DNA of 64,000 nt, from NCBI GenBank assembly GCA_025617745.1, contig CM046864.1, forward strand, positions 24,717,152 through 24,781,151, in the 5' to 3' direction. Positions 1-64,000 of the stretch are shown piece after piece; position 1 is the stretch's first letter; every line of letters starts with the position of its first letter. This DNA comes from Heliocidaris erythrogramma. Its lineage: Eukaryota > Echinodermata > Echinoidea > Camarodonta > Echinometridae. Made by a program: the position numbers and the translations under genes. The notes below the pieces were generated by a model. It saw only the letters and a program-made list of their open reading frames with translations. It was not told the DNA's origin and did no database searches.

Positions 1-769
1 CCTGCGGAGCGGCTTTGTTCTCAACACGCCGACTGAGCGATGCGGCGGAAGTTCTATTTATCTCGTTTAGCAGGTGGATCGCCGTAAACAAAAGCTCGCG
101 CTAATCCCGCTGAACGGCGACTTCTTAGAGTCGCCGATGGATATGACAAGATCCGGGAGAAAATCCCGCTAATCGGCCTTTTTAACTTTGGCCGCGGTGA
201 AAACGGTGACAAAACTTTCCGTAAGAAGCCTAAACAGACCTTCCGCAAATCAGCTTTTCCTAAAAAATGTGTAGAATCGATGAATGTCACTTTTTACTCT
301 CAATTTTCGAAACCAGTCCCATTCGCCATGTTGTTGAAGCAGAAACGAAAATAGGCACTTGCGCATGCGCCTATGAATATTTATTACAATGACGCCATAG
401 TTTTCGTCACAGGAATAATGAATATTGATATATCCACTGTGATTCGCCGATCTCGAGCACTCTCGCTCAAGCCCACTCGTCTAATGAATATTCATAATCC
501 TCCCTTCTTGTCTGTATTATATTGGAGCTGCTGACGCATGCGCATTGCAAGCAAAACACTGACCTATGGAAGTTTTTAGTACAGGCTCTTGGAGATAAAT
601 ATGCCTTTTTGTATCATCCTCATTGAAAAGAAAGGCGACAGTCAATCAGAAAGTTTTGTAAGTACCTAAAGTAGCCTAAAATCAACTAATGTCATGTTTC
701 ATGGCTATCATTTTGACAAACGACCTTGTAATTAAGAGACATCCAAGCAATCAAAGGACTGACATGATC
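1..769. other. No supported gene
   Basis: No coding region or known repeat is recognised. The first 250 bases are richer in CpG than the rest. Short open frames here have no recognisable domains. Confidence 0.5.
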
Positions 770-861
770 GCAGCCCGAACACTGTGTTCGGGCTGCCGCA
801 GTAAACTGCATGACATGCCCATTTCTATGCCTCTCACAGGCATAGGCGATTCACTGCGGCA
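770..861. repeat. Cluster of three perfect or near-perfect hairpins
   Basis: Bases 770-796 form a perfect 13-bp palindrome (GCAGCCCGAACAC, one centre base, then its inverse). GCCGCAGT at 793-800 is the inverse of ACTGCGGC at 854-861. Inside this outer pair, TATGCCT and AGGCATA (about 827-844) form a third hairpin. Confidence 0.7.
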
Positions 862-1056
862 CGATTATTCAATGACGCATCGATAGATAACGAACTCAAC
901 TGCCATAAAATACAAAGATTCTGACACATTTCACTAAATCAACCACTCAAACTATACAAGAACAAGGTAAGTAGCGATAAAAATGCCTAAAATTGCAAAC
1001 ATAGGGGGACCAATCACAGAAAGAAAAAATCTCAGATTCATTCGCTTGTCATTCGC

Positions 1057-1616
1057 TTAAAGGGAAGGTAAACACTGGACTTTTGGCCTACTGAGAGTGT
1101 TAAGAGCACAATTCTTGACATTACTGTGAAAATTTACCTCTTATGAACGCTTGACGGTGGAGTAATTCACACTTTTGTGGGCAATGATCGTCTGCTACAG
1201 CCTGCTATCGGGGTCGGCCATATTTTTGATTCACCCGTGCTATGATGACGTTTTGTCGGACATGCCAAGGGGGAACTGTGATTGGGCTGAAATTCGGAAC
1301 GTCTTGTTAATTTTTATTATATTGGAGCATCCGAACGCCTGGCAGTACACCATTTTGAAACGCGTAATAATGGCGGCATCCGGGTACTTCTGGTCCGAGA
1401 GGTCCGACAAAACGTCACAGGGCGGGGCTTATCTGTTCAAAATGGCGGCGCACACGATCGATATAGGACCTTCTAGCAGACGACAAAATGATATTTCTAA
1501 CTACTTGTTGACGGCGTTAGGGGGGCCCAAATGTGTTGAAATTCAACATATATAATCAACAATGTGCCCTTCAACTAAACAGCTAACTATATTGCCAGGA
1601 TTTACTTTCCCTTTAA
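1057..1616. mobile_element. TTAA-flanked MITE
   Basis: The element starts TTAAAGGGAAGGTAAACACT and ends TTTACTTTCCCTTTAA. This gives inverted termini and a TTAA at each edge, as expected for piggyBac-type target duplication. It is about 560 bases long. An internal open frame at 1175-1555 has no recognisable domain and is not called a gene. Confidence 0.75.
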
Positions 1617-2330
1617 CACAGGCGGTATCGGAAGTGTGTGCATGCATAGCGGGCCGAATCACGCATTGACTATCTGTGTACTTGCGCGATAGCGCCATCT
1701 AGCGTCCGTGGGTGCGACTAGTTTGGAAGAGTTTTAATATAACATTTTCTGACTAGTTTAGAGGTTCTCCTCCAACTCCAAGACAGACGGAAGCCTACCT
1801 AGCCAGGACTAGCTACATTATATATACGAGCGCCTTGGCTTATCAATCTGGTACTGGGCCTACGGAGCTATACACGGCATCCTATTATGGCCTGTAACGG
1901 ATCGTATCAACACAAAAAACCTATGCATTAGAATCACCCATTCCCATGCACGGTGAACCTTGCAAACCACCCTCGGTGTTTGCTGTGGTGGTTCTGGTCA
2001 CATTTTAATGTTAACATTAATATTCTATTGATAATAATGAACACTTATCTACAAAAATTAGGCAGCGGGGATAGGATTCAGCTTACCTTCCGCAGGTTGC
2101 TGAAAGAATTGTCATTATCAATGACAAACGATGACCTCTAATTCTCTCGAGGAGCTGAGTCGGCGAGGGGTCAGCAGACTCAGCACTAATCTAGGTTCTA
2201 GACGTTTTTAATTATTTTGTCCGTAAAACCGTGAAGCTATATGAGCTAAGATACAAACCCGAAGTTGTGGGGAGAGTGAATCGGTGGACTTCGCATGCAC
2301 CGTTCTATGGTGCGCACACACGTACACACA
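1617..2330. other. No feature seen
   Basis: AT-rich sequence with no convincing exon, RNA or repeat. Confidence 0.4.
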
Positions 2331-2517
2331 GGGTTTCTGTACCATTAAAATTGATTCCATTATATTTTGAGAAGAATTGTGATGTGTTCCTTTTTTTCCC
2401 GTCCCGTCTCATTTAGTTGGTATGATTTTAGGCGCGACGGGACAGAATTTTGCATGGAAAGTACAGTCCCATGTACGAATCCGGGACAACCCGACCACCG
2501 GACAACTCGACCCAATA

Positions 2518-2552
2518 CCCTGGACAACTCGACCGGGTCGAGTTGTCCAGGG
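2518..2552. repeat. Perfect 17-bp-arm palindrome
   Basis: CCCTGGACAACTCGACC is followed by one base and then its exact inverse. More copies of GGACAACTCGACC-like sequence flank it (about 2500-2515 and 2567-2580). Confidence 0.85.
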
Positions 2553-2817
2553 TGGGCTGCGTTTTCGGACAACTCAACCTACTTTTTTTCTTCTAACAAA
2601 TTTCGTGAACAGAGTTTCACAGCATGGCTACAAAAGACATTTTCTGCATCAAGTACTATATGTTGATATGATGCATTCATGACATGAAACAAGGAATTTT
2701 AAGATTTTCATTTCTATAAAACATGATTTTCCTTGCACCGATCAATGAGAAGCAACCGACTCTAACGAGTAACTTACTATTTATTGGGAGTTCATTTTAC
2801 CGTCTCTTGAAACATTT

Positions 2818-3402
2818 CAGTGGTAAGAATGCTCTATTTCGTATCTTTACATTTCAGTATTAACTTTTCTCTACTTCATTGAAATTATGGCTTGCCGCAA
2901 GTCTGACACTTAACACAAACTTTCGTGATTGTCTGACGTATAGTTAGGGTCGCTCTTATCGCCAACCAACACAGTGCTTTCTCCCGCCAGCGAGCTGGGC
3001 CGTATCGAGCGAGCGAGCTGCCTGTATCAGTGTATGGCTGTACCCCTGTAACTGACCTTGCATATTGAAAACCCATGATTACATTAACGCAAAAAGGCAA
3101 CGATTGTCCAAACATTGCCAAACACATGTCATCAGTGAATGCATGAGATGATGAGTGCATGGTGGTTCAGCCCAAGTTCAGCAGCGCGAGTGGGTAGCTT
3201 TGCCCCTAGCTAGCCCGCGGCAGCCGCGGGGCCCACCTGGTGAATTGCCTTGGATCGGGGATCAGTGGCCTGTTTGTTGAAGAATTTCAAGTTTGTGTTA
3301 AGTTTCAGACTTGCGGCAAGCCATAATTTCAATGAAGTAGAGAAAAGTTAATACTGAAATGTAAAGATACAAAATAGAGCAAAAAAATTCTTACCACCTA
3401 TT
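2818..3402. mobile_element. MITE-like element with ~105-bp inverted repeats
   Basis: The left arm (about 2820-2926, containing GGCTTGCCGCAAGTCTGACA) is the near-perfect inverse of the right arm (about 3290-3402). The roughly 360-base centre includes CG-rich sequence around 3210-3240. No protein is encoded. Confidence 0.85.
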
Positions 3403-3549
3403 GAATTCCGTCCTGTCGCGTTGACAGGACTTTTTCGGCTCAGACCCTTTTACACTCAATACTACATGTAACTTGTTAGGGGGACGCTACCAGCCATTGG
3501 TCACCTACAGTATACACATCCACAGGCACAGGACTGGGGTCGAGAAGCA

Positions 3550-5210
3550 CAGTCTTCAATGGCTCAATCCTTCAAAGGCAAGTGGCCCTGATGAACTCCC
3601 ACCAAACTTCTGAAGCTGGTAGCTCACGAGATTGCTTCTCCTCTGTCGTTTCTGTTCCAGCAAAGCTACAACAGCGGCGTTGTTCCAGTTCAATGGAAGC
3701 AGGCATTGGTCATTCCCATGTACATGTAGACAAGTCTGGTGAAAAGTGTGACCCTTCAAATTATAGACCGATCTCACTCACTTGCGTATGTTGCAAAGTC
3801 ATGGAGCATGTCATCCTGAGCAATATATATTTTGAAGCATTATATAGCAGTGACCAACATTACTGGTGCTCAACATGGCTTCCGACAGGGCCTCTCAACT
3901 ACTACCCAACTAACATCAGGCGTACATGACTGGACACTATTCTTCAACGTCGTAGTCAGGTTGACATCATCTTCCTCGACTTTCAGAAGGCTTTCGATTG
4001 GGTACCACATATCTTCTCTCTTCTAAACTCAAATTTTGTGGAATAACTGGCAGTTCATTGCAGTTTATTATGTCACTCCTTGCTGATCGGAAGCAGGCAG
4101 TTGTAGTTGATGGATCAAAATCAACTTGGAGAGATGTAACATCAGGCGTGTCACAGGGATCCGTCATCAGGCCAAACGGGCCTGGCAGCCGGGGGTGCAA
4201 TTTGTTTTTTCTTTAAAAAGTAGTTAAAAAGAGTCCCTAAAACGCTGAGGACCCTTTTTTTTTTTTTTTTTTTTTTGGCTCATCAGAGAATTTTGGACAG
4301 AAAAAGCGACACTGAAATGCTGAGAACCTTTTTTTTTGGCTCACAGCACCTCCGTTCCCAGGCGCCTGGCCAACACTGTTCTTACTGTATATTAACGATA
4401 TCCAAGAAAATGTACAGTCAACAATGCGACTCTTTGCAGATGACAGTGTCATTTATCGTGAGATCCAGCATTCTGATTATCACCCAACCCTCCAGAATGA
4501 TCTCCAACAGCTGTCCACTACGCAAGCGTACTCCCAGCATCCAACACTATCGCCTGTCAAATGGACTGATCCGCAGAGTCGAACACTACAAGTACCTAGG
4601 GGTTACAGTTTCTGCTGATCTTTGTTGGAATATATAAGCAACTGCCAATCAATCCAGCAGATAGTGAGCTGTACTCTTGGTCTCCTTCGCAGGACTCTTT
4701 CCTCTTGCACAAGAGATACGAAGTCAAAGGCTTACACTGCCTTAGTGCGCCCACAACTGGAGTATGGCTCTGAGGCATGGAACCCTCACACCATCACAGT
4801 GACAAATATGCTTGAGCAAGTACAAAGATCAGCAGCTCGCTTTGTATACATGTACATGTACTTGACTACAGGAACTCCACATCACCCTCTGTTCTTATAT
4901 CAGCACTGGGATGGGACTCACTTCACACACGCCAAATTCTTTCCCAATGTTCCCTCTTCTACAAAATTCATCACCAGCTTGTCTTCATACCATATCCACC
5001 TATTGTCACCCCAGCAACATACTTCACAAGACATGATCACGACTTGAAGTATGTTATTCCTGAAGCAACCATCGACTCGATCAGGGTCTGGAACAATCTA
5101 CCTAGCTCAGCAGTTAACGCTATTAAAGGAATGTCCAGTTTCAAGGAGGCTGCCCTCCCTTCCATTAGAGTGATGCAGCCGCCTGTAGGCTCTCACATAG
5201 CTTAATAAGT
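3550..5210 (+). pseudogene. Non-LTR retrotransposon reverse transcriptase, broken
   Basis: Fragments in several frames spell a CR1/Jockey-class reverse transcriptase. They include CDPSNYRPISLTCVCCKVME, AQHGFRQGLSTTTQL, DFQKAFDWVPH, SGVSQGSV, LFLLYINDI, RLFADDSVIY (catalytic FADD), HYKYLGVTVSADL and RPQLEYGSEAWNPHT. The last coding-like segment ends VGSHIA and a stop at about 5205. Multiple frameshifts and stops, and an insertion at 4170-4368, make it inactive. Only the RT and C-terminal parts remain; the endonuclease is missing (5' truncation is usual for LINEs). Confidence 0.92.
4170..4368. mobile_element. ~200-bp insertion inside the LINE RT domain
   Basis: The RT reading frame breaks between SGVSQGSV and LFLLYINDI, where the family normally has only a few residues. 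The intervening sequence has T-runs of about 20 and 9 bases and starts and ends near AGGCC/TGGCC. The similar edges suggest a target duplication, but the element type is not recognised. Confidence 0.6.
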
Positions 5211-6297
5211 AAAGTGGAATGGTTTACTTGCACTTGACATCTACACGTTATGTCTAGATATCCACCACCACTTTTGCACTTCACGAGTCACGAGTCACGA
5301 CACTCCCTGCAACTGCTCGCTTCACCTACCATCCCAGTATAGCTTCCTGTGTGAGCTGCCAAAGGGATTCCCCCATCAAGTATCAATTATCAGGTATCGA
5401 GGTACATGTACATCCGGATCCGGGTACTCTGACCACGGGTCAGAGCGAGGTGAAAACAATGCCCCTTGGAATCTGAGCATCACCTCGATACGCATTGCCC
5501 GCGAAATATATCGAAGCCATGTATGGGGACGCGTCTGCAAATTACTAGCACTCCACTCGCTATATACAATGTACATGTGTATGTAGTACATACACATGCA
5601 CTGCATTGTCTGTCTTCTGAGTTTTAGTGCTCCAAATTCTAAATGCCTAAAAGCTGTGAAGCTGCATATTACAAAAATCACAACTTCAAACGAGGGAAAT
5701 TATCATTCTACAAATTAGTTTCCTTCTCGAAAGAAATCTCCAGAAAGACATGATACATGGGTAAACGCTTTGGAGAAACGCTTTGGAGAAACTGACCAAA
5801 ATGGGTAGTCGATGGAGCCCAGGAAAACATGCCTGTACTGTGCAGAAATTCATTTATTTAATGTTAAAAACTGACAGTAAATTACAGATTTCATTTTTTT
5901 ATTTATCTTGTCCAACATCGGTGATTTGAATTTCTTGCATTTCATGGATATGTTGGTGTCGATATAAATTTGTAAATTAAATGCTGATTTTGAGTGAATG
6001 TTTGTGACGTTTGTGCAGTGGTGTTTGAAAGTGTTGAGGTGTATGACTGCCTAGAGTCTACACACAAAGTATAGAATGCCGCTACGAGTGCCGTACTGTG
6101 CTGTTGATTCTGTATACCGTTGATTCTAATGACTCGTTTGCACATATATATATACACATCGGTCGTGCAGGGTCAAGTAGGACTATTGGAAACTCAGGTC
6201 AACTTAGACCTACATGTACATGTAGATTAACTACATTTTAATGTTTCCAATTCTATCGTTTTACCTTCATTTTTCAATTATATTTTCTTACATGCAG
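5211..6297. other. No supported gene
   Basis: Repeated ACATGTA words, a CACGAGTCACGAGTCACGAC triplet near 5282 and a 15-base tandem (ACGCTTTGGAGAA) near 5765 are visible. An upstream TBC exon ending in phase 2 should lie here or further 5', but none stands out. Confidence 0.4.
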
Positions 6298-6493
6298 CTT
6301 GCAAAATTCATCAGATGAGTACCTTTCAGTATGGGAGAAGTACATTGCAAACTGGCCCAGCTCCTACATCAACTCGCCCAACAAGCTAAGGTACCTCCTG
6401 AAGAAGGGCATCCCCAGAGTCCTGCGGCCAATCCTGTGGAGCAAGCTGCTAGGGTGTGAGCAGCAACAGAGCACCTCTTCCTTCAGCTATACG
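6298..6493 (+). CDS. TBC gene, first exon found
   Basis: The acceptor is CATGCAG and the donor is ACG|GTAGTG. The translation contains SVWEKYIANW, then LLKKGIPRVLRPILWSKLLG, which is the N-terminal helix region of a TBC domain with its RxxxW motif. The exon starts with one base that completes a codon and ends in phase 0. The donor is not optimal, and the open frame reads on 120 bases into a MITE copy in the intron. Confidence 0.88.
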
Positions 6494-9400
6494 GTAGTGG
6501 TTTACTCTTTCTGGGCCCCGTTTAATTTCTATGACAAATTCGCTTTCAGCCAATCAGATTCAAGGATTTCAGTAGCTTATAACAATTATTGTAATTTGTT
6601 ACGTACATGTATTTAAGTTTTATGAAACAGGGCCCTGACAGCATAATAAAATGGCGTTCCTGTCTGTAGGAGGCCAGTGGCAAAATTATATGAGAATGGA
6701 GAGCGATTTCACTCTAAAAAGCTGAGAAAGAACGCTGAAAAGTTCTCTGTAGAGCTCTTAACAGCTCTTAAAATGCTGAGTACATGTATACACATGTAGA
6801 TCATGATTACATCGCCAGAAGGGCTTTGGAAAGATCAACAATAGCTCTGGAAAGTTGAGATATATACGTATATATATATATTTTAAAAAGAAGTATCATA
6901 TCTTAGGACATCTCCCTACATTTCCACATTTTTTAAAGAACATCCCCAGCGAACAAAAAGAAACGTGTTGTACATAAATGTATTTAGAACCTTTTGTTAA
7001 AGAGCAAAGTATAAACCCAGTGCAGGGGCGGGATACCTGATACAAAGCTCTCTTGAAAACAATTATGCGTCTGTACATGTATTTTAGTATAGTTCCTACG
7101 TCTGGGAAGGATATGGCCACTTTCACAATAGTCTTTACAACACAAAATAGGGAATTTTTCTACGAGTCCGCTCGCTATTCATAGAAAACCGCTATTCATT
7201 TAACACGCATTATGAATAGTGGTCCTTATGAACGGAGGTCCTTATGAATAGCGGGGTAATTTGTCTATGGTTTGCTCGCTATTCATAAGGACCGCTATTC
7301 ATACAAAACTGCTATTCATTTAGTCACGCATTATGGATAGCGGTCCTGATGAATAAGTGGTCCTTATGAATAGCGGTCCTTATAAACTAGCAAGGTTACC
7401 CCTTTTCTAAACGTGCAGTCAATCCCTAAAATTTCAAATGGTGGCAGATTTTGCTATTTATAGCTATGTACATGTAACACTCTTATTCTTAAACCAGAAA
7501 TAAATTTCAATCCTTTGACCATGTAGGAATGCGTAAGGGCCTTACGCTCCCAGATGGTCGAGCTGGGCATCAGTGAGTACTGCTTCCGTCCCAACCACCA
7601 GGCTGTTTTAGATGAGGACGACGATACCAGTAGAGGAGGAGAGGAGATGGAGAGACATCAGCCGACTAAGATGAAACATCTCATTCCTCTGCAGATCCTC
7701 AGACAGATTGTTGTTGATCTAGGTAGGTTCTCTGAAGTGACCACTTGGTCTGTTTCCAGTAGAGACACCTTTTTATACCTCCACCACCGAAGATGATGCA
7801 TGTACGTCTGTGGAAGCATTATGTAGCAGCCCAAGTTATAAGCCATTGATAGCTGGAGACACAGTCACATTCATCCAGTTTATATGATGTGTATACAAAT
7901 AAGGGACATATGCATTCTTTTGAACATTTTTTATCGATTAAACATAGTTCTTTCAAGTGACTTCATACTCACTCAGTATCATCTTGTAGAAGATCCATCT
8001 GGAACAAATCAATATACCTCTTCTCTCTCCCTTTTCTTCCTGTCTCTTTCTCTCCTTTTTCTTTTCTCTCTCTTTCTCTCTCTTTCTCTCTTTCTTTTTT
8101 GTTTCCCTCTCCCTCCCTCTCTCTCCCTCCCTCTCTCTCTCTCTCTCTCCCTCCCTCTCCCTCCTTCCCATTCGCTCTCACTCTCACTGTCACTCTCATT
8201 CTCTCACAAACCATCTCCCTCTCTTTTTCTTTCTTCGCACAGAGCGTACGTTCCCCACCCATCGTCTCTTCATGGGGTCCAAAGCAGAAGCCAAGGAAGG
8301 GCGTGCCTCTCTCTTCAGACTTCTCAGTGTCTATGCACTGTACAACCCCGCTGTGGGATATTGTCAAGGTATGCATGCATCTACATGTAGCCAATTGATT
8401 TGGGGATGAAAAGTATATTGCTACAAACATACATTGTATCTGCCATTGAGTAGAGAGAACCTTGGTATTTGATAGGCCAAGTTGCTCATCTCATGGCCTC
8501 ATTATTATTTTTTATTATCATGTCACACTTCTCCCATTGTGCCCCTTTACATGAACAATGCATGGTCAATCAACTTGCTTGTATTGTTAATTATGCAGTT
8601 TTGTTTCAGGGGTTGCGGAGCGTTTTGAAAGTGGGGGGGGGGGCTGATCTGATTTCATTCATTAATGACAATTTTTGAACCTTTTTTCTGAGATTTTATG
8701 AATGTCTCCCCGGTTCCGCGGCCCATGTGGTTGACCCAAATTGATGGATAGTTGATGTAGTGTGTTGGGAGGAACTGTGTGGTTGAAGCCAGGTATTCAT
8801 AGATTTTCATATCGATCATTTCATTTCAAGTTTTGGCCGCATCATTTATTGTTTTTACGCCCATTTCTAGCACTTCGTCAGCGCTTTGGACGAGAAAGAG
8901 GCAATCGTGCATGTTAAACGGAAGAGCCAAATTTGTGGGTGCTACATGTATATAAATGTATTATCAAATATTTGATGTTCTCAGTTCATTAGAAAAATGA
9001 GAAGAAAAAAATATAAAGCAAGGGTACAGATCCATGGAGTGCCATTACTTTGCAGATATGAGTGCAATGCCAATGTAATTGTTATCATTATGATCATTGT
9101 ATTCTTAACTATTGTTGTAATGTGTGACCACTGTTTTCTCTCTCTCTCTTTCTCTCTTCCTCTCTCTTTCCTGTCTCAATCAGGAATGTCTTACCTAGTA
9201 GGCATGCTCTTAATGGTGATGGACAACGAGGAAGATGTTTTCTGGGCCATGGTGGCGCTCTTCGAGAAACCAAAGTTCCTTGCTGGCTACTTTGACAAGA
9301 ATCTCAAACGGTAAGTTTCAGAGAAAACAAAGAATGTGTCAAAACGGCTATTTTTCATGTTGATTTTCTCACAAGAAATTTCAAAGATTACAAACATACT

Positions 9401-12400
9401 TTCTATGGAAATGACAAAGTGGCAATTTTCATTCAACAAAGTGAGAAAGAGTACTTACCAAATAATATTTTACTCTGTATGTTAGGGATTCCATGCGCTA
9501 TGCTATGTTCAAAATATGAGCTTAGAATGTTGATTCTATAAAGAGATATATATTGCAAGTTGAAATACATTCTAAATAAACAAAACAGCGACTTATGAGG
9601 GCACTAGCTGACGCACCCATACGCACTTGCATAGATTAAGGGCCCGCGCGGAACCCAACTCTGAGTTCAGTTCTGTGCGAGGGGGTTTTAAGTTTTCCTT
9701 CATTTTCTTCATGCTCCTTATAAAACCGTTAACCCGTAGAATACCAGGTGTTATGAGGTTGATTTTATACATTCTAGCAGTAGACAATTATTTGTTAGGT
9801 GATTGGTACACTACTGATTAGATTTTAGGGATTAGAATTTGTAGGAAAAACTCAAGGTGATAGTGTACTGGTTTCTAGAATTTCATCAATAATTCAAAGA
9901 TGTGACATTGTGCAAAGCAATTGAGTATTTTGAAGAGGATTTTGATAGTATTCATAATATGAATCAGTAAGCATGGGAGCGTTTCATCAAGTGTTTTGTC
10001 TGTGCTTTTTACCGACAAATTTGCTCTCAACCAATCGGATGCAAGGATATCAGTAGCTTATAACAGTTGTCGGTAAAAATCACTGACAAAATGCTTGATG
10101 AAACGCTCCCCATATATCACTGGATACTGTGAAAGTGGAAAGCAGATGTGCAAAAGTTTAAATCATGTAAATTGAATGAATCTCAACAGTAAATTTTGAG
10201 AAATCGTGTTCCAAAACTGTCATGTCGTAAATTAACATATTGATACTGAGACATCATTGTAAATATCTTTACCTCTGTTTTTGGTAGAATCCAGAGCCAT
10301 GCTTCTCTTTTCCACAAACTACTGGGTCAGCGCTTCCCCAGAGTGGCCAGACATTTTGTAAGTAGTACAGTCAGACATTCCTGTCTCCTATATATTTCAC
10401 CTATTTCTTTTTTCTTTCCTCTTGTTAGTTTGTCTGATATTATGAAGACACTTCACCACTAAACCACTTCGTAATTAATTCATGGAACAAATGACCCTGA
10501 TATGACCCCAATTTGTATGCGCACGCGCATTTGTTTTGGTGGATGCGCTACTTGTTTAGCAAGTAAAATCATACTGGTGCGCGCATCACGGTGCGTACAA
10601 AATGAGAGCGTATTAAGGTCTATTGTGCTCAGTACAAATGACCTTTATCTGCACATGCGCAAATTGTAATTACGAACTGGCATATTAAAGAAAATCTTTG
10701 GTAGCAGGAAGAAAGTGTATTGTTGACTTTATTCCCACATTGTTCCACTTATGTTACAAGCAACTTTTGTAACATTAAGACCTGGGACGAGCAAAAATAC
10801 CTTGTTATATCAGGGGAGCATTTCATCAAGCGTTTTGTCAGTGATTATTACTGACAAATTTGCTCTCAGCCAATCAGATGCAAGGATTTCAGTAGCTTAT
10901 AACAGTTGTCTGTAAAAATAATTGACAAAACACTTGATGAAACGCTACCCGAGCTCTTTATACTTGAGTTTCCACCTGTATATTGCTCTTTACCAACTGA
11001 TACTTTGGTTTTCCTCTTTCCTATGCAGGATTCCCTTGTTGTTCAGAGGAGAAAATACTATACAACGGCTCAGAATGTTCAGTGCCTAAAGTTTTGGTTT
11101 CCCTGTTTTCTCTCTCTCTCTCTCTCTCTCTTAGGATTCCCTTGGTGTTCAGCCTCTGATGTATGTTACGCCATGGTTTATGTGCCTCTATACGTCACTA
11201 CCTTGCTGGGATACAGTGCTCGCAATATGGGATCTAATTTTAGTGGATGGTAAATATACATCGTGAAGGGTGGATAAACACATCGTAACTAACTTTCGGC
11301 TGTTTTTATTTACTTTTTTTCATAATTCTGTAAGCTGAGGACCAAGTTGATGTTCTGATAAACTCATGTATTTACATATCTGCAGAAAATAATGCCACAA
11401 GCGACCTGTAAAAAGAGAGTCATCAATGCATATATCAGTCATGTGAATTTATGTTTTTCGCTGTCATGGAAATATAGAAAAATTTTGATATGTAGTTTTA
11501 TTACCCCACCAATGATATATATACTTTGATAAGATCTTGCGTTCAGTGTCTGGTGTATGTCACACCACGGTTTATGGGTCTTTATACATCTCTGCCTTGC
11601 TGAGACACAGTACTCGCAATATGGTATTTAATCCTAGTGGATGGTATGTTTAACTCGACAGAGATATGTATGCATTATGCAATGATTACAAACTTATTTT
11701 ATTCCTATGCAGGGGTGTTGGTTGGGAGTGACTTTCAGTGTTTTATACCAAATTTGAGAGGAGATCTGAAAGCTCACACAAAATATCGAATGATCCACAT
11801 TCTTTGTTATTTTACAAAATTGAATTTCCTCTTTAGAATGCAGATTTTCAGCCATTATGAGAATGCCAAAATGTTTGTGTGAGATTTGTCAGCGCTGCCT
11901 ACAGCTCTCCATTAAATGTATCTGATGTTATGAGGAGAGAAGAGTTTTGGGCTACAGGAAACAGTTTTCTTTTCATTGTGGGGGAAAAAAAATTTTTGTA
12001 AATGTTTTTCCACAACCTTTTACAACTTAAAACTCTTAAACCATTTGTGACCCAACACCACAAATTTGGAAAAGTCGCAAGATGGGATTTTTAGTTTAGG
12101 CCTTTTTCTAAAAGAGGAGATTCTCAGCTTTGAAATAATAAATTTAACTCATCAGAACAGGATGTTTCTAACTTGTATTCACAAGAGAAAAATACCCACT
12201 CCCAAAGAATGTTACTTTAAAAAAAAAGGGATTTAGAGTTTGGGGCCTGTTGAAGCACTCCTGACTCAAGAGGTACATGTATTGTGTAAGGTGACAAAAA
12301 GGAAGATTAGAACTCGATAGAAATTTCTTTGAAGTGATTATCTGATTGTCCTACAACTTGGCAACCTGGTTAAACAAATCCTGGTTATTTTTATTATGCC

Positions 12401-12891
12401 CAAGTATGAACCCAGCAGCTTATACTGTTTTGGGGGATCATAATGAGAAGAATGAGCTAAGGTCATTCTGAAATTACAACTAAAGTGTACTACAACAAAC
12501 TCCAGTTAGTCTATAAAGACCCGCAAGAGCTCAAGCTCCAGGGGAGCAATACATTACATGTACCACTGGGGAGCGTTTCACCAAGCGTTTTGTCAGTGAT
12601 TTGTACTGACAAATTTGCTCTCAGCCAATCAGATGCAAGGATTTCAGTAGCTTATAACAGATGTACGTAAAAATCACTGACAAAACGCTTGATGAAATGC
12701 TCCCCAGAGGTACATTATTGTTTAAGATGACAAAAGGAGGATTAGAACTCCACAGAAATTCTTTGAAGGGATTATCTGATTGTCCTACAACTTGGCAACC
12801 TGATTAAGCAACTCCTGGTTATTATTATGCCTCTTTAAGGAAATCCCCCCCTCCCCCCCCCCCCCCCAAAAAAAATAAATAAATAAATAAA

Positions 12892-12922
<31 letters not shown>

Positions 12923-15900
12923 GAGTAAAAAAAAAAAAATAATAAATATAAATAAATAAAATAAAAGATGAAAAACAAAATAAATAAATAAAACAGATTT
13001 CACCATGCTCACAAAATACACATTTTTTAAACTGTAACTGAAATCATGCTGTGTAACTTTTTGGTGGTTGTTGTGATGCAAGATTATATAAATGTCAGTT
13101 GTCCTTATTTTTATGTTTTGATTCTCTTTGTTTTCAGGTGTGACCACTATATTCCGTGTTGGTCTGTCTCTGATTGATATCCATCAAGACACGATTCTTG
13201 CAAACACAGATCTCACAAAGATATTGCCTCTCCTGCTGCATCCCAAACCTGAAAGGTGAGTGTGAACAGTGTCATCTTGCATCATTGGTAATCAGCGGTG
13301 AAGACTAGCTTCATTCAGACTGGGGCTAAACTGGACTGTTTTATAAAGAATATACTTATTTATAACTGATTAGTTTGACATAATTTGACATTCATGATTC
13401 ATGCAAACTCAGATTCCACAAACATTCTACCTCCTCTGCTGTATCCCAAACCTGAGGGTAAATTATGAAGAGTCCTCTAATGCCTTGTTCATTATCACTG
13501 GTGAAAGTTAGCTTTGATCAGACTAAAGTTAATCTTGACTAATTAAATATACACTAATGTAAAAAGGGCCTTGGTGGTTTGACATCTACCAGGACTTTAG
13601 TCTTGCAAGCACAGGGCCCCGTTTCATAAAACTTGTCATCAATGACAAATTGCAATAACTGTTATAAGCTACTGAAATCCTTGCATCTGATTGGCTGAGA
13701 GCAAATTTGTCGGTAAAAATCACCAACAAGATACTTGATGAATTAGCCACTAGATCTCACAAAGATCTCACAAAGGTGAGTGTGAACAGTGCCGTTATGT
13801 CTGGTTGGAATAGAGCAGTGAAAGCAAGTTGCGTGCACGCTGACGACTAGTCTGTTCAGACCATATTACAGATGCATGTAGATAGCCATTGCAGCCCTGT
13901 ATGTAAGAGATACATTTGAGTTCTTATAATGATGGAAAATAAATTCTAACAGAATCCAACCAAATTACGGTGGAATATGTGAAATTACAAATAATAAACA
14001 CAGGCCGAATAATTACGATAGAACGAAAACCTGTGTCAAGGGCATTTGTATAAATGGGTGAGAATTTTGAAATATGTACCAATCAGTCAAACGAGGCTCA
14101 AAAAAAAAAATTGGAGAAGAATGAAAATGGCATGTTTATTGTTGAAGAATACCTATTCATGCATTACATAAACCTGATTATACCGGGATATTACCTCTGG
14201 AACAAGTTTTTATTAACCATGAAAGTTAAACCTCTCAGAAACGTGAATGTCCGTGATTAATATAAGTACCCTATATTTGTTATACACGAAAGTGTAAGAT
14301 TTTCCTCTAAATGTTTATTAATTCACTAGCACCGAATAGTGTTTGTAATTGCAGTTTCAAATGCAGATGGTCCTTATCGAGTCTAATGACCACATTTGGT
14401 TTGCTAATGATATCAATATCAAGTACTCTTCTGATATTTTCACCATTTTGCACCTGCATTCATAAGGTTTTTTTAATCTTTCTTACATGAAAAAGAAAAA
14501 CGCTTTATTTTTACTTAAATGTAACTGATATTAGAATCACAGATTATGCACTTAAAGAAAAAATATTTTACGTCATCCCCTCTGACATATGTGAGCTCTT
14601 GCAGGTACTCAAACCTAATGTACTTTTCATAACGGACGTTCTCGTATCCCTCACGGACGTTCTAAATAAGACTGATAATGTTATGGCAGTTTTCTTTGAA
14701 GATAACACAATTCTGTTCAACACAATACATGCTAAAATCTTGATAACACATTTTAATACAGAACAGGAACACTAAAATGCATCAGATCACAAACTTGAAA
14801 CATAACTTTACATCTTCTACTTGTCAGAAATATCCAAAGTCTCCCAACTTTCCACGAGCAGAACAACATTCAGTGAGCTAATTCCACTTAAAACGTTTGA
14901 GAGCATCCACAAATATTCCCGATTGCAGGAAATAAACAAGCATTTTCAGGATTTAGGAAATTCAGTAATATATCTTTCTCGTTCGGGCAGAAATTGTTAC
15001 CCTCACGGACGTTTGTAATTTAACCTATATAATCAGGGCATGAATAAAGTATCTCCGTGTAATATGGGATCATGAAATCCATCATAAACGTTAATACAAA
15101 TTATCATTAGCTCAACATAACTAACTAGAGCTATCATGAAAGTAAGACCACCGCATCTGACCAAGCACTTCACACTTATTTAAGATTTGTGTGCATACTG
15201 TTCCGATGGATGGAAAATGACATACCACTAAAAACTGCGTAACTGTTCTGAGAATAAACAAAAGCAGAGTTTTCAACAAAATGCTTTCCAACTGCAACTC
15301 AAGTTAAGGAAATCTGGGAGCAGCTTCTCAATAGACGCTACGACATGGCTTGGTAGGGTGTATATCTGCCTCTTCGTCCCCCATAAGGTTGGTGGAGGTA
15401 CAGCCATAATGATGTCTTCCTGTGGAACTGGTAAGGTATCTTTATCCTCTGGCCAGCGAAACCTAGGAGGTTGGGATTTGGTCGATTTCATGAAGTCGAT
15501 AGTGTAGAGAAGGCAGTCATCTTCCTCCAAATACCCTATTACCTGCCATCACCAGGTGGGTCACTGTCAGGTCTGCTTGACAGTCCGCGAGCTTGTGCAC
15601 TTCCGTCACCAGGTAGGTCACCTTCAGGTTTGCTTGACGGGCCGAGAGCTTTTGTGTTGCCATCACCAGAAAGGTTTTTGCTGGATTCGTCTGAAGAAGT
15701 TTCGGCTTTCTTGGGAAAGAGCTCGACCTCCCTCCATCCATCGCAGCTCAAAACTGGCTTGTAAGAAGACCAGCAGCATTCTTGGTAGCATGCTTCTGTC
15801 CGCACAGCAATTGCCTTTGAAGGTTGTGTCAACATCACCCCATGAACCTGCATGGTGCGAGGAACTTTCTTCTTTGACACAACGCCTTGCTTCAGAGATA

Positions 15901-18900
15901 GCCATTGGCACGTGATAGTATGTCACTGCTCCTCCCTCGTCACTGCTCCTCCCTCATTACCTGCTCTCACAAAATCTTCTGCATTGAGGATGGTCACATT
16001 ACGCATCAGGGTCAGCTTTGCGCTTTGCAGCCGCCCCCACGCCATCGCACGGGCCCTTCCCATGTCCAGCCTCGAAATACGACCAAGAGCAGTCAAGGCC
16101 GAATAGTTGTCTGTGGCGGCACATGACAGAAAACATGGATATGTTGCGGTACTGACTGCTTGGTGAATCAGACCAGTAGTGCACCACCTGGACTTGTGGA
16201 TATTTGTCTTTGATGTGTGTCATTATTGCATCCATAATGGCCAGAATAGAACCCGCATCGTGTGTCCTGTCATCTGAAACTACACACAGTGAATCTGTCT
16301 GAAGGGATCCATCATTTCCCCGATGATGAATGATGGCCGGATGAATTGTGACAGAGTCCTTGGCGAGGAATGCAGACTGCACTTCTTCGTGGTACGACAC
16401 AAGCCAATTTTGTGCGAAATCCATCTGTACGGTGCACTCACCTCGGACAATAGATTGCCGCAATTCACGTACCACCTTATGCTGGTGGTTAGCACGCGTC
16501 CCCTGCTCCTTCATTGAAGGAAACTCATCCAACAATCTCTCTATAAATTGATCCCGGGTCATGTGCACTGCATCAGGTCGCAATTTGTCTGTCGTCTTAC
16601 CAGCCTCTGGATCTCCAAATGGCACTGGCGTTCTCTTCCATTCTTGAAACTTTACAACAGGAGGGAGGTTGGATGGAGCCAGTTTTTCCTCGAGATCCTG
16701 CTGAGTCATCTCTCTTACCAACGAATCAGGTACAGTCGGTATTCCTCTAACTGAGCCTTCCAGAGCCCTCAATTTCAAAGTGAAATTCTGATGTTTTAAG
16801 CACAAGCACATGATATTGGTGCCGTAGCTGAGAAGCTTGATGAATTTGGACCTCCTTCGTAGCCTGCACTGCAAGTCCGCATTTTGCCTGTTGTACTCTT
16901 CGTGCAGTGGCGAGGTAAAGTCTGTAAGTATCACTTTTTGCTTCTTCACCTTCTTGACTGTTACCGTGTCCTTCTTTCCTGGGAGTGTTATGCTGTGTTC
17001 TGGCTGCTGGAGAAATGAAAGTACTCTCTGTTGAAAGTACTCTGAGTCTATTCGACTTCTGAAGGCGCTTGATGGGCTTACTTTTATTTGATGATATCCC
17101 ACGACGGTCGATACCTGTATCCTGTGCAAGCTGTCTCGTTACTTTTAAGTTTTTTAACTTGTCTGGTGAGGAAACCTGCTTTAAGGGAAATCCAACCTTA
17201 ATGGCAAGTTGCTCTGAAAGAAAGAGGAAAAATCAGAGAAGCAGATTGGTAAAAGTTTCAATGAAATCGGACAAGCAATAAGAAAGTTATGAATTTTTGA
17301 AAGTTGTAATCACTATATCTATGGGGATTTCAAATTGGCTGAATAGGTAATGTCCCTGTGATGAAGTTGTGGACAACTCCCCCATTTGCTCCAACACACA
17401 AAATGACTAAAATGTAATTTTTTCCAAATGTATTACTAAGTTAGACTTTTTTCTTTCATGAGGACCTATAACAATATGCTATCTGCATTATATTTTGAGT
17501 ACTGCCCTGAGGGTAAATGCGCTTCAGAGAAAACTGCAAATTAATGATATTTTTGTGTACGACAAACGGGAGAGTTGTCCACAAGAATGTCACAATCGAC
17601 TCACCAAATTGCCAATTTGAGATTCGCATAGATGTAGTGATCTCATTTTTCAAACATCCATAACTTTCTTATTCCTTGTCCGATTTCTTTCAAACTTTGA
17701 CCATCCTGTTTTTCTTATTTTTCTGCTTTCAGACAAATCAACTTATTACCAAGGTTGGATTGCGCTTTAATAATGCGTTTATTTGGGGATAATTTTGTCA
17801 GTTTTCTGGCAAACGCATCATACATTCTCAACTTGCGCTTAACGTGCAACTTTGAAGACTTTCTTTCTTTGCTTTTCTTCATGTGATTTACTTCATCTTT
17901 TTCTTCACATTCTTCATTCATGTTAAATGCCTTATGTGCTCCATTGCTATCCGTTGTTGAAGCAACCTTGTTCACAAGAATCTCATTCCCCTTTTCAAGT
18001 GCTGCAATCTCAGCATTCAGTTCTGAAACTTGCTTCTCATGTTCCTCCCGAAGGACACGATTCACGTAGTACAAGTGTGCTTTTCTCTGGGTCCTTTGCA
18101 GTCTATCAGAATCAGTCAAGCTGCGTGGTAAAGAAAAGAACAACAGTTAGCTGTTGCATGTTTCTGCATATTCTTTAAAAAAAAAAAAAAAGCAGTATGT
18201 ATAGACGCACTGCTAAAATCAAGACTCTTTTTTTCTTTTTATTGAAGTCTTTGATTTGCCACTGGTCATGTCGTATCTCTCATAGTGGAATTCTTTACAG
18301 AAATCATAAAGTTTTGACGTTCTCTTTTTTTTACTCTTTAATGTTTCAATTAACACTGTGACCTACTTAATATCAAATATATCAATAATTATATATTCAC
18401 TGAAAGCCCTTCAACTATCCTTTCGGATGACACCAAAATATATAAAAATAAATAGGAATAGAAACAAATAGCGATGTTAGAAATACACTGAAGTCCGGAA
18501 ATGAACAAATTGGTACATTATTCAAAATCCCATATATATATATACAAATTATGTATAACAATGCGCCCTCCCGGCTATTACCATAATGGTTTTATGGCAA
18601 CACAAGGACTTGGGACCCTTGTTGTGCGGTTACACATTGTGGGGAAGAATTGCATAGTGGAGTCACCAGAGTGCTCAAACTGCGAGCAGCGAGCATAGCA
18701 TATAACGCAAATAGTGAACGTCTCACATAGAGACTCTCCACGCAATCTAAGACAGTGCTCAAACTGCATGTGCAGCGAGCGTTAATACAAATTATGTATA
18801 ACAATGCGCCCTCCCGGCTATTACCATAATGGCTTTATGGCAACACAAGGACTTGGGACCCTTGTTGTGCGGTTACACATTGTGGGGAAGAATTGCATAG

Positions 18901-21900
18901 TGGAGTCACCAGAGTGCTCAAACTGCGAGCAGCGAGCATAGCATATAACGCAAATAGTGAACGTCTCACCTAGAGACTCTCCACGCAATCTAAGACAGTG
19001 CTCAAACTGCATGTGCAGCGAGCGTTAATACAAATTATGTATAACAATGCGCCCTTCCGGCTATTACCATAATGGCTTTATGGCAACACAAGGACTTGGG
19101 ACCCTTGTTGTATATGCATTAAATGGGAATTCCACTAAGTTCAGTGCGAGTGAACTGGGATTTATTTCGCATTGGAACTCCTTATTGAATATTGAGATCT
19201 TTAATGTGCTTACATTCATAAAAGAGCCTTTGTCAATTTGTAAGTTTACCCAAAAGTTTTAGTTTTAGTTCCGTGTGTATTACTTTCTTCTCTTTTCTTT
19301 TCACCATTATTTTGCAGTGTGTATCATGAAGTTCTCATACCAGCTGTGTGGAAGATGAATGTGGAGAAGTGGGAGATTGAGACACTGCAGGCTATAGTTG
19401 CAGAAGAAGAAGACCCTGTTCATTCAGGTATGTAGTGTATGGTGTCATGTGACCTGTACAGTGAAACCTGTATATAAAGACCGCTTTTGGGAGACAAGGG
19501 AGGCCTTCTCTAGAAGTAGGTGGTTTGTATGTACAGGTTCCTTTTATATAATGCATGTTAGAATGAGAAACACTTTTCGAAAGAGACAAAAATGGTGGTC
19601 TTTATGGACAGGTGGTTGCTGAAGCAGGTTTGAATGTATAATCGTGACAACCATCGTTTGGACTGTTACATGTACCTCTAAACGACCATCCTACCAGATA
19701 CTGAATAGTAAATTTATTCTGAGAAGCTTTTCCCCTTGTGCTGATCTTTTGTAATGGCGTGCCCATTATGTAAGATCAGAAAGTCTTGAAAAACAAATTG
19801 CAGGATTGATGATTTTTCCATGGGAGTGGGGTATTGGGTTGGCAGATTATGATGTATCCCCCTCCCCCCAGATACTTCTTATACTCTCATATTAAACATT
19901 TAATTACTGGGCTTTATTTAATCCACTGCCTAGGGGAACTGATTGACCCCTGTATTAAGCCTATGGTCCCTGACTGGGGGATATGGGGGGGGGGGCACCT
20001 TGCAAATGGTTACCCAACAATACTTTGGTAAATGTAAGCTCATAGAGGTGCCGTGGTCTAGTGGATATGTCACCGGACTTTGGATAACATGGTTCACGGT
20101 TCAACTCCCGCTGTGGCACTAATGTCCTTTGGCAAGACATTAATCTACATTTGCCACTCTCCATCCAGGTGTTAAATGGGTACCCGTTAGGATGCGAATG
20201 TCACACTGGAATAGTATGTGCGCCTGTAAAATGGCAGCCAGACTGGAATGCTCCCTTTGTGGAGTGGAGAATGTGCACTATAGTGCAGAATCGTAATAGA
20301 ATCCAATAACCGGGATAATAATACACTGTAAAGCGCTTTGAGCAGTTACTTTTATTTAAACTGGAAAGGCGCCATATAAATGCAGATTATTATTATTATT
20401 ATTAAATATACTCGATATTCAATAAGGAGTTCCTATGCGAAAAGGGTTAAAAGTTGACATACATGTAGGATTTGAAATTGCTGACAGTGATAAGGAAATA
20501 CAATGTGATCCTGTCCAATGTAGATGTAAATATTTGTAGTATTCTAAACAGAAGGTTTTTTAGATGTAGGCCAACAGATCTAAATTATGTCACGTTCCTC
20601 ATTATTGAAATACTCCTTTTTAGAATAAACAAACATGACAGCAATTCAAGATTGACAATTTCTAATACATATCAAGTGAATCATAACAAAACAGACTTTC
20701 TTTGCTCCAAAAGACCAGGGGGGTGTTTCATAAAGTTACACATGGCTTTACGAACGACTTAAATATAACAAGCCAAATGGGGTGCTCAATCATTTTTAAC
20801 TGCATCAACTAAAGTTATTATAACAAACATTTGTATTGTAAAGTATATTTTTTGCCATAATTTAATTGAGGTTATTGGAAATACAGTCACATTTTGTTAA
20901 AACATCAGGAAAAACTTTGGGCATCCTATCTGGCACTTCATATGCAAGTCGTTTGTAAAGTCATGCGTAACTTTACGAAGAGCTTTGTGAAACACCCGCC
21001 TGGGCTTGCAAGTGCTGTATATACAAGTCTAACACAGTAATGAAATCATCGATGAAACTTTCACAACTTCACATTACCTCTGAAATGGTGTGTTATATGA
21101 TTGCAGGCATGAAGAGACGTCATCGGACCGAGAGAACATTGGGAGAGGTGTCACAGGATAGCAAGCGTATTAGACTGGAGGAAAAACCAAAACCTAAACC
21201 AAGTAAGAATTCTTGTTGACTGATTCACTAATTGTGTATTACTTGCTCGTACTATCAAGCTAAGAGTATTTCCGAGTAGAGGATAGTGTTTTGTTTATAT
21301 TGTTGCTGTTAAACTTCATTGAGGAATCTGTTAATGTTCAAGAAATAGAATTCAAAATTTTGCTAAGGAGCGTGATTCCCTCTGAGAGAATAAACATTAA
21401 GTATTCTTTATTTGTTGATATTCCTAATGCTTTCTATTAACCCGTTTACTGAATATTCTCTTTTCCATAGGCAATAGGGTAATACTATTATTGTTATAAT
21501 CAAAGAGTCCTGGTTCATAATTTTTGTCTGCCTATTCACAGCAGCAACCAGCGGCTTCTTTCAGCGAGTGATCAACATCTTCACCCCTCGTAACCAGAGA
21601 GATCCAGAGCTTCAAGGAGTTTCAGTCAGTATGTCACCAGGTCAACGGTGCCAGGATACAAGGCACAGCCAGCGATTGAGGCAGAAAGGACCAGGGGCAG
21701 CACGACCAGCAAGTCACCGCACTTGCTCGAAAGTCCAAGAGGTGTCACATGTAGGGCTAGCTACAGGAAAAGCTATTAAGGGGTCTGGATGGAATCCTGC
21801 AGCCAAGGATTGTCCAGTATCACCAAGCAAGCTGATGAAACTTGATGAACAGGAGGATGGACATGGAGCACAGGCAAGATGTACAAGATCTGGGTTTACT

Positions 21901-24900
21901 GCACCGGGTAGCAGTCAAAAGAGAAAAGGAAATACAATGAACAAAGATGCAAGAGGAACTGTGGGTAGGAGCCAAACACCTTTGAAGGTTTCTGTTGAAG
22001 AGAATGGAGTGACCTTCAAGGGCCTTAGACAAGCTCCACTCACACCAAAGTCAGCTGGTCGGAGCAAGATGTTTGGTCGGCTCCATGCCCAGGTCTTTGG
22101 GAGCGAAGAACCCAGATACCCAACATTCTCCCATCCTCTTGAGGATCTGGCACAGGCATCACCTGGACGGCGTCGAGCCCCTACCAAAGCTAGACGCAGT
22201 CTTGGCAAAGAGTCAGCCGAGTCGCCCAAGCAACAGCAGAGGACGTCCCCACGGTTGTCCTCCAGATCTCAAAAACCACCTCCCCGCAGTGGCTGGTTAT
22301 CTCCTTACTGCAAGCAATACATGGTGAAGCCGATTCTCCAGACCCACCACCAAACAACACTGCATAAGGCATCCCCACACCGTAGCCCTCCAAGAAGTGC
22401 AACTCCAGAATTTGAATTTGTCCATGTGGCGAGCCCTAGTCGAGGAACATTAGACAAAGAGAACAGTCCTACACAGACCTTGTCTCTGGATGGCCAAAAG
22501 AGAACAGCGCCCTCAATGGAGAGCCTGGAGTCCATTCCTGATGGTGTCCTGTCGGTTCTTGGTGACCAAAGCTCACAAGCATGGACAGAAATGAGGTAAT
22601 GATATCCTTGTTATTGTAGATCAAGAATACATGCACAGTACGTGATGTGACCCTGAAGACCTCACAAGTTTCTCCACCATAAAAAATCACTGAAACTCAA
22701 CAAAAATCTACCAGCAGCTTGATCGTCATTGTTGTAAAATGCTTTGAGTTGGTACCCATAATCCAGCTAGTATCACAATATGATGGCTGATTTGTAGTTT
22801 GCAGGCATAACACCAACTATACAGCGATCTATACGTAGCCATTAACCAAAGACGTGCCATCAGTTCAGTGATGTAGCTCTTCAACTAATGTTATAAAGAA
22901 AAGAAAAAATACGAAATTAAATTTCACATAAACACACTTTCGTATGAAGAAAAGGTTACAAAAAATACATGAATGATATTGGTATTTCTTCTAAATAGTT
23001 TTTAAAAGCAGAAAAATGGAGAGAATTTAACATAATGGTATAGATTTTCCAAACTGGAGTCATTTAATATAACTGGACTAAACCATTGCCTTTGCCAAGC
23101 CCCCACCTCCCAAAATGTCCATTTTCAAGAAAAGATTCCAAGGAGAATTGTTTGTAAATAATGGCTTCACAGACTGGTTAAGCAATATCTTTTTTCCTTT
23201 GCCAGATCCCCTCTCTCAGACAGATACTCCACACTGAATAACAACAACAACTCGTTGTTCAAGACCCCTTCACACCCAATGAACCTGAGACCCAAGCAGT
23301 TCACACCTGGTATGTACAGCTCCAGGACACCTAAAAGTGAAGAGCGCCATCTGCTGGCCTGGCAGAACCCCATGAACATGCCTTCAGCGAGGAGGCTGAT
23401 CTGTCGGTAAGTACTTGTTTGTTTTATTGGAATCGAAAATTTGTTGTTTCTTCTGTTATTTGCTTCTATTATGTTTTATGGATTTCGTTTTTGTTCTTTC
23501 TTTGTTTGTTTTGTGTGTTTGTTTATTTACATTTCTCTTGTGTAATCTAATATTGTCCTGTCTCTCTCCTTCTTCTCTTCTCCTCTCCTCTCTCTCTCTT
23601 TCTCTCTCTATCTCTGTCTCTCTATCTCTATCTTTTATATCTGTCTCTCCTGTAATTTTAGATACATATTGGTGTTATGCCTCTCTCTTATTTCTGCAAT
23701 ATCTACATTGTATCTTTATATTCCCCCTTATTTCTTTTTACACTCGTCTCTCTCCAACTCTATCTTCTGTCTTTGTCTCTCCCTCCCCTTAATTTTTATG
23801 AATCAGAATTGTAAAGGTTCTACTAATTACATAAATATTGTGAGCACAAACTGTCGCCTACATTGTATGTCAGTTGGACTAACCCCCTGTTCATCGCGAA
23901 ACACATGTTTGAGCGTCTTTTCGAACGAAAACCCAATATAAAAGAATCGGCATCCCCTTGTAGTCTGAACCTCGTATAACGAGAAATCGTATAACTGGGC
24001 GGGGCTTATCGTGTGTGTGCACTGATGTGACTAATGATACAAAACATTATGGTGTCAGTTGACTTCCCCAAAACCTGTTCTTTAGAAGATTTTGTAGTCT
24101 GTACACTCCTTTCGCTAATCATGATTCTTCATACGACGTTTTTATGCCTCCGCCCACCGAAGGTGGGTGCAGGAGGCATTATGTTTTCGGGTTGTCCGTC
24201 CGTCCGTCCGTGCGTGCGTGCGTGCCTGCGTCCGTCCGTCCGTGCGTCCGTCCGTCCCACTTCTCGTTACCGCGATATCTCGAGAACTTCAAACTTGGTA
24301 CTAGTATGTATCCCCATACGAAGATGAACTGATTAGATTTAGGGGTAAGTAGGTCAAAGGTCAGAGGTCAATTTACATGAAATTACATGAAATTCTTGGT
24401 TTTTAGCACCGTTACCGCGATATCTCAAGAACTGTTTGAGGTAAGAACTTCAAACTTGGTACTAGTATGTATCCCTATACGAAGATGAACTGATTAGATT
24501 TTGGGGTAAGGAGGTCAAAGGTCAGAGGTCACAGAGGTCAATTTACATGAAATTACATGAAATTCTTGGTTTTTAGCACCGTTACCGCGATATCTCAAGA
24601 ACTGTTTGAGGTGAGAACTTCAAACCTGGTACCAGTATGTATCTCCCCATAGAAAGAGGAACTGATTAGATTTTGGGGTAGGTAGGTCAAAGGTCAGAGG
24701 TCACAGAGGTCAATTTACATGAAATTACATGGAATTACTGGTTTTTAGCCTCGTTACTGCGATACATGTATCTCAAGAACTGTTTGAGGTAAGAACTTCA
24801 AACTTGGTACTAGTATGTATCCCTATACGAAGATGAACTGATTAGATTTTGGGGTAGGTAGATCAGAGGTCAGAGGTCACAGAGGTCAATTTACATTATA

Positions 24901-27900
24901 GAATGGGTTTCAGAATCCCTGCAATCTCATTGGTCAAGAGCTGTGCCTTGAATTTTACTGGCCTGCACGTTCGATATCAATAATTATTACGATCACTGAC
25001 GATAGCCACTGTAAACATGCTATCGATATTTATTTTAGCGAGTGCGAGAGTCTGAGCTGAGAGCCGCGATATACGACTTTTTAATGACGGAGAATTGCAA
25101 GATTTGAGACAAAATTCAGATGTTAATGATAGTTGACTTCGGATTCTGATGGTAAGCCCAATAAAATCCGATTATAGGTCTACCTGTTTAAAAACAAGCA
25201 AACTGAAAAGGCGATTAAATGAAAATTAGTGCAGTGTGAAACTGAAACTTCAAGGAGAGGGTTACTGTGTTAGTACCGTACGCTGCACTGCACTGTGCAT
25301 GCAGTGCATACGGTACGGTGATTCACTACAGTCTACAGCGCAGCATACACTGGTCTGGGCTGGCCTGGATTATGGGATGACCAGACTTAAAATTTGTTGA
25401 TGCAAGACTAGAAGTTCTCTTTGCATTAATTCTTTAAATTACTTGCTTTAAAGTAAATAGACTAGATTATATCTAACTTGGGCTTGTTGTTGACACTGAC
25501 AGATTCTAAAATAAAAAAGTTGACAGTCATGACAGTAGTTAGCTTAGCCTTAGCCTTAGGGTCAAGACTCTAACACTGAAATAAAATGAAATTCTGAAAT
25601 TTAACCTTAAATTAGCCAGATTTTCAGTTCTCTATGGAAGTCATTAAATTTCTAAAATCTATTTATGATGCATGGAAATGATTTACCAGTGCAAGCATGA
25701 AGCAGTGCCTTGTATAAGGTTTTTTCTCTTATCATGCATCCGGTAAATTGGATCATGCGTCCGGTAAAATTTGGCCGGTAAATTGTTGCATGATACCAGT
25801 AATAATGCCATTTATCCCATTCTATAAAACAGATGATGCACAGATTTATTTCGTGGGTCGGTAGAATTGTTTGCATTCGGTAAATTTGGCCTGGTCTAAA
25901 ACACACTCGGCTGCGCCTCGTGTGTTTAAACCATGCTCAAATTTACCTTATGCAAACAATTCTACCGACCCACTCATATCTGTGCATCATCTGTATATTA
26001 AATTATATGGAATTACTGGTTTTTAGCACCGTTACCGCGATATCTCAAGAACTATCTGAGGTGAGAACTTCAAACTTGGTACCAGTATGCATCCCCATAG
26101 AAAGATGAACTGATTAGATTTTGGGGTAAGTAGGTCAAAGGTCAGAGGTCACAGAGGTCAATTTACTTGAAATTACATGAAATTACTGGTTTTTAGCTTC
26201 GTTATCAAATATTTCTAGAACAGTTTGAGCCATCAACTGAATTTAGGCGGAGGCATATAGGAGACGCAGTCGTATTCATTTTGTTTTATAATACAAGTCT
26301 TGTACAACTTTGCTGTAGTCTGAACAGGCTATTATCCACAATACTTTGTGACATAAATGTAGGTGATTACTTTAACCTGAATCGGTGAATACATTTTATT
26401 TTTCTTTCATCTGTCAAATGGCTTAATAGCTAGACTAAGAAAGTGTTCATACAACTTTACACTCTCCCAGTAAGCTTGGCAGTTTAGGGGGTCTGAATTT
26501 CCTATTATAAATTCTACAATAGAAATGAACAGATGGATTTCTTCTTTTTTTTTTTGTCACAATTTTTTTTTCCTGTCCTTTTACCATAGTACTATGGGAT
26601 ATCAATTTAAAAGAAAAACTTTCATGGAACTTGGTCCTTCAAATCATGATTGATTATAAAGTATCAAAAATATCCCGTCACTGTGAATATGCCTAGATAC
26701 ATGTAACATGTCCCGGCTGTTACTACTTTATTTTTCAGTAGGAAACATAGTACTCTTCAAACAGTGCATAAACAGTGTGAATATATATCTGTAAAAACAT
26801 GAGTTCAGCTTCCCATACTTTTCTCCTACGACTGCAACTGCACCCCATCTAGGGGTTATTTTATTTGTAGAATAAACACGGATGATTATCTGTACCCTGC
26901 CACAATGGAATGGATTAAAATCTACATTGTATTTGTTCCTTTGCCCGTGGGGGAAACCGGGGACAAAGAGGGAGCGCTTTTCCCCTTACAGTTATTATTG
27001 TCATTCTATTTGACTAACTGTATTTGAAGGGGCAATGAGTTTTGGAATGATTCATGTCCAAGTCGTTTCAGACTGACATCTTCTAGAAACGTTAACACAG
27101 CTTCCATTTTGTCTTTATGCTGCGCTGAATGGGAACAAATTTTAAAGGTAAAGGGAAGCTCTGTTAAAGGGATACTCAACCGCAGATTGTGGACTTTTTT
27201 ATGCCGCGAGAGGGCACCGTGATCGTTACCTGATCATACCGTTGCCATGCGGGGCTCAAACTTCGAACAGACTGGTCGCCGCGCAATATGCACGCTCCGC
27301 CTGAGCTCGAGCTCTCGTGCGAGACTCGGTCGGCTTCGTGCAGACCGAATTGTAATCCCAGTAGTCCGACGGACGCGTTTGACACACAAACTTTGTGTAC
27401 GAGTGAATGGGCTTACGCAATCATGGCTTTCCCCACGGCCACCTGGTGGCGTATACCTTTAATGAAAAATGTACTTGAAGGAACCTTGATGAATACATGA
27501 TTTTGTTCCATATCAAAGAAGAAATCAGTAATGTGCTAACCCTTTCAAAATGCATATATGTATTTGAATCGAGGTTAGCAAACATTTGTGCAAATTTCCT
27601 TTAAAGATTTATTTTATTCATGAATGAGAAAAGTTGAGTGTCTTGAGGCCAACCAAACAAACTATGCGGGAAGTCCTTAAAGTAGAACTTTAATGATTTT
27701 AAATATTGGCTTAATACTTATTATTGCATAGATGGCATAAATTAAACAAGGTTATCCAAATTCAACGCTTGGAAACATTTGAAGTAATGATTATTATCAA
27801 TTATAAAACGGTAAAATACAGCCCCCGATATAGCAGCTGAAGAGCTCCTCGAACGCTGCTGAGATATGTGACGACACACCATGGACCAGTCCTGTCTAAG

Positions 27901-30900
27901 CAGACGATGTCCCATAACATCTTACACATTTTTCAGAGCCTATTTTGTCATCTCCTCTTCACTTATTTCTCTTCCTTCACTAGCGTCAGTCTTAATGTTA
28001 GTCTGTTGCCTCACTCTTAACTTCGTGTATGGTATTATTTTGATGAAATATGCAGCGTTAAAAAAATAAAGGAATCAGTCACTTGTAAACAAAATAAGAC
28101 GCCATTGTATTTTCAGCTGCTTGCACCGGGGCATGTTCGGCGTTTCAAGAGGGAACGAATACCATCCTGCTATTATTCGGAGGGCTTTTCAATTTGAAAG
28201 TGGGGTTTATTTCATTGATCATTGACCCTTCTCCTATGTATTTACAATCAAACGGTTTTAGCTATTAGAATCAGTTTCACTTTCCCTTTATAATGGTGTG
28301 AAATAAGGTCATGTTTAAATACACCAAACTCTTTATAATTTGATAAATAATTGCATTGCAATTACGTTCATTCATTATAGGACGTCGTCTGCTTAAGCAG
28401 GATCGATCCCGAGTGTGACGACATCAAAACATCGCTATATTTCTGGCGAATCCTCGGATATTCCAGATGCTGAGAAGAGCTTTTATTTGTGTTGTTTTTA
28501 TAATCATCAGATACGCAGTTGACATAAAACTTATACGATTGCCATCTGTAAGCTTCCCAGTTTCTAGTGATACATTAATTGCCATATTTGTGATTTTCTT
28601 TGAATATCTACTTTAAATATAAAGCCGAGAATTGAAAGAATGCTTGTCACCAAATTTTCCAGGGCCTTGCATAAAAAGTTGCGATTTTAACACAACTTAA
28701 ACACAACTTAAACCCAACTTGATTTTCAGCCAATCAGGATCGAATATTTTACACTTGCATTTAAATTTTTGAGTTGCCTTTGATTACAATTTTTCATACG
28801 AGAGTGCCCTGGGAACCTGTTTCAGAATAACAACTGCCCCACTTCTATGACAAATTTGCTCTCAGCCAATCAGATTCAAGGATTTCAGTAGCTTATAACA
28901 ATTATTGTAACTCGTTTTTGATGACAAGTTTATGAAAGGGGGCCCTGATCAAGTAAAAGTATAAAAGTGTAGCTGGAGTCTGCTGAATGGTAGAAAAGCG
29001 ACCAGTCAAAAAAAAAAAAAACCCAATTTTTTTTTTCTCTCTCCCTCTAAATTGCTTCTTTTTTTTTGGGGGGGGGGGGGGAGGGAGGATGGGGGTTAAT
29101 GTTGCTTGATATGGACTGTTTTGGAAACAGTGATGATTACATAATGGTTACTTTAATTGATAAGTTCAAGATACTGACAATTGCATTGCTTTCAAAGTTT
29201 CTTTTGATTAGATATGTGTGTTATAGAAGTGAAAAGTAGTTCATAACACAGACAAACATTGTAAATCAACTTTTATTCACCGCTACATGTATGTACCTTT
29301 AATTTTGTAACACATTTCAAATATTTTCTTTCCAGAGAGGATACAAGTGCATATTGGCTCTTGTGATTTTTATCTATAATTATAAATCCAAACAATGTCA
29401 CAGGTCCGCATGTCTTTCCTAATAACTGTAACGCTTGCCATAACCATTCATGGCCTTTAATAGTGGTCTAGGTGTTCTGTTATTGTGTCAGACCTATATG
29501 ATCATGCTCATATATTTTCCTCTCTCTTTTTTTCACTCCATCTTTCCATTTCCCAAGCCCTTTTTTTTCTTCTCAACTCGCATTCATTACCAGGGGAGTA
29601 CAAGGAGATAATACCAGCAAATTAAATTCTCATATTAAGAGTTAATAGACCAGGGGGGCTTTGTGCCGCGAAGCCTCACTCTTGACTGGCAAAGAGTGTG
29701 GCCTTATTGTGGGTATTAATCCGGCACTTAGTGGGGTCGTTGATTCGCGTGAATGTAAGGGGCTTTTGAAAGAATTTGTTATTGTTCGGGGCCCCGCTGG
29801 TTGACGCAGAGGTTTGGATTGTCCCTCGGGCAAGTGAGGGCGAAGGAGAGGGATCAGCTAGTGGGACTAGTTACAGAGGCAGAGAGAGAGAGAGAGAGAT
29901 TGTGTGAGTGAGAATGGGTAAAGGGAGTGTTTCAGATGTACAGCTTAATTTGATTTTGACATTGTGAGGGCTCTGTTTCAAGGTTGAAGATAAAGTTGCG
30001 TTCTGATCATGCAATAGACCTGTTTACAAAGTGATTCAAATTTTATGCATACTTTTGAAACAAAGGTTGTTCTTGACAACCTGAAAGCTTGCCAGACATA
30101 GCAACAAGTAATGTATGCAAACTGGATTCCAAGTATTGTAGTTCATTCATTAATAACAGGTTAATGGAATACCTCGTTACTAGGTCCCCAGGAAAGAAAC
30201 ATCCATAAATTTGAATCACTTTAATAGTAAACAGGTCTATTACATTGTGAAAGAAACTGTCTCAAAGCAATAGACCGCTTCTGTAATGTATACAAATTTA
30301 TGCACATATATTCTCTGAACACCTAGTGACGAGCTATTCCATGAACCTGCTTTTTATAAATGAGCCTCAATGCTTGGAATCCAGTTTGCATACATTATTT
30401 GTTTGCTATGTCCGGCAAGCTTTCAGGTTGTCAAGAACAACCTTTGTTTGAAAGGTATGCATAAAATTTGCAACATTACCGAAGCGGTCTATTGGGAAAG
30501 GTTGATCATGTCTACAGGTGTACATAAATAACTTTATAATACATAACTTTATATCGAAACCTTGTTATATCAGGGCTAAAAAGCAATAGAATACAAAGAA
30601 GTGGGACCAGTAAAAATTACCATGTTATAATGAGAATTTGTTATATCCTTGCTCATTATTACAAGGTTCCACTGTAGCCATTTAGTACCTGGGTCGAGAG
30701 ATAGATTCAAGAAAAAAAATGCCGAAACTCTTTAGGTAGGGATTTGAACCCCCAACCATGAAACTGAAAGTAAAATCTAGTGTTTCAGAAAGGTAGCTTT
30801 GTAGAAATGGGAGAAAATTCTTGCTCATCCATGAGCAAACCCATTGGCCCGACTTCATGAAAGAGAATTATCTTAAAACCTCCATAAGCGTAGTGTGCGC

Positions 30901-33900
30901 ATGTCCTCATCTCCAATGGGAGGATAGCAATGCGCTGAAATATGCTTTATTTTACGCTTATTTTAGTCCACAGCAGAGGTTCAAACCGTGGTTGAAGAAA
31001 AACCTCTTTCGTGACGTCGGGCCATCATGTTCAGTCTTTTTGGCATCAATATGGCTTTATTTGCTTTATTTTTCATTGTTCTTTTTTAATGACCCTTTTA
31101 AATAATCATCTGCAGTGGAAACTCAGTATAACGAGGTCCTTGGGACCATCAAAATTACCTTGTTATAGCAGGAATCTCGTTATATCAGGTTAAAAAAGAC
31201 CAATAGAATATAAAGAGCTGGGACCATGAATATTACCTGAATGTATATCAGGAATATTGTTATATCAGATATCTTTATACTGAGTTTCCACTGTATATGG
31301 AAAAGGTTTTCTCTCACACACTTATGAATTGGGAGTGAGTTGATAGAATAGGATTGTCGTCTACTTTGCAGAGATTATTGAAATCTTAATTTCATTTTAA
31401 CCCGTTGACTACTGAATTATCTCATCCCCATAGACCTAATACAGGGACCACCCGATTCCAGTGGGGAATGGGTTGGTTCACTGTAAAGCAGCATGGATAT
31501 ATTTGAAGCCCTCATGTTTCAGTGCATGTACCATGTACTGAATGTGGGCATTCTTGTAGAAACCAAGCTTGTCTGTGCCATTGCCCGCCTTCTCCGTGTT
31601 GTGGAGTAGACCCATTCTTTAGTGGATTAGAATTGCATGTTGTGCTTTTCTTTGGCCGATGTTATCTTAAAATCTACCTCCTTTCTTCCTGGACCCCTTT
31701 GTAAAACAGCATGCAGATTAATCGGGTGTCAGAATTTAGGGCTGCTGGGACCCCAGGCTGTGAAAAAGAAAAACTGAGAATTTCCTTTTTTATCCTTGTT
31801 TCCCCCCCCCCCCCCCTGTCTTCATCAGTGGTTCATTTGAGGATACACAGCCATGAGAGTTTTGCTCTCAGCTACAGGGTGGTCCATAAAAAGGATGGGC
31901 CTTATTCAAAGCAGCATACAATTTCATCAGGTGTCAGAATTTAGGGCTGCTGGACCTCAGGCTATGAAAAAGAAAGAAAAACAGATTTTTTTTTCTTCCC
32001 TTATTCATTGGCTAATTTTAGGATACACAGCGTCAGCAGTAAGAATTCTTGCTCTGAGCTACAGGATGGCATAATAAAAATCGGGTGTTGGTATGACGGC
32101 TGCTGAGGCCCCAGAATGTGAAAAAGATTTTCTTTTGTCTTCCCTTATTTATTGGTTCATTTGAGAATACACAGCGTCAGCCATAGAAGGTCTTGCTGTC
32201 AGCTATATAGGGTGGTCCATGAAAAAGGGTAGGCCTAGTTTTAGAGCAACATGCTGAGTAATCAGGAATTGGAATTGAATGCTGAATTGGGCCCCAGGTT
32301 GTGAGGGCTGTGAAAAAGAAAAACTGAGCAGTGTTTTATTTTTGATTTTTCTTTCTTTTTATTGTTTAATTTGAGGATACATGACCATAGGAATTCCTGC
32401 GCTCAGCTTCAGGGTGATTCAGAAAAAAGTGTCGTTTTTTTTAAGTTATGAATCCTGTGATTCTAAGCACAATCGATTGAAATTTGAGATGAAATGAAGA
32501 GGGAGAGAGAGAGATTCCTACTTTTAGCTCTGTTGTGATTACAGATAAAACATGAACATTTTGAGAATTTTAGTTTCAAAATTTTGCTCTGTGGTATAGG
32601 GTAATCGAGAAAATTAGGGTTGGGCACTTGGGCCATTGTAAAGCACCAGCAGATCAGTCGCATTTCGGAATTTGGGTAGGTATATGGGCTGTGACAAAAG
32701 GAAAGAAATTTTTACAAGTATGTTGAAATTCACAGCCTGCCTTCCTCATAAAGCAAAATTAGTAGAGAGATAGTTTCCCAACGGTTTATTCAGACTTTCA
32801 AATGATAAAAAAACCGATCAAACTGCATTTCAGAGTATAAAATCGATAACTGTGCAGGTGTCTGCTTTTTAAAAATTATTTTTCTTTTATTTAATGTTTT
32901 TTTAAAATAACCTGTGTCGGGGGGGGGGGGGTTATCGTTATTTTTTCAAATTATTTTATTAATAACCTACTGACAACAGAGTTTGATTGGTTATTGAGTG
33001 TTGTGTACATGGATTGGAAAAGAAGACCTTCGGGTCATAGTTATTTGGTTAATCTTTTTGTTTTCCCGGCATCCATGTGACTCTCTTCTAATCTACTGTT
33101 TTGTATCCTCTGATTTCTTGATTTTTGTCTTTGCCGAATAAATAATAATAATAATAATCTCTTTTGTAGAGTTGATGTACACAAAATTCCGCGAAACTTT
33201 GCACAGGTCTAGTAGACATCCGGTAGATACTGCCGAGGAAATTTCAAGGTCACAAATTCTATTTAACTCCTTTTTAAGAAATGAACATCTTGCTTTTGTC
33301 GCAGATGGAGCTATTCAGAAATCAGCTCATGTACATTAATATATTACTAGTAACGGTCAAAAGATAATTATTCAAATTACGCAAGTTTTTTCAAGTTGAA
33401 AAAAAAATGGTCTTACCAAGTTGTTGTTATTACATACTTAAAAGCAAATTATAATCATTGTCACATCTGCACAAGTTTTCTAAAATTTTATAATTCTTTT
33501 GTTATTTATCGCATACTCACACAACTTCAAAATTTAGGGCTGCAAAAAGGATGAAGGACCTTTAAGTCCCAAACAAAGTAAATAGCTTGGACTTGCTTTC
33601 AAAGGTATTTTCCAGTTTGACAGCTCAAGATTTAATCAAAACTATTAAGCACCATGTGATCTGATAGTCCTTAACTGATGATTGTCACAAGTGTTTGCAA
33701 TCATATAACTCTGAGTTATGCTATTTCAAACTTTAATTCTACTTGCTTTTAATATTGATGATGCTATCTTTAATAGTCTCCTGTCAGAAGAAAGGGATAT
33801 AACTCTAAAGGCTACATTAGGTGGACAGTTTTTGTCTTATTTCTATGCTCAACTGTCCACCTAATGTAGGGGGCGCTATTATGACGAAATAAACCACATT

Positions 33901-36900
33901 GTTGTGTGTCCACCTAATGTACCCTTTAGTAATAGGTTATTTTTTGTTCTTTGTACAGGCATAAAGAGATATTGTTGAACTAGTATAGGGTGGTACAGTA
34001 TTTCAAAAGATAGGATCTGCCCTAAAAATACTGGAAAAAGGTGTATTATTGTAAACACCTATTTGGAAAAAGGAGGGAAAATTCAAAAAATTGTATAAGC
34101 CGCATTCTGTTGCTGAAAAAAGAGAGAAGCATTTCCAAATACTTGTTGCATTCTAAAAGTGTAGATACACGTTGACTGGTATTCTGAAAACGATTGTATC
34201 TTTTATGTTAGTAAGACGATGTTAATTGTAACAAATCAAAATTAGGATAAGACATTGGTTAATGTCTCTGCAAAGCTGGCTGCGTTTGCGTAAAATTAAT
34301 AGAGACAACTGCGCGAGCGCCAATGACAAGTGTTTATTCTGCGCAATACCAGTTTGTTATGACAATCAACGTCGTTTTCCTTAACATAAAAGATAACATC
34401 GTTTTCAGAATACAGCCCCTGAATAATTTTTCTGCCAAGAGATGTGGGAGCCAGATGGGCGTTAAATAGCTTTATTATTACATGTATTTAATTCCATTTC
34501 GGCTCTCAGCAATGATAGAAAATGGATAGATAACAATAAGCACTTGTATACACGCTGTTACATTATTATCATCATATCCCATTGTTTCCAAGGTGTTTTA
34601 TCTTCAGTTGCCTCTCTCAACCCAGGGCACTTTATGGGTATCTATATAATACATGTAGGTAATGCCTACTACATGTAGCTGATCATCTTGTCCCATTGCT
34701 ATCGGCGCTTTGTCATGCAGCCGTATCTCATCCCAGGGGAGTGTTTCATCAAGTGTTTTGTCAGTGATATTTACTGACAAATTTGCTCTCAGCCAATCAG
34801 ATGCAAGGATTTCAGTAGCTTATAACAGTTGTCGATAAAAATCACGGACAAAACACTTGAGGAAACGCTCCCCTGTTGTAAAGAATACAATGTAATTACA
34901 TGATATGTTTTTATTATTCTTTGTTTTCTACTGTTTTGCAGCTCTGCTAAAGCTCGTCATGCTTTCAAGATGTTCCACACACCAACACCGCTCAGGCAAT
35001 CAAAGGTAAGTTTACATGTAATTGTCTCATGGGAGTTTGAATAGAAGTGATACACGGACGAAACTGTTCAAATGCATGTGTTGCATAGTGATGAAATATA
35101 TAAAATGACAATAATGGCCCTTGCCATTTTGATTGTATTACATTGCCTACGCTAATCAATTCCATGAAGAGAATAAGTGCATTTCATGATTTGCCAGTAA
35201 TGCAGCTTGCACTGCTCATTAATTAAATGCATTAAAGGGAAACTCCACCCTGGTATTAAATTGATTTGAATAAAATAAGAAAAATGAGAGAAAGGGATTA
35301 GTGACAGTTTGAGCAAAATCAGATAAGAAATAAGAAAGTTACGACTTTTTGAAATTGTAATTAATCAAACGCAAATTGGCAACTCCGTGACCTATCTTGC
35401 GAACTCTTCTCCCATTTGCTCAGTACAGAAACTCTCGTAAATTTTCATTTTTCTCTGTTTTTGATGAAGGAATAGATGTGTTTCATACAGGTTTTGTCTA
35501 AAAACATACGGGCAGTGATTATAGCTATTAAGGTGCATGTATGTTTGAATATTTTCTTTAGATAAAATGGAAATTAATGAGTTGGGGGTACAGGGCAAAT
35601 GGAAGAGGAGCTCGCAAGATACATGTACCTCACAGAGTTGCCAAATTTGTGTTTGATACATTACAACTTCAAAAATTCATAACTTTCTTATCCATTGTCG
35701 TATTTTGCTCAAACCTCCGCTGATCTGTTTCTTTAAATTTGCTGACTTTTAAAATCAACTTGTAATCGGGTGGACTTTCCCCTTTAACTGTTTGTACCAT
35801 GTCACTCTCACATGGCTTGTCCAAGACTGCGATGCAGTCCTTCGTCGAAAGGACGGCTATGTGCAACAGGCATTATCCAAATAAGGGTAGCAAAAAAATC
35901 TATATCTCATGCATGTTCTTGAGAGATCACAATGTTAAAGAACAAAGAATGGGTCCTAGAAGTGGAATCAAATCTACAAGTAACAGGAGAACACTTTAAA
36001 GGTGCACCAAGGAACTGTTCAGTTGCAGTCATGTCATAGGGAAACAGGGGGGCGTTTCATCAAAGGACTTGTCAGACATTTTATCCGACAAATCTGCTCT
36101 CAGCCAATCAGATGCAAGGATTTCAGTAGCTTATAACAGTTGTCGGATAAAATATCTGAAAACTTCCTTTGATGAAACGCTCCCCAGGACCTTGATAGAT
36201 GCATTGACCCATTTCAGATCAGAGTTTTGTTGTGGTCTAAATTAATCAGCTGTCCCTCCTCAAATTGGCAACAATAAATCTTTTTTTCCTTATTAAGTGA
36301 ATAGATGTGAATGAAAATTGCCAATTTGTACACAAATCCCTCGTGTTCTTGAACCACATAAGGAACTGCATTGGAAATAAACTGATTTTTTTTTTAATTT
36401 ATGCTCTTTCTGGAGAGCTTTTCATCAAGTGTTTTGTCAGTGACTTTTACCGACAACTGTTATAAGCTACTGAAATCCTTGCATCTGATTGGCTGAGAGC
36501 AAATTTGTCGGTAAAAATCACTGACAAAACACTTGATGAAATGCTCCCCTGATCTTGTATAATGTGTAATTTGTAGCATTCGGGATCAAAAGATAATGCA
36601 AAAACATCGCTAAAACGAGACACTAAGTGTTAGAAGACAACGATAAACCAAATAGGGGTACATATGTAAACGTACAGTAACCCCCATCTCATATATGTTC
36701 ATGAAAAGCTTATGTTGCCAAGAACAAAGAATGGGCCTGCAAGTGCAATCGAATCTGTAATTGTCAGAGTAAGACCACTTGTACAGTAAGGGGTGAACCA
36801 GAGCACAGTTCAAATGCACTTTTTAGTAGGCGGGATCCACATGTCACTCTGCATCAATCAGTACCAGACCATCTTTTCCGACGTTCTGAAAAGCGGCGCA

Positions 36901-39314
36901 AACATGGCGTTAGCGCTTCCCAACAAACACACTTAAGTCATGTCAACAGAGCAAGAATCAGGCAAATATCGCTGGAAAATGCTCCGAAAAATGATACATT
37001 TGTCGTGGATTCCCTTTTGGTCGGAGTTCACATATTTGTATTTGCAGTGGCGAATGTCACTCTTATTGTGCGGTTGCTGGTGGAAGTCTGGGCTTTGTGG
37101 TAGGACTGAGAGTGTTAGTGCTTTTCTGTTTTATTTACATTATTCTGGTTTTCTTTCTTTGTGAGTTGAGCAGTGCTGAATAGGTGGGTACACATACATG
37201 AACTTGTTGCTTATATTTGATTCGAGGAATGGTTCACATAGAAAAGTGTTAAGAGGACTTACTATGGCTTATTGGAGAATGGAGATGCTTTCGTTTTCAT
37301 TCCATTTTTCTCTCTTCTTCTTCTTCTTCCTTTTCTATTTTCTTCCTCCTCTTCTATTTTCTTCCTCCTCTTCTATTTTCTTCCTCCTCTTCTATTTTCT
37401 TCCTCCTCTTCTATTTTCTTCCTCCTCTTCTATCTTCTTCCTCCTCTTCTATCTTCTTCCTCCTCCTCTTCTTCTTCTTCCTCTTCTTCTTCCTCTTCTT
37501 CTTCCTCTTCTTCCTCTTCTTCTTCCTCTTCTTCCTCTTCTTCTTCCTCTTCTTCTTCCTCTTCTTTCTTCTTCTTATTTCTTTTTTTTTTCTTCATCTT
37601 CTTCTTGTCTTCTTCTTCTTTTCTTCTTCTGCTTCTTTTCTTCTTCTTCTGCTTCTTCCTCTTCTTTCTTCTTCTTTCTTCTTCTTCTTCTTCTTCTTTC
37701 TTCTTCTTCTTCTTCTTTCTTTTTTCTTTCTTTTCTTTCTTTCTTTCTTTCTTCTCTTCTTCCTCTTGTTTCTTTCTTCTTCTTCCTCTTTTTTCTTCTT
37801 CTTTTGAAGAAGCTACTATTCTATGTTTTTAGAAATCATTTAATTTTCATGTAGTGCAATTTGAAAGATGGCAATTTTAGCTGAAATTACCCTGTACAAG
37901 TTAAATGTTAAAACTACTATTCATATTGTGAAATTACATGGTGAAAAAAGGCAGTTTAAAGGCTGATGTGAAGTAAGATGACATCAGGGGGGCATATCAT
38001 CAAGTGTCTTGTCTGTGATTTTTACTGATAAATTTGCTCTCAGCCAATCAGATGCAAGGGTTTTGAACGGTAGCTTATAACAGTTATTGCAACTTGTCAT
38101 TGATGACAAGTTTTATGAAACAGGGCCCCGTATGGACAATGGTGTGGAATTCCTTGAAACTACTCCTCTCGGTATAATGAAATCAATTATCTCAGAATTA
38201 TTATATGACGGATGGAATAGAATCAATATTCTTATTGAAAATGGATGCAAACGAAACATGATAGATATTTTTTCCCAATTACTTTCAGGGATTCCCACCC
38301 ACCCCCCCCCCCCCCCCCCCCCCAATATGACAAGACAAATCAGTAAACAATTAAAAAACTACATGCCGTCAAATGGGAGCCACAATTTACCCCAGACCTT
38401 TCTTAGGCGAGAGACAATGTACATGGTTGCAATTCAAATGCACATGTGTTGATAATTGAACTCAGTGGCGACAAATCAGCCCTACTGACTGGTAAGAACA
38501 CACCCAAATGTCTTGCCCTCCAAATGACATTGTTACAATGTAGCATTATATGTAACTTGCCTTAACTGGTGTTGCCTGAAACCAGGTCCTATAATGGAAC
38601 GATAATATTTGAACCCTCTAAGAAATTACAGGCAACAACATCGGACATGCAGGTGTTCACTTGCTGCAAGGAGGTGAAAAATCGCCTAATAAATTTGATC
38701 AAAATGTGATCATTTTATGACCTTATAATGCAAAGTTATGAAAACATGTTGCTGGGTTGAGCTTTTTATGAGAGTAACAACATGTACATGTTTTGTACAT
38801 GTATCTACATTACTTTTTTGCAGTACTGTTGCAAACTATTAAAATATGTCTTCTTTAGGCCATCCCAGATTATTGCCTTGAAAGTCTAATCACAAGTGTT
38901 AACTTGTTAAACTAAGTAATAAGTAGATCTAATATCATTTGAGAAGGGGGAAATGGAAAGTATTCTGTCTTTTCTTTCATTTCTCAGTCACTTTGATTAT
39001 TCCTATTATTTGCTATCCTACATTCTCTTTCAACCCAGCCCTCACTCTGCATGCCATGTGATTAAAATATTGTGATGTACATGTAGTGATCTTCACTGGC
39101 ATGGTTGCACCTCTGTCTTACCCACATTTCCAACGTAACCTGTGTACAACTTTCCATATACCAGAGTGCAGCTGCCCTTGGTATTTCATCACTACCCCCT
39201 CCCCAGAACTGCTCCAGGAAATTTACCCCCTTCCCCAAAGATGACTACCCCCTTTAAAACAGTGTCCACAGTATGAGGGTGTAGTTGTGTCGGTTTGTGT
39301 GGGTGTAGTTGTGT

Positions 39315-39348
<34 letters not shown>

Positions 39349-42300
39349 CTGTCAAGCGTTATTGTCCTAGGGGGTCATTGTCCATGGGATGACAGTCCAA
39401 GGTGCACTTTTCCTAGAATGACACATTTGTAATTTTTAATTTGTTTAAAACTTAGAAAGGGGCCATATTTGCTGGTCTGATGCATTTAGCTTGTTAGAAA
39501 AAGTACTACAGATCCAAACTTTAAAATGACTTTTCCAACTTCACCTCACCCATGCACCCTCTCCTCCATAAAAGATACATGGGTCTGAGCCAAAAGTAGT
39601 CAACATAAACCCTAAATTTTCAATTTAAGATTTGTGTCTGCCCTTGTATATCACATGAAAGCTGAGAATCTGTAGTTTATGAAAATGTACATGTCTCTTC
39701 ATGATTGCGTTCCGTTTTTTTTAAAATAACCTTTAAAATGGAAAAGAGCGCCCTCATAGCGCGACGGGACGGAATTACTAGAAAAAGCAATTTTAAAAAA
39801 AGTGAAAGGGCATTTGAAAAATAAAGTTTGGAGTTGGAATACTAAATGCAATACTATTCACTGCCCAATGCCAGTTCTGGCAATATTCTGTTATAATTGG
39901 GTTAAAATTTGAACTTTTTGGTGCAAAATTGTATTTTGGGGCACTTTGACGCCCCCTTTTTATTTTTTTGTAGGATAAAGTGGAGTTTATAGACTGAGGT
40001 CTTATAAAGTATCAATGACCTATCGTACCATCACTTCTGTACCATTAAAATTGATTCCCTTATATTTCGAGAAGAATTGTGATGTGTTCTTTTTTTTTCC
40101 GTCCCGTCGCATTTAGTGGGTATTTAGTGGGTATTTAAGGGATTTTAGGCGCGACGGGACGGAATTTTGCATGGAAAGTACAGTCCCATGTATGTCATTT
40201 GATGTAAGTATACTTTTTTTAACCCGAGCAAGTTTTTATTCATTTAATTTGAATAAACAATAGAGAATAAAAGTTTTCTTACTCGAACAATGTAGTTCTA
40301 CCACATTTTTTTAGAGAAAAGAACTATTTCATGATATCAAAAAAATTTCTTTTCAAAATCCCCATTTGTTTTGTACATGGTGCAAAAGTGTCCATCCTCT
40401 CTAGTGATTTTATCTCTTTAATTTGAATTAACAATAAAGCTTGCCACTTCCCTGTGCCTTAACATTGTAGTTCTACCATAGTTTAAAAGAAAAAAGTACA
40501 GTTGGACAATATTTTAAAAAAAATTCTAAATCCCCATTCCTTTTGTACATGCGCAAAAGTTTCCGTCCCGTCGCGCGACACCCATTCATCAATTTTCAAA
40601 TTTAAAAAAATTGATTGGGCCAAAATCTTAGCTTCATGGTTGAATGTCATGTGCTCTATCATACTAATAAAAAATCAGCATACGAGCTAGTCTTCAATTT
40701 TAACTTCGATAGAATTTTACTTTGAATCTGTCTTACAAAATTTCACCATTCTATCGTTCCGTCCCGTCACGCTAACAAAAAATGTTGTTACCATGGAAAC
40801 GGAATTACGATCATTCTTGTGTTTGTAGTGGAATTGTTCTTCAGTGTAAACTTATTACAAAAGTAAAGGTATGCAGCAGGTAGCATTTCTTATTTTCATG
40901 TAAGGGGAAAATATCCTATTGAATTCCGTCCCGTCGCGTTGACAGGACTTTTGGCTCAGACCCACATGTATGACCATGTGTTCAGTTGTAACCAAGATTG
41001 AGATGGTGAGTTTTTATAAAGGAGATGATAAACATGGAGAAAGATAGAGAGAGAGAATGATTGTTAAAAGGAGTACAAATAACGGTAGACTGGTAGTGAT
41101 GAGAGCAGAATCATGTTTGAAGAAGAGGATATAAAGAAGAAGAGGATATAAAGAAGAAGAGGATATAAAGAACAAGTGAGAGGCTAATTAACAATAGAAC
41201 AACAAAATGAGCAAGTAAAATCGTATCCACTAAGCAAATTTGCAAACTCACAAAATGGCCATCCAACACTGTTCTCAGAATGCATTTCACTTCAAGTAGC
41301 ACTCGAAACTTAAAAAGCATTGTTACCACCAGAAAAGTGGTTCTTAAGAACCCAAATTTTAGGACAAACAAGCAAACAAAGCTAACCGATCCTCAGGGGG
41401 TAGGAAAAGATTTTGAGATTGATTGGGATATTGTTGGTCAATTCTCACCCCTAAGGGTGATATCCCGATTCTCTTTATGGAATCGTTGAGAAAATAGTTT
41501 CCTAGCTGGAAAAGGGGGGTTATTTGTTTGAGAGCTACATGTAGAGACCCCTACAGCCCATTATTAAACAGGCTGGCTGTCCGGCTTTATGGCTTTGTCC
41601 AGCTCTCACAATAGGCCTTTTAACTGGGGCTAGACATGTGCTTTGAAAAGGATTATCTATAAGTGGCAAATGATGTCAAAAGTTTATACAAAGATGCACA
41701 TCCATCAATTAACGGTGTAATTGAATGGGAGGGGAAGATGTGAGAAAATTGAATTACATATTTGTTGATAATTTAGAAGAAAATATAATAGTTTTGATGT
41801 CTATTGTATTATATATTTATTTGAATTCAGTTTTTACCCATCAAGTTATATTACAGTAACATCTGCTGAAGTTCTTTGCAACTTATATTTATCCTTTTAC
41901 CTCCAGATATTTCCTTTCTATCAATACAAAATGATATAACTTTCAGTTTTATTTACATCTATTGTGAGATTTCCCCATAATTATGTCACAGATGACCAAT
42001 TTGCCAGTTTTAGATTCACATAGGTTAAAGTGATCTGAACTTTCATATAAAGTACTTAAATAGCATTTTAAATTATTCAACTATATATCTTTCAAGCTGT
42101 CCCAAACCTTTTTCTACTTCAACAAAATTAGCTTAACGTGGAGAAGGTTTCCGGTTCACCATGTGGTTAGTCCTGAAAAGGACTATTGAGTAAGAAGAAG
42201 AAAGTGGAGAAAAGTTGAGAGGAGAAGAAAAGGAAAGGCGAGATAGAAATTCACAGAGTGTAGAAGTAGTCTTTCTTGAAAGTGTGAAGTCCTGAAAAGG

Positions 42301-44585
42301 ACTGTAAACCAGGTGAGAAGGCTGAGAGTGGAGAAGACTCGACGTTTTGGACAGGTTGACTGTCCGTCATCAGGAGTGAGTAGGTGCCGGGAGGAACGGG
42401 GTATTCTTCTTACTCAATAGTCCTTTTCATGACTCACCACATGGTGAACCGTAAACCTTCTCCACGTTATCAGTACCACCATGCAAACCTCTACCTTCAA
42501 AGATCATAAAAATTAAACTTGTTACAAAGGGTGGTGGATAGCCCTGTAATTACTGTTTCTCTAACTTATGGAATAATAAAAAGAAGAAAAAAATCTGGCC
42601 AGGCTTTCTGTCCATACTTTCATTGCGCAGACTGGTCTGTCTGAGTTTGCCTTTCCCCTGCAGTAATGGTCCTTTGTAGAAAGGAATTAAGGCACAAGTA
42701 AAGCCAATCTTTTCTGAAGTACTTGATGGATATGTCACTTTTCTCTGAGCGACTGTTCTATTTTGCTGGATGGCTGGAGTTTGAGATTGTGTGAGTTTTG
42801 GACCAATTGCACCCACTCTGAAATGAATTAGTAAAGGCAGGTAGCGGCGCTGTGTGTACTTTTGGAATGTCACCCACTTCTTAAATGAAAGAGAGAAATA
42901 GACTTTGTTATTCGCAGGCTTTTAACCTGAAATCTGACAGGTGTTGGTGCGAAGGCAGTCACATGCCCATACTCTATGCAAATTTTGTCTATACATTTTA
43001 CAATGACAATGACAATGATATTTTATTTCTTGAACGGCCCCTCATGGGGGCATGGAAGAAATACAATCATACACGTACAAGTACAACATACTGTACACCT
43101 CTAATTCAGCTTCTACATCTCTAATTCAGCTTCTACATGACTCAGCAGGATCCATTATTTGGGATAAAATGTTGAGAATTAAAGCGTGGTAGACAAGATG
43201 CTGAAATGTATGTCTCGCCAAAGGACATTCTGTTCTGGGGCTCGAACCCACAACCCTCATACATTGTATCTCCAGTTTAGTTTCAACCCAACTGAATACA
43301 GTAACTCTCAGTACTGCACGTTGCTAACAGGAGGAACACATCATTTGGTTTGGGTTACTTTGTGAATTAACTTTTCACATTAATGCTCAAGATATTCAAA
43401 TGGGTTTACATGTACTTTGTTATTCATTACTGTTCCTTTCTTTTTCTCTCTCTCTTTTGTTGTTATTTTGTTTTGTTTGTTTTTTATTAGAGCAGCATGA
43501 AAGTAGTGTTCTACAAAAATCTGCAGAGGTTATTAAAATTCAAGTTCAGTTTTGGTGCTATAGCCAGCCAAAAAGAAAATATAATAATAATAAAGATCTG
43601 ACTATAAGTGACAATAAGAACCCTTGACCGCAACTCTATGAAATAAGGTTTGTTGTTTGTGATAAAAGCCTCACAATCGCTGTGTTTCTTAGAGATCTAG
43701 ATCTGGGGGATTATCTGAAATGTGATATGAGCAAAAATGAAAATTGTATAATAGGCCTATTCTTGCCCTTTTGAAATTTCAGCAAGTAACAGAGTAATGT
43801 CTGGAGGGTCTAAATTGTGGCCTGTTTTATGATTGATTTGAAGTTTTAAAAGCTTTTTCTTCTGAGTCAACACAATCTTATTTCCTATTAATTTGTATAG
43901 GAAGTGCAATTGTTTGGGAAAGTGTGAGGGAGACATTGCGGCTAAGAAGAAGTGCACTGAATTTTTCTCTTTTTTAATTGCTGAAATTTGTATCTGACAA
44001 AGTGTAAAGACCTGTGATAAATTTAATCTTAAATATTACAGGCTATATTCACCTGTATTTGAAAACATTTTATAGCTTCTTTGTGTTTCGTTGAAACTAA
44101 CCGTTTCTTTTTTTTTTTATCTTGTTCATCCCCCTCCCCTCTCTCTCTCTCTCTCTCTCTCTCTTATGCTGCTTTCTTTGTCTTTTCCCCCTTCTCTCTT
44201 CTTGTCCCTCGCTCTTCTATTATGTCTATTGCCTTTCTCTTTTGTCTTTCATTCCCTCTCTGTCGTTTTTTTTTGTTCTCTCTCTCTCTCTCTCTCTCTT
44301 CTGTCATTTGTCTCATTTTCTTTCTGTATTTCTTTCTCTTTTCCGTCTTTCTCTTTCTCTCTTTATCTTATCTATTTCTCCTCTCTATTTCTCTCCCTCT
44401 CTCTCATTTCTCTGTCTTGGTCTCTGTCTCTGCCTCCCTTTGTTTTTTTCTTTCTTTCTCCCTCCCAGGTCCTGGATCTTCATCAAAGTCCCAACCTCTC
44501 CAGTCCAGAGGTGGAATTATCAACCATGAGCTTTGCTTCACCCTCGTCTAACCTCAACCTGAGTGGAATGAATTTAGACGACTGA
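6298..44585 (+). CDS. TBC-domain Rab GTPase-activating protein, 13 exons, 5' partial
   Basis: Spliced gene; exons are 6298-6493, 7527-7722, 8243-8368, 9184-9310, 10288-10357, 11135-11249, 13138-13255, 19318-19427, 21107-21202, 21542-22595, 23206-23406, 34942-35005 and 44469-44585. All introns are GT-AG and the codon phase is conserved across every junction, giving 862 codons and a TGA stop. TBC proteins accelerate GTP hydrolysis by Rab GTPases in membrane traffic. The TBC motifs are visible: KGIP and RPILW (RxxxW) in exon 1, IVVDLER (arginine finger) across exons 2-3, and YCQG (glutamine finger) across exons 3-4. After the TBC fold (exons 1-8, about 350 residues) comes a basic, Ser/Pro-rich, probably disordered tail of about 500 residues. 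Exon 1 here begins with one base finishing a codon, so at least one coding exon lies further 5' and is not identified. The sub-family (for example USP6NL-like or TBC1D10-like) is not assigned; the TBC assignment itself is firm. Confidence 0.93.
6512..6636. mobile_element. CCAAT-core palindromic MITE, copy 1
   Basis: The core (TTCAGCCAATCAGATTCAAG, then GATTTCAGTAGCTTATAACA) is shared with about nine other sites in the window. It is bounded by GGGCCCCG and CAGGGCCCTG. Confidence 0.8.
7165..7390. repeat. Two tandem palindromic units with CGCTATTCAT words
   Basis: CGCTATTCAT and its inverse ATGAATAGCG recur many times. Two adjacent units of about 110 bases (7165-7255 and 7270-7385) each fold back on themselves. 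This is likely a duplicated small MITE inside intron 1. Confidence 0.75.
7527..7722 (+). CDS. TBC gene exon 2
   Basis: The acceptor is CATGTAG and the donor is CTAG|GTAGG. It starts in phase 0 with ECVRALRSQMVELGI and contains an acidic stretch (DEDDD), probably a surface loop. It then gives HLIPLQILRQIVVDL, the start of the catalytic IxxDxxR motif that is completed by exon 3. Confidence 0.9.
8020..8242 (+). repeat. CT-rich tract before exon 3
   Basis: About 200 bases of CT and CCCT microsatellite on the plus strand run up to the CGCACAG acceptor. It would extend the polypyrimidine tract of this 3' splice site. Confidence 0.8.
8243..8368 (+). CDS. TBC gene exon 3, catalytic core
   Basis: The acceptor CGCACAG follows about 200 bases of CT-rich sequence; the donor is CAAG|GTATG. 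The exon completes IVVDLER with the catalytic arginine, followed by TFPTHRLFMG. It ends with LLSVYALYNPAVGYCQ, which contains the glutamine finger. The exon is 126 bases, phase 1 at both ends. Confidence 0.95.
9184..9310 (+). CDS. TBC gene exon 4
   Basis: The acceptor is CAATCAG after a CT-rich tract and the donor is ACG|GTAAGT. It encodes GMSYLVGMLLMVMDNEEDVF and then WAMVALFEKPKFLAGYF, a typical TBC segment after the YCQG motif. Confidence 0.95.
9975..10111. mobile_element. CCAAT-core palindromic MITE, copy 2
   Basis: It is bounded by GGGAGCGTTTCATCAAGTG and its inverse CTTGATGAAACGCTCCC. The arms pair almost fully around the ACCAATCGGATGCAAGG core. Confidence 0.85.
10288..10357 (+). CDS. 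TBC gene exon 5
   Basis: The acceptor is TTGGTAG and the donor is TTT|GTAAGT. It encodes IQSHASLFHKLLGQRFPRVA followed by RHF, the TBC helix that usually follows the AGYF segment. Phase 2 in, phase 0 out. Confidence 0.92.
10813..10950. mobile_element. CCAAT-core palindromic MITE, copy 3
   Basis: It has the same termini (GGGAGCATTTCATCAAGCG and CTTGATGAAACGCTACCC) and the same AGCCAATCAGATGCAAGG core as copy 2. Confidence 0.85.
11028..11045 (+). repeat. Duplicate of exon 6 start with its own CAG acceptor
   Basis: The sequence after CTATGCAG repeats the first 18 bases of exon 6 with one change (GTT for GGT). The real exon lies about 106 bases downstream. It may be an alternative 3' splice site or a remnant of local duplication. 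Confidence 0.6.
11135..11249 (+). CDS. TBC gene exon 6
   Basis: The acceptor CTCTTAG follows a (TC)n tract and the donor is GATG|GTAAAT. It encodes DSLGVQPLMYVTPWFMCLYT followed by SLPCWDTVLAIWDLILVDG, the conserved TBC segment with the WF...W..V..IWD pattern. A decayed second copy lies at about 11535-11643, and a short piece matching the exon's first 18 bases lies at 11028-11045. Confidence 0.95.
11535..11643 (+). pseudogene. Ghost copy of TBC exon 6 with an in-frame TGA
   Basis: The segment aligns without indels to exon 6 from VQPLMYV to LILVDG and keeps a GTATGT donor. It reads VYVTPRFMGLYTSLPC, then TGA at 11601-11603 where exon 6 has TGG (Trp), then DTVLAIWYLILVD. About 11 codons differ silently against about five amino-acid changes plus the stop. 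This pattern suggests the copy was under coding constraint before it decayed. It could have been an alternative exon. Confidence 0.85.
12269..12397 (+). repeat. Direct repeat, first copy
   Basis: This stretch, containing GATTATCTGATTGTCCTACA and ACTTGGCAACCTGG, recurs at 12706-12836 with about 10% change. It is a local duplication inside intron 6. Confidence 0.8.
12568..12705. mobile_element. CCAAT-core palindromic MITE, copy 4
   Basis: It is bounded by GGGGAGCGTTTCACCAAGCG and CGCTTGATGAAATGCTCCCC. It abuts the second copy of the 130-base direct repeat. Confidence 0.85.
12706..12836 (+). repeat. Direct repeat, second copy
   Basis: It matches 12269-12397. It is followed at once by a C-rich run and (AAAT)n. 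Confidence 0.8.
12845..12995. repeat. C-run and (AAAT)n microsatellite
   Basis: A C-rich run is followed by about 100 bases of AAAT repeats and A-runs. The minus-strand open frame across it is low complexity and not a gene. Confidence 0.9.
13138..13255 (+). CDS. TBC gene exon 7
   Basis: The acceptor is TTTTCAG and the donor is GAAAG|GTGAG. It encodes VTTIFRVGLSLIDIHQDTIL and then LTKILPLLLHPKPE, the IFRVGL segment typical of the TBC C-terminal half. Two decayed copies follow in the intron. Confidence 0.93.
13385..13560 (+). pseudogene. Ghost copy of TBC exon 7 and flanking intron
   Basis: The second half of exon 7 (bases encoding ILANTDL to HPKP) and about 100 bases of the following intron recur here with many substitutions. 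The donor has become GAGGGTAAAT. The reading frame is damaged. The matched segment begins with GACATTCATGATTCATGCAA and runs through CTGTATCCCAAACCTGAGG. Confidence 0.75.
13582..13830 (+). pseudogene. Third copy of exon 7, split by a palindromic MITE
   Basis: The sequence before 13613 (ending CTTGCAAGCACAG) matches the middle of exon 7. A palindromic MITE occupies about 13614-13743. After it, GATCTCACAAAG occurs twice, followed by GGTGAGTGTGAACAGTG, which is identical to the exon 7 donor region. The MITE therefore inserted into a third exon copy. Confidence 0.7.
13614..13743. mobile_element. CCAAT-core palindromic MITE, copy 5
   Basis: The core is in inverted orientation (CTTGCATCTGATTGGCTGAG). 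The element starts GGGCCCCGTTTCATAAAACT and ends near ATACTTGATGAA. It interrupts a ghost copy of exon 7. Confidence 0.8.
13831..15269. other. No supported gene
   Basis: AT-rich intron sequence. The word CCTCACGGACGTT occurs near 14650 and 15000. No exon, RNA or clear element is seen. Confidence 0.45.
15270..18120 (-). pseudogene. Decayed transposon ORF (transposase-like), antisense in TBC intron 7
   Basis: The longest open part is 15999-17129 on the minus strand (376 codons). Read on the minus strand, there is first a coiled-coil-like segment (17771-18120) entered through a CCACGCAG acceptor. Next come LPGKKDTV and VMDFAQNW-like residues (VQMDFAQNWLVSYH), then VVSDDRTHD, HYWSDSPSSQYRN and HGKGPCDGVGAAAKRKAD. 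After a frameshift come GAVTYYHVPMAISEARR and an acidic end with FRWPEDKD and PQEDIIMAVPPPT. The HGKGPCDGVG pattern recurs, from memory, in many uncharacterised transposon-like animal proteins; the Asp residues may be a DDE-type site, but the superfamily is not named. It is broken by a MITE (17181-17770), a shift near 17050 and a 17-base tandem duplication near 15935-15965. Confidence 0.75.
17181..17770. mobile_element. TTAA-flanked MITE with ~190-bp inverted repeats
   Basis: The left end is TTAAGGGAAATCCAACCTT and the right end is AAGGTTGGATTGCGCTTTAA. The outer ~190 bases on each side are inverse copies of each other (for example AATAAGAAAGTTATG, and CATAACTTTCTTATT near 17665). It lies between two open parts of the minus-strand transposon ORF and so postdates it. 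It can be mistaken for an intron because splice-like sites occur at its ends. Confidence 0.85.
18543..19111 (+). repeat. 243-bp tandem repeat, about 2.3 copies
   Basis: Units start at 18543, 18786 and 19029 (TACAAATTATGTATAACAAT), an exact period of 243. The first two copies differ at only a few bases. The third stops after ACCCTTGTTGT. No coding potential is recognised. Confidence 0.92.
19318..19427 (+). CDS. TBC gene exon 8
   Basis: The acceptor is TTTGCAG and the donor is TCAG|GTATG. It encodes VYHEVLIPAVWKMNVEKWEI and then ETLQAIVAEEEDPVHS. This closes the TBC domain and starts an acidic linker. Phase 2 in, phase 1 out. Confidence 0.9.
20046..20403 (+). mobile_element. tRNA-derived SINE with (ATT)n tail
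   Basis: The head has pol III boxes: A-like TGGTCTAGTGG and B-like GGTTCAACTCC. The middle carries GTCCTTTGGCAAGACATTA. The 3' part has TGTAAAGCGCTTTGAG and GCGCCATATAAATGCAGATT, then ATT repeats. This layout is that of tRNA-headed SINEs seen in deuterostomes. It lies in intron 8, in the gene's orientation, and looks full length. Confidence 0.9.
20715..21003. mobile_element. MITE with GGGTGTTTCATAAAGTTA termini
   Basis: The left end CAGGGGGGTGTTTCATAAAG pairs with the right end CTTTGTGAAACACCCGCCTG. A second inner pair (ACATGGCTTTACGAACGACT; AGTCGTTTGTAAAGTCATG) extends the fold. Confidence 0.85.
21107..21202 (+). CDS. TBC gene exon 9, basic linker
   Basis: The acceptor is ATTGCAG and the donor is CCAA|GTAAG. 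It encodes GMKRRHRTERTLGEVSQDSK and then RIRLEEKPKPKP. The KRRHR and KRIR clusters could act as a nuclear localisation or lipid-binding patch; this is inference. Confidence 0.85.
21542..22595 (+). CDS. TBC gene exon 10, large tail exon
   Basis: This 1054-base exon is open throughout and ends at ATGAG|GTAATG. It encodes a Ser/Pro/Arg-rich low-complexity tail with many S/T-P pairs (for example FTPRN, KSAGRSK, SPRLSSRS), consistent with a disordered, phosphorylated region. It opens with the hydrophobic segment SGFFQRVINIFTPR, a possible short binding helix. The acceptor is a tandem CAGCAG, so the exon can start at 21542 or 21545 without changing frame. Confidence 0.88.
23206..23406 (+). CDS. TBC gene exon 11
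   Basis: The acceptor is TTGCCAG and the donor is TGTCG|GTAAGT. It encodes SPLSDRYSTLNNNNNSLF, then a Pro/Ser stretch and HLLAWQNPMNMPSARRLICR. The last segment is less repetitive than the rest of the tail and may be a conserved motif. An 11.5-kb intron follows. Confidence 0.85.
23560..23790 (+). repeat. CT-rich tract at the start of intron 11
   Basis: CTCT and TATCT repeats. Open frames across it are low complexity and are not called. Confidence 0.75.
24896..25827. mobile_element. Nested element with TTATAGAATGGG termini
   Basis: TTATAGAATGGG at the left is matched by CCCATTCTATAAA at the right. It is inserted in the composite repeat. Inside, TGCACTGCACTGCACTGTGC-like steps and several CCGGTAAA words are visible. 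No coding region is recognised. Confidence 0.65.
25830..25993. mobile_element. Palindromic element, ~75-bp arms
   Basis: CAGATGATGCACAGAT at the left and ATCTGTGCATCATCTG at the right are inverse, and pairing continues (TCGGTAGAATTGTTTGCAT; ATGCAAACAATTCTACCGA) to a loop around CTCGGCTGCGCCTCG. Confidence 0.85.
26257..27163. other. No feature seen
   Basis: Intron sequence with T-runs near 26545-26570 and nothing else recognised. Confidence 0.45.
27164..27462. mobile_element. TTAA-flanked short element, CpG-rich
   Basis: It starts TTAAAGGGATACTCAACC and ends GCGTATACCTTTAA. The interior is much richer in CpG than its surroundings. Confidence 0.65.
27677..28616. mobile_element. TTAA-flanked ~940-bp element, copy A
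   Basis: It starts TTAAAGTAGAACTTTAATG and ends AATATCTACTTTAA, with TTAA at both edges. It is nearly identical to 54520-55426 except for a stretch of about 33 bases (near 28450-28485) missing from the other copy. An internal inverted pair (CTAAGCAGACGATGTCC; ACGTCGTCTGCTTAAGCAG) lies about 500 bases apart. A 62-codon open frame (27881-28069) is shared by both copies, but its product is not recognised. Confidence 0.85.
28659..28812. mobile_element. Short inverted-repeat element with CCAGGGC ends
   Basis: The ends CCAGGGCCTTGCATAAAAA and TTTTTCATACGAGAGTGCCCTGG form imperfect inverted termini. It holds a CAGCCAATCAGGATCG core that resembles the CCAAT-core MITE. Confidence 0.6.
28818..28946. 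mobile_element. CCAAT-core palindromic MITE, copy 6
   Basis: It has the core CTCAGCCAATCAGATTCAAG and the right end TTTATGAAAGGGGGCCCTG. The left end is degenerate. Confidence 0.7.
28998..29085. repeat. Homopolymer runs (A, T, G)
   Basis: Runs of A, T and about 12 G occur together near 29008-29082. Confidence 0.8.
30012..30241 (+). mobile_element. Short element, forward copy of an inverted pair
   Basis: It is bounded by CAATAGACCTGTTTAC and GTAAACAGGTCTATT. The interior (AACAAAGGTTGTTCTTGACA and AACCTGAAAGCTTGCC) recurs inverted in the next element. Confidence 0.8.
30268..30494 (-). mobile_element. Short element, inverted copy
   Basis: It is bounded by CAATAGACCGCTTC and GAAGCGGTCTATTG. 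GGCAAGCTTTCAGGTTGTCA and AGAACAACCTTTGTTT are the inverse of the first copy, so the two could form a hairpin of roughly 200 bases. Confidence 0.8.
31113..31293. mobile_element. Palindromic element with CAGTGGAAACTCAGTATA ends
   Basis: CAGTGGAAACTCAGTATA and TATACTGAGTTTCCACTG are exact inverses. GGGACC and TTGTTATA(T) words repeat inside. A related, more damaged sequence lies at about 30548-30678. Confidence 0.85.
31705..32700 (+). repeat. Diverged tandem repeat, ~170-200-bp unit
   Basis: Units recur near 31710, 31910, 32080, 32245 and 32640. Each carries a version of GGTGTCAGAATTTAGGGCTG, then CCCAGGCTGTGAAAAAG, TTGAGGATACACAGC and CAGCTACAGGGTGGTCC. Divergence is high, so the duplication is old. 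Confidence 0.8.
32701..33804. other. No supported gene
   Basis: Intron sequence with a G-run near 32919 and an (AAT)n near 33140. Nothing else is recognised. Confidence 0.45.
33805..33930. mobile_element. Palindromic MITE with ACATTAGGTGGACA ends
   Basis: CTAAAGGCTACATTAGGTGG at the left is matched by CCACCTAATGTACCCTTTAG at the right. A third copy of the word (TGTCCACCTAATGTAGG) lies inside. Confidence 0.85.
34179..34416. mobile_element. MITE with TATTCTGAAAACGAT ends
   Basis: GTATTCTGAAAACGATTGTA and the inverse of AACATCGTTTTCAGAATAC form termini of about 45 bases. Confidence 0.85.
34736..34874. mobile_element. CCAAT-core palindromic MITE, copy 7
   Basis: It is bounded by GGGGAGTGTTTCATCAAGTG and CACTTGAGGAAACGCTCCCC. 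It ends 67 bases before exon 12. Confidence 0.85.
34942..35005 (+). CDS. TBC gene exon 12
   Basis: The acceptor is TTTTGCAG and the donor is AAAG|GTAAG. It encodes SAKARHAFKMFHTPTPLRQS followed by K. Its phases (2 in, 0 out) fit exon 11 and exon 13. It is only 64 bases long but has good splice sites and a basic composition like the rest of the tail. Confidence 0.75.
35232..35787. mobile_element. TTAA-flanked MITE, same type as at 17181
   Basis: It starts TTAAAGGGAAACTCCACCC and ends GGGTGGACTTTCCCCTTTAA. It shares AATAAGAAAGTTA and TTCATAACTTTCTTAT arms with the 17181-17770 element, and like it has long inverted repeats of about 190 bases. Confidence 0.88.
36047..36186. mobile_element. CCAAT-core palindromic MITE, copy 8
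   Basis: It is bounded by GGGGGGCGTTTCATCAAAGG and CCTTTGATGAAACGCTCCCC. It contains CTCAGCCAATCAGATGCAAG. Confidence 0.85.
36411..36549. mobile_element. CCAAT-core palindromic MITE, copy 9 (inverted core)
   Basis: It is bounded by GAGCTTTTCATCAAGTG and CACTTGATGAAATGCTCCCC. The core reads CTTGCATCTGATTGGCTGAG, opposite to its neighbour at 36047-36186. Confidence 0.85.
37300..37815 (+). repeat. ~515-bp homopyrimidine tract
   Basis: It is almost purely C and T, made of CTT, CCT and a higher-order TTCTATTTTCTTCCTCC unit (about 17-18 bases, repeated about seven times). The long plus-strand open frames of Ser, Leu and Phe across it are simple sequence, not genes. Confidence 0.93.
37986..38130. 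mobile_element. CCAAT-core palindromic MITE, copy 10 (hybrid ends)
   Basis: It starts like copies 2-4 (GGGGGGCATATCATCAAGTG) but ends like copy 1 (TTTTATGAAACAGGGCCCCG). Confidence 0.8.
38302..38323. repeat. C22 homopolymer run
   Basis: Twenty-two C in a row follow CCCACCCA. Confidence 0.95.
39315..39348 (+). repeat. G34 homopolymer run
   Basis: Thirty-four G in a row follow GTGTAGTTGTGT. It could form a G-quadruplex; the exact length may be a sequencing estimate. Confidence 0.9.
39700..40970. repeat. Dispersed repeat with CGACGGGAC motif, copy 2
   Basis: CGACGGGACGGAATT or its inverse occurs near 39762, 40100, 40150, 40562, 40760 and 40925. Segments at 40033-40193 and 40917-40970 match the copy at 2334-3468. 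No protein is recognised. Confidence 0.7.
41119..41169 (+). repeat. 17-bp tandem repeat, three copies
   Basis: GAAGAAGAGGATATAAA is repeated in tandem. Confidence 0.9.
42134..42469. mobile_element. Inverted-repeat element with AACGTGGAGAAGG ends
   Basis: AACGTGGAGAAGGTTTCCGG, then TTCACCATGTGG, GGACTATTGAGTAAGAAG at the left, are mirrored by CTTCTTACTCAATAGTCC, CCACATGGTGAACC and CTTCTCCACGTTA at the right. The arms are about 70 bases. Confidence 0.88.
43195..43265 (-). mobile_element. SINE head fragment, reverse
   Basis: GTCTCGCCAAAGGACATTC is the inverse of the internal motif in the SINE at 20046, and GGGGCTCGAACCCACAACCC is an inverted B-box region. Confidence 0.65.
44125..44467 (+). repeat. 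CT-rich tract before the last exon
   Basis: About 340 bases of CTCT, TTTCTC and CCCT sequence lead into the CTCCCAG acceptor. Three open frames of Ser/Leu/Phe are simple sequence; only the last 39 codons of one are the real exon. Confidence 0.85.
44469..44585 (+). CDS. TBC gene last exon with stop
   Basis: The acceptor CTCCCAG follows about 340 bases of CT-rich sequence. It encodes VLDLHQSPNLSSPEVELSTM, then SFASPSSNLNLSGMNLDD and TGA. The acidic C-terminus (NLDD) contrasts with the basic tail. Phase 0 agrees with exon 12. Confidence 0.8.
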   Translation, partial: VLDLHQSPNLSSPEVELSTMSFASPSSNLNLSGMNLDD

Positions 44586-46500
44586 GATTCAACTCAATTG
44601 AACAAGTACCTGAACCCTTTTGTCTCCATCATCTTCTTGCTTTCTTCTTCTCCTCCTTCCTCTTCTCCTCCTTCTTCTTCTCCTATTATCATCTCTCTCT
44701 CCATTTCCCCTTCTCACAATCTAGAGGTGTAGTTGCCATTTGAGCTGTTCTTTGTTTTCTATCCTTGGTCTGAATAGAATTAATTTTAGTTTTGATGATT
44801 GACTAATCTCAATTATTTTCTCTTCCTCATCCCCTCCCTTTCTCTCTCTCTCTCTTTCTCTCTTTCTCTCTCTCTCTCTCTTTATCTCTCAATCTATCTT
44901 CCTCCCTTTTTACTACCCTCCTTTTTAATTACTTGATAAAATTAATTACACTAAAAACAATAACTAAATGTGGTCACAATCCCCTCTATTAATTTGGTCA
45001 AATTATTTGTAACTTTATGTAATGAGTAAGGAGAAACATTACTTCAACCCATTTGCGTATACATGTATCTATTGCTAATGAAGTTAATGAATGTATAATT
45101 CTGTACAGAAGACAGTTCATTCAGGTAGAATCTGTTCCTCAAAATAAATACATTATAAGACCAAACATGTCATATCTACAAAGAGTTAAACTCATCTTTT
45201 AAAGACGGCAAAAGTATTAAAAATAGTATTAGTCAGATGCAGCAGCTTTCACTTTTATGCAAAAGCATACTTTTCAAAATATTTTATTTGCTTTTTGTAG
45301 AATATATGCTGATTACAGTGCAATGACTTTGTATTTTTTTAATATAAAAGTCTACCCCATGTGCAAATATTTGAACACTTTTATTACATGTACTAATTTT
45401 CGTGACTTGTATTAGTCAAAACTGTAGATGAAGTTATTTTCACTTTTTTCAAGATATATACTCTTTGGATTTGGTGAAAAGAATATTTGTGTATGAACTT
45501 ACTGTATGTATATGTTTATAATGCAGATGCTATAATATTTGTATTGTTTTCATGCAAGAAACAGTTTAACATGTCACATTTGGGAAGGTAAATCATTATT
45601 TCATTGCATAAAAATGATATAAAATTTGTTAGGAGCTTATAAATAGGCTTAAAAATAATTGTCGCTTTTCAATCTGGATGTTATAAGGCCATTGCACAAA
45701 TAATCTGTAAGTTAAGAATTAATTTTTTGTATAAGTTTAATATATGAACATGATTAAATGAATAAATAGAAATATCCATGTGTGCACTGTAGAATATAAA
45801 TGAAAGGATGTTTCTATATAATTCTTTATAAACCTTTATCACTGACAGAATGACAAATGTTTAAAAGACAGCTGTGGCTTTTGCAAGAGTTTTGACGAAT
45901 AAAACTATTCCATATGTAAATTAGCTGCAAGCTTGCCGCACGCTTACTATTTTTGTGCAAGCTTGCCACATTTCCGGCAAGCTTGCGTAACACTTGCGGT
46001 ATTAGCTTGCCATCATTTTCTAAGCAGCTTGCCGCAAGCTTATTTTATCTAAAAACACGCTTGTCAAGCGTGCCGCAAGCTTAAATTTGTATAGGGGTAT
46101 ACAGTAGTACTCTTCAACCACGTGTATGCTAAACTCATATTTAAAAAATATCAAAATATATCAAACTGATTCGGAATATGAATTTCAGATAAACTATGAT
46201 TATGATATATGCAGTGTAGGATTGATAATATGTTTGAATATATTTTCATATTGAATTTTGAACTGGAATTATATCAACAGTAATTTGTGTGCTGTCAGTT
46301 TTGTTAGATTAAGTAAATTAAAACTTTTCTTTTGTGATATAATCTTATATCATTTAGATCAGACAGAGGAAAATAGTACTTGTAACAACGTTTTCATTTT
46401 AAATTTGCCAAAGTATGGACTTATAGTTATAGATGAGAAACTTCTATTATGCTAAATGATCTACTGAATTTGAATCAAACGGAAATTTTAAACATAACAT
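44586..46500 (+). other. Probable 3' UTR and downstream AT-rich region
   Basis: No coding frame is supported here. Possible poly(A) signals AATAAA lie at 45143-45148, 45761-45766 and 45898-45903. CT-rich tracts occupy about 44630-44690 and 44835-44890. The true transcript end cannot be decided from sequence alone. Confidence 0.4.
45922..46084. repeat. Cluster of GCAAGCTTGCCGCA words
   Basis: CAAGCTTGCC, GCTTGCCGCAAGCTT and close variants occur about eight times in 160 bases. The related word GGCTTGCCGCAAGTC is found in the arms of the element at 2818-3402. Confidence 0.75.
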
Positions 46501-47047
46501 TTTTATTGTGTGCCTGCAGTGTCTTCAGATTTTTTCCAAAGTAAAAACACATTCAACAACACACTTCCTAATAATTACTAGTATGCTATATGATCTTAAA
46601 TGTTTAGATCAGACAGAGGAATTTTAAGTAACATTCGTTCTAGTATTTCACATATCACGCAATGCCCAGTAGTTCATTGAAATGTAATATTATAGATATT
46701 AAACAACAATGTATACTTTTTTTTTCACTAAAAATAAAACAAGGATACTAATATTCAATCATTGTGTCATTTTACGTCATTTTGGGAACTTATACTTTCT
46801 TCGTATTTCTCTGTTTTTGTTTGTTTTGTCCGTTTTGTTTTGTTCTGTTTCTTGTATATTTGTAAGTGAATGATTGAGTGGGAGTTAAATTTCAATAGAC
46901 CTGCGTACCTTTTGCTCCTAAGTCATATTGGTCTTATACGTACTACTGATCTATTTTTTTTAATCTAACCCTAATCCGTTGTGAATTTTTTTGATATCTC
47001 ATCTTCTCTTATCTATCATTTTTGTTCGATTTTTTTTTTTTTTTTTT

Positions 47048-47547
47048 NNNNNNNNNNNNNNNNNNNNNNNNNNNNNNNNNNNNNNNNNNNNNNNNNNNNN
47101 NNNNNNNNNNNNNNNNNNNNNNNNNNNNNNNNNNNNNNNNNNNNNNNNNNNNNNNNNNNNNNNNNNNNNNNNNNNNNNNNNNNNNNNNNNNNNNNNNNNN
47201 NNNNNNNNNNNNNNNNNNNNNNNNNNNNNNNNNNNNNNNNNNNNNNNNNNNNNNNNNNNNNNNNNNNNNNNNNNNNNNNNNNNNNNNNNNNNNNNNNNNN
47301 NNNNNNNNNNNNNNNNNNNNNNNNNNNNNNNNNNNNNNNNNNNNNNNNNNNNNNNNNNNNNNNNNNNNNNNNNNNNNNNNNNNNNNNNNNNNNNNNNNNN
47401 NNNNNNNNNNNNNNNNNNNNNNNNNNNNNNNNNNNNNNNNNNNNNNNNNNNNNNNNNNNNNNNNNNNNNNNNNNNNNNNNNNNNNNNNNNNNNNNNNNNN
47501 NNNNNNNNNNNNNNNNNNNNNNNNNNNNNNNNNNNNNNNNNNNNNNN
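47048..47547. other. Assembly gap of exactly 500 N
   Basis: The round length suggests a placeholder. A T-run precedes it and the tail of an array unit follows it, so the left edge of the array is not resolved. Confidence 0.99.
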
Positions 47548-47604
47548 ACAAGAAAGTGGTGGAAAATAAAAATAAACTAGAGTTTAATTCGTCATGAGGA
47601 CGAA

Positions 47605-49426
47605 TTAGATGGTCTGTCTTTCAATTTGTACGATCATGATTGTAATCAGATGATCATAATAATGGGGAAATGCTAAACTGAAGATAGGATGTCAAGAAAT
47701 GCCATGAATGGAGATGCTTCTTGAGGACAAGAATGTAGCAAAATGTGTAACGGTCACTGTAAAAACGATTACGGTGAAGATGATAATGGTGATTATGATG
47801 ATTATAATGATATAATGATGATGGCGATGGATATAATAATAGCGATGATGATCATGACGGTGATGATGATACAGGATACTTGGGAGATTAACCCCATAGC
47901 TCTAATACAGGACAGGAAATCACAATTTCCATAAGGTGTACACAACAACTAGCACATTACTTTCTAATAGACATAACATGGAAAATAAGGCAGTTTATTA
48001 CATGATTTTGTGATTGTTTATGTTATAAAAGTCGAAGAGGATGGTAAAATGGCAGGCAAAAAAAGCAAAAAAAAAAAAAAAAAAAATCGGCCCCGGGGAT
48101 CGAACCTAGGTACCCTTGACCATGGTAGTCATGTGCTTTACCGATAGACTAAAATATTTTCCCATAGAGATAACACGTAAACGAAAAAACAGGATTCTCG
48201 AATCCCATTTGGTATTTCAAAATAGGGGCATCCCGACATCTGATCAAAATTTGGAGACCACCTTACAGAAAGCTTATAGTCTCAGCTACAACATATTAAA
48301 ATCTGGAAGGAAATAGACCAAAAATAACTGAGATACAGCTCAGAGAACGATGTCATGTAGATTCATGATTCGAAAAAAATCATCTTCCATAGACATAACA
48401 CGCAAATAGGGACAATTCTGACATGTCGTCTTTAATTGAAAATTTCAGTTGTGATGACGTCATCCAAATGAAAAAATGAGCACTCATGTTGTAGAGAATT
48501 GTCTTCAGCTATAACATATCGAAATCTGGGCGAAAAACTACCAATAATTAAGAATCTAGAGCCAAATTGCATGAATGTGATGACGTCAAAAACATGAAAA
48601 ATGGAAATTTTGAATCCGGCGCCATTTTGATGACGTCATAATGTATATAAGGGTCAAATGATACATGAAATGAAATCTATGATTTATACCCTACCTGATG
48701 ATGAAAAAAAATTGGGAGGTTTCTGGACTATTTAAAGAGCTAGAGTTAATTTTGTAGAGGCATGTTTTTCACGTTTTTACGTTATTTTTGCCATAGACGC
48801 GCGCACGGATTTTGAAATTTGACGCGCGCGTGTGGCATTATGGAAGGTCGATATTGACTGTAAATAGTTGGAAATTGTCAAGAAATAGTGTCAGGAAGAC
48901 GATACATGCGGAAAAACGCGTTTTTACGTTCTCTATGCGCTGTGCGCGCGCATAACGCGCGCGCGGACGCGCACGGACGGAAAATTTTAAAATGCTTAAA
49001 TGTCCTGAACAATACTCTAATTTGATTAAAAAGTGATTTTGAGCATTTTTAAATTTTGACGCGCGCGTACGTGCGCGTCATGATGTGCGCGCGGATTTTG
49101 ATGACATTTTATGTCGACCCTTGACCTGAATTTAATGTATGTCAAATATGGTTCATTTTTGATGACTCGTTATGAAGATATGATTGATAATGTGATTTCA
49201 CAAAATGGCGCCTGGATGACGTCACGATGACCTGATGACCTTGAAAAAAGATAGGGGAACTTGATCTGATATGGCCTGATAATTGACAAAAATTGAAGAA
49301 AATTGATCGAGTTGATTTTGAGAAATTGTGTCACAAGAAATGTGGTGGAAAAATAAAATAAATAAATAATAATAAAGAAAATTCTGACGAAATTAAGAGT
49401 GGTCGTCGACTACGACAGACCACTAA
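47605..49426. repeat. Array unit 1 (short subtype)
   Basis: It starts TTAGATGGTCTGTC and ends GACAGACCACTAA. The GATGAT segment is short (about 47780-47870). The TGACGTCA octamers are at 48455, 48581, 48631 and 49217. CG-rich blocks lie at about 48795-48830, 48920-48985 and 49060-49095. Confidence 0.88.
48087..48158 (-). repeat. tRNA-like module, unit 1 (type A)
   Basis: On the minus strand it has an A-box-like TAGTCTATCGGTAAAGC and an intact B box GGTTCGATCCC, followed closely by a T-run that could end pol III transcription. A cloverleaf is imperfect. Confidence 0.65.
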
Positions 49427-49453
49427 CTAGATTTTAATTCGTCATGAGGACGA

Positions 49454-51222
49454 TTAGTGGTCTGTCTTTCAATTTGTACGATCTGATTGTAATCAGGATG
49501 ATCATAATAATGGGGAAATGCTAAACTGAAGATAGGATGTCAAGAAATGCCATGAATGGAGATGCTTCTTGAGGACAGGAATGTAGCAAAATGTGTAACG
49601 GTCATTGTAAAACGATTATGGTGAAGATGATAATGGTGATTATGATGATTTATAATGATATAATGATGATGGCGATGGATATAATAATAGCGATGATGAT
49701 CATGACGGTGATGATGATACAGGATACTTGGGAGATTAACCCCATAGCTCTAATACAGGACAGGAAATCATAATTTCCATAGGTTGTACACAAACTACTG
49801 CACACTACTTTCCAATAGACAAAACATGGAAAATAAGGCAGTTTATTACATGGTTTGTGATTGTTTATGTTATAATAGTCGAAGAGGATGGTAAAATGAC
49901 AGGCAAAAAGAAGCAAAAAAAAAAAAAAGAAAAAAAAATCTGCCCCGGGATCGAACCAGGTACCTTGACCATGGTAGTCATGTGCTTTACCGATAGACTA
50001 AAATATTTCCATAGAGATAACACGTAAACGAAAAACAGGATTCTCGAATCCCATTTGGTAGTTCAAAATAGGGCATGATCCCGACATCTGATCAAAATTT
50101 GGAGACCACCTCTATGAAAGCTTATAGTCTCAGCTACAACATATTAAAATCTGGAAGGAAAATAGACCAAAAATAACTGAGATACAGCTCAGAGAACGAT
50201 GTCATGTAGATTCATGATTCGAAAAGAAATCATCTTCCATAGACATAACACGCAAATAGGGACAATTCTGACATGTCGTCTTTAATTGAAAATTTCAGTG
50301 TGATGACGTCATCCAAATGAATAATAATGAGCACTCATATGTTGTAGAGAATTGTCTCAGCTATAACATATCGAAATCTGGGCGAAAAACTACCAATAAT
50401 TAAGAATCTAGAGCCAAATTGCATGAATGTGATGACGTCAAAACATGAAAAATGGAAATTTTGAATTCTGGCGCCATTTTGATGACGTCATAATGTATAT
50501 AAGGGTCAAATGATACATGAAATGAAATCTATGATTTATACTCTACCTGATGATGAAAAAAAATTGGGAGGTTTCTGGACTATTTAAAGAGCTAGAGTTA
50601 ATTTTTGTAGAGGCATGTTTTTTCACGTTTTTACGTTATTTTTGCCATAGCGCGCGCACGGATTTTGAAATTTGACGCGCGCGTGTGGCATTATGGAAGG
50701 TCGATATTGACTGTAAATAGTTGAAATTGTCAAGAATAGTGTCAGGAAGACGTAACATGCGAAAAAACAGCGTTTTTACGTTCTCTACGCGCTGCGTGCG
50801 CGCATAACGCGCGCACGGACGCGCACGGACGGAAAATTTAAAAATGCTTAAATGTCCTGACAATACTCTAATTTGATTAAAAAGTGATTTTGACCATTTT
50901 TAAATTTTGACGCGCAGCGTACGTGCGCGTCATGATGTGCGCGCGGATTTTGATGACATTTTATGTCGACCCTTGACCTGAATTTAATGTATGTCAAATA
51001 TGGTTCATTTTTGATGACTCGTTATGAAGATATGATTGATAATGTGATTTCACAAAATGGCGCCTGGATGACGTCACGATGACCTGATGACCTTGAAAAA
51101 GATAGGGGCACTTGATCTGATATGGTCTGATAATTGACAAAAATTTGATGAAAATTGATCGAGTTGATTTTGAGAAATTGTGTTCACAAGAAAGTGGTGG
51201 AAAAATAAAAATAAATAAAAAC
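49454..51222. repeat. Array unit 2 (short subtype)
   Basis: It is close to unit 1 throughout, with TGACGTCA at 50304, 50433, 50483 and 51069. The right terminus (GACAGACCACCTAA) is missing; the sequence runs into AAATAAAAACTAG. Confidence 0.88.
49939..50010 (-). repeat. tRNA-like module, unit 2 (type A)
   Basis: It has the same boxes as in unit 1, B box GGTTCGATCCC, then a T-run on the minus strand. Confidence 0.65.
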
Positions 51223-51249
51223 TAGAGTTTAATTCGTCATGACGACGAA

Positions 51250-53392
51250 TTAGGTGGTCTGTCTTTCAATTTGTATGGTCATGATCGTAATCAGGATGAT
51301 CATAATAATGAGGAAATGCTAAACAGAAGATAGGAAGTCAAGAATGCCATGAATGCAGATGCTTCTTGAGGACATGAATGTAGCAAAATGTGTGAAGCGG
51401 TCATTGTAAACTGATTATGGTGATGATGATAATGGTGATGATGAAGATGATATAATGATGGTTATAATGAGTATGATGATATAATGATGATGGTGATGAT
51501 ATAATAATAACAGCGATGATGATGATGACAGTGATGGTAATAATGATGATGATGATGTCATGATGATTATGATGGTGATGATAATCACGATAATGAAGGG
51601 GATAATGATGAAGATTGATGATGTGATAATGGTGATGATTATGGTGATGGGGATTATGAAGATGATTGATGATATAATGATGATGATGGTGTTAATGGGG
51701 ATAATGGTGATGACCATGACTGCAATGACAGTGACCTTAACCATGCCAAATATGAAAGAGAAATCACATTTCGTTATGAAGATGCGACAATCAGTTGATT
51801 TGTACAAAATGGCGCCTAGATGCCCTTGAAAAAGATGTGGGAACTTGACCTTATTAGGACCGATGACTGACGAAAATTTGAAGATAATTGAGTAAGCCAA
51901 TTTTGAGAAATTTTGATATCAAATAGGACTAATGATATTGCAGGATAGCTTAAATACACGTCAGGGAATCAAGATTTTCCATAGGTTATACATAAACCAC
52001 CGCACAGTACTTTCCATAGACATAACACGCAAAATAAGGCAGTTTATTTACTTGTTTGTGATTGCTTATGTTATAATAGTCGAACAGATGGTAAAATGAA
52101 AGGCAAAAAGAAGCAAAAAAAAAAAAAAAATTTAATGGACCCACCGGGGATCGAACCTGGGTCACCGGAGTGAGAGGCAAGTGCTTTGACCAATATACCA
52201 AAATATTTCCCATAGAGATAACACGTAAACGAAAAACGGGATTCTCAAATCACATTTTGTAGTGAAAAATTGGGCATGATCCCGACATCTGATCAAAAAT
52301 TGGAGACCACATTTTAAAAGCTTATAGTCTCAGCTATAACATACTAAAATCTGGAAGAAAATAGACCAAAAACAACTGAGATACAGCTCAGAGAACAATG
52401 TCATGTAGATTCATGATTCGAAAAAAAATCATCTTCCATAGACATAACACGCAAATAGGGAAAATTCTGACATGGCATTTTTAATTGAAAATTTCACTGT
52501 GATGACGTCATCAAAATAAAAAATGGTGGGAACTGATTTCGTAGGAAATTGCCTCAGCTACAACATATTAAAATCTGGGCGAAAAACGACTAATAATTAC
52601 GAATCTAGAGCCAAATTTGCATAAATGTGATGACGTGAAAACATGAAAAATGGAAATGTTGACTTCTGGCGCCATTTTGATGACGTCATAATGTTTATAA
52701 GGGTCATATGATACATGAAATCATATCTGTGATTCCTTCTCTACCCAAAGATGACAAAAAATTGGGGGGTTTGTGGACTATTTAAAGAGCTAGAGTTAAT
52801 TTTGTAGAGGCATGTTTTTGCACGTTTTTACGTTATTTTGGCCATAAACGCGCGCACGGATTTTGAATTTTGACGCGCCCGTACGATCTTATTATTGATT
52901 GAAATTGATTCCAAGTTGATGGAAATGATGAAGAAAAGTATCAGGATTGCAAATCAATCAAAGAATCAGCGTTTTAACGTTATTTACGAATTGAGTGCGC
53001 GTAAAACGCGCGCGCGGACGCTTACGCACGGAATTTTTTGAAATGCTCAAAATGACCTGAAACGTGTGCAGACTTGATCCTACGTGATTTTGAGCATTTT
53101 TAAATTTTGACGCGCGCGTACGCGCACGTCCTGACATCTAGATGACCTGTGAGGACATGACTTGATGACCCGTCAAATGAAGTTTATGTGATGTTAATAT
53201 AGTTGAATTTTGATGATCGATCATGAAGATATAATCGATCTTGTAAATTTACAAAATGGCGTCTTGATGACGTCACGATGACCTGATGACATCCAAAAGC
53301 TTAATGGACCATGTCCATGATTGACCTCATACATGACATGAAACTCAATGATATTGACCTGGCCGATTTTGAGATTTGATGGCACAAGAATT
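51250..53392. repeat. Array unit 3 (long subtype)
   Basis: The GATGAT segment is longer (about 51415-51715). It is followed by an extra part containing ACAAAATGGCGCC that resembles the 3' part of a unit. TGACGTCA occurs at 52503, 52681 and 53268; the second site of the short units has become TGACGTGA. The right terminus is missing. Confidence 0.87.
52137..52204 (-). repeat. tRNA-like module, unit 3 (type B)
   Basis: The minus strand reads TGGTATATTGGTCAAAGCAC, GCCTCTCACTCCGG, then B box GGTTCGATCCC and CGGTGGGTCC, followed by a long T-run. The CTCTCAC loop resembles tRNA-Glu(CTC). The 5' acceptor strand does not pair with GGGTCC, so it is tRNA-derived rather than a functional tRNA. Confidence 0.68.
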
Positions 53393-54255
53393 TGCAACTA
53401 GAGTTTAATTCGTCATGACGACGAATTAGGTGGTCTGTCTTTCAATTTGTATGATCATGATTATAATCAGGATGATCATAACAATGGGGAAATGCTAAAC
53501 TGAAGATAGGAAGTCAAGAATGCCATGAATGGAGATGCTTCTTGAGGACAGGAATGTAACAAAATGTGGGAAACGGTCATTGTAAAATGATTATGGTGAT
53601 GATGATAATGGTGATGATTATAATGATATAATGATGGTTATAATGATTAGATTGATATTATGATGATGGTGATGATATAGTAATAATAGCGATGATGATC
53701 ATAACGGTGATAATAATAATTGATGATGTTGATGTTGGTGATAATCATGATGATGATGATGATGTAATGATGATTATGATGGTGATGATAATCATGATGA
53801 TGAAGGTGATAATGATGATTATTGATGATGTGATAATTGTGATGATTATGAAGATGATGATATAATGATGATGATGGTGATGATGATGGTAATGGTGGGG
53901 ATAATGGTGTTGACATGACTGCAATGACAGTGACCTTAACAATGCCAAATATGATAATGGTGATGATTATGATGATGGTTATAATGATTATGATGATCCC
54001 TGATAGCAGAAAATGTTTAAAATGACGTGATATTTGCGTCGTGGTTTGGTTTATTTTACGTCTTGTAATTACGTCAATAAGACGACAACTTGCACCAGCG
54101 CAAGACATCAAGAGGACGTCTTATTTTGACGTCATCTCTACGTCTTGTATACTGTAAAAACTAAAGTGCTACTTTTATGGGCATATATAGTGACTGCACC
54201 TGAAATGCTGTTTATAGCACTTGTAGTGTGCTAATTTACCAGCAAAAAAAAAAAA

Positions 54256-54330
54256 CGTGACCGTGGCGAGCCTCGAACCAGGTTCCGCTGATTGAGATGC
54301 GCTGACCTTACCGATGGACTAGCGAATGCT
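54256..54330 (-). repeat. Degenerate tRNA-like segment in middle element
   Basis: The minus strand reads TAGTCCATCGGTAAGG (A-box-like), AACCTGGTTCGAGGCTCG (B-box-like), then a T-run of 12. It is similar in layout to the modules of the surrounding array. Confidence 0.5.
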
Positions 54331-54519
54331 TCTTGCAATCCAGTTTAGTCATGGGAGTCAAGTAGATAACATGAACTATGTGGTGTCGTAAATTCACTAT
54401 GTAACAATATGATCTGCTCTAAATAATACAATGTGAGTTAGTCTAGCGGTAATGCCAGCAATTCTCGATCAGCGGACCCTGGCTCGCCCAAATCATTTTT
54501 TTAATGAATGTTTAGCAGT

Positions 54520-55426
54520 TTAAAGTAGAACGTTAATGATTTTAAATATTGGCTTAATACTTATTATTGCATAGATGGCATAAATTAAACAAGGTTATCC
54601 AAATTCAACGCTTGGAAACATTTGAAGTAATGATTATTATCAATTATAAAACGGTAAAATACAGCCCCCGATATAGCAGCTGAAGAGCTCCTCGAACGCT
54701 GCTGAGATATGTGACGACACACCATGGACCAGTCCTGTCTAAGCAGACGATGTCCCATAACATCTTACACATTTTTCAGAGCCTATTTTGTCATCTCCTC
54801 TTCACTTATTTCTCTTCCTTCACTAGCGTCAGTCTTAATGTTAGTCTGTTGCCTCACTCTTAACTTCGTGTATGGTATTATTTTGATGAAAAATGCAGCG
54901 TTAAAAAAATAAAGGAATCAGTCACTTGTAAACAAAATAAGACGCCATTGTATTTTCAGCTGCTTGCACCGGCGCATGTTCGGCGTTTCAAGAGGGAACG
55001 AATACCATCCTACTATTATTCGGAGGGCTTTTCAATTTGAAAGTGGGGTTTATTTCATTGATCATTGACCCTTCTCCTGTGTATTTACAATCAAACGGTT
55101 TTAGCTATCAGAATCAGTTTCACTTTCCCTTTATAATGGTGTGAAATAAGGTCATGTTTAAATACACCAAACTCTTTATAATTTGATAAATAATTGCATT
55201 GCAATTACGTTCATTCATTATAGGACGTCGTCTGCTTAAGCAGGATCGATCCCTTGTGTGACGACATCAAAACATCGCTATATTTCTGGCTATTATTTGT
55301 GTTGTTTTTATAATCATCAGATACGCAGATGACATAAAACTTATACGATTGCCATCTGTAAGCTTCCCAGTTTCTAGTGATACATTAATTGCCATATTTG
55401 TGATTTTCTTTGAATATCTACTTTAA
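54520..55426. mobile_element. Inner TTAA-flanked element, copy B
   Basis: It is nearly identical to 27677-28616, with the same TTAA edges and the same 62-codon open frame. It lacks about 33 bases present in copy A. Flanking sequences differ entirely, showing transposition. Confidence 0.9.
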
Positions 55427-56237
55427 GGAGCCGGTCCAGCTCCCGTGAAAGTGCTGAAATAGCACGCTGTGTGCATTCAATAGCACTCTGAGTGCAGTCC
55501 CAATGCATGCCCACAAAAAGTGCTATATACAGCACTTCAGTTTTTACAGTGTACAGATGACGTCAAAATAAGACGTCCTCTTGACGTCTTGCGATGGTGC
55601 AAGTTGTCGTCTTATTGACGTAATTACAGGACGTAAAAAAGACGAAAACCACGACGTAAATATCACGTAATTTTTAACACTTTCTGCTATCAGGGATATA
55701 ATGATGGTGATGATATAATAATAGGGATGATGATCATAACGGTGATGATAATAAAGATGATGTTGATGTTGGTGATAATCATGATGATGATGATGATGAT
55801 GTAATGATGATTATGATGGTGATGATAATCATGATTATGAAGGTGATAATGATGATTATTGATGATGTGATAATTGTGATGATTATGGTAATGGTGATTA
55901 TGAAGATGATGATATAATGATGATGATGGTGATGATGATGGTAATGGTGGGGATAATGGTGTTGACCATGACTGCAATGACAGTGACTCAACCATGCCAA
56001 ATATGAAAGAGAAATCACATTTTGTTATGAAAATACGACCATAAATTGATTTTTACAAAATGGCGCCTGGATGACGTCACGATAATCTGATGACCTTGAA
56101 AAAGATGCGGGGACTTGACCTTCTTGGGACTGATGACTGACGAAAATTTGAAGATAATTGACTAAGCCAATTTTGAGAAATTGTGATATCAAATAGCACT
56201 ATTTGACAGTGTAGGATACTTTGGAGATAAACCCAAT

Positions 56238-56549
56238 GGCCCGTATTCTGAACTCCGGTTTAACTTAAACCGTGGTTGAAATCTGTGGTTTAACTATGGG
56301 TAGCCAAAAATGTCAAAACTGTGTTTACACTGTATGTTCCTTATGTTTTCAGGATACTGGTCTCGTGCTTTAATGGTCAAGAAAAATATTCTACTTATCA
56401 TTCCCAGACAGTTTTTAAAAGCTTGAGTACCAAAAATGCTGACAAATTGAATATCTACTGTTTGAAATTTGTGTCACATTTGGCTGCCCATAGTTCAACC
56501 ACACATTTAGACCATGGTTTAAGTTAAACCGGAGTTCAGAATACGGGCC
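56238..56549. mobile_element. MITE with GGCCCGTATTCTGAAC ends, inside array unit 4
   Basis: GGCCCGTATTCTGAACTCCG and CGGAGTTCAGAATACGGGCC are exact inverses, and pairing continues through GGTTTAACTTAAACC. Other array units run uninterrupted at this point, so the insertion site is defined. Confidence 0.92.
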
Positions 56550-56743
56550 AATAGCTTTAATACACGACAGGCAATCACAATTTCCATAGGGTTGTACACA
56601 AACTACTGCACACTACTTTCCAATAGACATAACATGCAAAATCAGGCATTTTATTACTTGGTTTGTGATTTTTTATGTTAAAATAGTCGAACAAGATGGT
56701 AAAATGACAGGCAAAAGGAAGCAAAAAAAAATTTTTTTTTAAT

Positions 56744-56811
56744 GGACCCACCGGGGATCGAACCTGGGTCACCGGAGTGAGAGGCAAGTGCTTTGACCAA
56801 TATACCACAAT
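56744..56811 (-). repeat. tRNA-like module, unit 4 (type B)
   Basis: It is identical in layout to unit 3, with B box GGTTCGATCCC and T/A runs next to GGGTCC on the minus strand. Confidence 0.68.
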
Positions 56812-58107
56812 ATTTCCCATAGAGATAACACGTAAACGAAAAACGGGATTCTCAAATCCCATTTTGTAGTGAAAAATTGGGCATGATCCCGACATCTGAT
56901 CAAAAATTGGAGACCACACTTATAAAAGCTTATAGTCTCAGCTATAACATACTAAAATCTGGAAGAAAATAGACTAAAAACAACTGAGATACAGCTCAGA
57001 GAACAATGTCATGTAGATTCATGATTCGAAAAAAAATCATCTTCCATAGACATAACACGCAAATAGGGAAAAAATCTGACATGGCATCTTTAATTGAAAA
57101 TTTCACTGTGACGACGTCATCAAAATGAAAAATGGTGACGACTGATTTTGTAGGAAATTGCCTCAGCTACAACATATTAAAATCTGGGTAAAAAACGACC
57201 AATAATTACGAATCTAGAGCCAAATTTGCATAAATGTGATGACGTGAAAACATGAAAAATGGAAATTTTGACTTCTGGCGCCAATTTGATGACGTCATAA
57301 TGTTTATAAGGGTCATATGATACATGAAATCATATCTGTGATTCCTCCCCTACCCAAAGATGACAAAAAATTGGGGAGTTTGTGGACTATTTAAAGAGCT
57401 GGAGTTAATTTTGTAGAGGCATGTTTTTGCACGTTTTTACGTTATTTTGGTCATAGACGCACGCACGGATTTTGAACTTTCACGCGCCCGTACGACCTTA
57501 TTATTGATTGAAATTGATTCCAAGTTGATGGAAATGATGAAGAAAAGTATCAGGATTGCAAATCAATCGAAAAAACAGCGTTTTAACGTTATCTACGACT
57601 TGCGCGCGCGTTTTACCCGCGCGCGGACGCTTACGCACGGACATTTTTGAAATGCTCAAAATGACCTGAAACATGTGTAGACTTGATCCTACGTGATTTT
57701 GAGCATTTTTAAATTTTGACGCGCGCGTACGCGCACGTCCTGACGTCTAGATGACCTGTGAGGACATGACTTGATGACCCGTCATGTGAAGTTAATGTGA
57801 TGTGAATATAGTTGATTTTTGATGATCGATTATGAAGATATAATCGATCTTGTAAATTTACAAAATGGCGTCTTGATGACGTCACGATGACCTGCTGACC
57901 TCCAAAAGCTTAATGGACCATGTCCATGATTGACCTCATACATGACATGAAACTTGATGATATTGACTTGGCCGATTTTGAGATTTGGTGGGAACAACAT
58001 TTTGTATTAAAAAGAAATAAATAAAGAAAAATCTTGACAAAATTAAAAGGAGGTCTGTCATAAATGACAGACCACCTAACTAGAATTTAATTCGTCATGA
58101 GGACGAA

Positions 58108-59923
58108 TTAGGTGGTCTGTCCTTCAATTTGTACGATCATGATTGTAATCAGGATGATCATAATAATGGGGAAATACTAAACTGAAGATAGGATGTCAAG
58201 AATGCCATGAATGGAGGTCCTTCTTGAGGACGGGAATGTAGCAAAATGTGTAACGGTCATTGTAAAATGATTATGGTGATGATGATAATGGTGATTATGA
58301 TGATTATAATGATATATGATGGCGATGATATAATAGCGATGATGATCATGACAGTGATGATAATAATGATGATGATACAGGATACTTGGCAGATTAACCC
58401 CTTAGCTCTAATACAGGACAGGAAATCACAATTTCCATAGGGTTGTACACAAAACTACTGCACACTACTTTCTAATAGACATAATACGGGAAAATAAGGC
58501 AGTTTATTACATGATTTGTGATTTTTTTATGTTATACTAGTCGAAGAGGATGGTAAAATGACAGGCAAAAAGAAGCAAAAAAAAAAATCGTCCCCGGGGA
58601 TCGAACCAGGTACCTTGACCATGGTAGTCATGTGCTTTACCGATAGACCAGAATATTTCCCATAGAGATAACACGTAAACGAAAACGGGATTCTCAAATC
58701 ACATTTTGTACTGAAAAATTGGGCATGATCCCGACATCTGATCAAAAATTGGAGACCACACTTGTAAAAGCTTATAGTCTCAGCTACAACATATTAAAAT
58801 CTGGAAGAAAATAGACCAAAAATAACTGAGATACTGCTCAGAGAACGATGTCATGTAGATTCATGATTCGAAAAAAAGTCATCTTCCATAGACATAACAC
58901 GCAAATAGGGAAAATTCTGACATGGCGTCTTTAATTGAAAATTTCACTGTGATGACGTCATTAAAATGAAAAATGGTGGCAACTAAATTTGTAGGAAATT
59001 GCCTCAGCTATGACATATCAAAATCTGGGCGAAAAAAGACCAATAATTACGAATCTAGAGCCAAATTTGCATAAATGTGATGACGTCAAAACATGAAAAA
59101 TGGAAATTTGGATTTCTGGTGCCATTTTGATGACGTCATAATGTTTATAAGGGTCAAATGATACATGAAATCATATCTATGATTCATACCCTACCTGATG
59201 ATGACAAAAAATTGGGAATTTATGGACTATTTAAAGAGCTAGAGTTAATTTTGTAGAGGCATGTTTTTGCACGTTTTTACGTTATTTTCGCCATAGATGC
59301 GCGCACGGATTTTGAAATTTGACGCGCCCGTACGACCTTATTATTGATTGAAATTGATTCCAAGTTGATGGGAATGATGAAGAAAAGTGTCAAGATTGCA
59401 AATCAATCGAAAAAACAGTGTTTTAACGTTATTTACGACTTGCGCGCGCGTAAAACGCGCGCGCGGACACTTACGCACGGACATTTTTGAAATGCTCAAA
59501 ATGACCTGAAACGTGTGCAGACATGATCCTACGTGATTTTGAGCATTTTTAAATTTTGACGCGCGCGTACGCGCACGTCCTGACCTCTAGATGACCTGTG
59601 AGGACATTGCTTAATGACTCGTCATTTGAAGTTTATGTGATGTGAATATAGTTTATTTTTGATGATCGATTATGAAGATATAATCGATCTTGTAAATTTA
59701 CAAAATGGCGTCTTGATGACGTCACGATGACCTGATGACCTCCAAAAGCTTAATGGACCATGTCCATAATTGACCTCATACATGACATGAAACTCGATGA
59801 TATTGACCTCGCCGATTTTGAGATTTGGTGGGAACAAAAATTTGTTATAAAAATAAATAATAAAAATAAAGAAAATCTTGACAAAATTAAAAGGAGGTCT
59901 GTCATAAATGACAGACCACCTAA
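58108..59923. repeat. Array unit 5 (short 5' part, long-type 3' part)
   Basis: The GATGAT and tRNA-like parts match units 1-2, but the 3' part (ACGCGCCCGTACGACCTTAT and onwards) matches units 3, 4, 6 and 7. It is therefore a mosaic. GCGCGCGCG, TAAAA, CGCGCGCGC at 59442-59464 is a perfect 9-bp hairpin. Confidence 0.87.
58588..58660 (-). repeat. tRNA-like module, unit 5 (type A)
   Basis: It matches units 1-2, with B box GGTTCGATCCC on the minus strand. Confidence 0.65.
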
Positions 59924-59951
59924 CTAGAATTTAATTCGTCATGAGGACGAA

Positions 59952-61832
59952 TTAGGTGGTCTGTCTTTCAATTTGTATGATCATGATCGTAATCAGGATG
60001 ATCAAAATAATGAGGAAATACTAAACTGAAGATAGGAAGTCAAGAATGCCATGAATGGAGATGCTTCTTGAGGACATGAATGTAGCAAAATGTGTGAAAC
60101 GGTCATTGTAAAATGATTATGGTGATGATGATAATGGTGATGATGAAGATGATATAATGATGGTTTTAATGAATATGATGATATAATGATGATGGTGATG
60201 ATATAATAATAATAGCGATGATGATCATGACAGTGATGATAATAATGATGATGATGTAATGATGATTATGATGATGATGATAATCATGATAATGAAGGGG
60301 ATAATGATGAAGATTGATGATGTGATAATGGTGATGATTATGAAGATGATTGATGATATAATGATGATGGTGATAATGATGATAATGATGGGGATAATGG
60401 TCATGACCATGACTACAATGACAGTGACCTTAACCATGCCAAATATGAAAGAGAAATCACATTTCGTTATGAAGATACAACCATAAGTTGATTTGTACAA
60501 AATGGCGCCTAGATGACGTCATGATAACCTGATGACCTTTAAAAAGATGTGAGAACTTTACCTTATTAGGACCGATGACTGACGAAAATTTGAAGATAAT
60601 TGACTAAGCCAGTTTTGAGAAATTGTGATATCAAATAGGACTAATGATATTGCAGGATAGCTTTAATACACTTCAGGGAATCAGATTTTCCATAGGGTTA
60701 TACATAAACTACTGCACACTACTTTCTAATAGACATAACATGCAAAATAAGGCATTTTATTACTTAGTTTGTGATTTCTTATGTTAAAATAGTCGAAGAA
60801 GATGGTAAAATGAAAGGCAAAAAGAAGCAAAAAAAAAAATTTTTTTTTAATGGACCCACCGGGGATCGAACCTGGGTCACCAGAGTGAGAGGCAAGTGCT
60901 TTGACCAATATACCAAAACATTTCCCATAGAGATAACACGTAAACGAAAAACGGGATTCTCAAATTACATTTTGTAGTGAAAAATTGGGCATGATCCCGA
61001 CATCTGATCAAAAATTGGAGGGCTTACTAATAAAAGCTTATAGTCTCAGCTACAACATATTAAAATCTGGAAGGAAATAGACCAAAAATTACTGAGATAC
61101 TGCTCAGAGAACGATGTCATGTAGATTCATGATTCGAAAAAAAAATCATCTTCCATAGACATAACACGCAAAAAGGGGAAATTCTGACATGGCATCTTTA
61201 ATTGAAAATTTCACTGTGATGACGTCATCAAAATGAAAAATGGTGATAACTGATTTTGTAGGAAATTGCCTCAGCTACAACATATTAAAATCTGGGCGAA
61301 AAACGACCAATAATTACAAATTTAGAGCCAAATTTGCTTAAATGTGATGACGTCAAAACATGAAAAATGGAAATTTTGAATTGTGGCGCCATTTTGATGA
61401 CGTCATAATGTTTATGAGGGTCAAATGATACATGAAATCATATTTATGATTCATACCCTACCTGATGATGAAAAAAAATTGGGGGGTTTATGGACTATTT
61501 AAAGAGCTAGAGTTAATTTTGTAGAGGCATGTTTTTGCATGTTTTTACGTTATTTTCGCCATAGATGCGCGCACGGATTTTGAACTTTGACGCGCCCGTA
61601 CGACCTTATTATTAATTGAAATTGATTACAAGTTGATGGAAATGATGAAGAAAAGTGTCAGGATTGGAAATCAATCGAAAAAACAACGTTTTAACGTTAT
61701 TTACGACTTGCGCGCGCGTAAAACGCGCGCGCGGACGCTTACGCACGAACATTTTTGAAATGCTCAAAATGACCTGAAACGTGTGCAGACTTGATCCTAC
61801 GTGATTGTGAGCATTTTTAAATTTTGACGCGC
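59952..61832. repeat. Array unit 6 (long subtype, 3' truncated)
   Basis: It follows unit 5 with the normal spacer. It stops in the block TTTTGACGCGC, where the sequence jumps into the tRNA-like module of another unit. Confidence 0.87.
60852..60918 (-). repeat. tRNA-like module, unit 6 (type B)
   Basis: It matches units 3-4, with one change (TCTGGTGACC for TCCGGTGACC). Confidence 0.68.
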
Positions 61833-63134
61833 GGAGTGAGAGGCAAGTGCTTTGACCAATATACCAAAATTTTTCCCATAGAGATAACACGTAAGCGAAA
61901 AACGGGATTCTCAAATCCCATTTTGTAGTGAAAAATTGGGCATGATCCCGACATCTGATCAAAAATTGGAGACCACATTTATAAAAGCGTATAGTCTCAG
62001 CTATAACATACTAAAATCTGGAAGAAAATAGACCAAAAACAACTGAGATACAGCTCAGAGAACAATGTCATGTAGATTCACGATTCGAAAAAAAAATCAT
62101 CTTCCATAGATATAACACGCAAATAGGGAAAATTCTGACATGGCATCTTCAATTGAAAATTTCACTATGATGACGTCATCAAAATGAAAAATGGTGGTAA
62201 AATTTTTGTAGGAAATTGCCTCAGCTACAACATATTAAAATGTGGGCGAAAAACGACCAATAATTACGAATCTAGAGCCAAATTTGCATAAATGTGAGAC
62301 GTCAAAACATAAAAAATGGAAATTTTGAATTCTAGCGCCATTTCTATGACGTCATAATGTTTATAAGGGTCAAATGATACATGAAATCATATCTATGATT
62401 CATCCCCTACCCAACGAGGAAAAAGAATTTGGGGGTTTATGGACTATTTAAAGAGCTAGAGTTAATTTTGTAGAGCATGTTTTTGCACGTTTTTACGTTA
62501 TTTTCGCCATAGACGCGCGCACGGATTTTGAACTTTGACGCGCCCGTACGACCTTATTATGGATTGAAATTGATTCCAAATTGATGGAAATGATGAAGAA
62601 AAGTGTCAGGATTGCAAATCAATCGAAAAAACAGCGTTTTAAGGTTATTTACAACTTGCGCGCGCATAAAACCCGCGCGCGGACGCTTACGCACGGAAAT
62701 TTTTGAAATGCTCAAATGACCTGAAACGTGTGCAGACTTGATCCTACGTGATTTTGAGCATTTTTAAATTTTGACGCGCGCGTACGCGCACGTCCTGACT
62801 CTAGATGACCTGTGAGGATATGACTTTATGACCCGTCAAGTGAAGTTTATGTGATGTGAATATAGTTGATTTTTGATGATCGATTATGAAGATATAATCG
62901 ATCTTGTAAATTTACAAAATGGCGTCTTGATGACGTCACGATAACGTGATGACCTCCAAAAGCTTAATGGATCATGTTCATGATTGACCTCATACATGAC
63001 TTGAAACTCGAAGATATTGACATGGCCGATTTTGAGATTTGGTGGCCACAAGAATTTGCCTTAAAAAGAATAAATAAAAAGAAAAATCTTGACAAAATTA
63101 AAAGGAGGTCTGTCATAAATGACAGACCACCTAA
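61833..63134. repeat. Array unit 7 (5' truncated)
   Basis: It starts inside a long-type tRNA-like module (GGAGTGAGAGGCAAGTGCTT) and continues to a complete right terminus ending at 63134. The sequence beyond is unrelated. Confidence 0.87.
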
Positions 63135-63764
63135 TTACAATTACCGTTAATGTTATGAATTTCATTAAACAGTGATCCATTCACAGATATACATTTTAAT
63201 ATTTATGCTTATATCATTTATATAATGAAATACTTTTTTGTTGGTTTAAGCATCATATAAATCATCAAGGTGAGTGTAATGAATGACATAGAAGTTATAG
63301 GCATAAAATCAGGTTACATTTACTTTAATTTGTTGTGAATCTAAACTGAATGCAAACATTGGAAGTGCTGGTATCGTCGATTATCGATATATCATTGGAA
63401 ATGTGCATTGTTCAGAAATGTGAATCAATGAACATTAGAATAAATAAACATTACAACATTATTACAATCATTAATTGCTATGTAATCTACCTGATCGATT
63501 ATGAAGCCCTTCCGCAGTTATTTTGTGAGTATATCATAGCATAATGTGTTTTATGCATAAATTAGCATAAATTAATATTAAGATGAAGCAAAATGAATTG
63601 ATGATTTCATGAATTAGCATTTTTAAATAGGGTGCCATTCACACATTTCCAGGCTAAAATTTACGCTTTTAATACATATGACTCACGTACCAAAAATTGC
63701 GCTTTTGTAAATTCTGTCTCCAAAATTTTAACAGAGCTGACTATGCAGTGATTCCCGGATGACG
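63135..63764. other. No feature seen
   Basis: AT-rich, apparently single-copy DNA right of the array. No gene is supported. Confidence 0.5.
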
Positions 63765-63771
63765 CTAAATC

Positions 63772-64000
63772 TAATGCTACAGTCACACACGGCCGGGTCA
63801 CAAAACGGATTTAATCCGGGTGAAAATGAGCCGGATTAGTCCTGGAATGGAGGGTAATTAATGCTACAGTCACACACGGCCGGATTTCAAACCGGGTCCA
63901 TAAGGAATTAAAACCGTATCAACCCGGTTTGACCCGTATTGACCCGTATCGAACCGTATAAAAATCCGCTTTAAATCCTTAACTGAATCCTTTTCGACCC
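63772..64000. repeat. Edge of a repeat with ACACACGGCCGG and ACCCGTAT words
   Basis: TAATGCTACAGTCACACACG followed by GCCGG occurs twice (63772 and 63859). It is followed by repeated ACCCGTAT and CCGTAT words. This looks like a terminal region of an element that continues outside the window. Confidence 0.6.

Follow-up and report, generated by a model that had tools for sequence, protein, structure and literature searches.

A block of long tandem units occupies positions 47548-63134 of a 64,000-nucleotide stretch of Heliocidaris erythrogramma DNA (contig CM046864.1 of assembly GCA_025617745.1; hereafter the window, in which all positions are counted). The block raises two questions: what is the repeated unit, and how did its copies come to stand head to tail? 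A first-pass annotation described a macrosatellite of TIR-bounded DNA transposons separated by a constant spacer. Based on the structure of the unit ends, we conclude, with a probability of about 0.8, that the unit is a non-autonomous Helitron2-type rolling-circle transposon lying on the minus strand. The element is a good example of a type already known, not a new type, and tandem Helitron arrays have already been published.

The array and its units

The head-to-tail arrangement proposed in the first-pass annotation was borne out. Units fill the entire interval, which adjoins a 500-N gap (47048-47547) on its left, and at least seven copies of a gene-less mobile element (A to G) follow one another there on the minus strand. 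The motif TTAGGTGGTCTGTC, with up to two mismatches, was found eight times in the window, every time within the array; 0.30 occurrences were expected, and none of 100 shuffles reached eight. Outside the array the window is without any copy of the unit, and the matches seen there belong to the nested insert of unit E.

Unit A (47548-47576, minus strand) is represented by its last visible 29 nt, with a 5′-truncated start (TTTATTTTTATTTTCCACC...), and the rest of it falls within the N gap or past it. Units B (47577-49426, minus strand, 1850 bp) and C (49427-51221, minus strand, 1795 bp) belong to one of two 5′ families, family I. The 5′ end of B is diverged but present (TTAGTGGTCTGTCGTAGTCGACGACCACT), and C is 5′-truncated, its first base aligning near position 60 of B, with its 3′ end present. 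Family II includes unit D (51222-53397, minus strand, 2176 bp), which is 5′-truncated with an intact 3′ end, and unit E (53398-58079, minus strand, 4682 bp), in which both ends are intact. Two later inserts are nested in E: an unrelated TIR element (53998-55695) bounded by CCCTGATAGCAG and its inverse, and a MITE-like element (56238-56549) that has GGCCCGTATTCTGAACTCCGG and the inverse of this sequence as its termini, with AAT flanking both sides. An (ATG)n-like stretch of E is, in addition, locally duplicated. Both ends are also intact in unit F (58080-59923, minus strand, 1844 bp) and in the rightmost unit, G (59924-63134, minus strand, 3211 bp). F is a mosaic whose 5′ half is of family II and whose 1250-1520 segment is nearer to family I, and G is a fusion that carries about 950 bp twice, with an out-of-register join near 61833/61841. 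The (ATG)n-like microsatellite of F (58267-58376) lies near the 3′ end, and similar stretches occur at 47775-47870, 49622-49718, 51412-51713, 53587-53888, 55701-55940 and 60113-60390. Two units, E and G, exceed the size first given, about 1.8-2.6 kb.

Identity between units ranges from 69 to 98% depending on the pair and the segment, so the units are not near-identical. An assembly artefact is unlikely because the units differ from one another by 2-31%, according to segment, and because nested inserts occur in E alone among the visible units. The two 5′ families are 69.2-70.5% identical, and the 3′ ends are near-uniform (92-95%). Therefore, no single unit was simply multiplied.

Structure of the unit ends

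Units E, F and G begin with the 14-bp repeat TTAGGTGGTCTGTC (the 5′-ATIR; 58066-58079, 59910-59923 and 63121-63134, all on the minus strand), the copy in G marking the array's outer 5′ end, and B begins with a 13-nt variant (49414-49426, minus strand). The first-pass annotation had complete units ending in an exact inverse repeat. Such an end was found at 58066, 59910 and 63121 only; B has the diverged version, and the repeat is absent at 47575, 51220 and 53396. Together with the bases downstream of it, the 5′-ATIR folds into a hairpin. These 5′ hairpins were present at all four intact 5′ ends, with z-scores of -5.12 to -7.58 and no equally good fold among 200 shuffles. The hairpin of G (63103-63134, minus strand) includes most of the 5′-ATIR and had the lowest of these scores (z -7.58, -11.2 kcal/mol, 0/200 shuffles as good).

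The inverse copy, or 3′-ATIR, lies 28 nt from the 3′ end in F (58108-58121, minus strand) and G (59952-59965). Further copies, also on the minus strand, are at 47605-47618 (one mismatch), 49454-49466 (in C, one base shorter), 51250-51263 and 53426-53439. A search of the first 40 and last 60 bases of F in 2000 mononucleotide shuffles never reached the 14 bp of the ATIR pair; the longest pair was 13 bp. The last 28 nt of F (58080-58107, minus strand) form a second hairpin, TTCGTC-CTCAT-GACGAA, and end in TTAAATTCTAG; close copies stand at the five other junctions. Stem-loops were present at all six 3′ ends, five of them with z-scores of -3.65 to -4.01 (1/200 shuffles as good), and that of C was weak (z -2.01, 10/200). 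When stretches of F were ranked by RNA energies in overlapping 44-nt windows, the terminal hairpins were not the strongest (5′ end 23rd and 3′ end 176th of 1801), and internal stretches ranked above them.

These 28 nt are what the first-pass annotation took for a spacer. It correctly described a constant, hairpin-bearing join of about 28 bases, seen at all six visible junctions, and it was also right that neighbours share this join instead of having varied target sites. CTAG is present at 6/6 3′ ends with the hairpin just upstream, which agrees with the CTRR-plus-hairpin 3′ end of canonical Helitrons. What follows CTAG is TTAGGTGG for E and F, TTAGTGG for B, TTGCAAATTC for D and T-rich sequence for C and A. 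The terminus is placed at CTAG because what adjoins it varies, from the intact 5′ ends of both families to truncated 5′ ends of two types. Neighbours are thus joined directly as CTAG/TT, with TT after CTAG at 6/6 junctions; at the D junction TT/GCAAATTC stands where the corresponding bases of G read AAG/GCAAATTC. Since junctions without the right-hand repeat still start exactly at CTAG, the 28 nt behave like a terminus and unlike flank. The "spacer" is the element's own 3′ end and not captured flanking DNA, because one ATIR copy ends 28 nt short of the terminus, as the ATIRs of Helitron2-type elements do.

The first-pass annotation implied a different model, in which satellite amplification acted on a cut-and-paste MITE together with 28 nt of flank, the MITE having short TIRs (GGTGGTCTGTC) and possibly a TA target duplication. 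The inverse repeats are indeed exact at both ends of E, F and G, and TA stands next to GGTGG at either side of F, where it belongs to the ATIR, and again at the array's right border. Nevertheless, we consider this model very unlikely. Three junctions that have no right-hand repeat still start exactly at CTAG. At the outer end of G the 28 nt are missing: the outer right flank, the only outer flank visible, reads GTAA/TTAGG on the minus strand, without CTAG. One of the repeats is folded into a hairpin with the bases that follow it, which the other is not, and this hairpin covaries. In B, whose 5′ half is about 70% like family II, pairing is preserved although one A-T pair has become G-C and another pair is missing on both sides; the 3′-ATIR of the sister unit C is without the base matching the one lost in the B hairpin. 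This is a single comparison, of B and C with E to G. Counting against it, one stem base in the B hairpin is without a partner. The reading as a TIR-bounded transposon was rejected as the best one, the 14-bp pair not being outermost on both sides: one repeat lies 28 nt inside the 3′ terminus, which several differing partner sequences place at CTAG.

The unit is nonetheless like a mobile element, as first stated, and its ends follow the plan of Helitron2-type elements. A canonical Helitron (Helitron1) was rejected as well, since that type has a 5′ TC without a 5′ hairpin and the present 5′ end is TTAGG with one. With the correct strand and terminus, the puzzling "TIR element with a constant spacer" becomes a member of a known rolling-circle group. 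The first-pass annotation did not recognise the family. A literature search with three 14-17-nt end motifs returned work on insect chitinases and likewise did not find the element's own family, but the group to which it belongs, Helitron2-type, can be recognised.

Coding content and other candidates

The earlier statement that no protein is encoded fits the ORF scan. Seven array ORFs of at least 100 aa outside the N gap had no Pfam match above curated cut-offs (sub-threshold E-values 0.023 to 0.34), and the Pfam scan of 26 of the 54 listed window ORFs returned no RepHel or transposase. Among the window ORFs scanned, RabGAP-TBC was the sole match past its cut-off.

A hammerhead ribozyme was considered for the spacer on account of GAGGACGAA, which we take to resemble a hammerhead-ribozyme satellite. 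This candidate was rejected, as Rfam gave no match at gathering score anywhere in the window and, at E ≤ 5, no hammerhead family across 47548-63200. All six long units carry GGTTCGATCCC, which resembles the B-box consensus, on the minus strand ahead of a T-run. A tRNA-derived internal segment was also rejected: ARAGORN reported no gene anywhere in the window, tRNA matches at gathering score were absent there as well, and the array gave no tRNA row up to E 5. Rfam scans of the small stretches 60830-60940, 49920-50025 and 54235-54360 gave no tRNA row among the matches listed, of which tmRNA_permuted came nearest, with 14.8 bits where the gathering score is 47. We therefore leave GGTTCGATCCC as a motif and not a tRNA-derived segment. 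Exact searches of viral_contigs with end motifs of 22 and 20 nt, which had little chance of success with a repeat from a eukaryote, returned no matches.

Origin of the array

By analogy with the family, a RepHel made elsewhere in the genome would copy one strand of the element between its hairpin-bearing ends, pairing of the two ATIRs may help to mark the end point of copying, and the copy would then insert into a T-rich or TT target. Published accounts of the Helitron2 group, in the sections that bear on this step, leave it unsettled at which end copying starts. With less certainty, we attribute the array to rolling-circle activity of the element itself, which would have either inserted copies repeatedly at TT or generated a multi-copy product. 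Recombination between units (the B/C pair, the F mosaic and the G fusion) and two unrelated insertions came later. The first-pass annotation rightly considered transposition of single units insufficient, as ordinary cut-and-paste does not explain the array. Its alternatives, a circle or unequal crossover, were reasonable as ideas.

The serial insertion of separate Helitron2-type copies, each at a TT directly 5′ of the previous copy, is the likeliest of the routes considered, at somewhat less than even odds. An insertion at that site would re-create the TT and fix the orientation of the next copy. Consistent with this are the TT after every CTAG, the TT of D that mismatches the corresponding bases of G, and the presence in one array of two 5′ families about 30% apart. 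A preference for TT has been described for Helentrons and DINE-1 in the insertion-site passages of PMC4067079, and site preference is given as a main cause of TE dimers in part of PMC12628747. However, B and C resemble each other, and A and C are truncated alike, which suggests duplication within the array; at 95.5% identity overall, with 97.4% and 98.0% for the first two segments, B and C look like the outcome of a later local duplication. In addition, pairwise identities form no age gradient from one end of the array to the other, and the TT at the C and A junctions lies in T-rich sequence and is uninformative.

Another view holds that unequal crossover or replication slippage multiplied a chance dimer with no involvement of the transposition machinery. 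The G fusion, the F mosaic, the B/C pair and the similar truncation of A and C all point to recombination between units. Yet this route needs a starting dimer joined exactly terminus to terminus, itself best explained by transposition, and it must account for several junction types that each end exactly at CTAG; we regard it as somewhat unlikely. Slightly less probable still is the insertion, in one event, of a rolling-circle concatemer or multi-unit circle that later diverged. The CTAG/TT joins are precise, comparable arrays are described for plant Helitrons in the excerpted account of PMC12628747, and joined-end amplicons are mentioned for one Fusarium Helitron2-type subgroup in part of PMC5148889, where circles were left unconfirmed by rolling-circle amplification. 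Family II units are, moreover, about equidistant in the 5′ segment (92.8-94.6%), a pattern that does not separate a single concatemer event from serial insertion. A single concatemer, however, cannot yield two 5′ families as far apart as those found here, and many plant arrays reportedly combine several 5′ ends with just one 3′ end (PMC12628747, in part), the opposite of the present array.

It is a more doubtful proposition that the locus is a Helitron2-type macrosatellite of whole elements, its two diverged 5′ halves sharing a near-uniform 3′ end, in which the 3′-anchored, one-ended copying published for solo elements builds arrays and the element inserts time after time at its own terminal TT. 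If so, its polarity would be the reverse of that seen in plants, where many arrays retain the 5′ ends. Among the visible ends, 6/6 3′ ends are kept and 3/7 5′ ends are truncated, although the units of one array are non-independent events.

Comparison with known systems

The Helitron2 group was described with the non-autonomous members Helitron-1N1_CRe and CRe-1, 2 and 3 (Bao and Jurka 2013, PMC3627910), and the terminal-structure sections of that report provide the closest comparison. There, the 5′-ATIR is 8-15 bp long, lies 0-2 bp from a 5′ end that starts with T and makes the 5′ hairpin, and the 3′-ATIR directly precedes the 3′ hairpin, some 20-30 bp short of the 3′ end. Compensatory changes that preserve hairpin and ATIR pairing are reported for one family pair, and the Chlamydomonas CRe-1, 2 and 3 copies are often 5′-truncated, almost all with a 3′ end. 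The array shares the ATIRs, both hairpins, the 5′ T, the compensatory changes and the 5′ truncation with the 3′ end kept. In the published excerpts, the Helitron2 target is T-rich or TTTT and full-length copies as a rule have no target-site duplication, and 5′-truncated CRe copies often have duplications of 7-19 bp. The present units differ in ending with CTAG(TT), in standing head to tail and in having no RepHel among the scanned window ORFs.

Helentrons and their gene-less HINE/DINE derivatives have been grouped with Helitron2 in part of that literature, and according to the excerpted text of PMC4067079 several such elements were formerly annotated as MITEs. Like the array units, HINE/DINE-1 elements are gene-less and have subterminal repeats (palindromic in some families), a 3′ palindrome and an internal microsatellite; their preference for TT or T-rich targets would agree with the TT at the array junctions, and clusters of them are known (PMC4067079, in the same excerpts). 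In mite HINEs the 3′ repeat lies about 38-60 bp from the 3′ end, compared with 28 in the array (PMC4067079). Fungal Helitron2-type elements of two subgroups also have ATIRs and hairpins at both ends, as shown in the portion of PMC5148889 that treats them; they encode RepHel, whereas the array units are gene-less. Three tandem copies occur in Metarhizium acridum, fewer than in the present longer array, and for a Fusarium subgroup the authors judged tandem insertion unlikely (PMC5148889).

Tandem Helitron arrays have been reported, in the accounts excerpted here, from plants, bat and silkworm. Head-to-tail arrays of truncated plant Helitrons were ascribed to rolling-circle amplification (Xiong et al. 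2016, as cited in parts of PMC12628747 and PMC8268682), and many of them differ from the present array in having multiple 5′ ends and one 3′ end. The array described here illustrates, on one DNA stretch, that a satellite of long units can start from Helitron2-type elements. Oyster Helitron/Helentron satellites form satellite-like arrays too, but those, as portrayed in the excerpted sections of PMC8268682, consist of internal central-repeat monomers, whereas in H. erythrogramma it is the whole element that is repeated.

Array and unit structure

The tandem units are most probably Helitron2-type rolling-circle elements (probability about 0.82), as judged from the anatomy of their ends. The array was located by the first-pass annotation at 47548-63134, and this is borne out, with a 500-N gap (47048-47547) limiting it on the left and a clean border on the right. 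The end motif TTAGGTGGTCTGTC, searched window-wide with up to two mismatches, occurs eight times, always inside the array (0.30 expected). Only 29 nt of the leftmost unit, A, are visible. By their 5' families, B (1850 bp) and C (1795 bp) form group I, and D (2176 bp), E (4682 bp), F (1844 bp; 5' half) and the rightmost unit G (3211 bp) form group II. E owes its great length to a repeated (ATG)n-like stretch and two later insertions, at 53998-55695 (ends CCCTGATAGCAG) and 56238-56549 (ends GGCCCGTATTC). G is a fusion containing about 950 bp twice; its fusion point (61833-61841) is out of register, joins unit positions about 950 bp apart and lies beside a GACGCGCG stretch.

Minus-strand reading makes the anatomy simple. 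The right-hand ends (63134, 59923 and 58079) are TTAGGTGGTCTGTCATTTATGACAGACCTCC, in which the 14-bp repeat pairs with the bases just downstream to form a hairpin (-11.2 kcal/mol, z -7.58; none of 200 shuffles as good). At the left-hand end comes the inverse repeat GACAGACCACCTAA and, after it, a tail of 28 bases (in F and G, TTCGTCCTCATGACGAATTAAATTCTAG) with a stem-loop of its own (z -2.01 in C, -3.65 to -4.01 in the five others). Folding strength would not be enough to recognise the ends, as internal stretches of F are more stable than its terminal hairpins; the ends are singled out by hairpin position, pairing of the asymmetrical terminal inverted repeats (ATIRs) and the junctions.

At all six junctions the sequence is common up to CTAG and differs beyond it: TTAGGTGG (5' ends of E and F), TTAGTGG (B), TTGCAAATTC (D) or T-rich sequence (C and A). 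The array's outer right flank, GGTAATTGTAA|TTAGG, lacks the 28 bases. These bases had been read as a spacer between units; the junctions and flank show instead that they form the 3' terminus of every unit, with nothing foreign in between. None of the six visible 3' ends is missing, and three of seven visible 5' ends are truncated (A, C and D, the last lacking about 75 bp as judged by G). TT follows CTAG at every junction and is assignable to neither side, except at D, where it is unlike the corresponding bases of G. Serial insertion at TT, each event re-creating TT, is a tentative explanation of the array.

Divergence and constraint

Over the 5' segment, identity is 97.4% between B and C and 92.8-94.6% among D, E, F and G, against 69.2-70.5% between the groups. 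Between-group identity is 89.1-91.7% in the 600-1250 segment and 92.0-95.0% in the last 200 bp, similar there to that within group II (91.7-95.6%). In the 1250-1520 segment F, whose 5' half is of group II, matches B and C at 89.1 and 94.3% and D, E and G at 80.7-86.4%. These identities and the mosaic F indicate that at least two element versions recombined and that no single unit was simply multiplied. Unequal crossover may have reshaped the array later; that it drove the array's growth is rather unlikely.

Although the 5' segment of B shares only 69.4-70.5% identity with those of D, E, F and G, a hairpin still forms at the 5' end of B (z -5.12). In our reading, B differs from the E-G hairpin in that one A-T pair has become G-C, one pair is absent on both sides, a T-T mismatch has become T-A and one base is without its former partner. 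Sister unit C lacks, in its 3'-ATIR, the base that is absent from B's 5'-ATIR (TTAGTGG / CCACTAA), while B's own 3'-ATIR carries a substitution rather than the loss. This evidence of compensatory change is a single comparison, not a series.

Other features of the window

In the TIR element nested in E (53998-55695), about 0.9 kb is 98.6-99.0% identical, in two pieces, to window 27677-28616, and its ends have no second occurrence in the window. This could reflect either capture of host DNA from close by or a repeat common to both places. Each long unit carries GGTTCGATCCC, which resembles the tRNA B-box consensus, shortly 5' of a T-run (48096, 49947, 52147, 56754, 58597 and 60862, minus strand), in one sequence context in B, C and F and another in D, E and G. 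At 54273, inside the nested element, GGTTCGA stands in comparable surroundings. Neither ARAGORN nor Rfam lists a tRNA.

Left of the gap, a strongly self-complementary MITE-like family of about 140 bp (CATCAAGTGTTTTGTCAGTGA...) has at least six near-full copies (9972-10111, 10811-10950, 12568-12706, 34734-34873, 36045-36185 and 36411-36553) and fragments near 6532, 13657, 28848 and 37983. Tandem repeats lie at 18542-19111 (243-bp unit x2.3, 99%) and 24283-24896 (170-bp unit x3.6, 89%). An ORF at 8976-9311 matches a RabGAP-TBC domain (E 2.3e-07), the sole match above cut-off among 26 ORFs scanned. To the eye, ORF fragments at 3480-5205, with stretches such as NYRPISL and LFADDS, suggest a decayed non-LTR reverse transcriptase; the pieces tested gave no Pfam match at E <=0.01.

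Comparison with known elements

RepHel, the protein of autonomous rolling-circle elements, was absent from the 26 ORFs scanned of 54 listed window ORFs of at least 100 aa, including all seven array ORFs outside the N gap. Canonical Helitrons (Helitron1) were rejected as a class for want of the 5' TC; the 3' CTAG does fit their CTRR.

We lean towards an array built by the element's own activity, through serial insertion or a concatemer, the latter on its own being rather unlikely. Tandem Helitron arrays are described from plants, bat and silkworm. PMC5148889 reports three tandem copies in the fungus Metarhizium acridum and, in a Fusarium Helitron2-type subgroup, joined-end amplicons, for which rolling-circle amplification gave no confirmation.

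The published Helitron2 plan (PMC3627910) matches the array units: a 5' T, a 5'-ATIR of 8-15 bp lying 0-2 bp from the 5' end and making the 5' hairpin, and a 3'-ATIR that stops 20-30 bp short of the 3' end, directly before the 3' hairpin. Compensatory changes at these ends are published there too. The gene-less Helentron derivatives HINE/DINE (PMC4067079) have much of the terminal plan in common with our units; microsatellites are frequent in them and TT is preferred. The bias towards kept 3' and truncated 5' ends is the same in the Chlamydomonas Helitron2-type families CRe-1, 2 and 3, where PMC3627910 takes it as a sign that copying begins at the 3' end.
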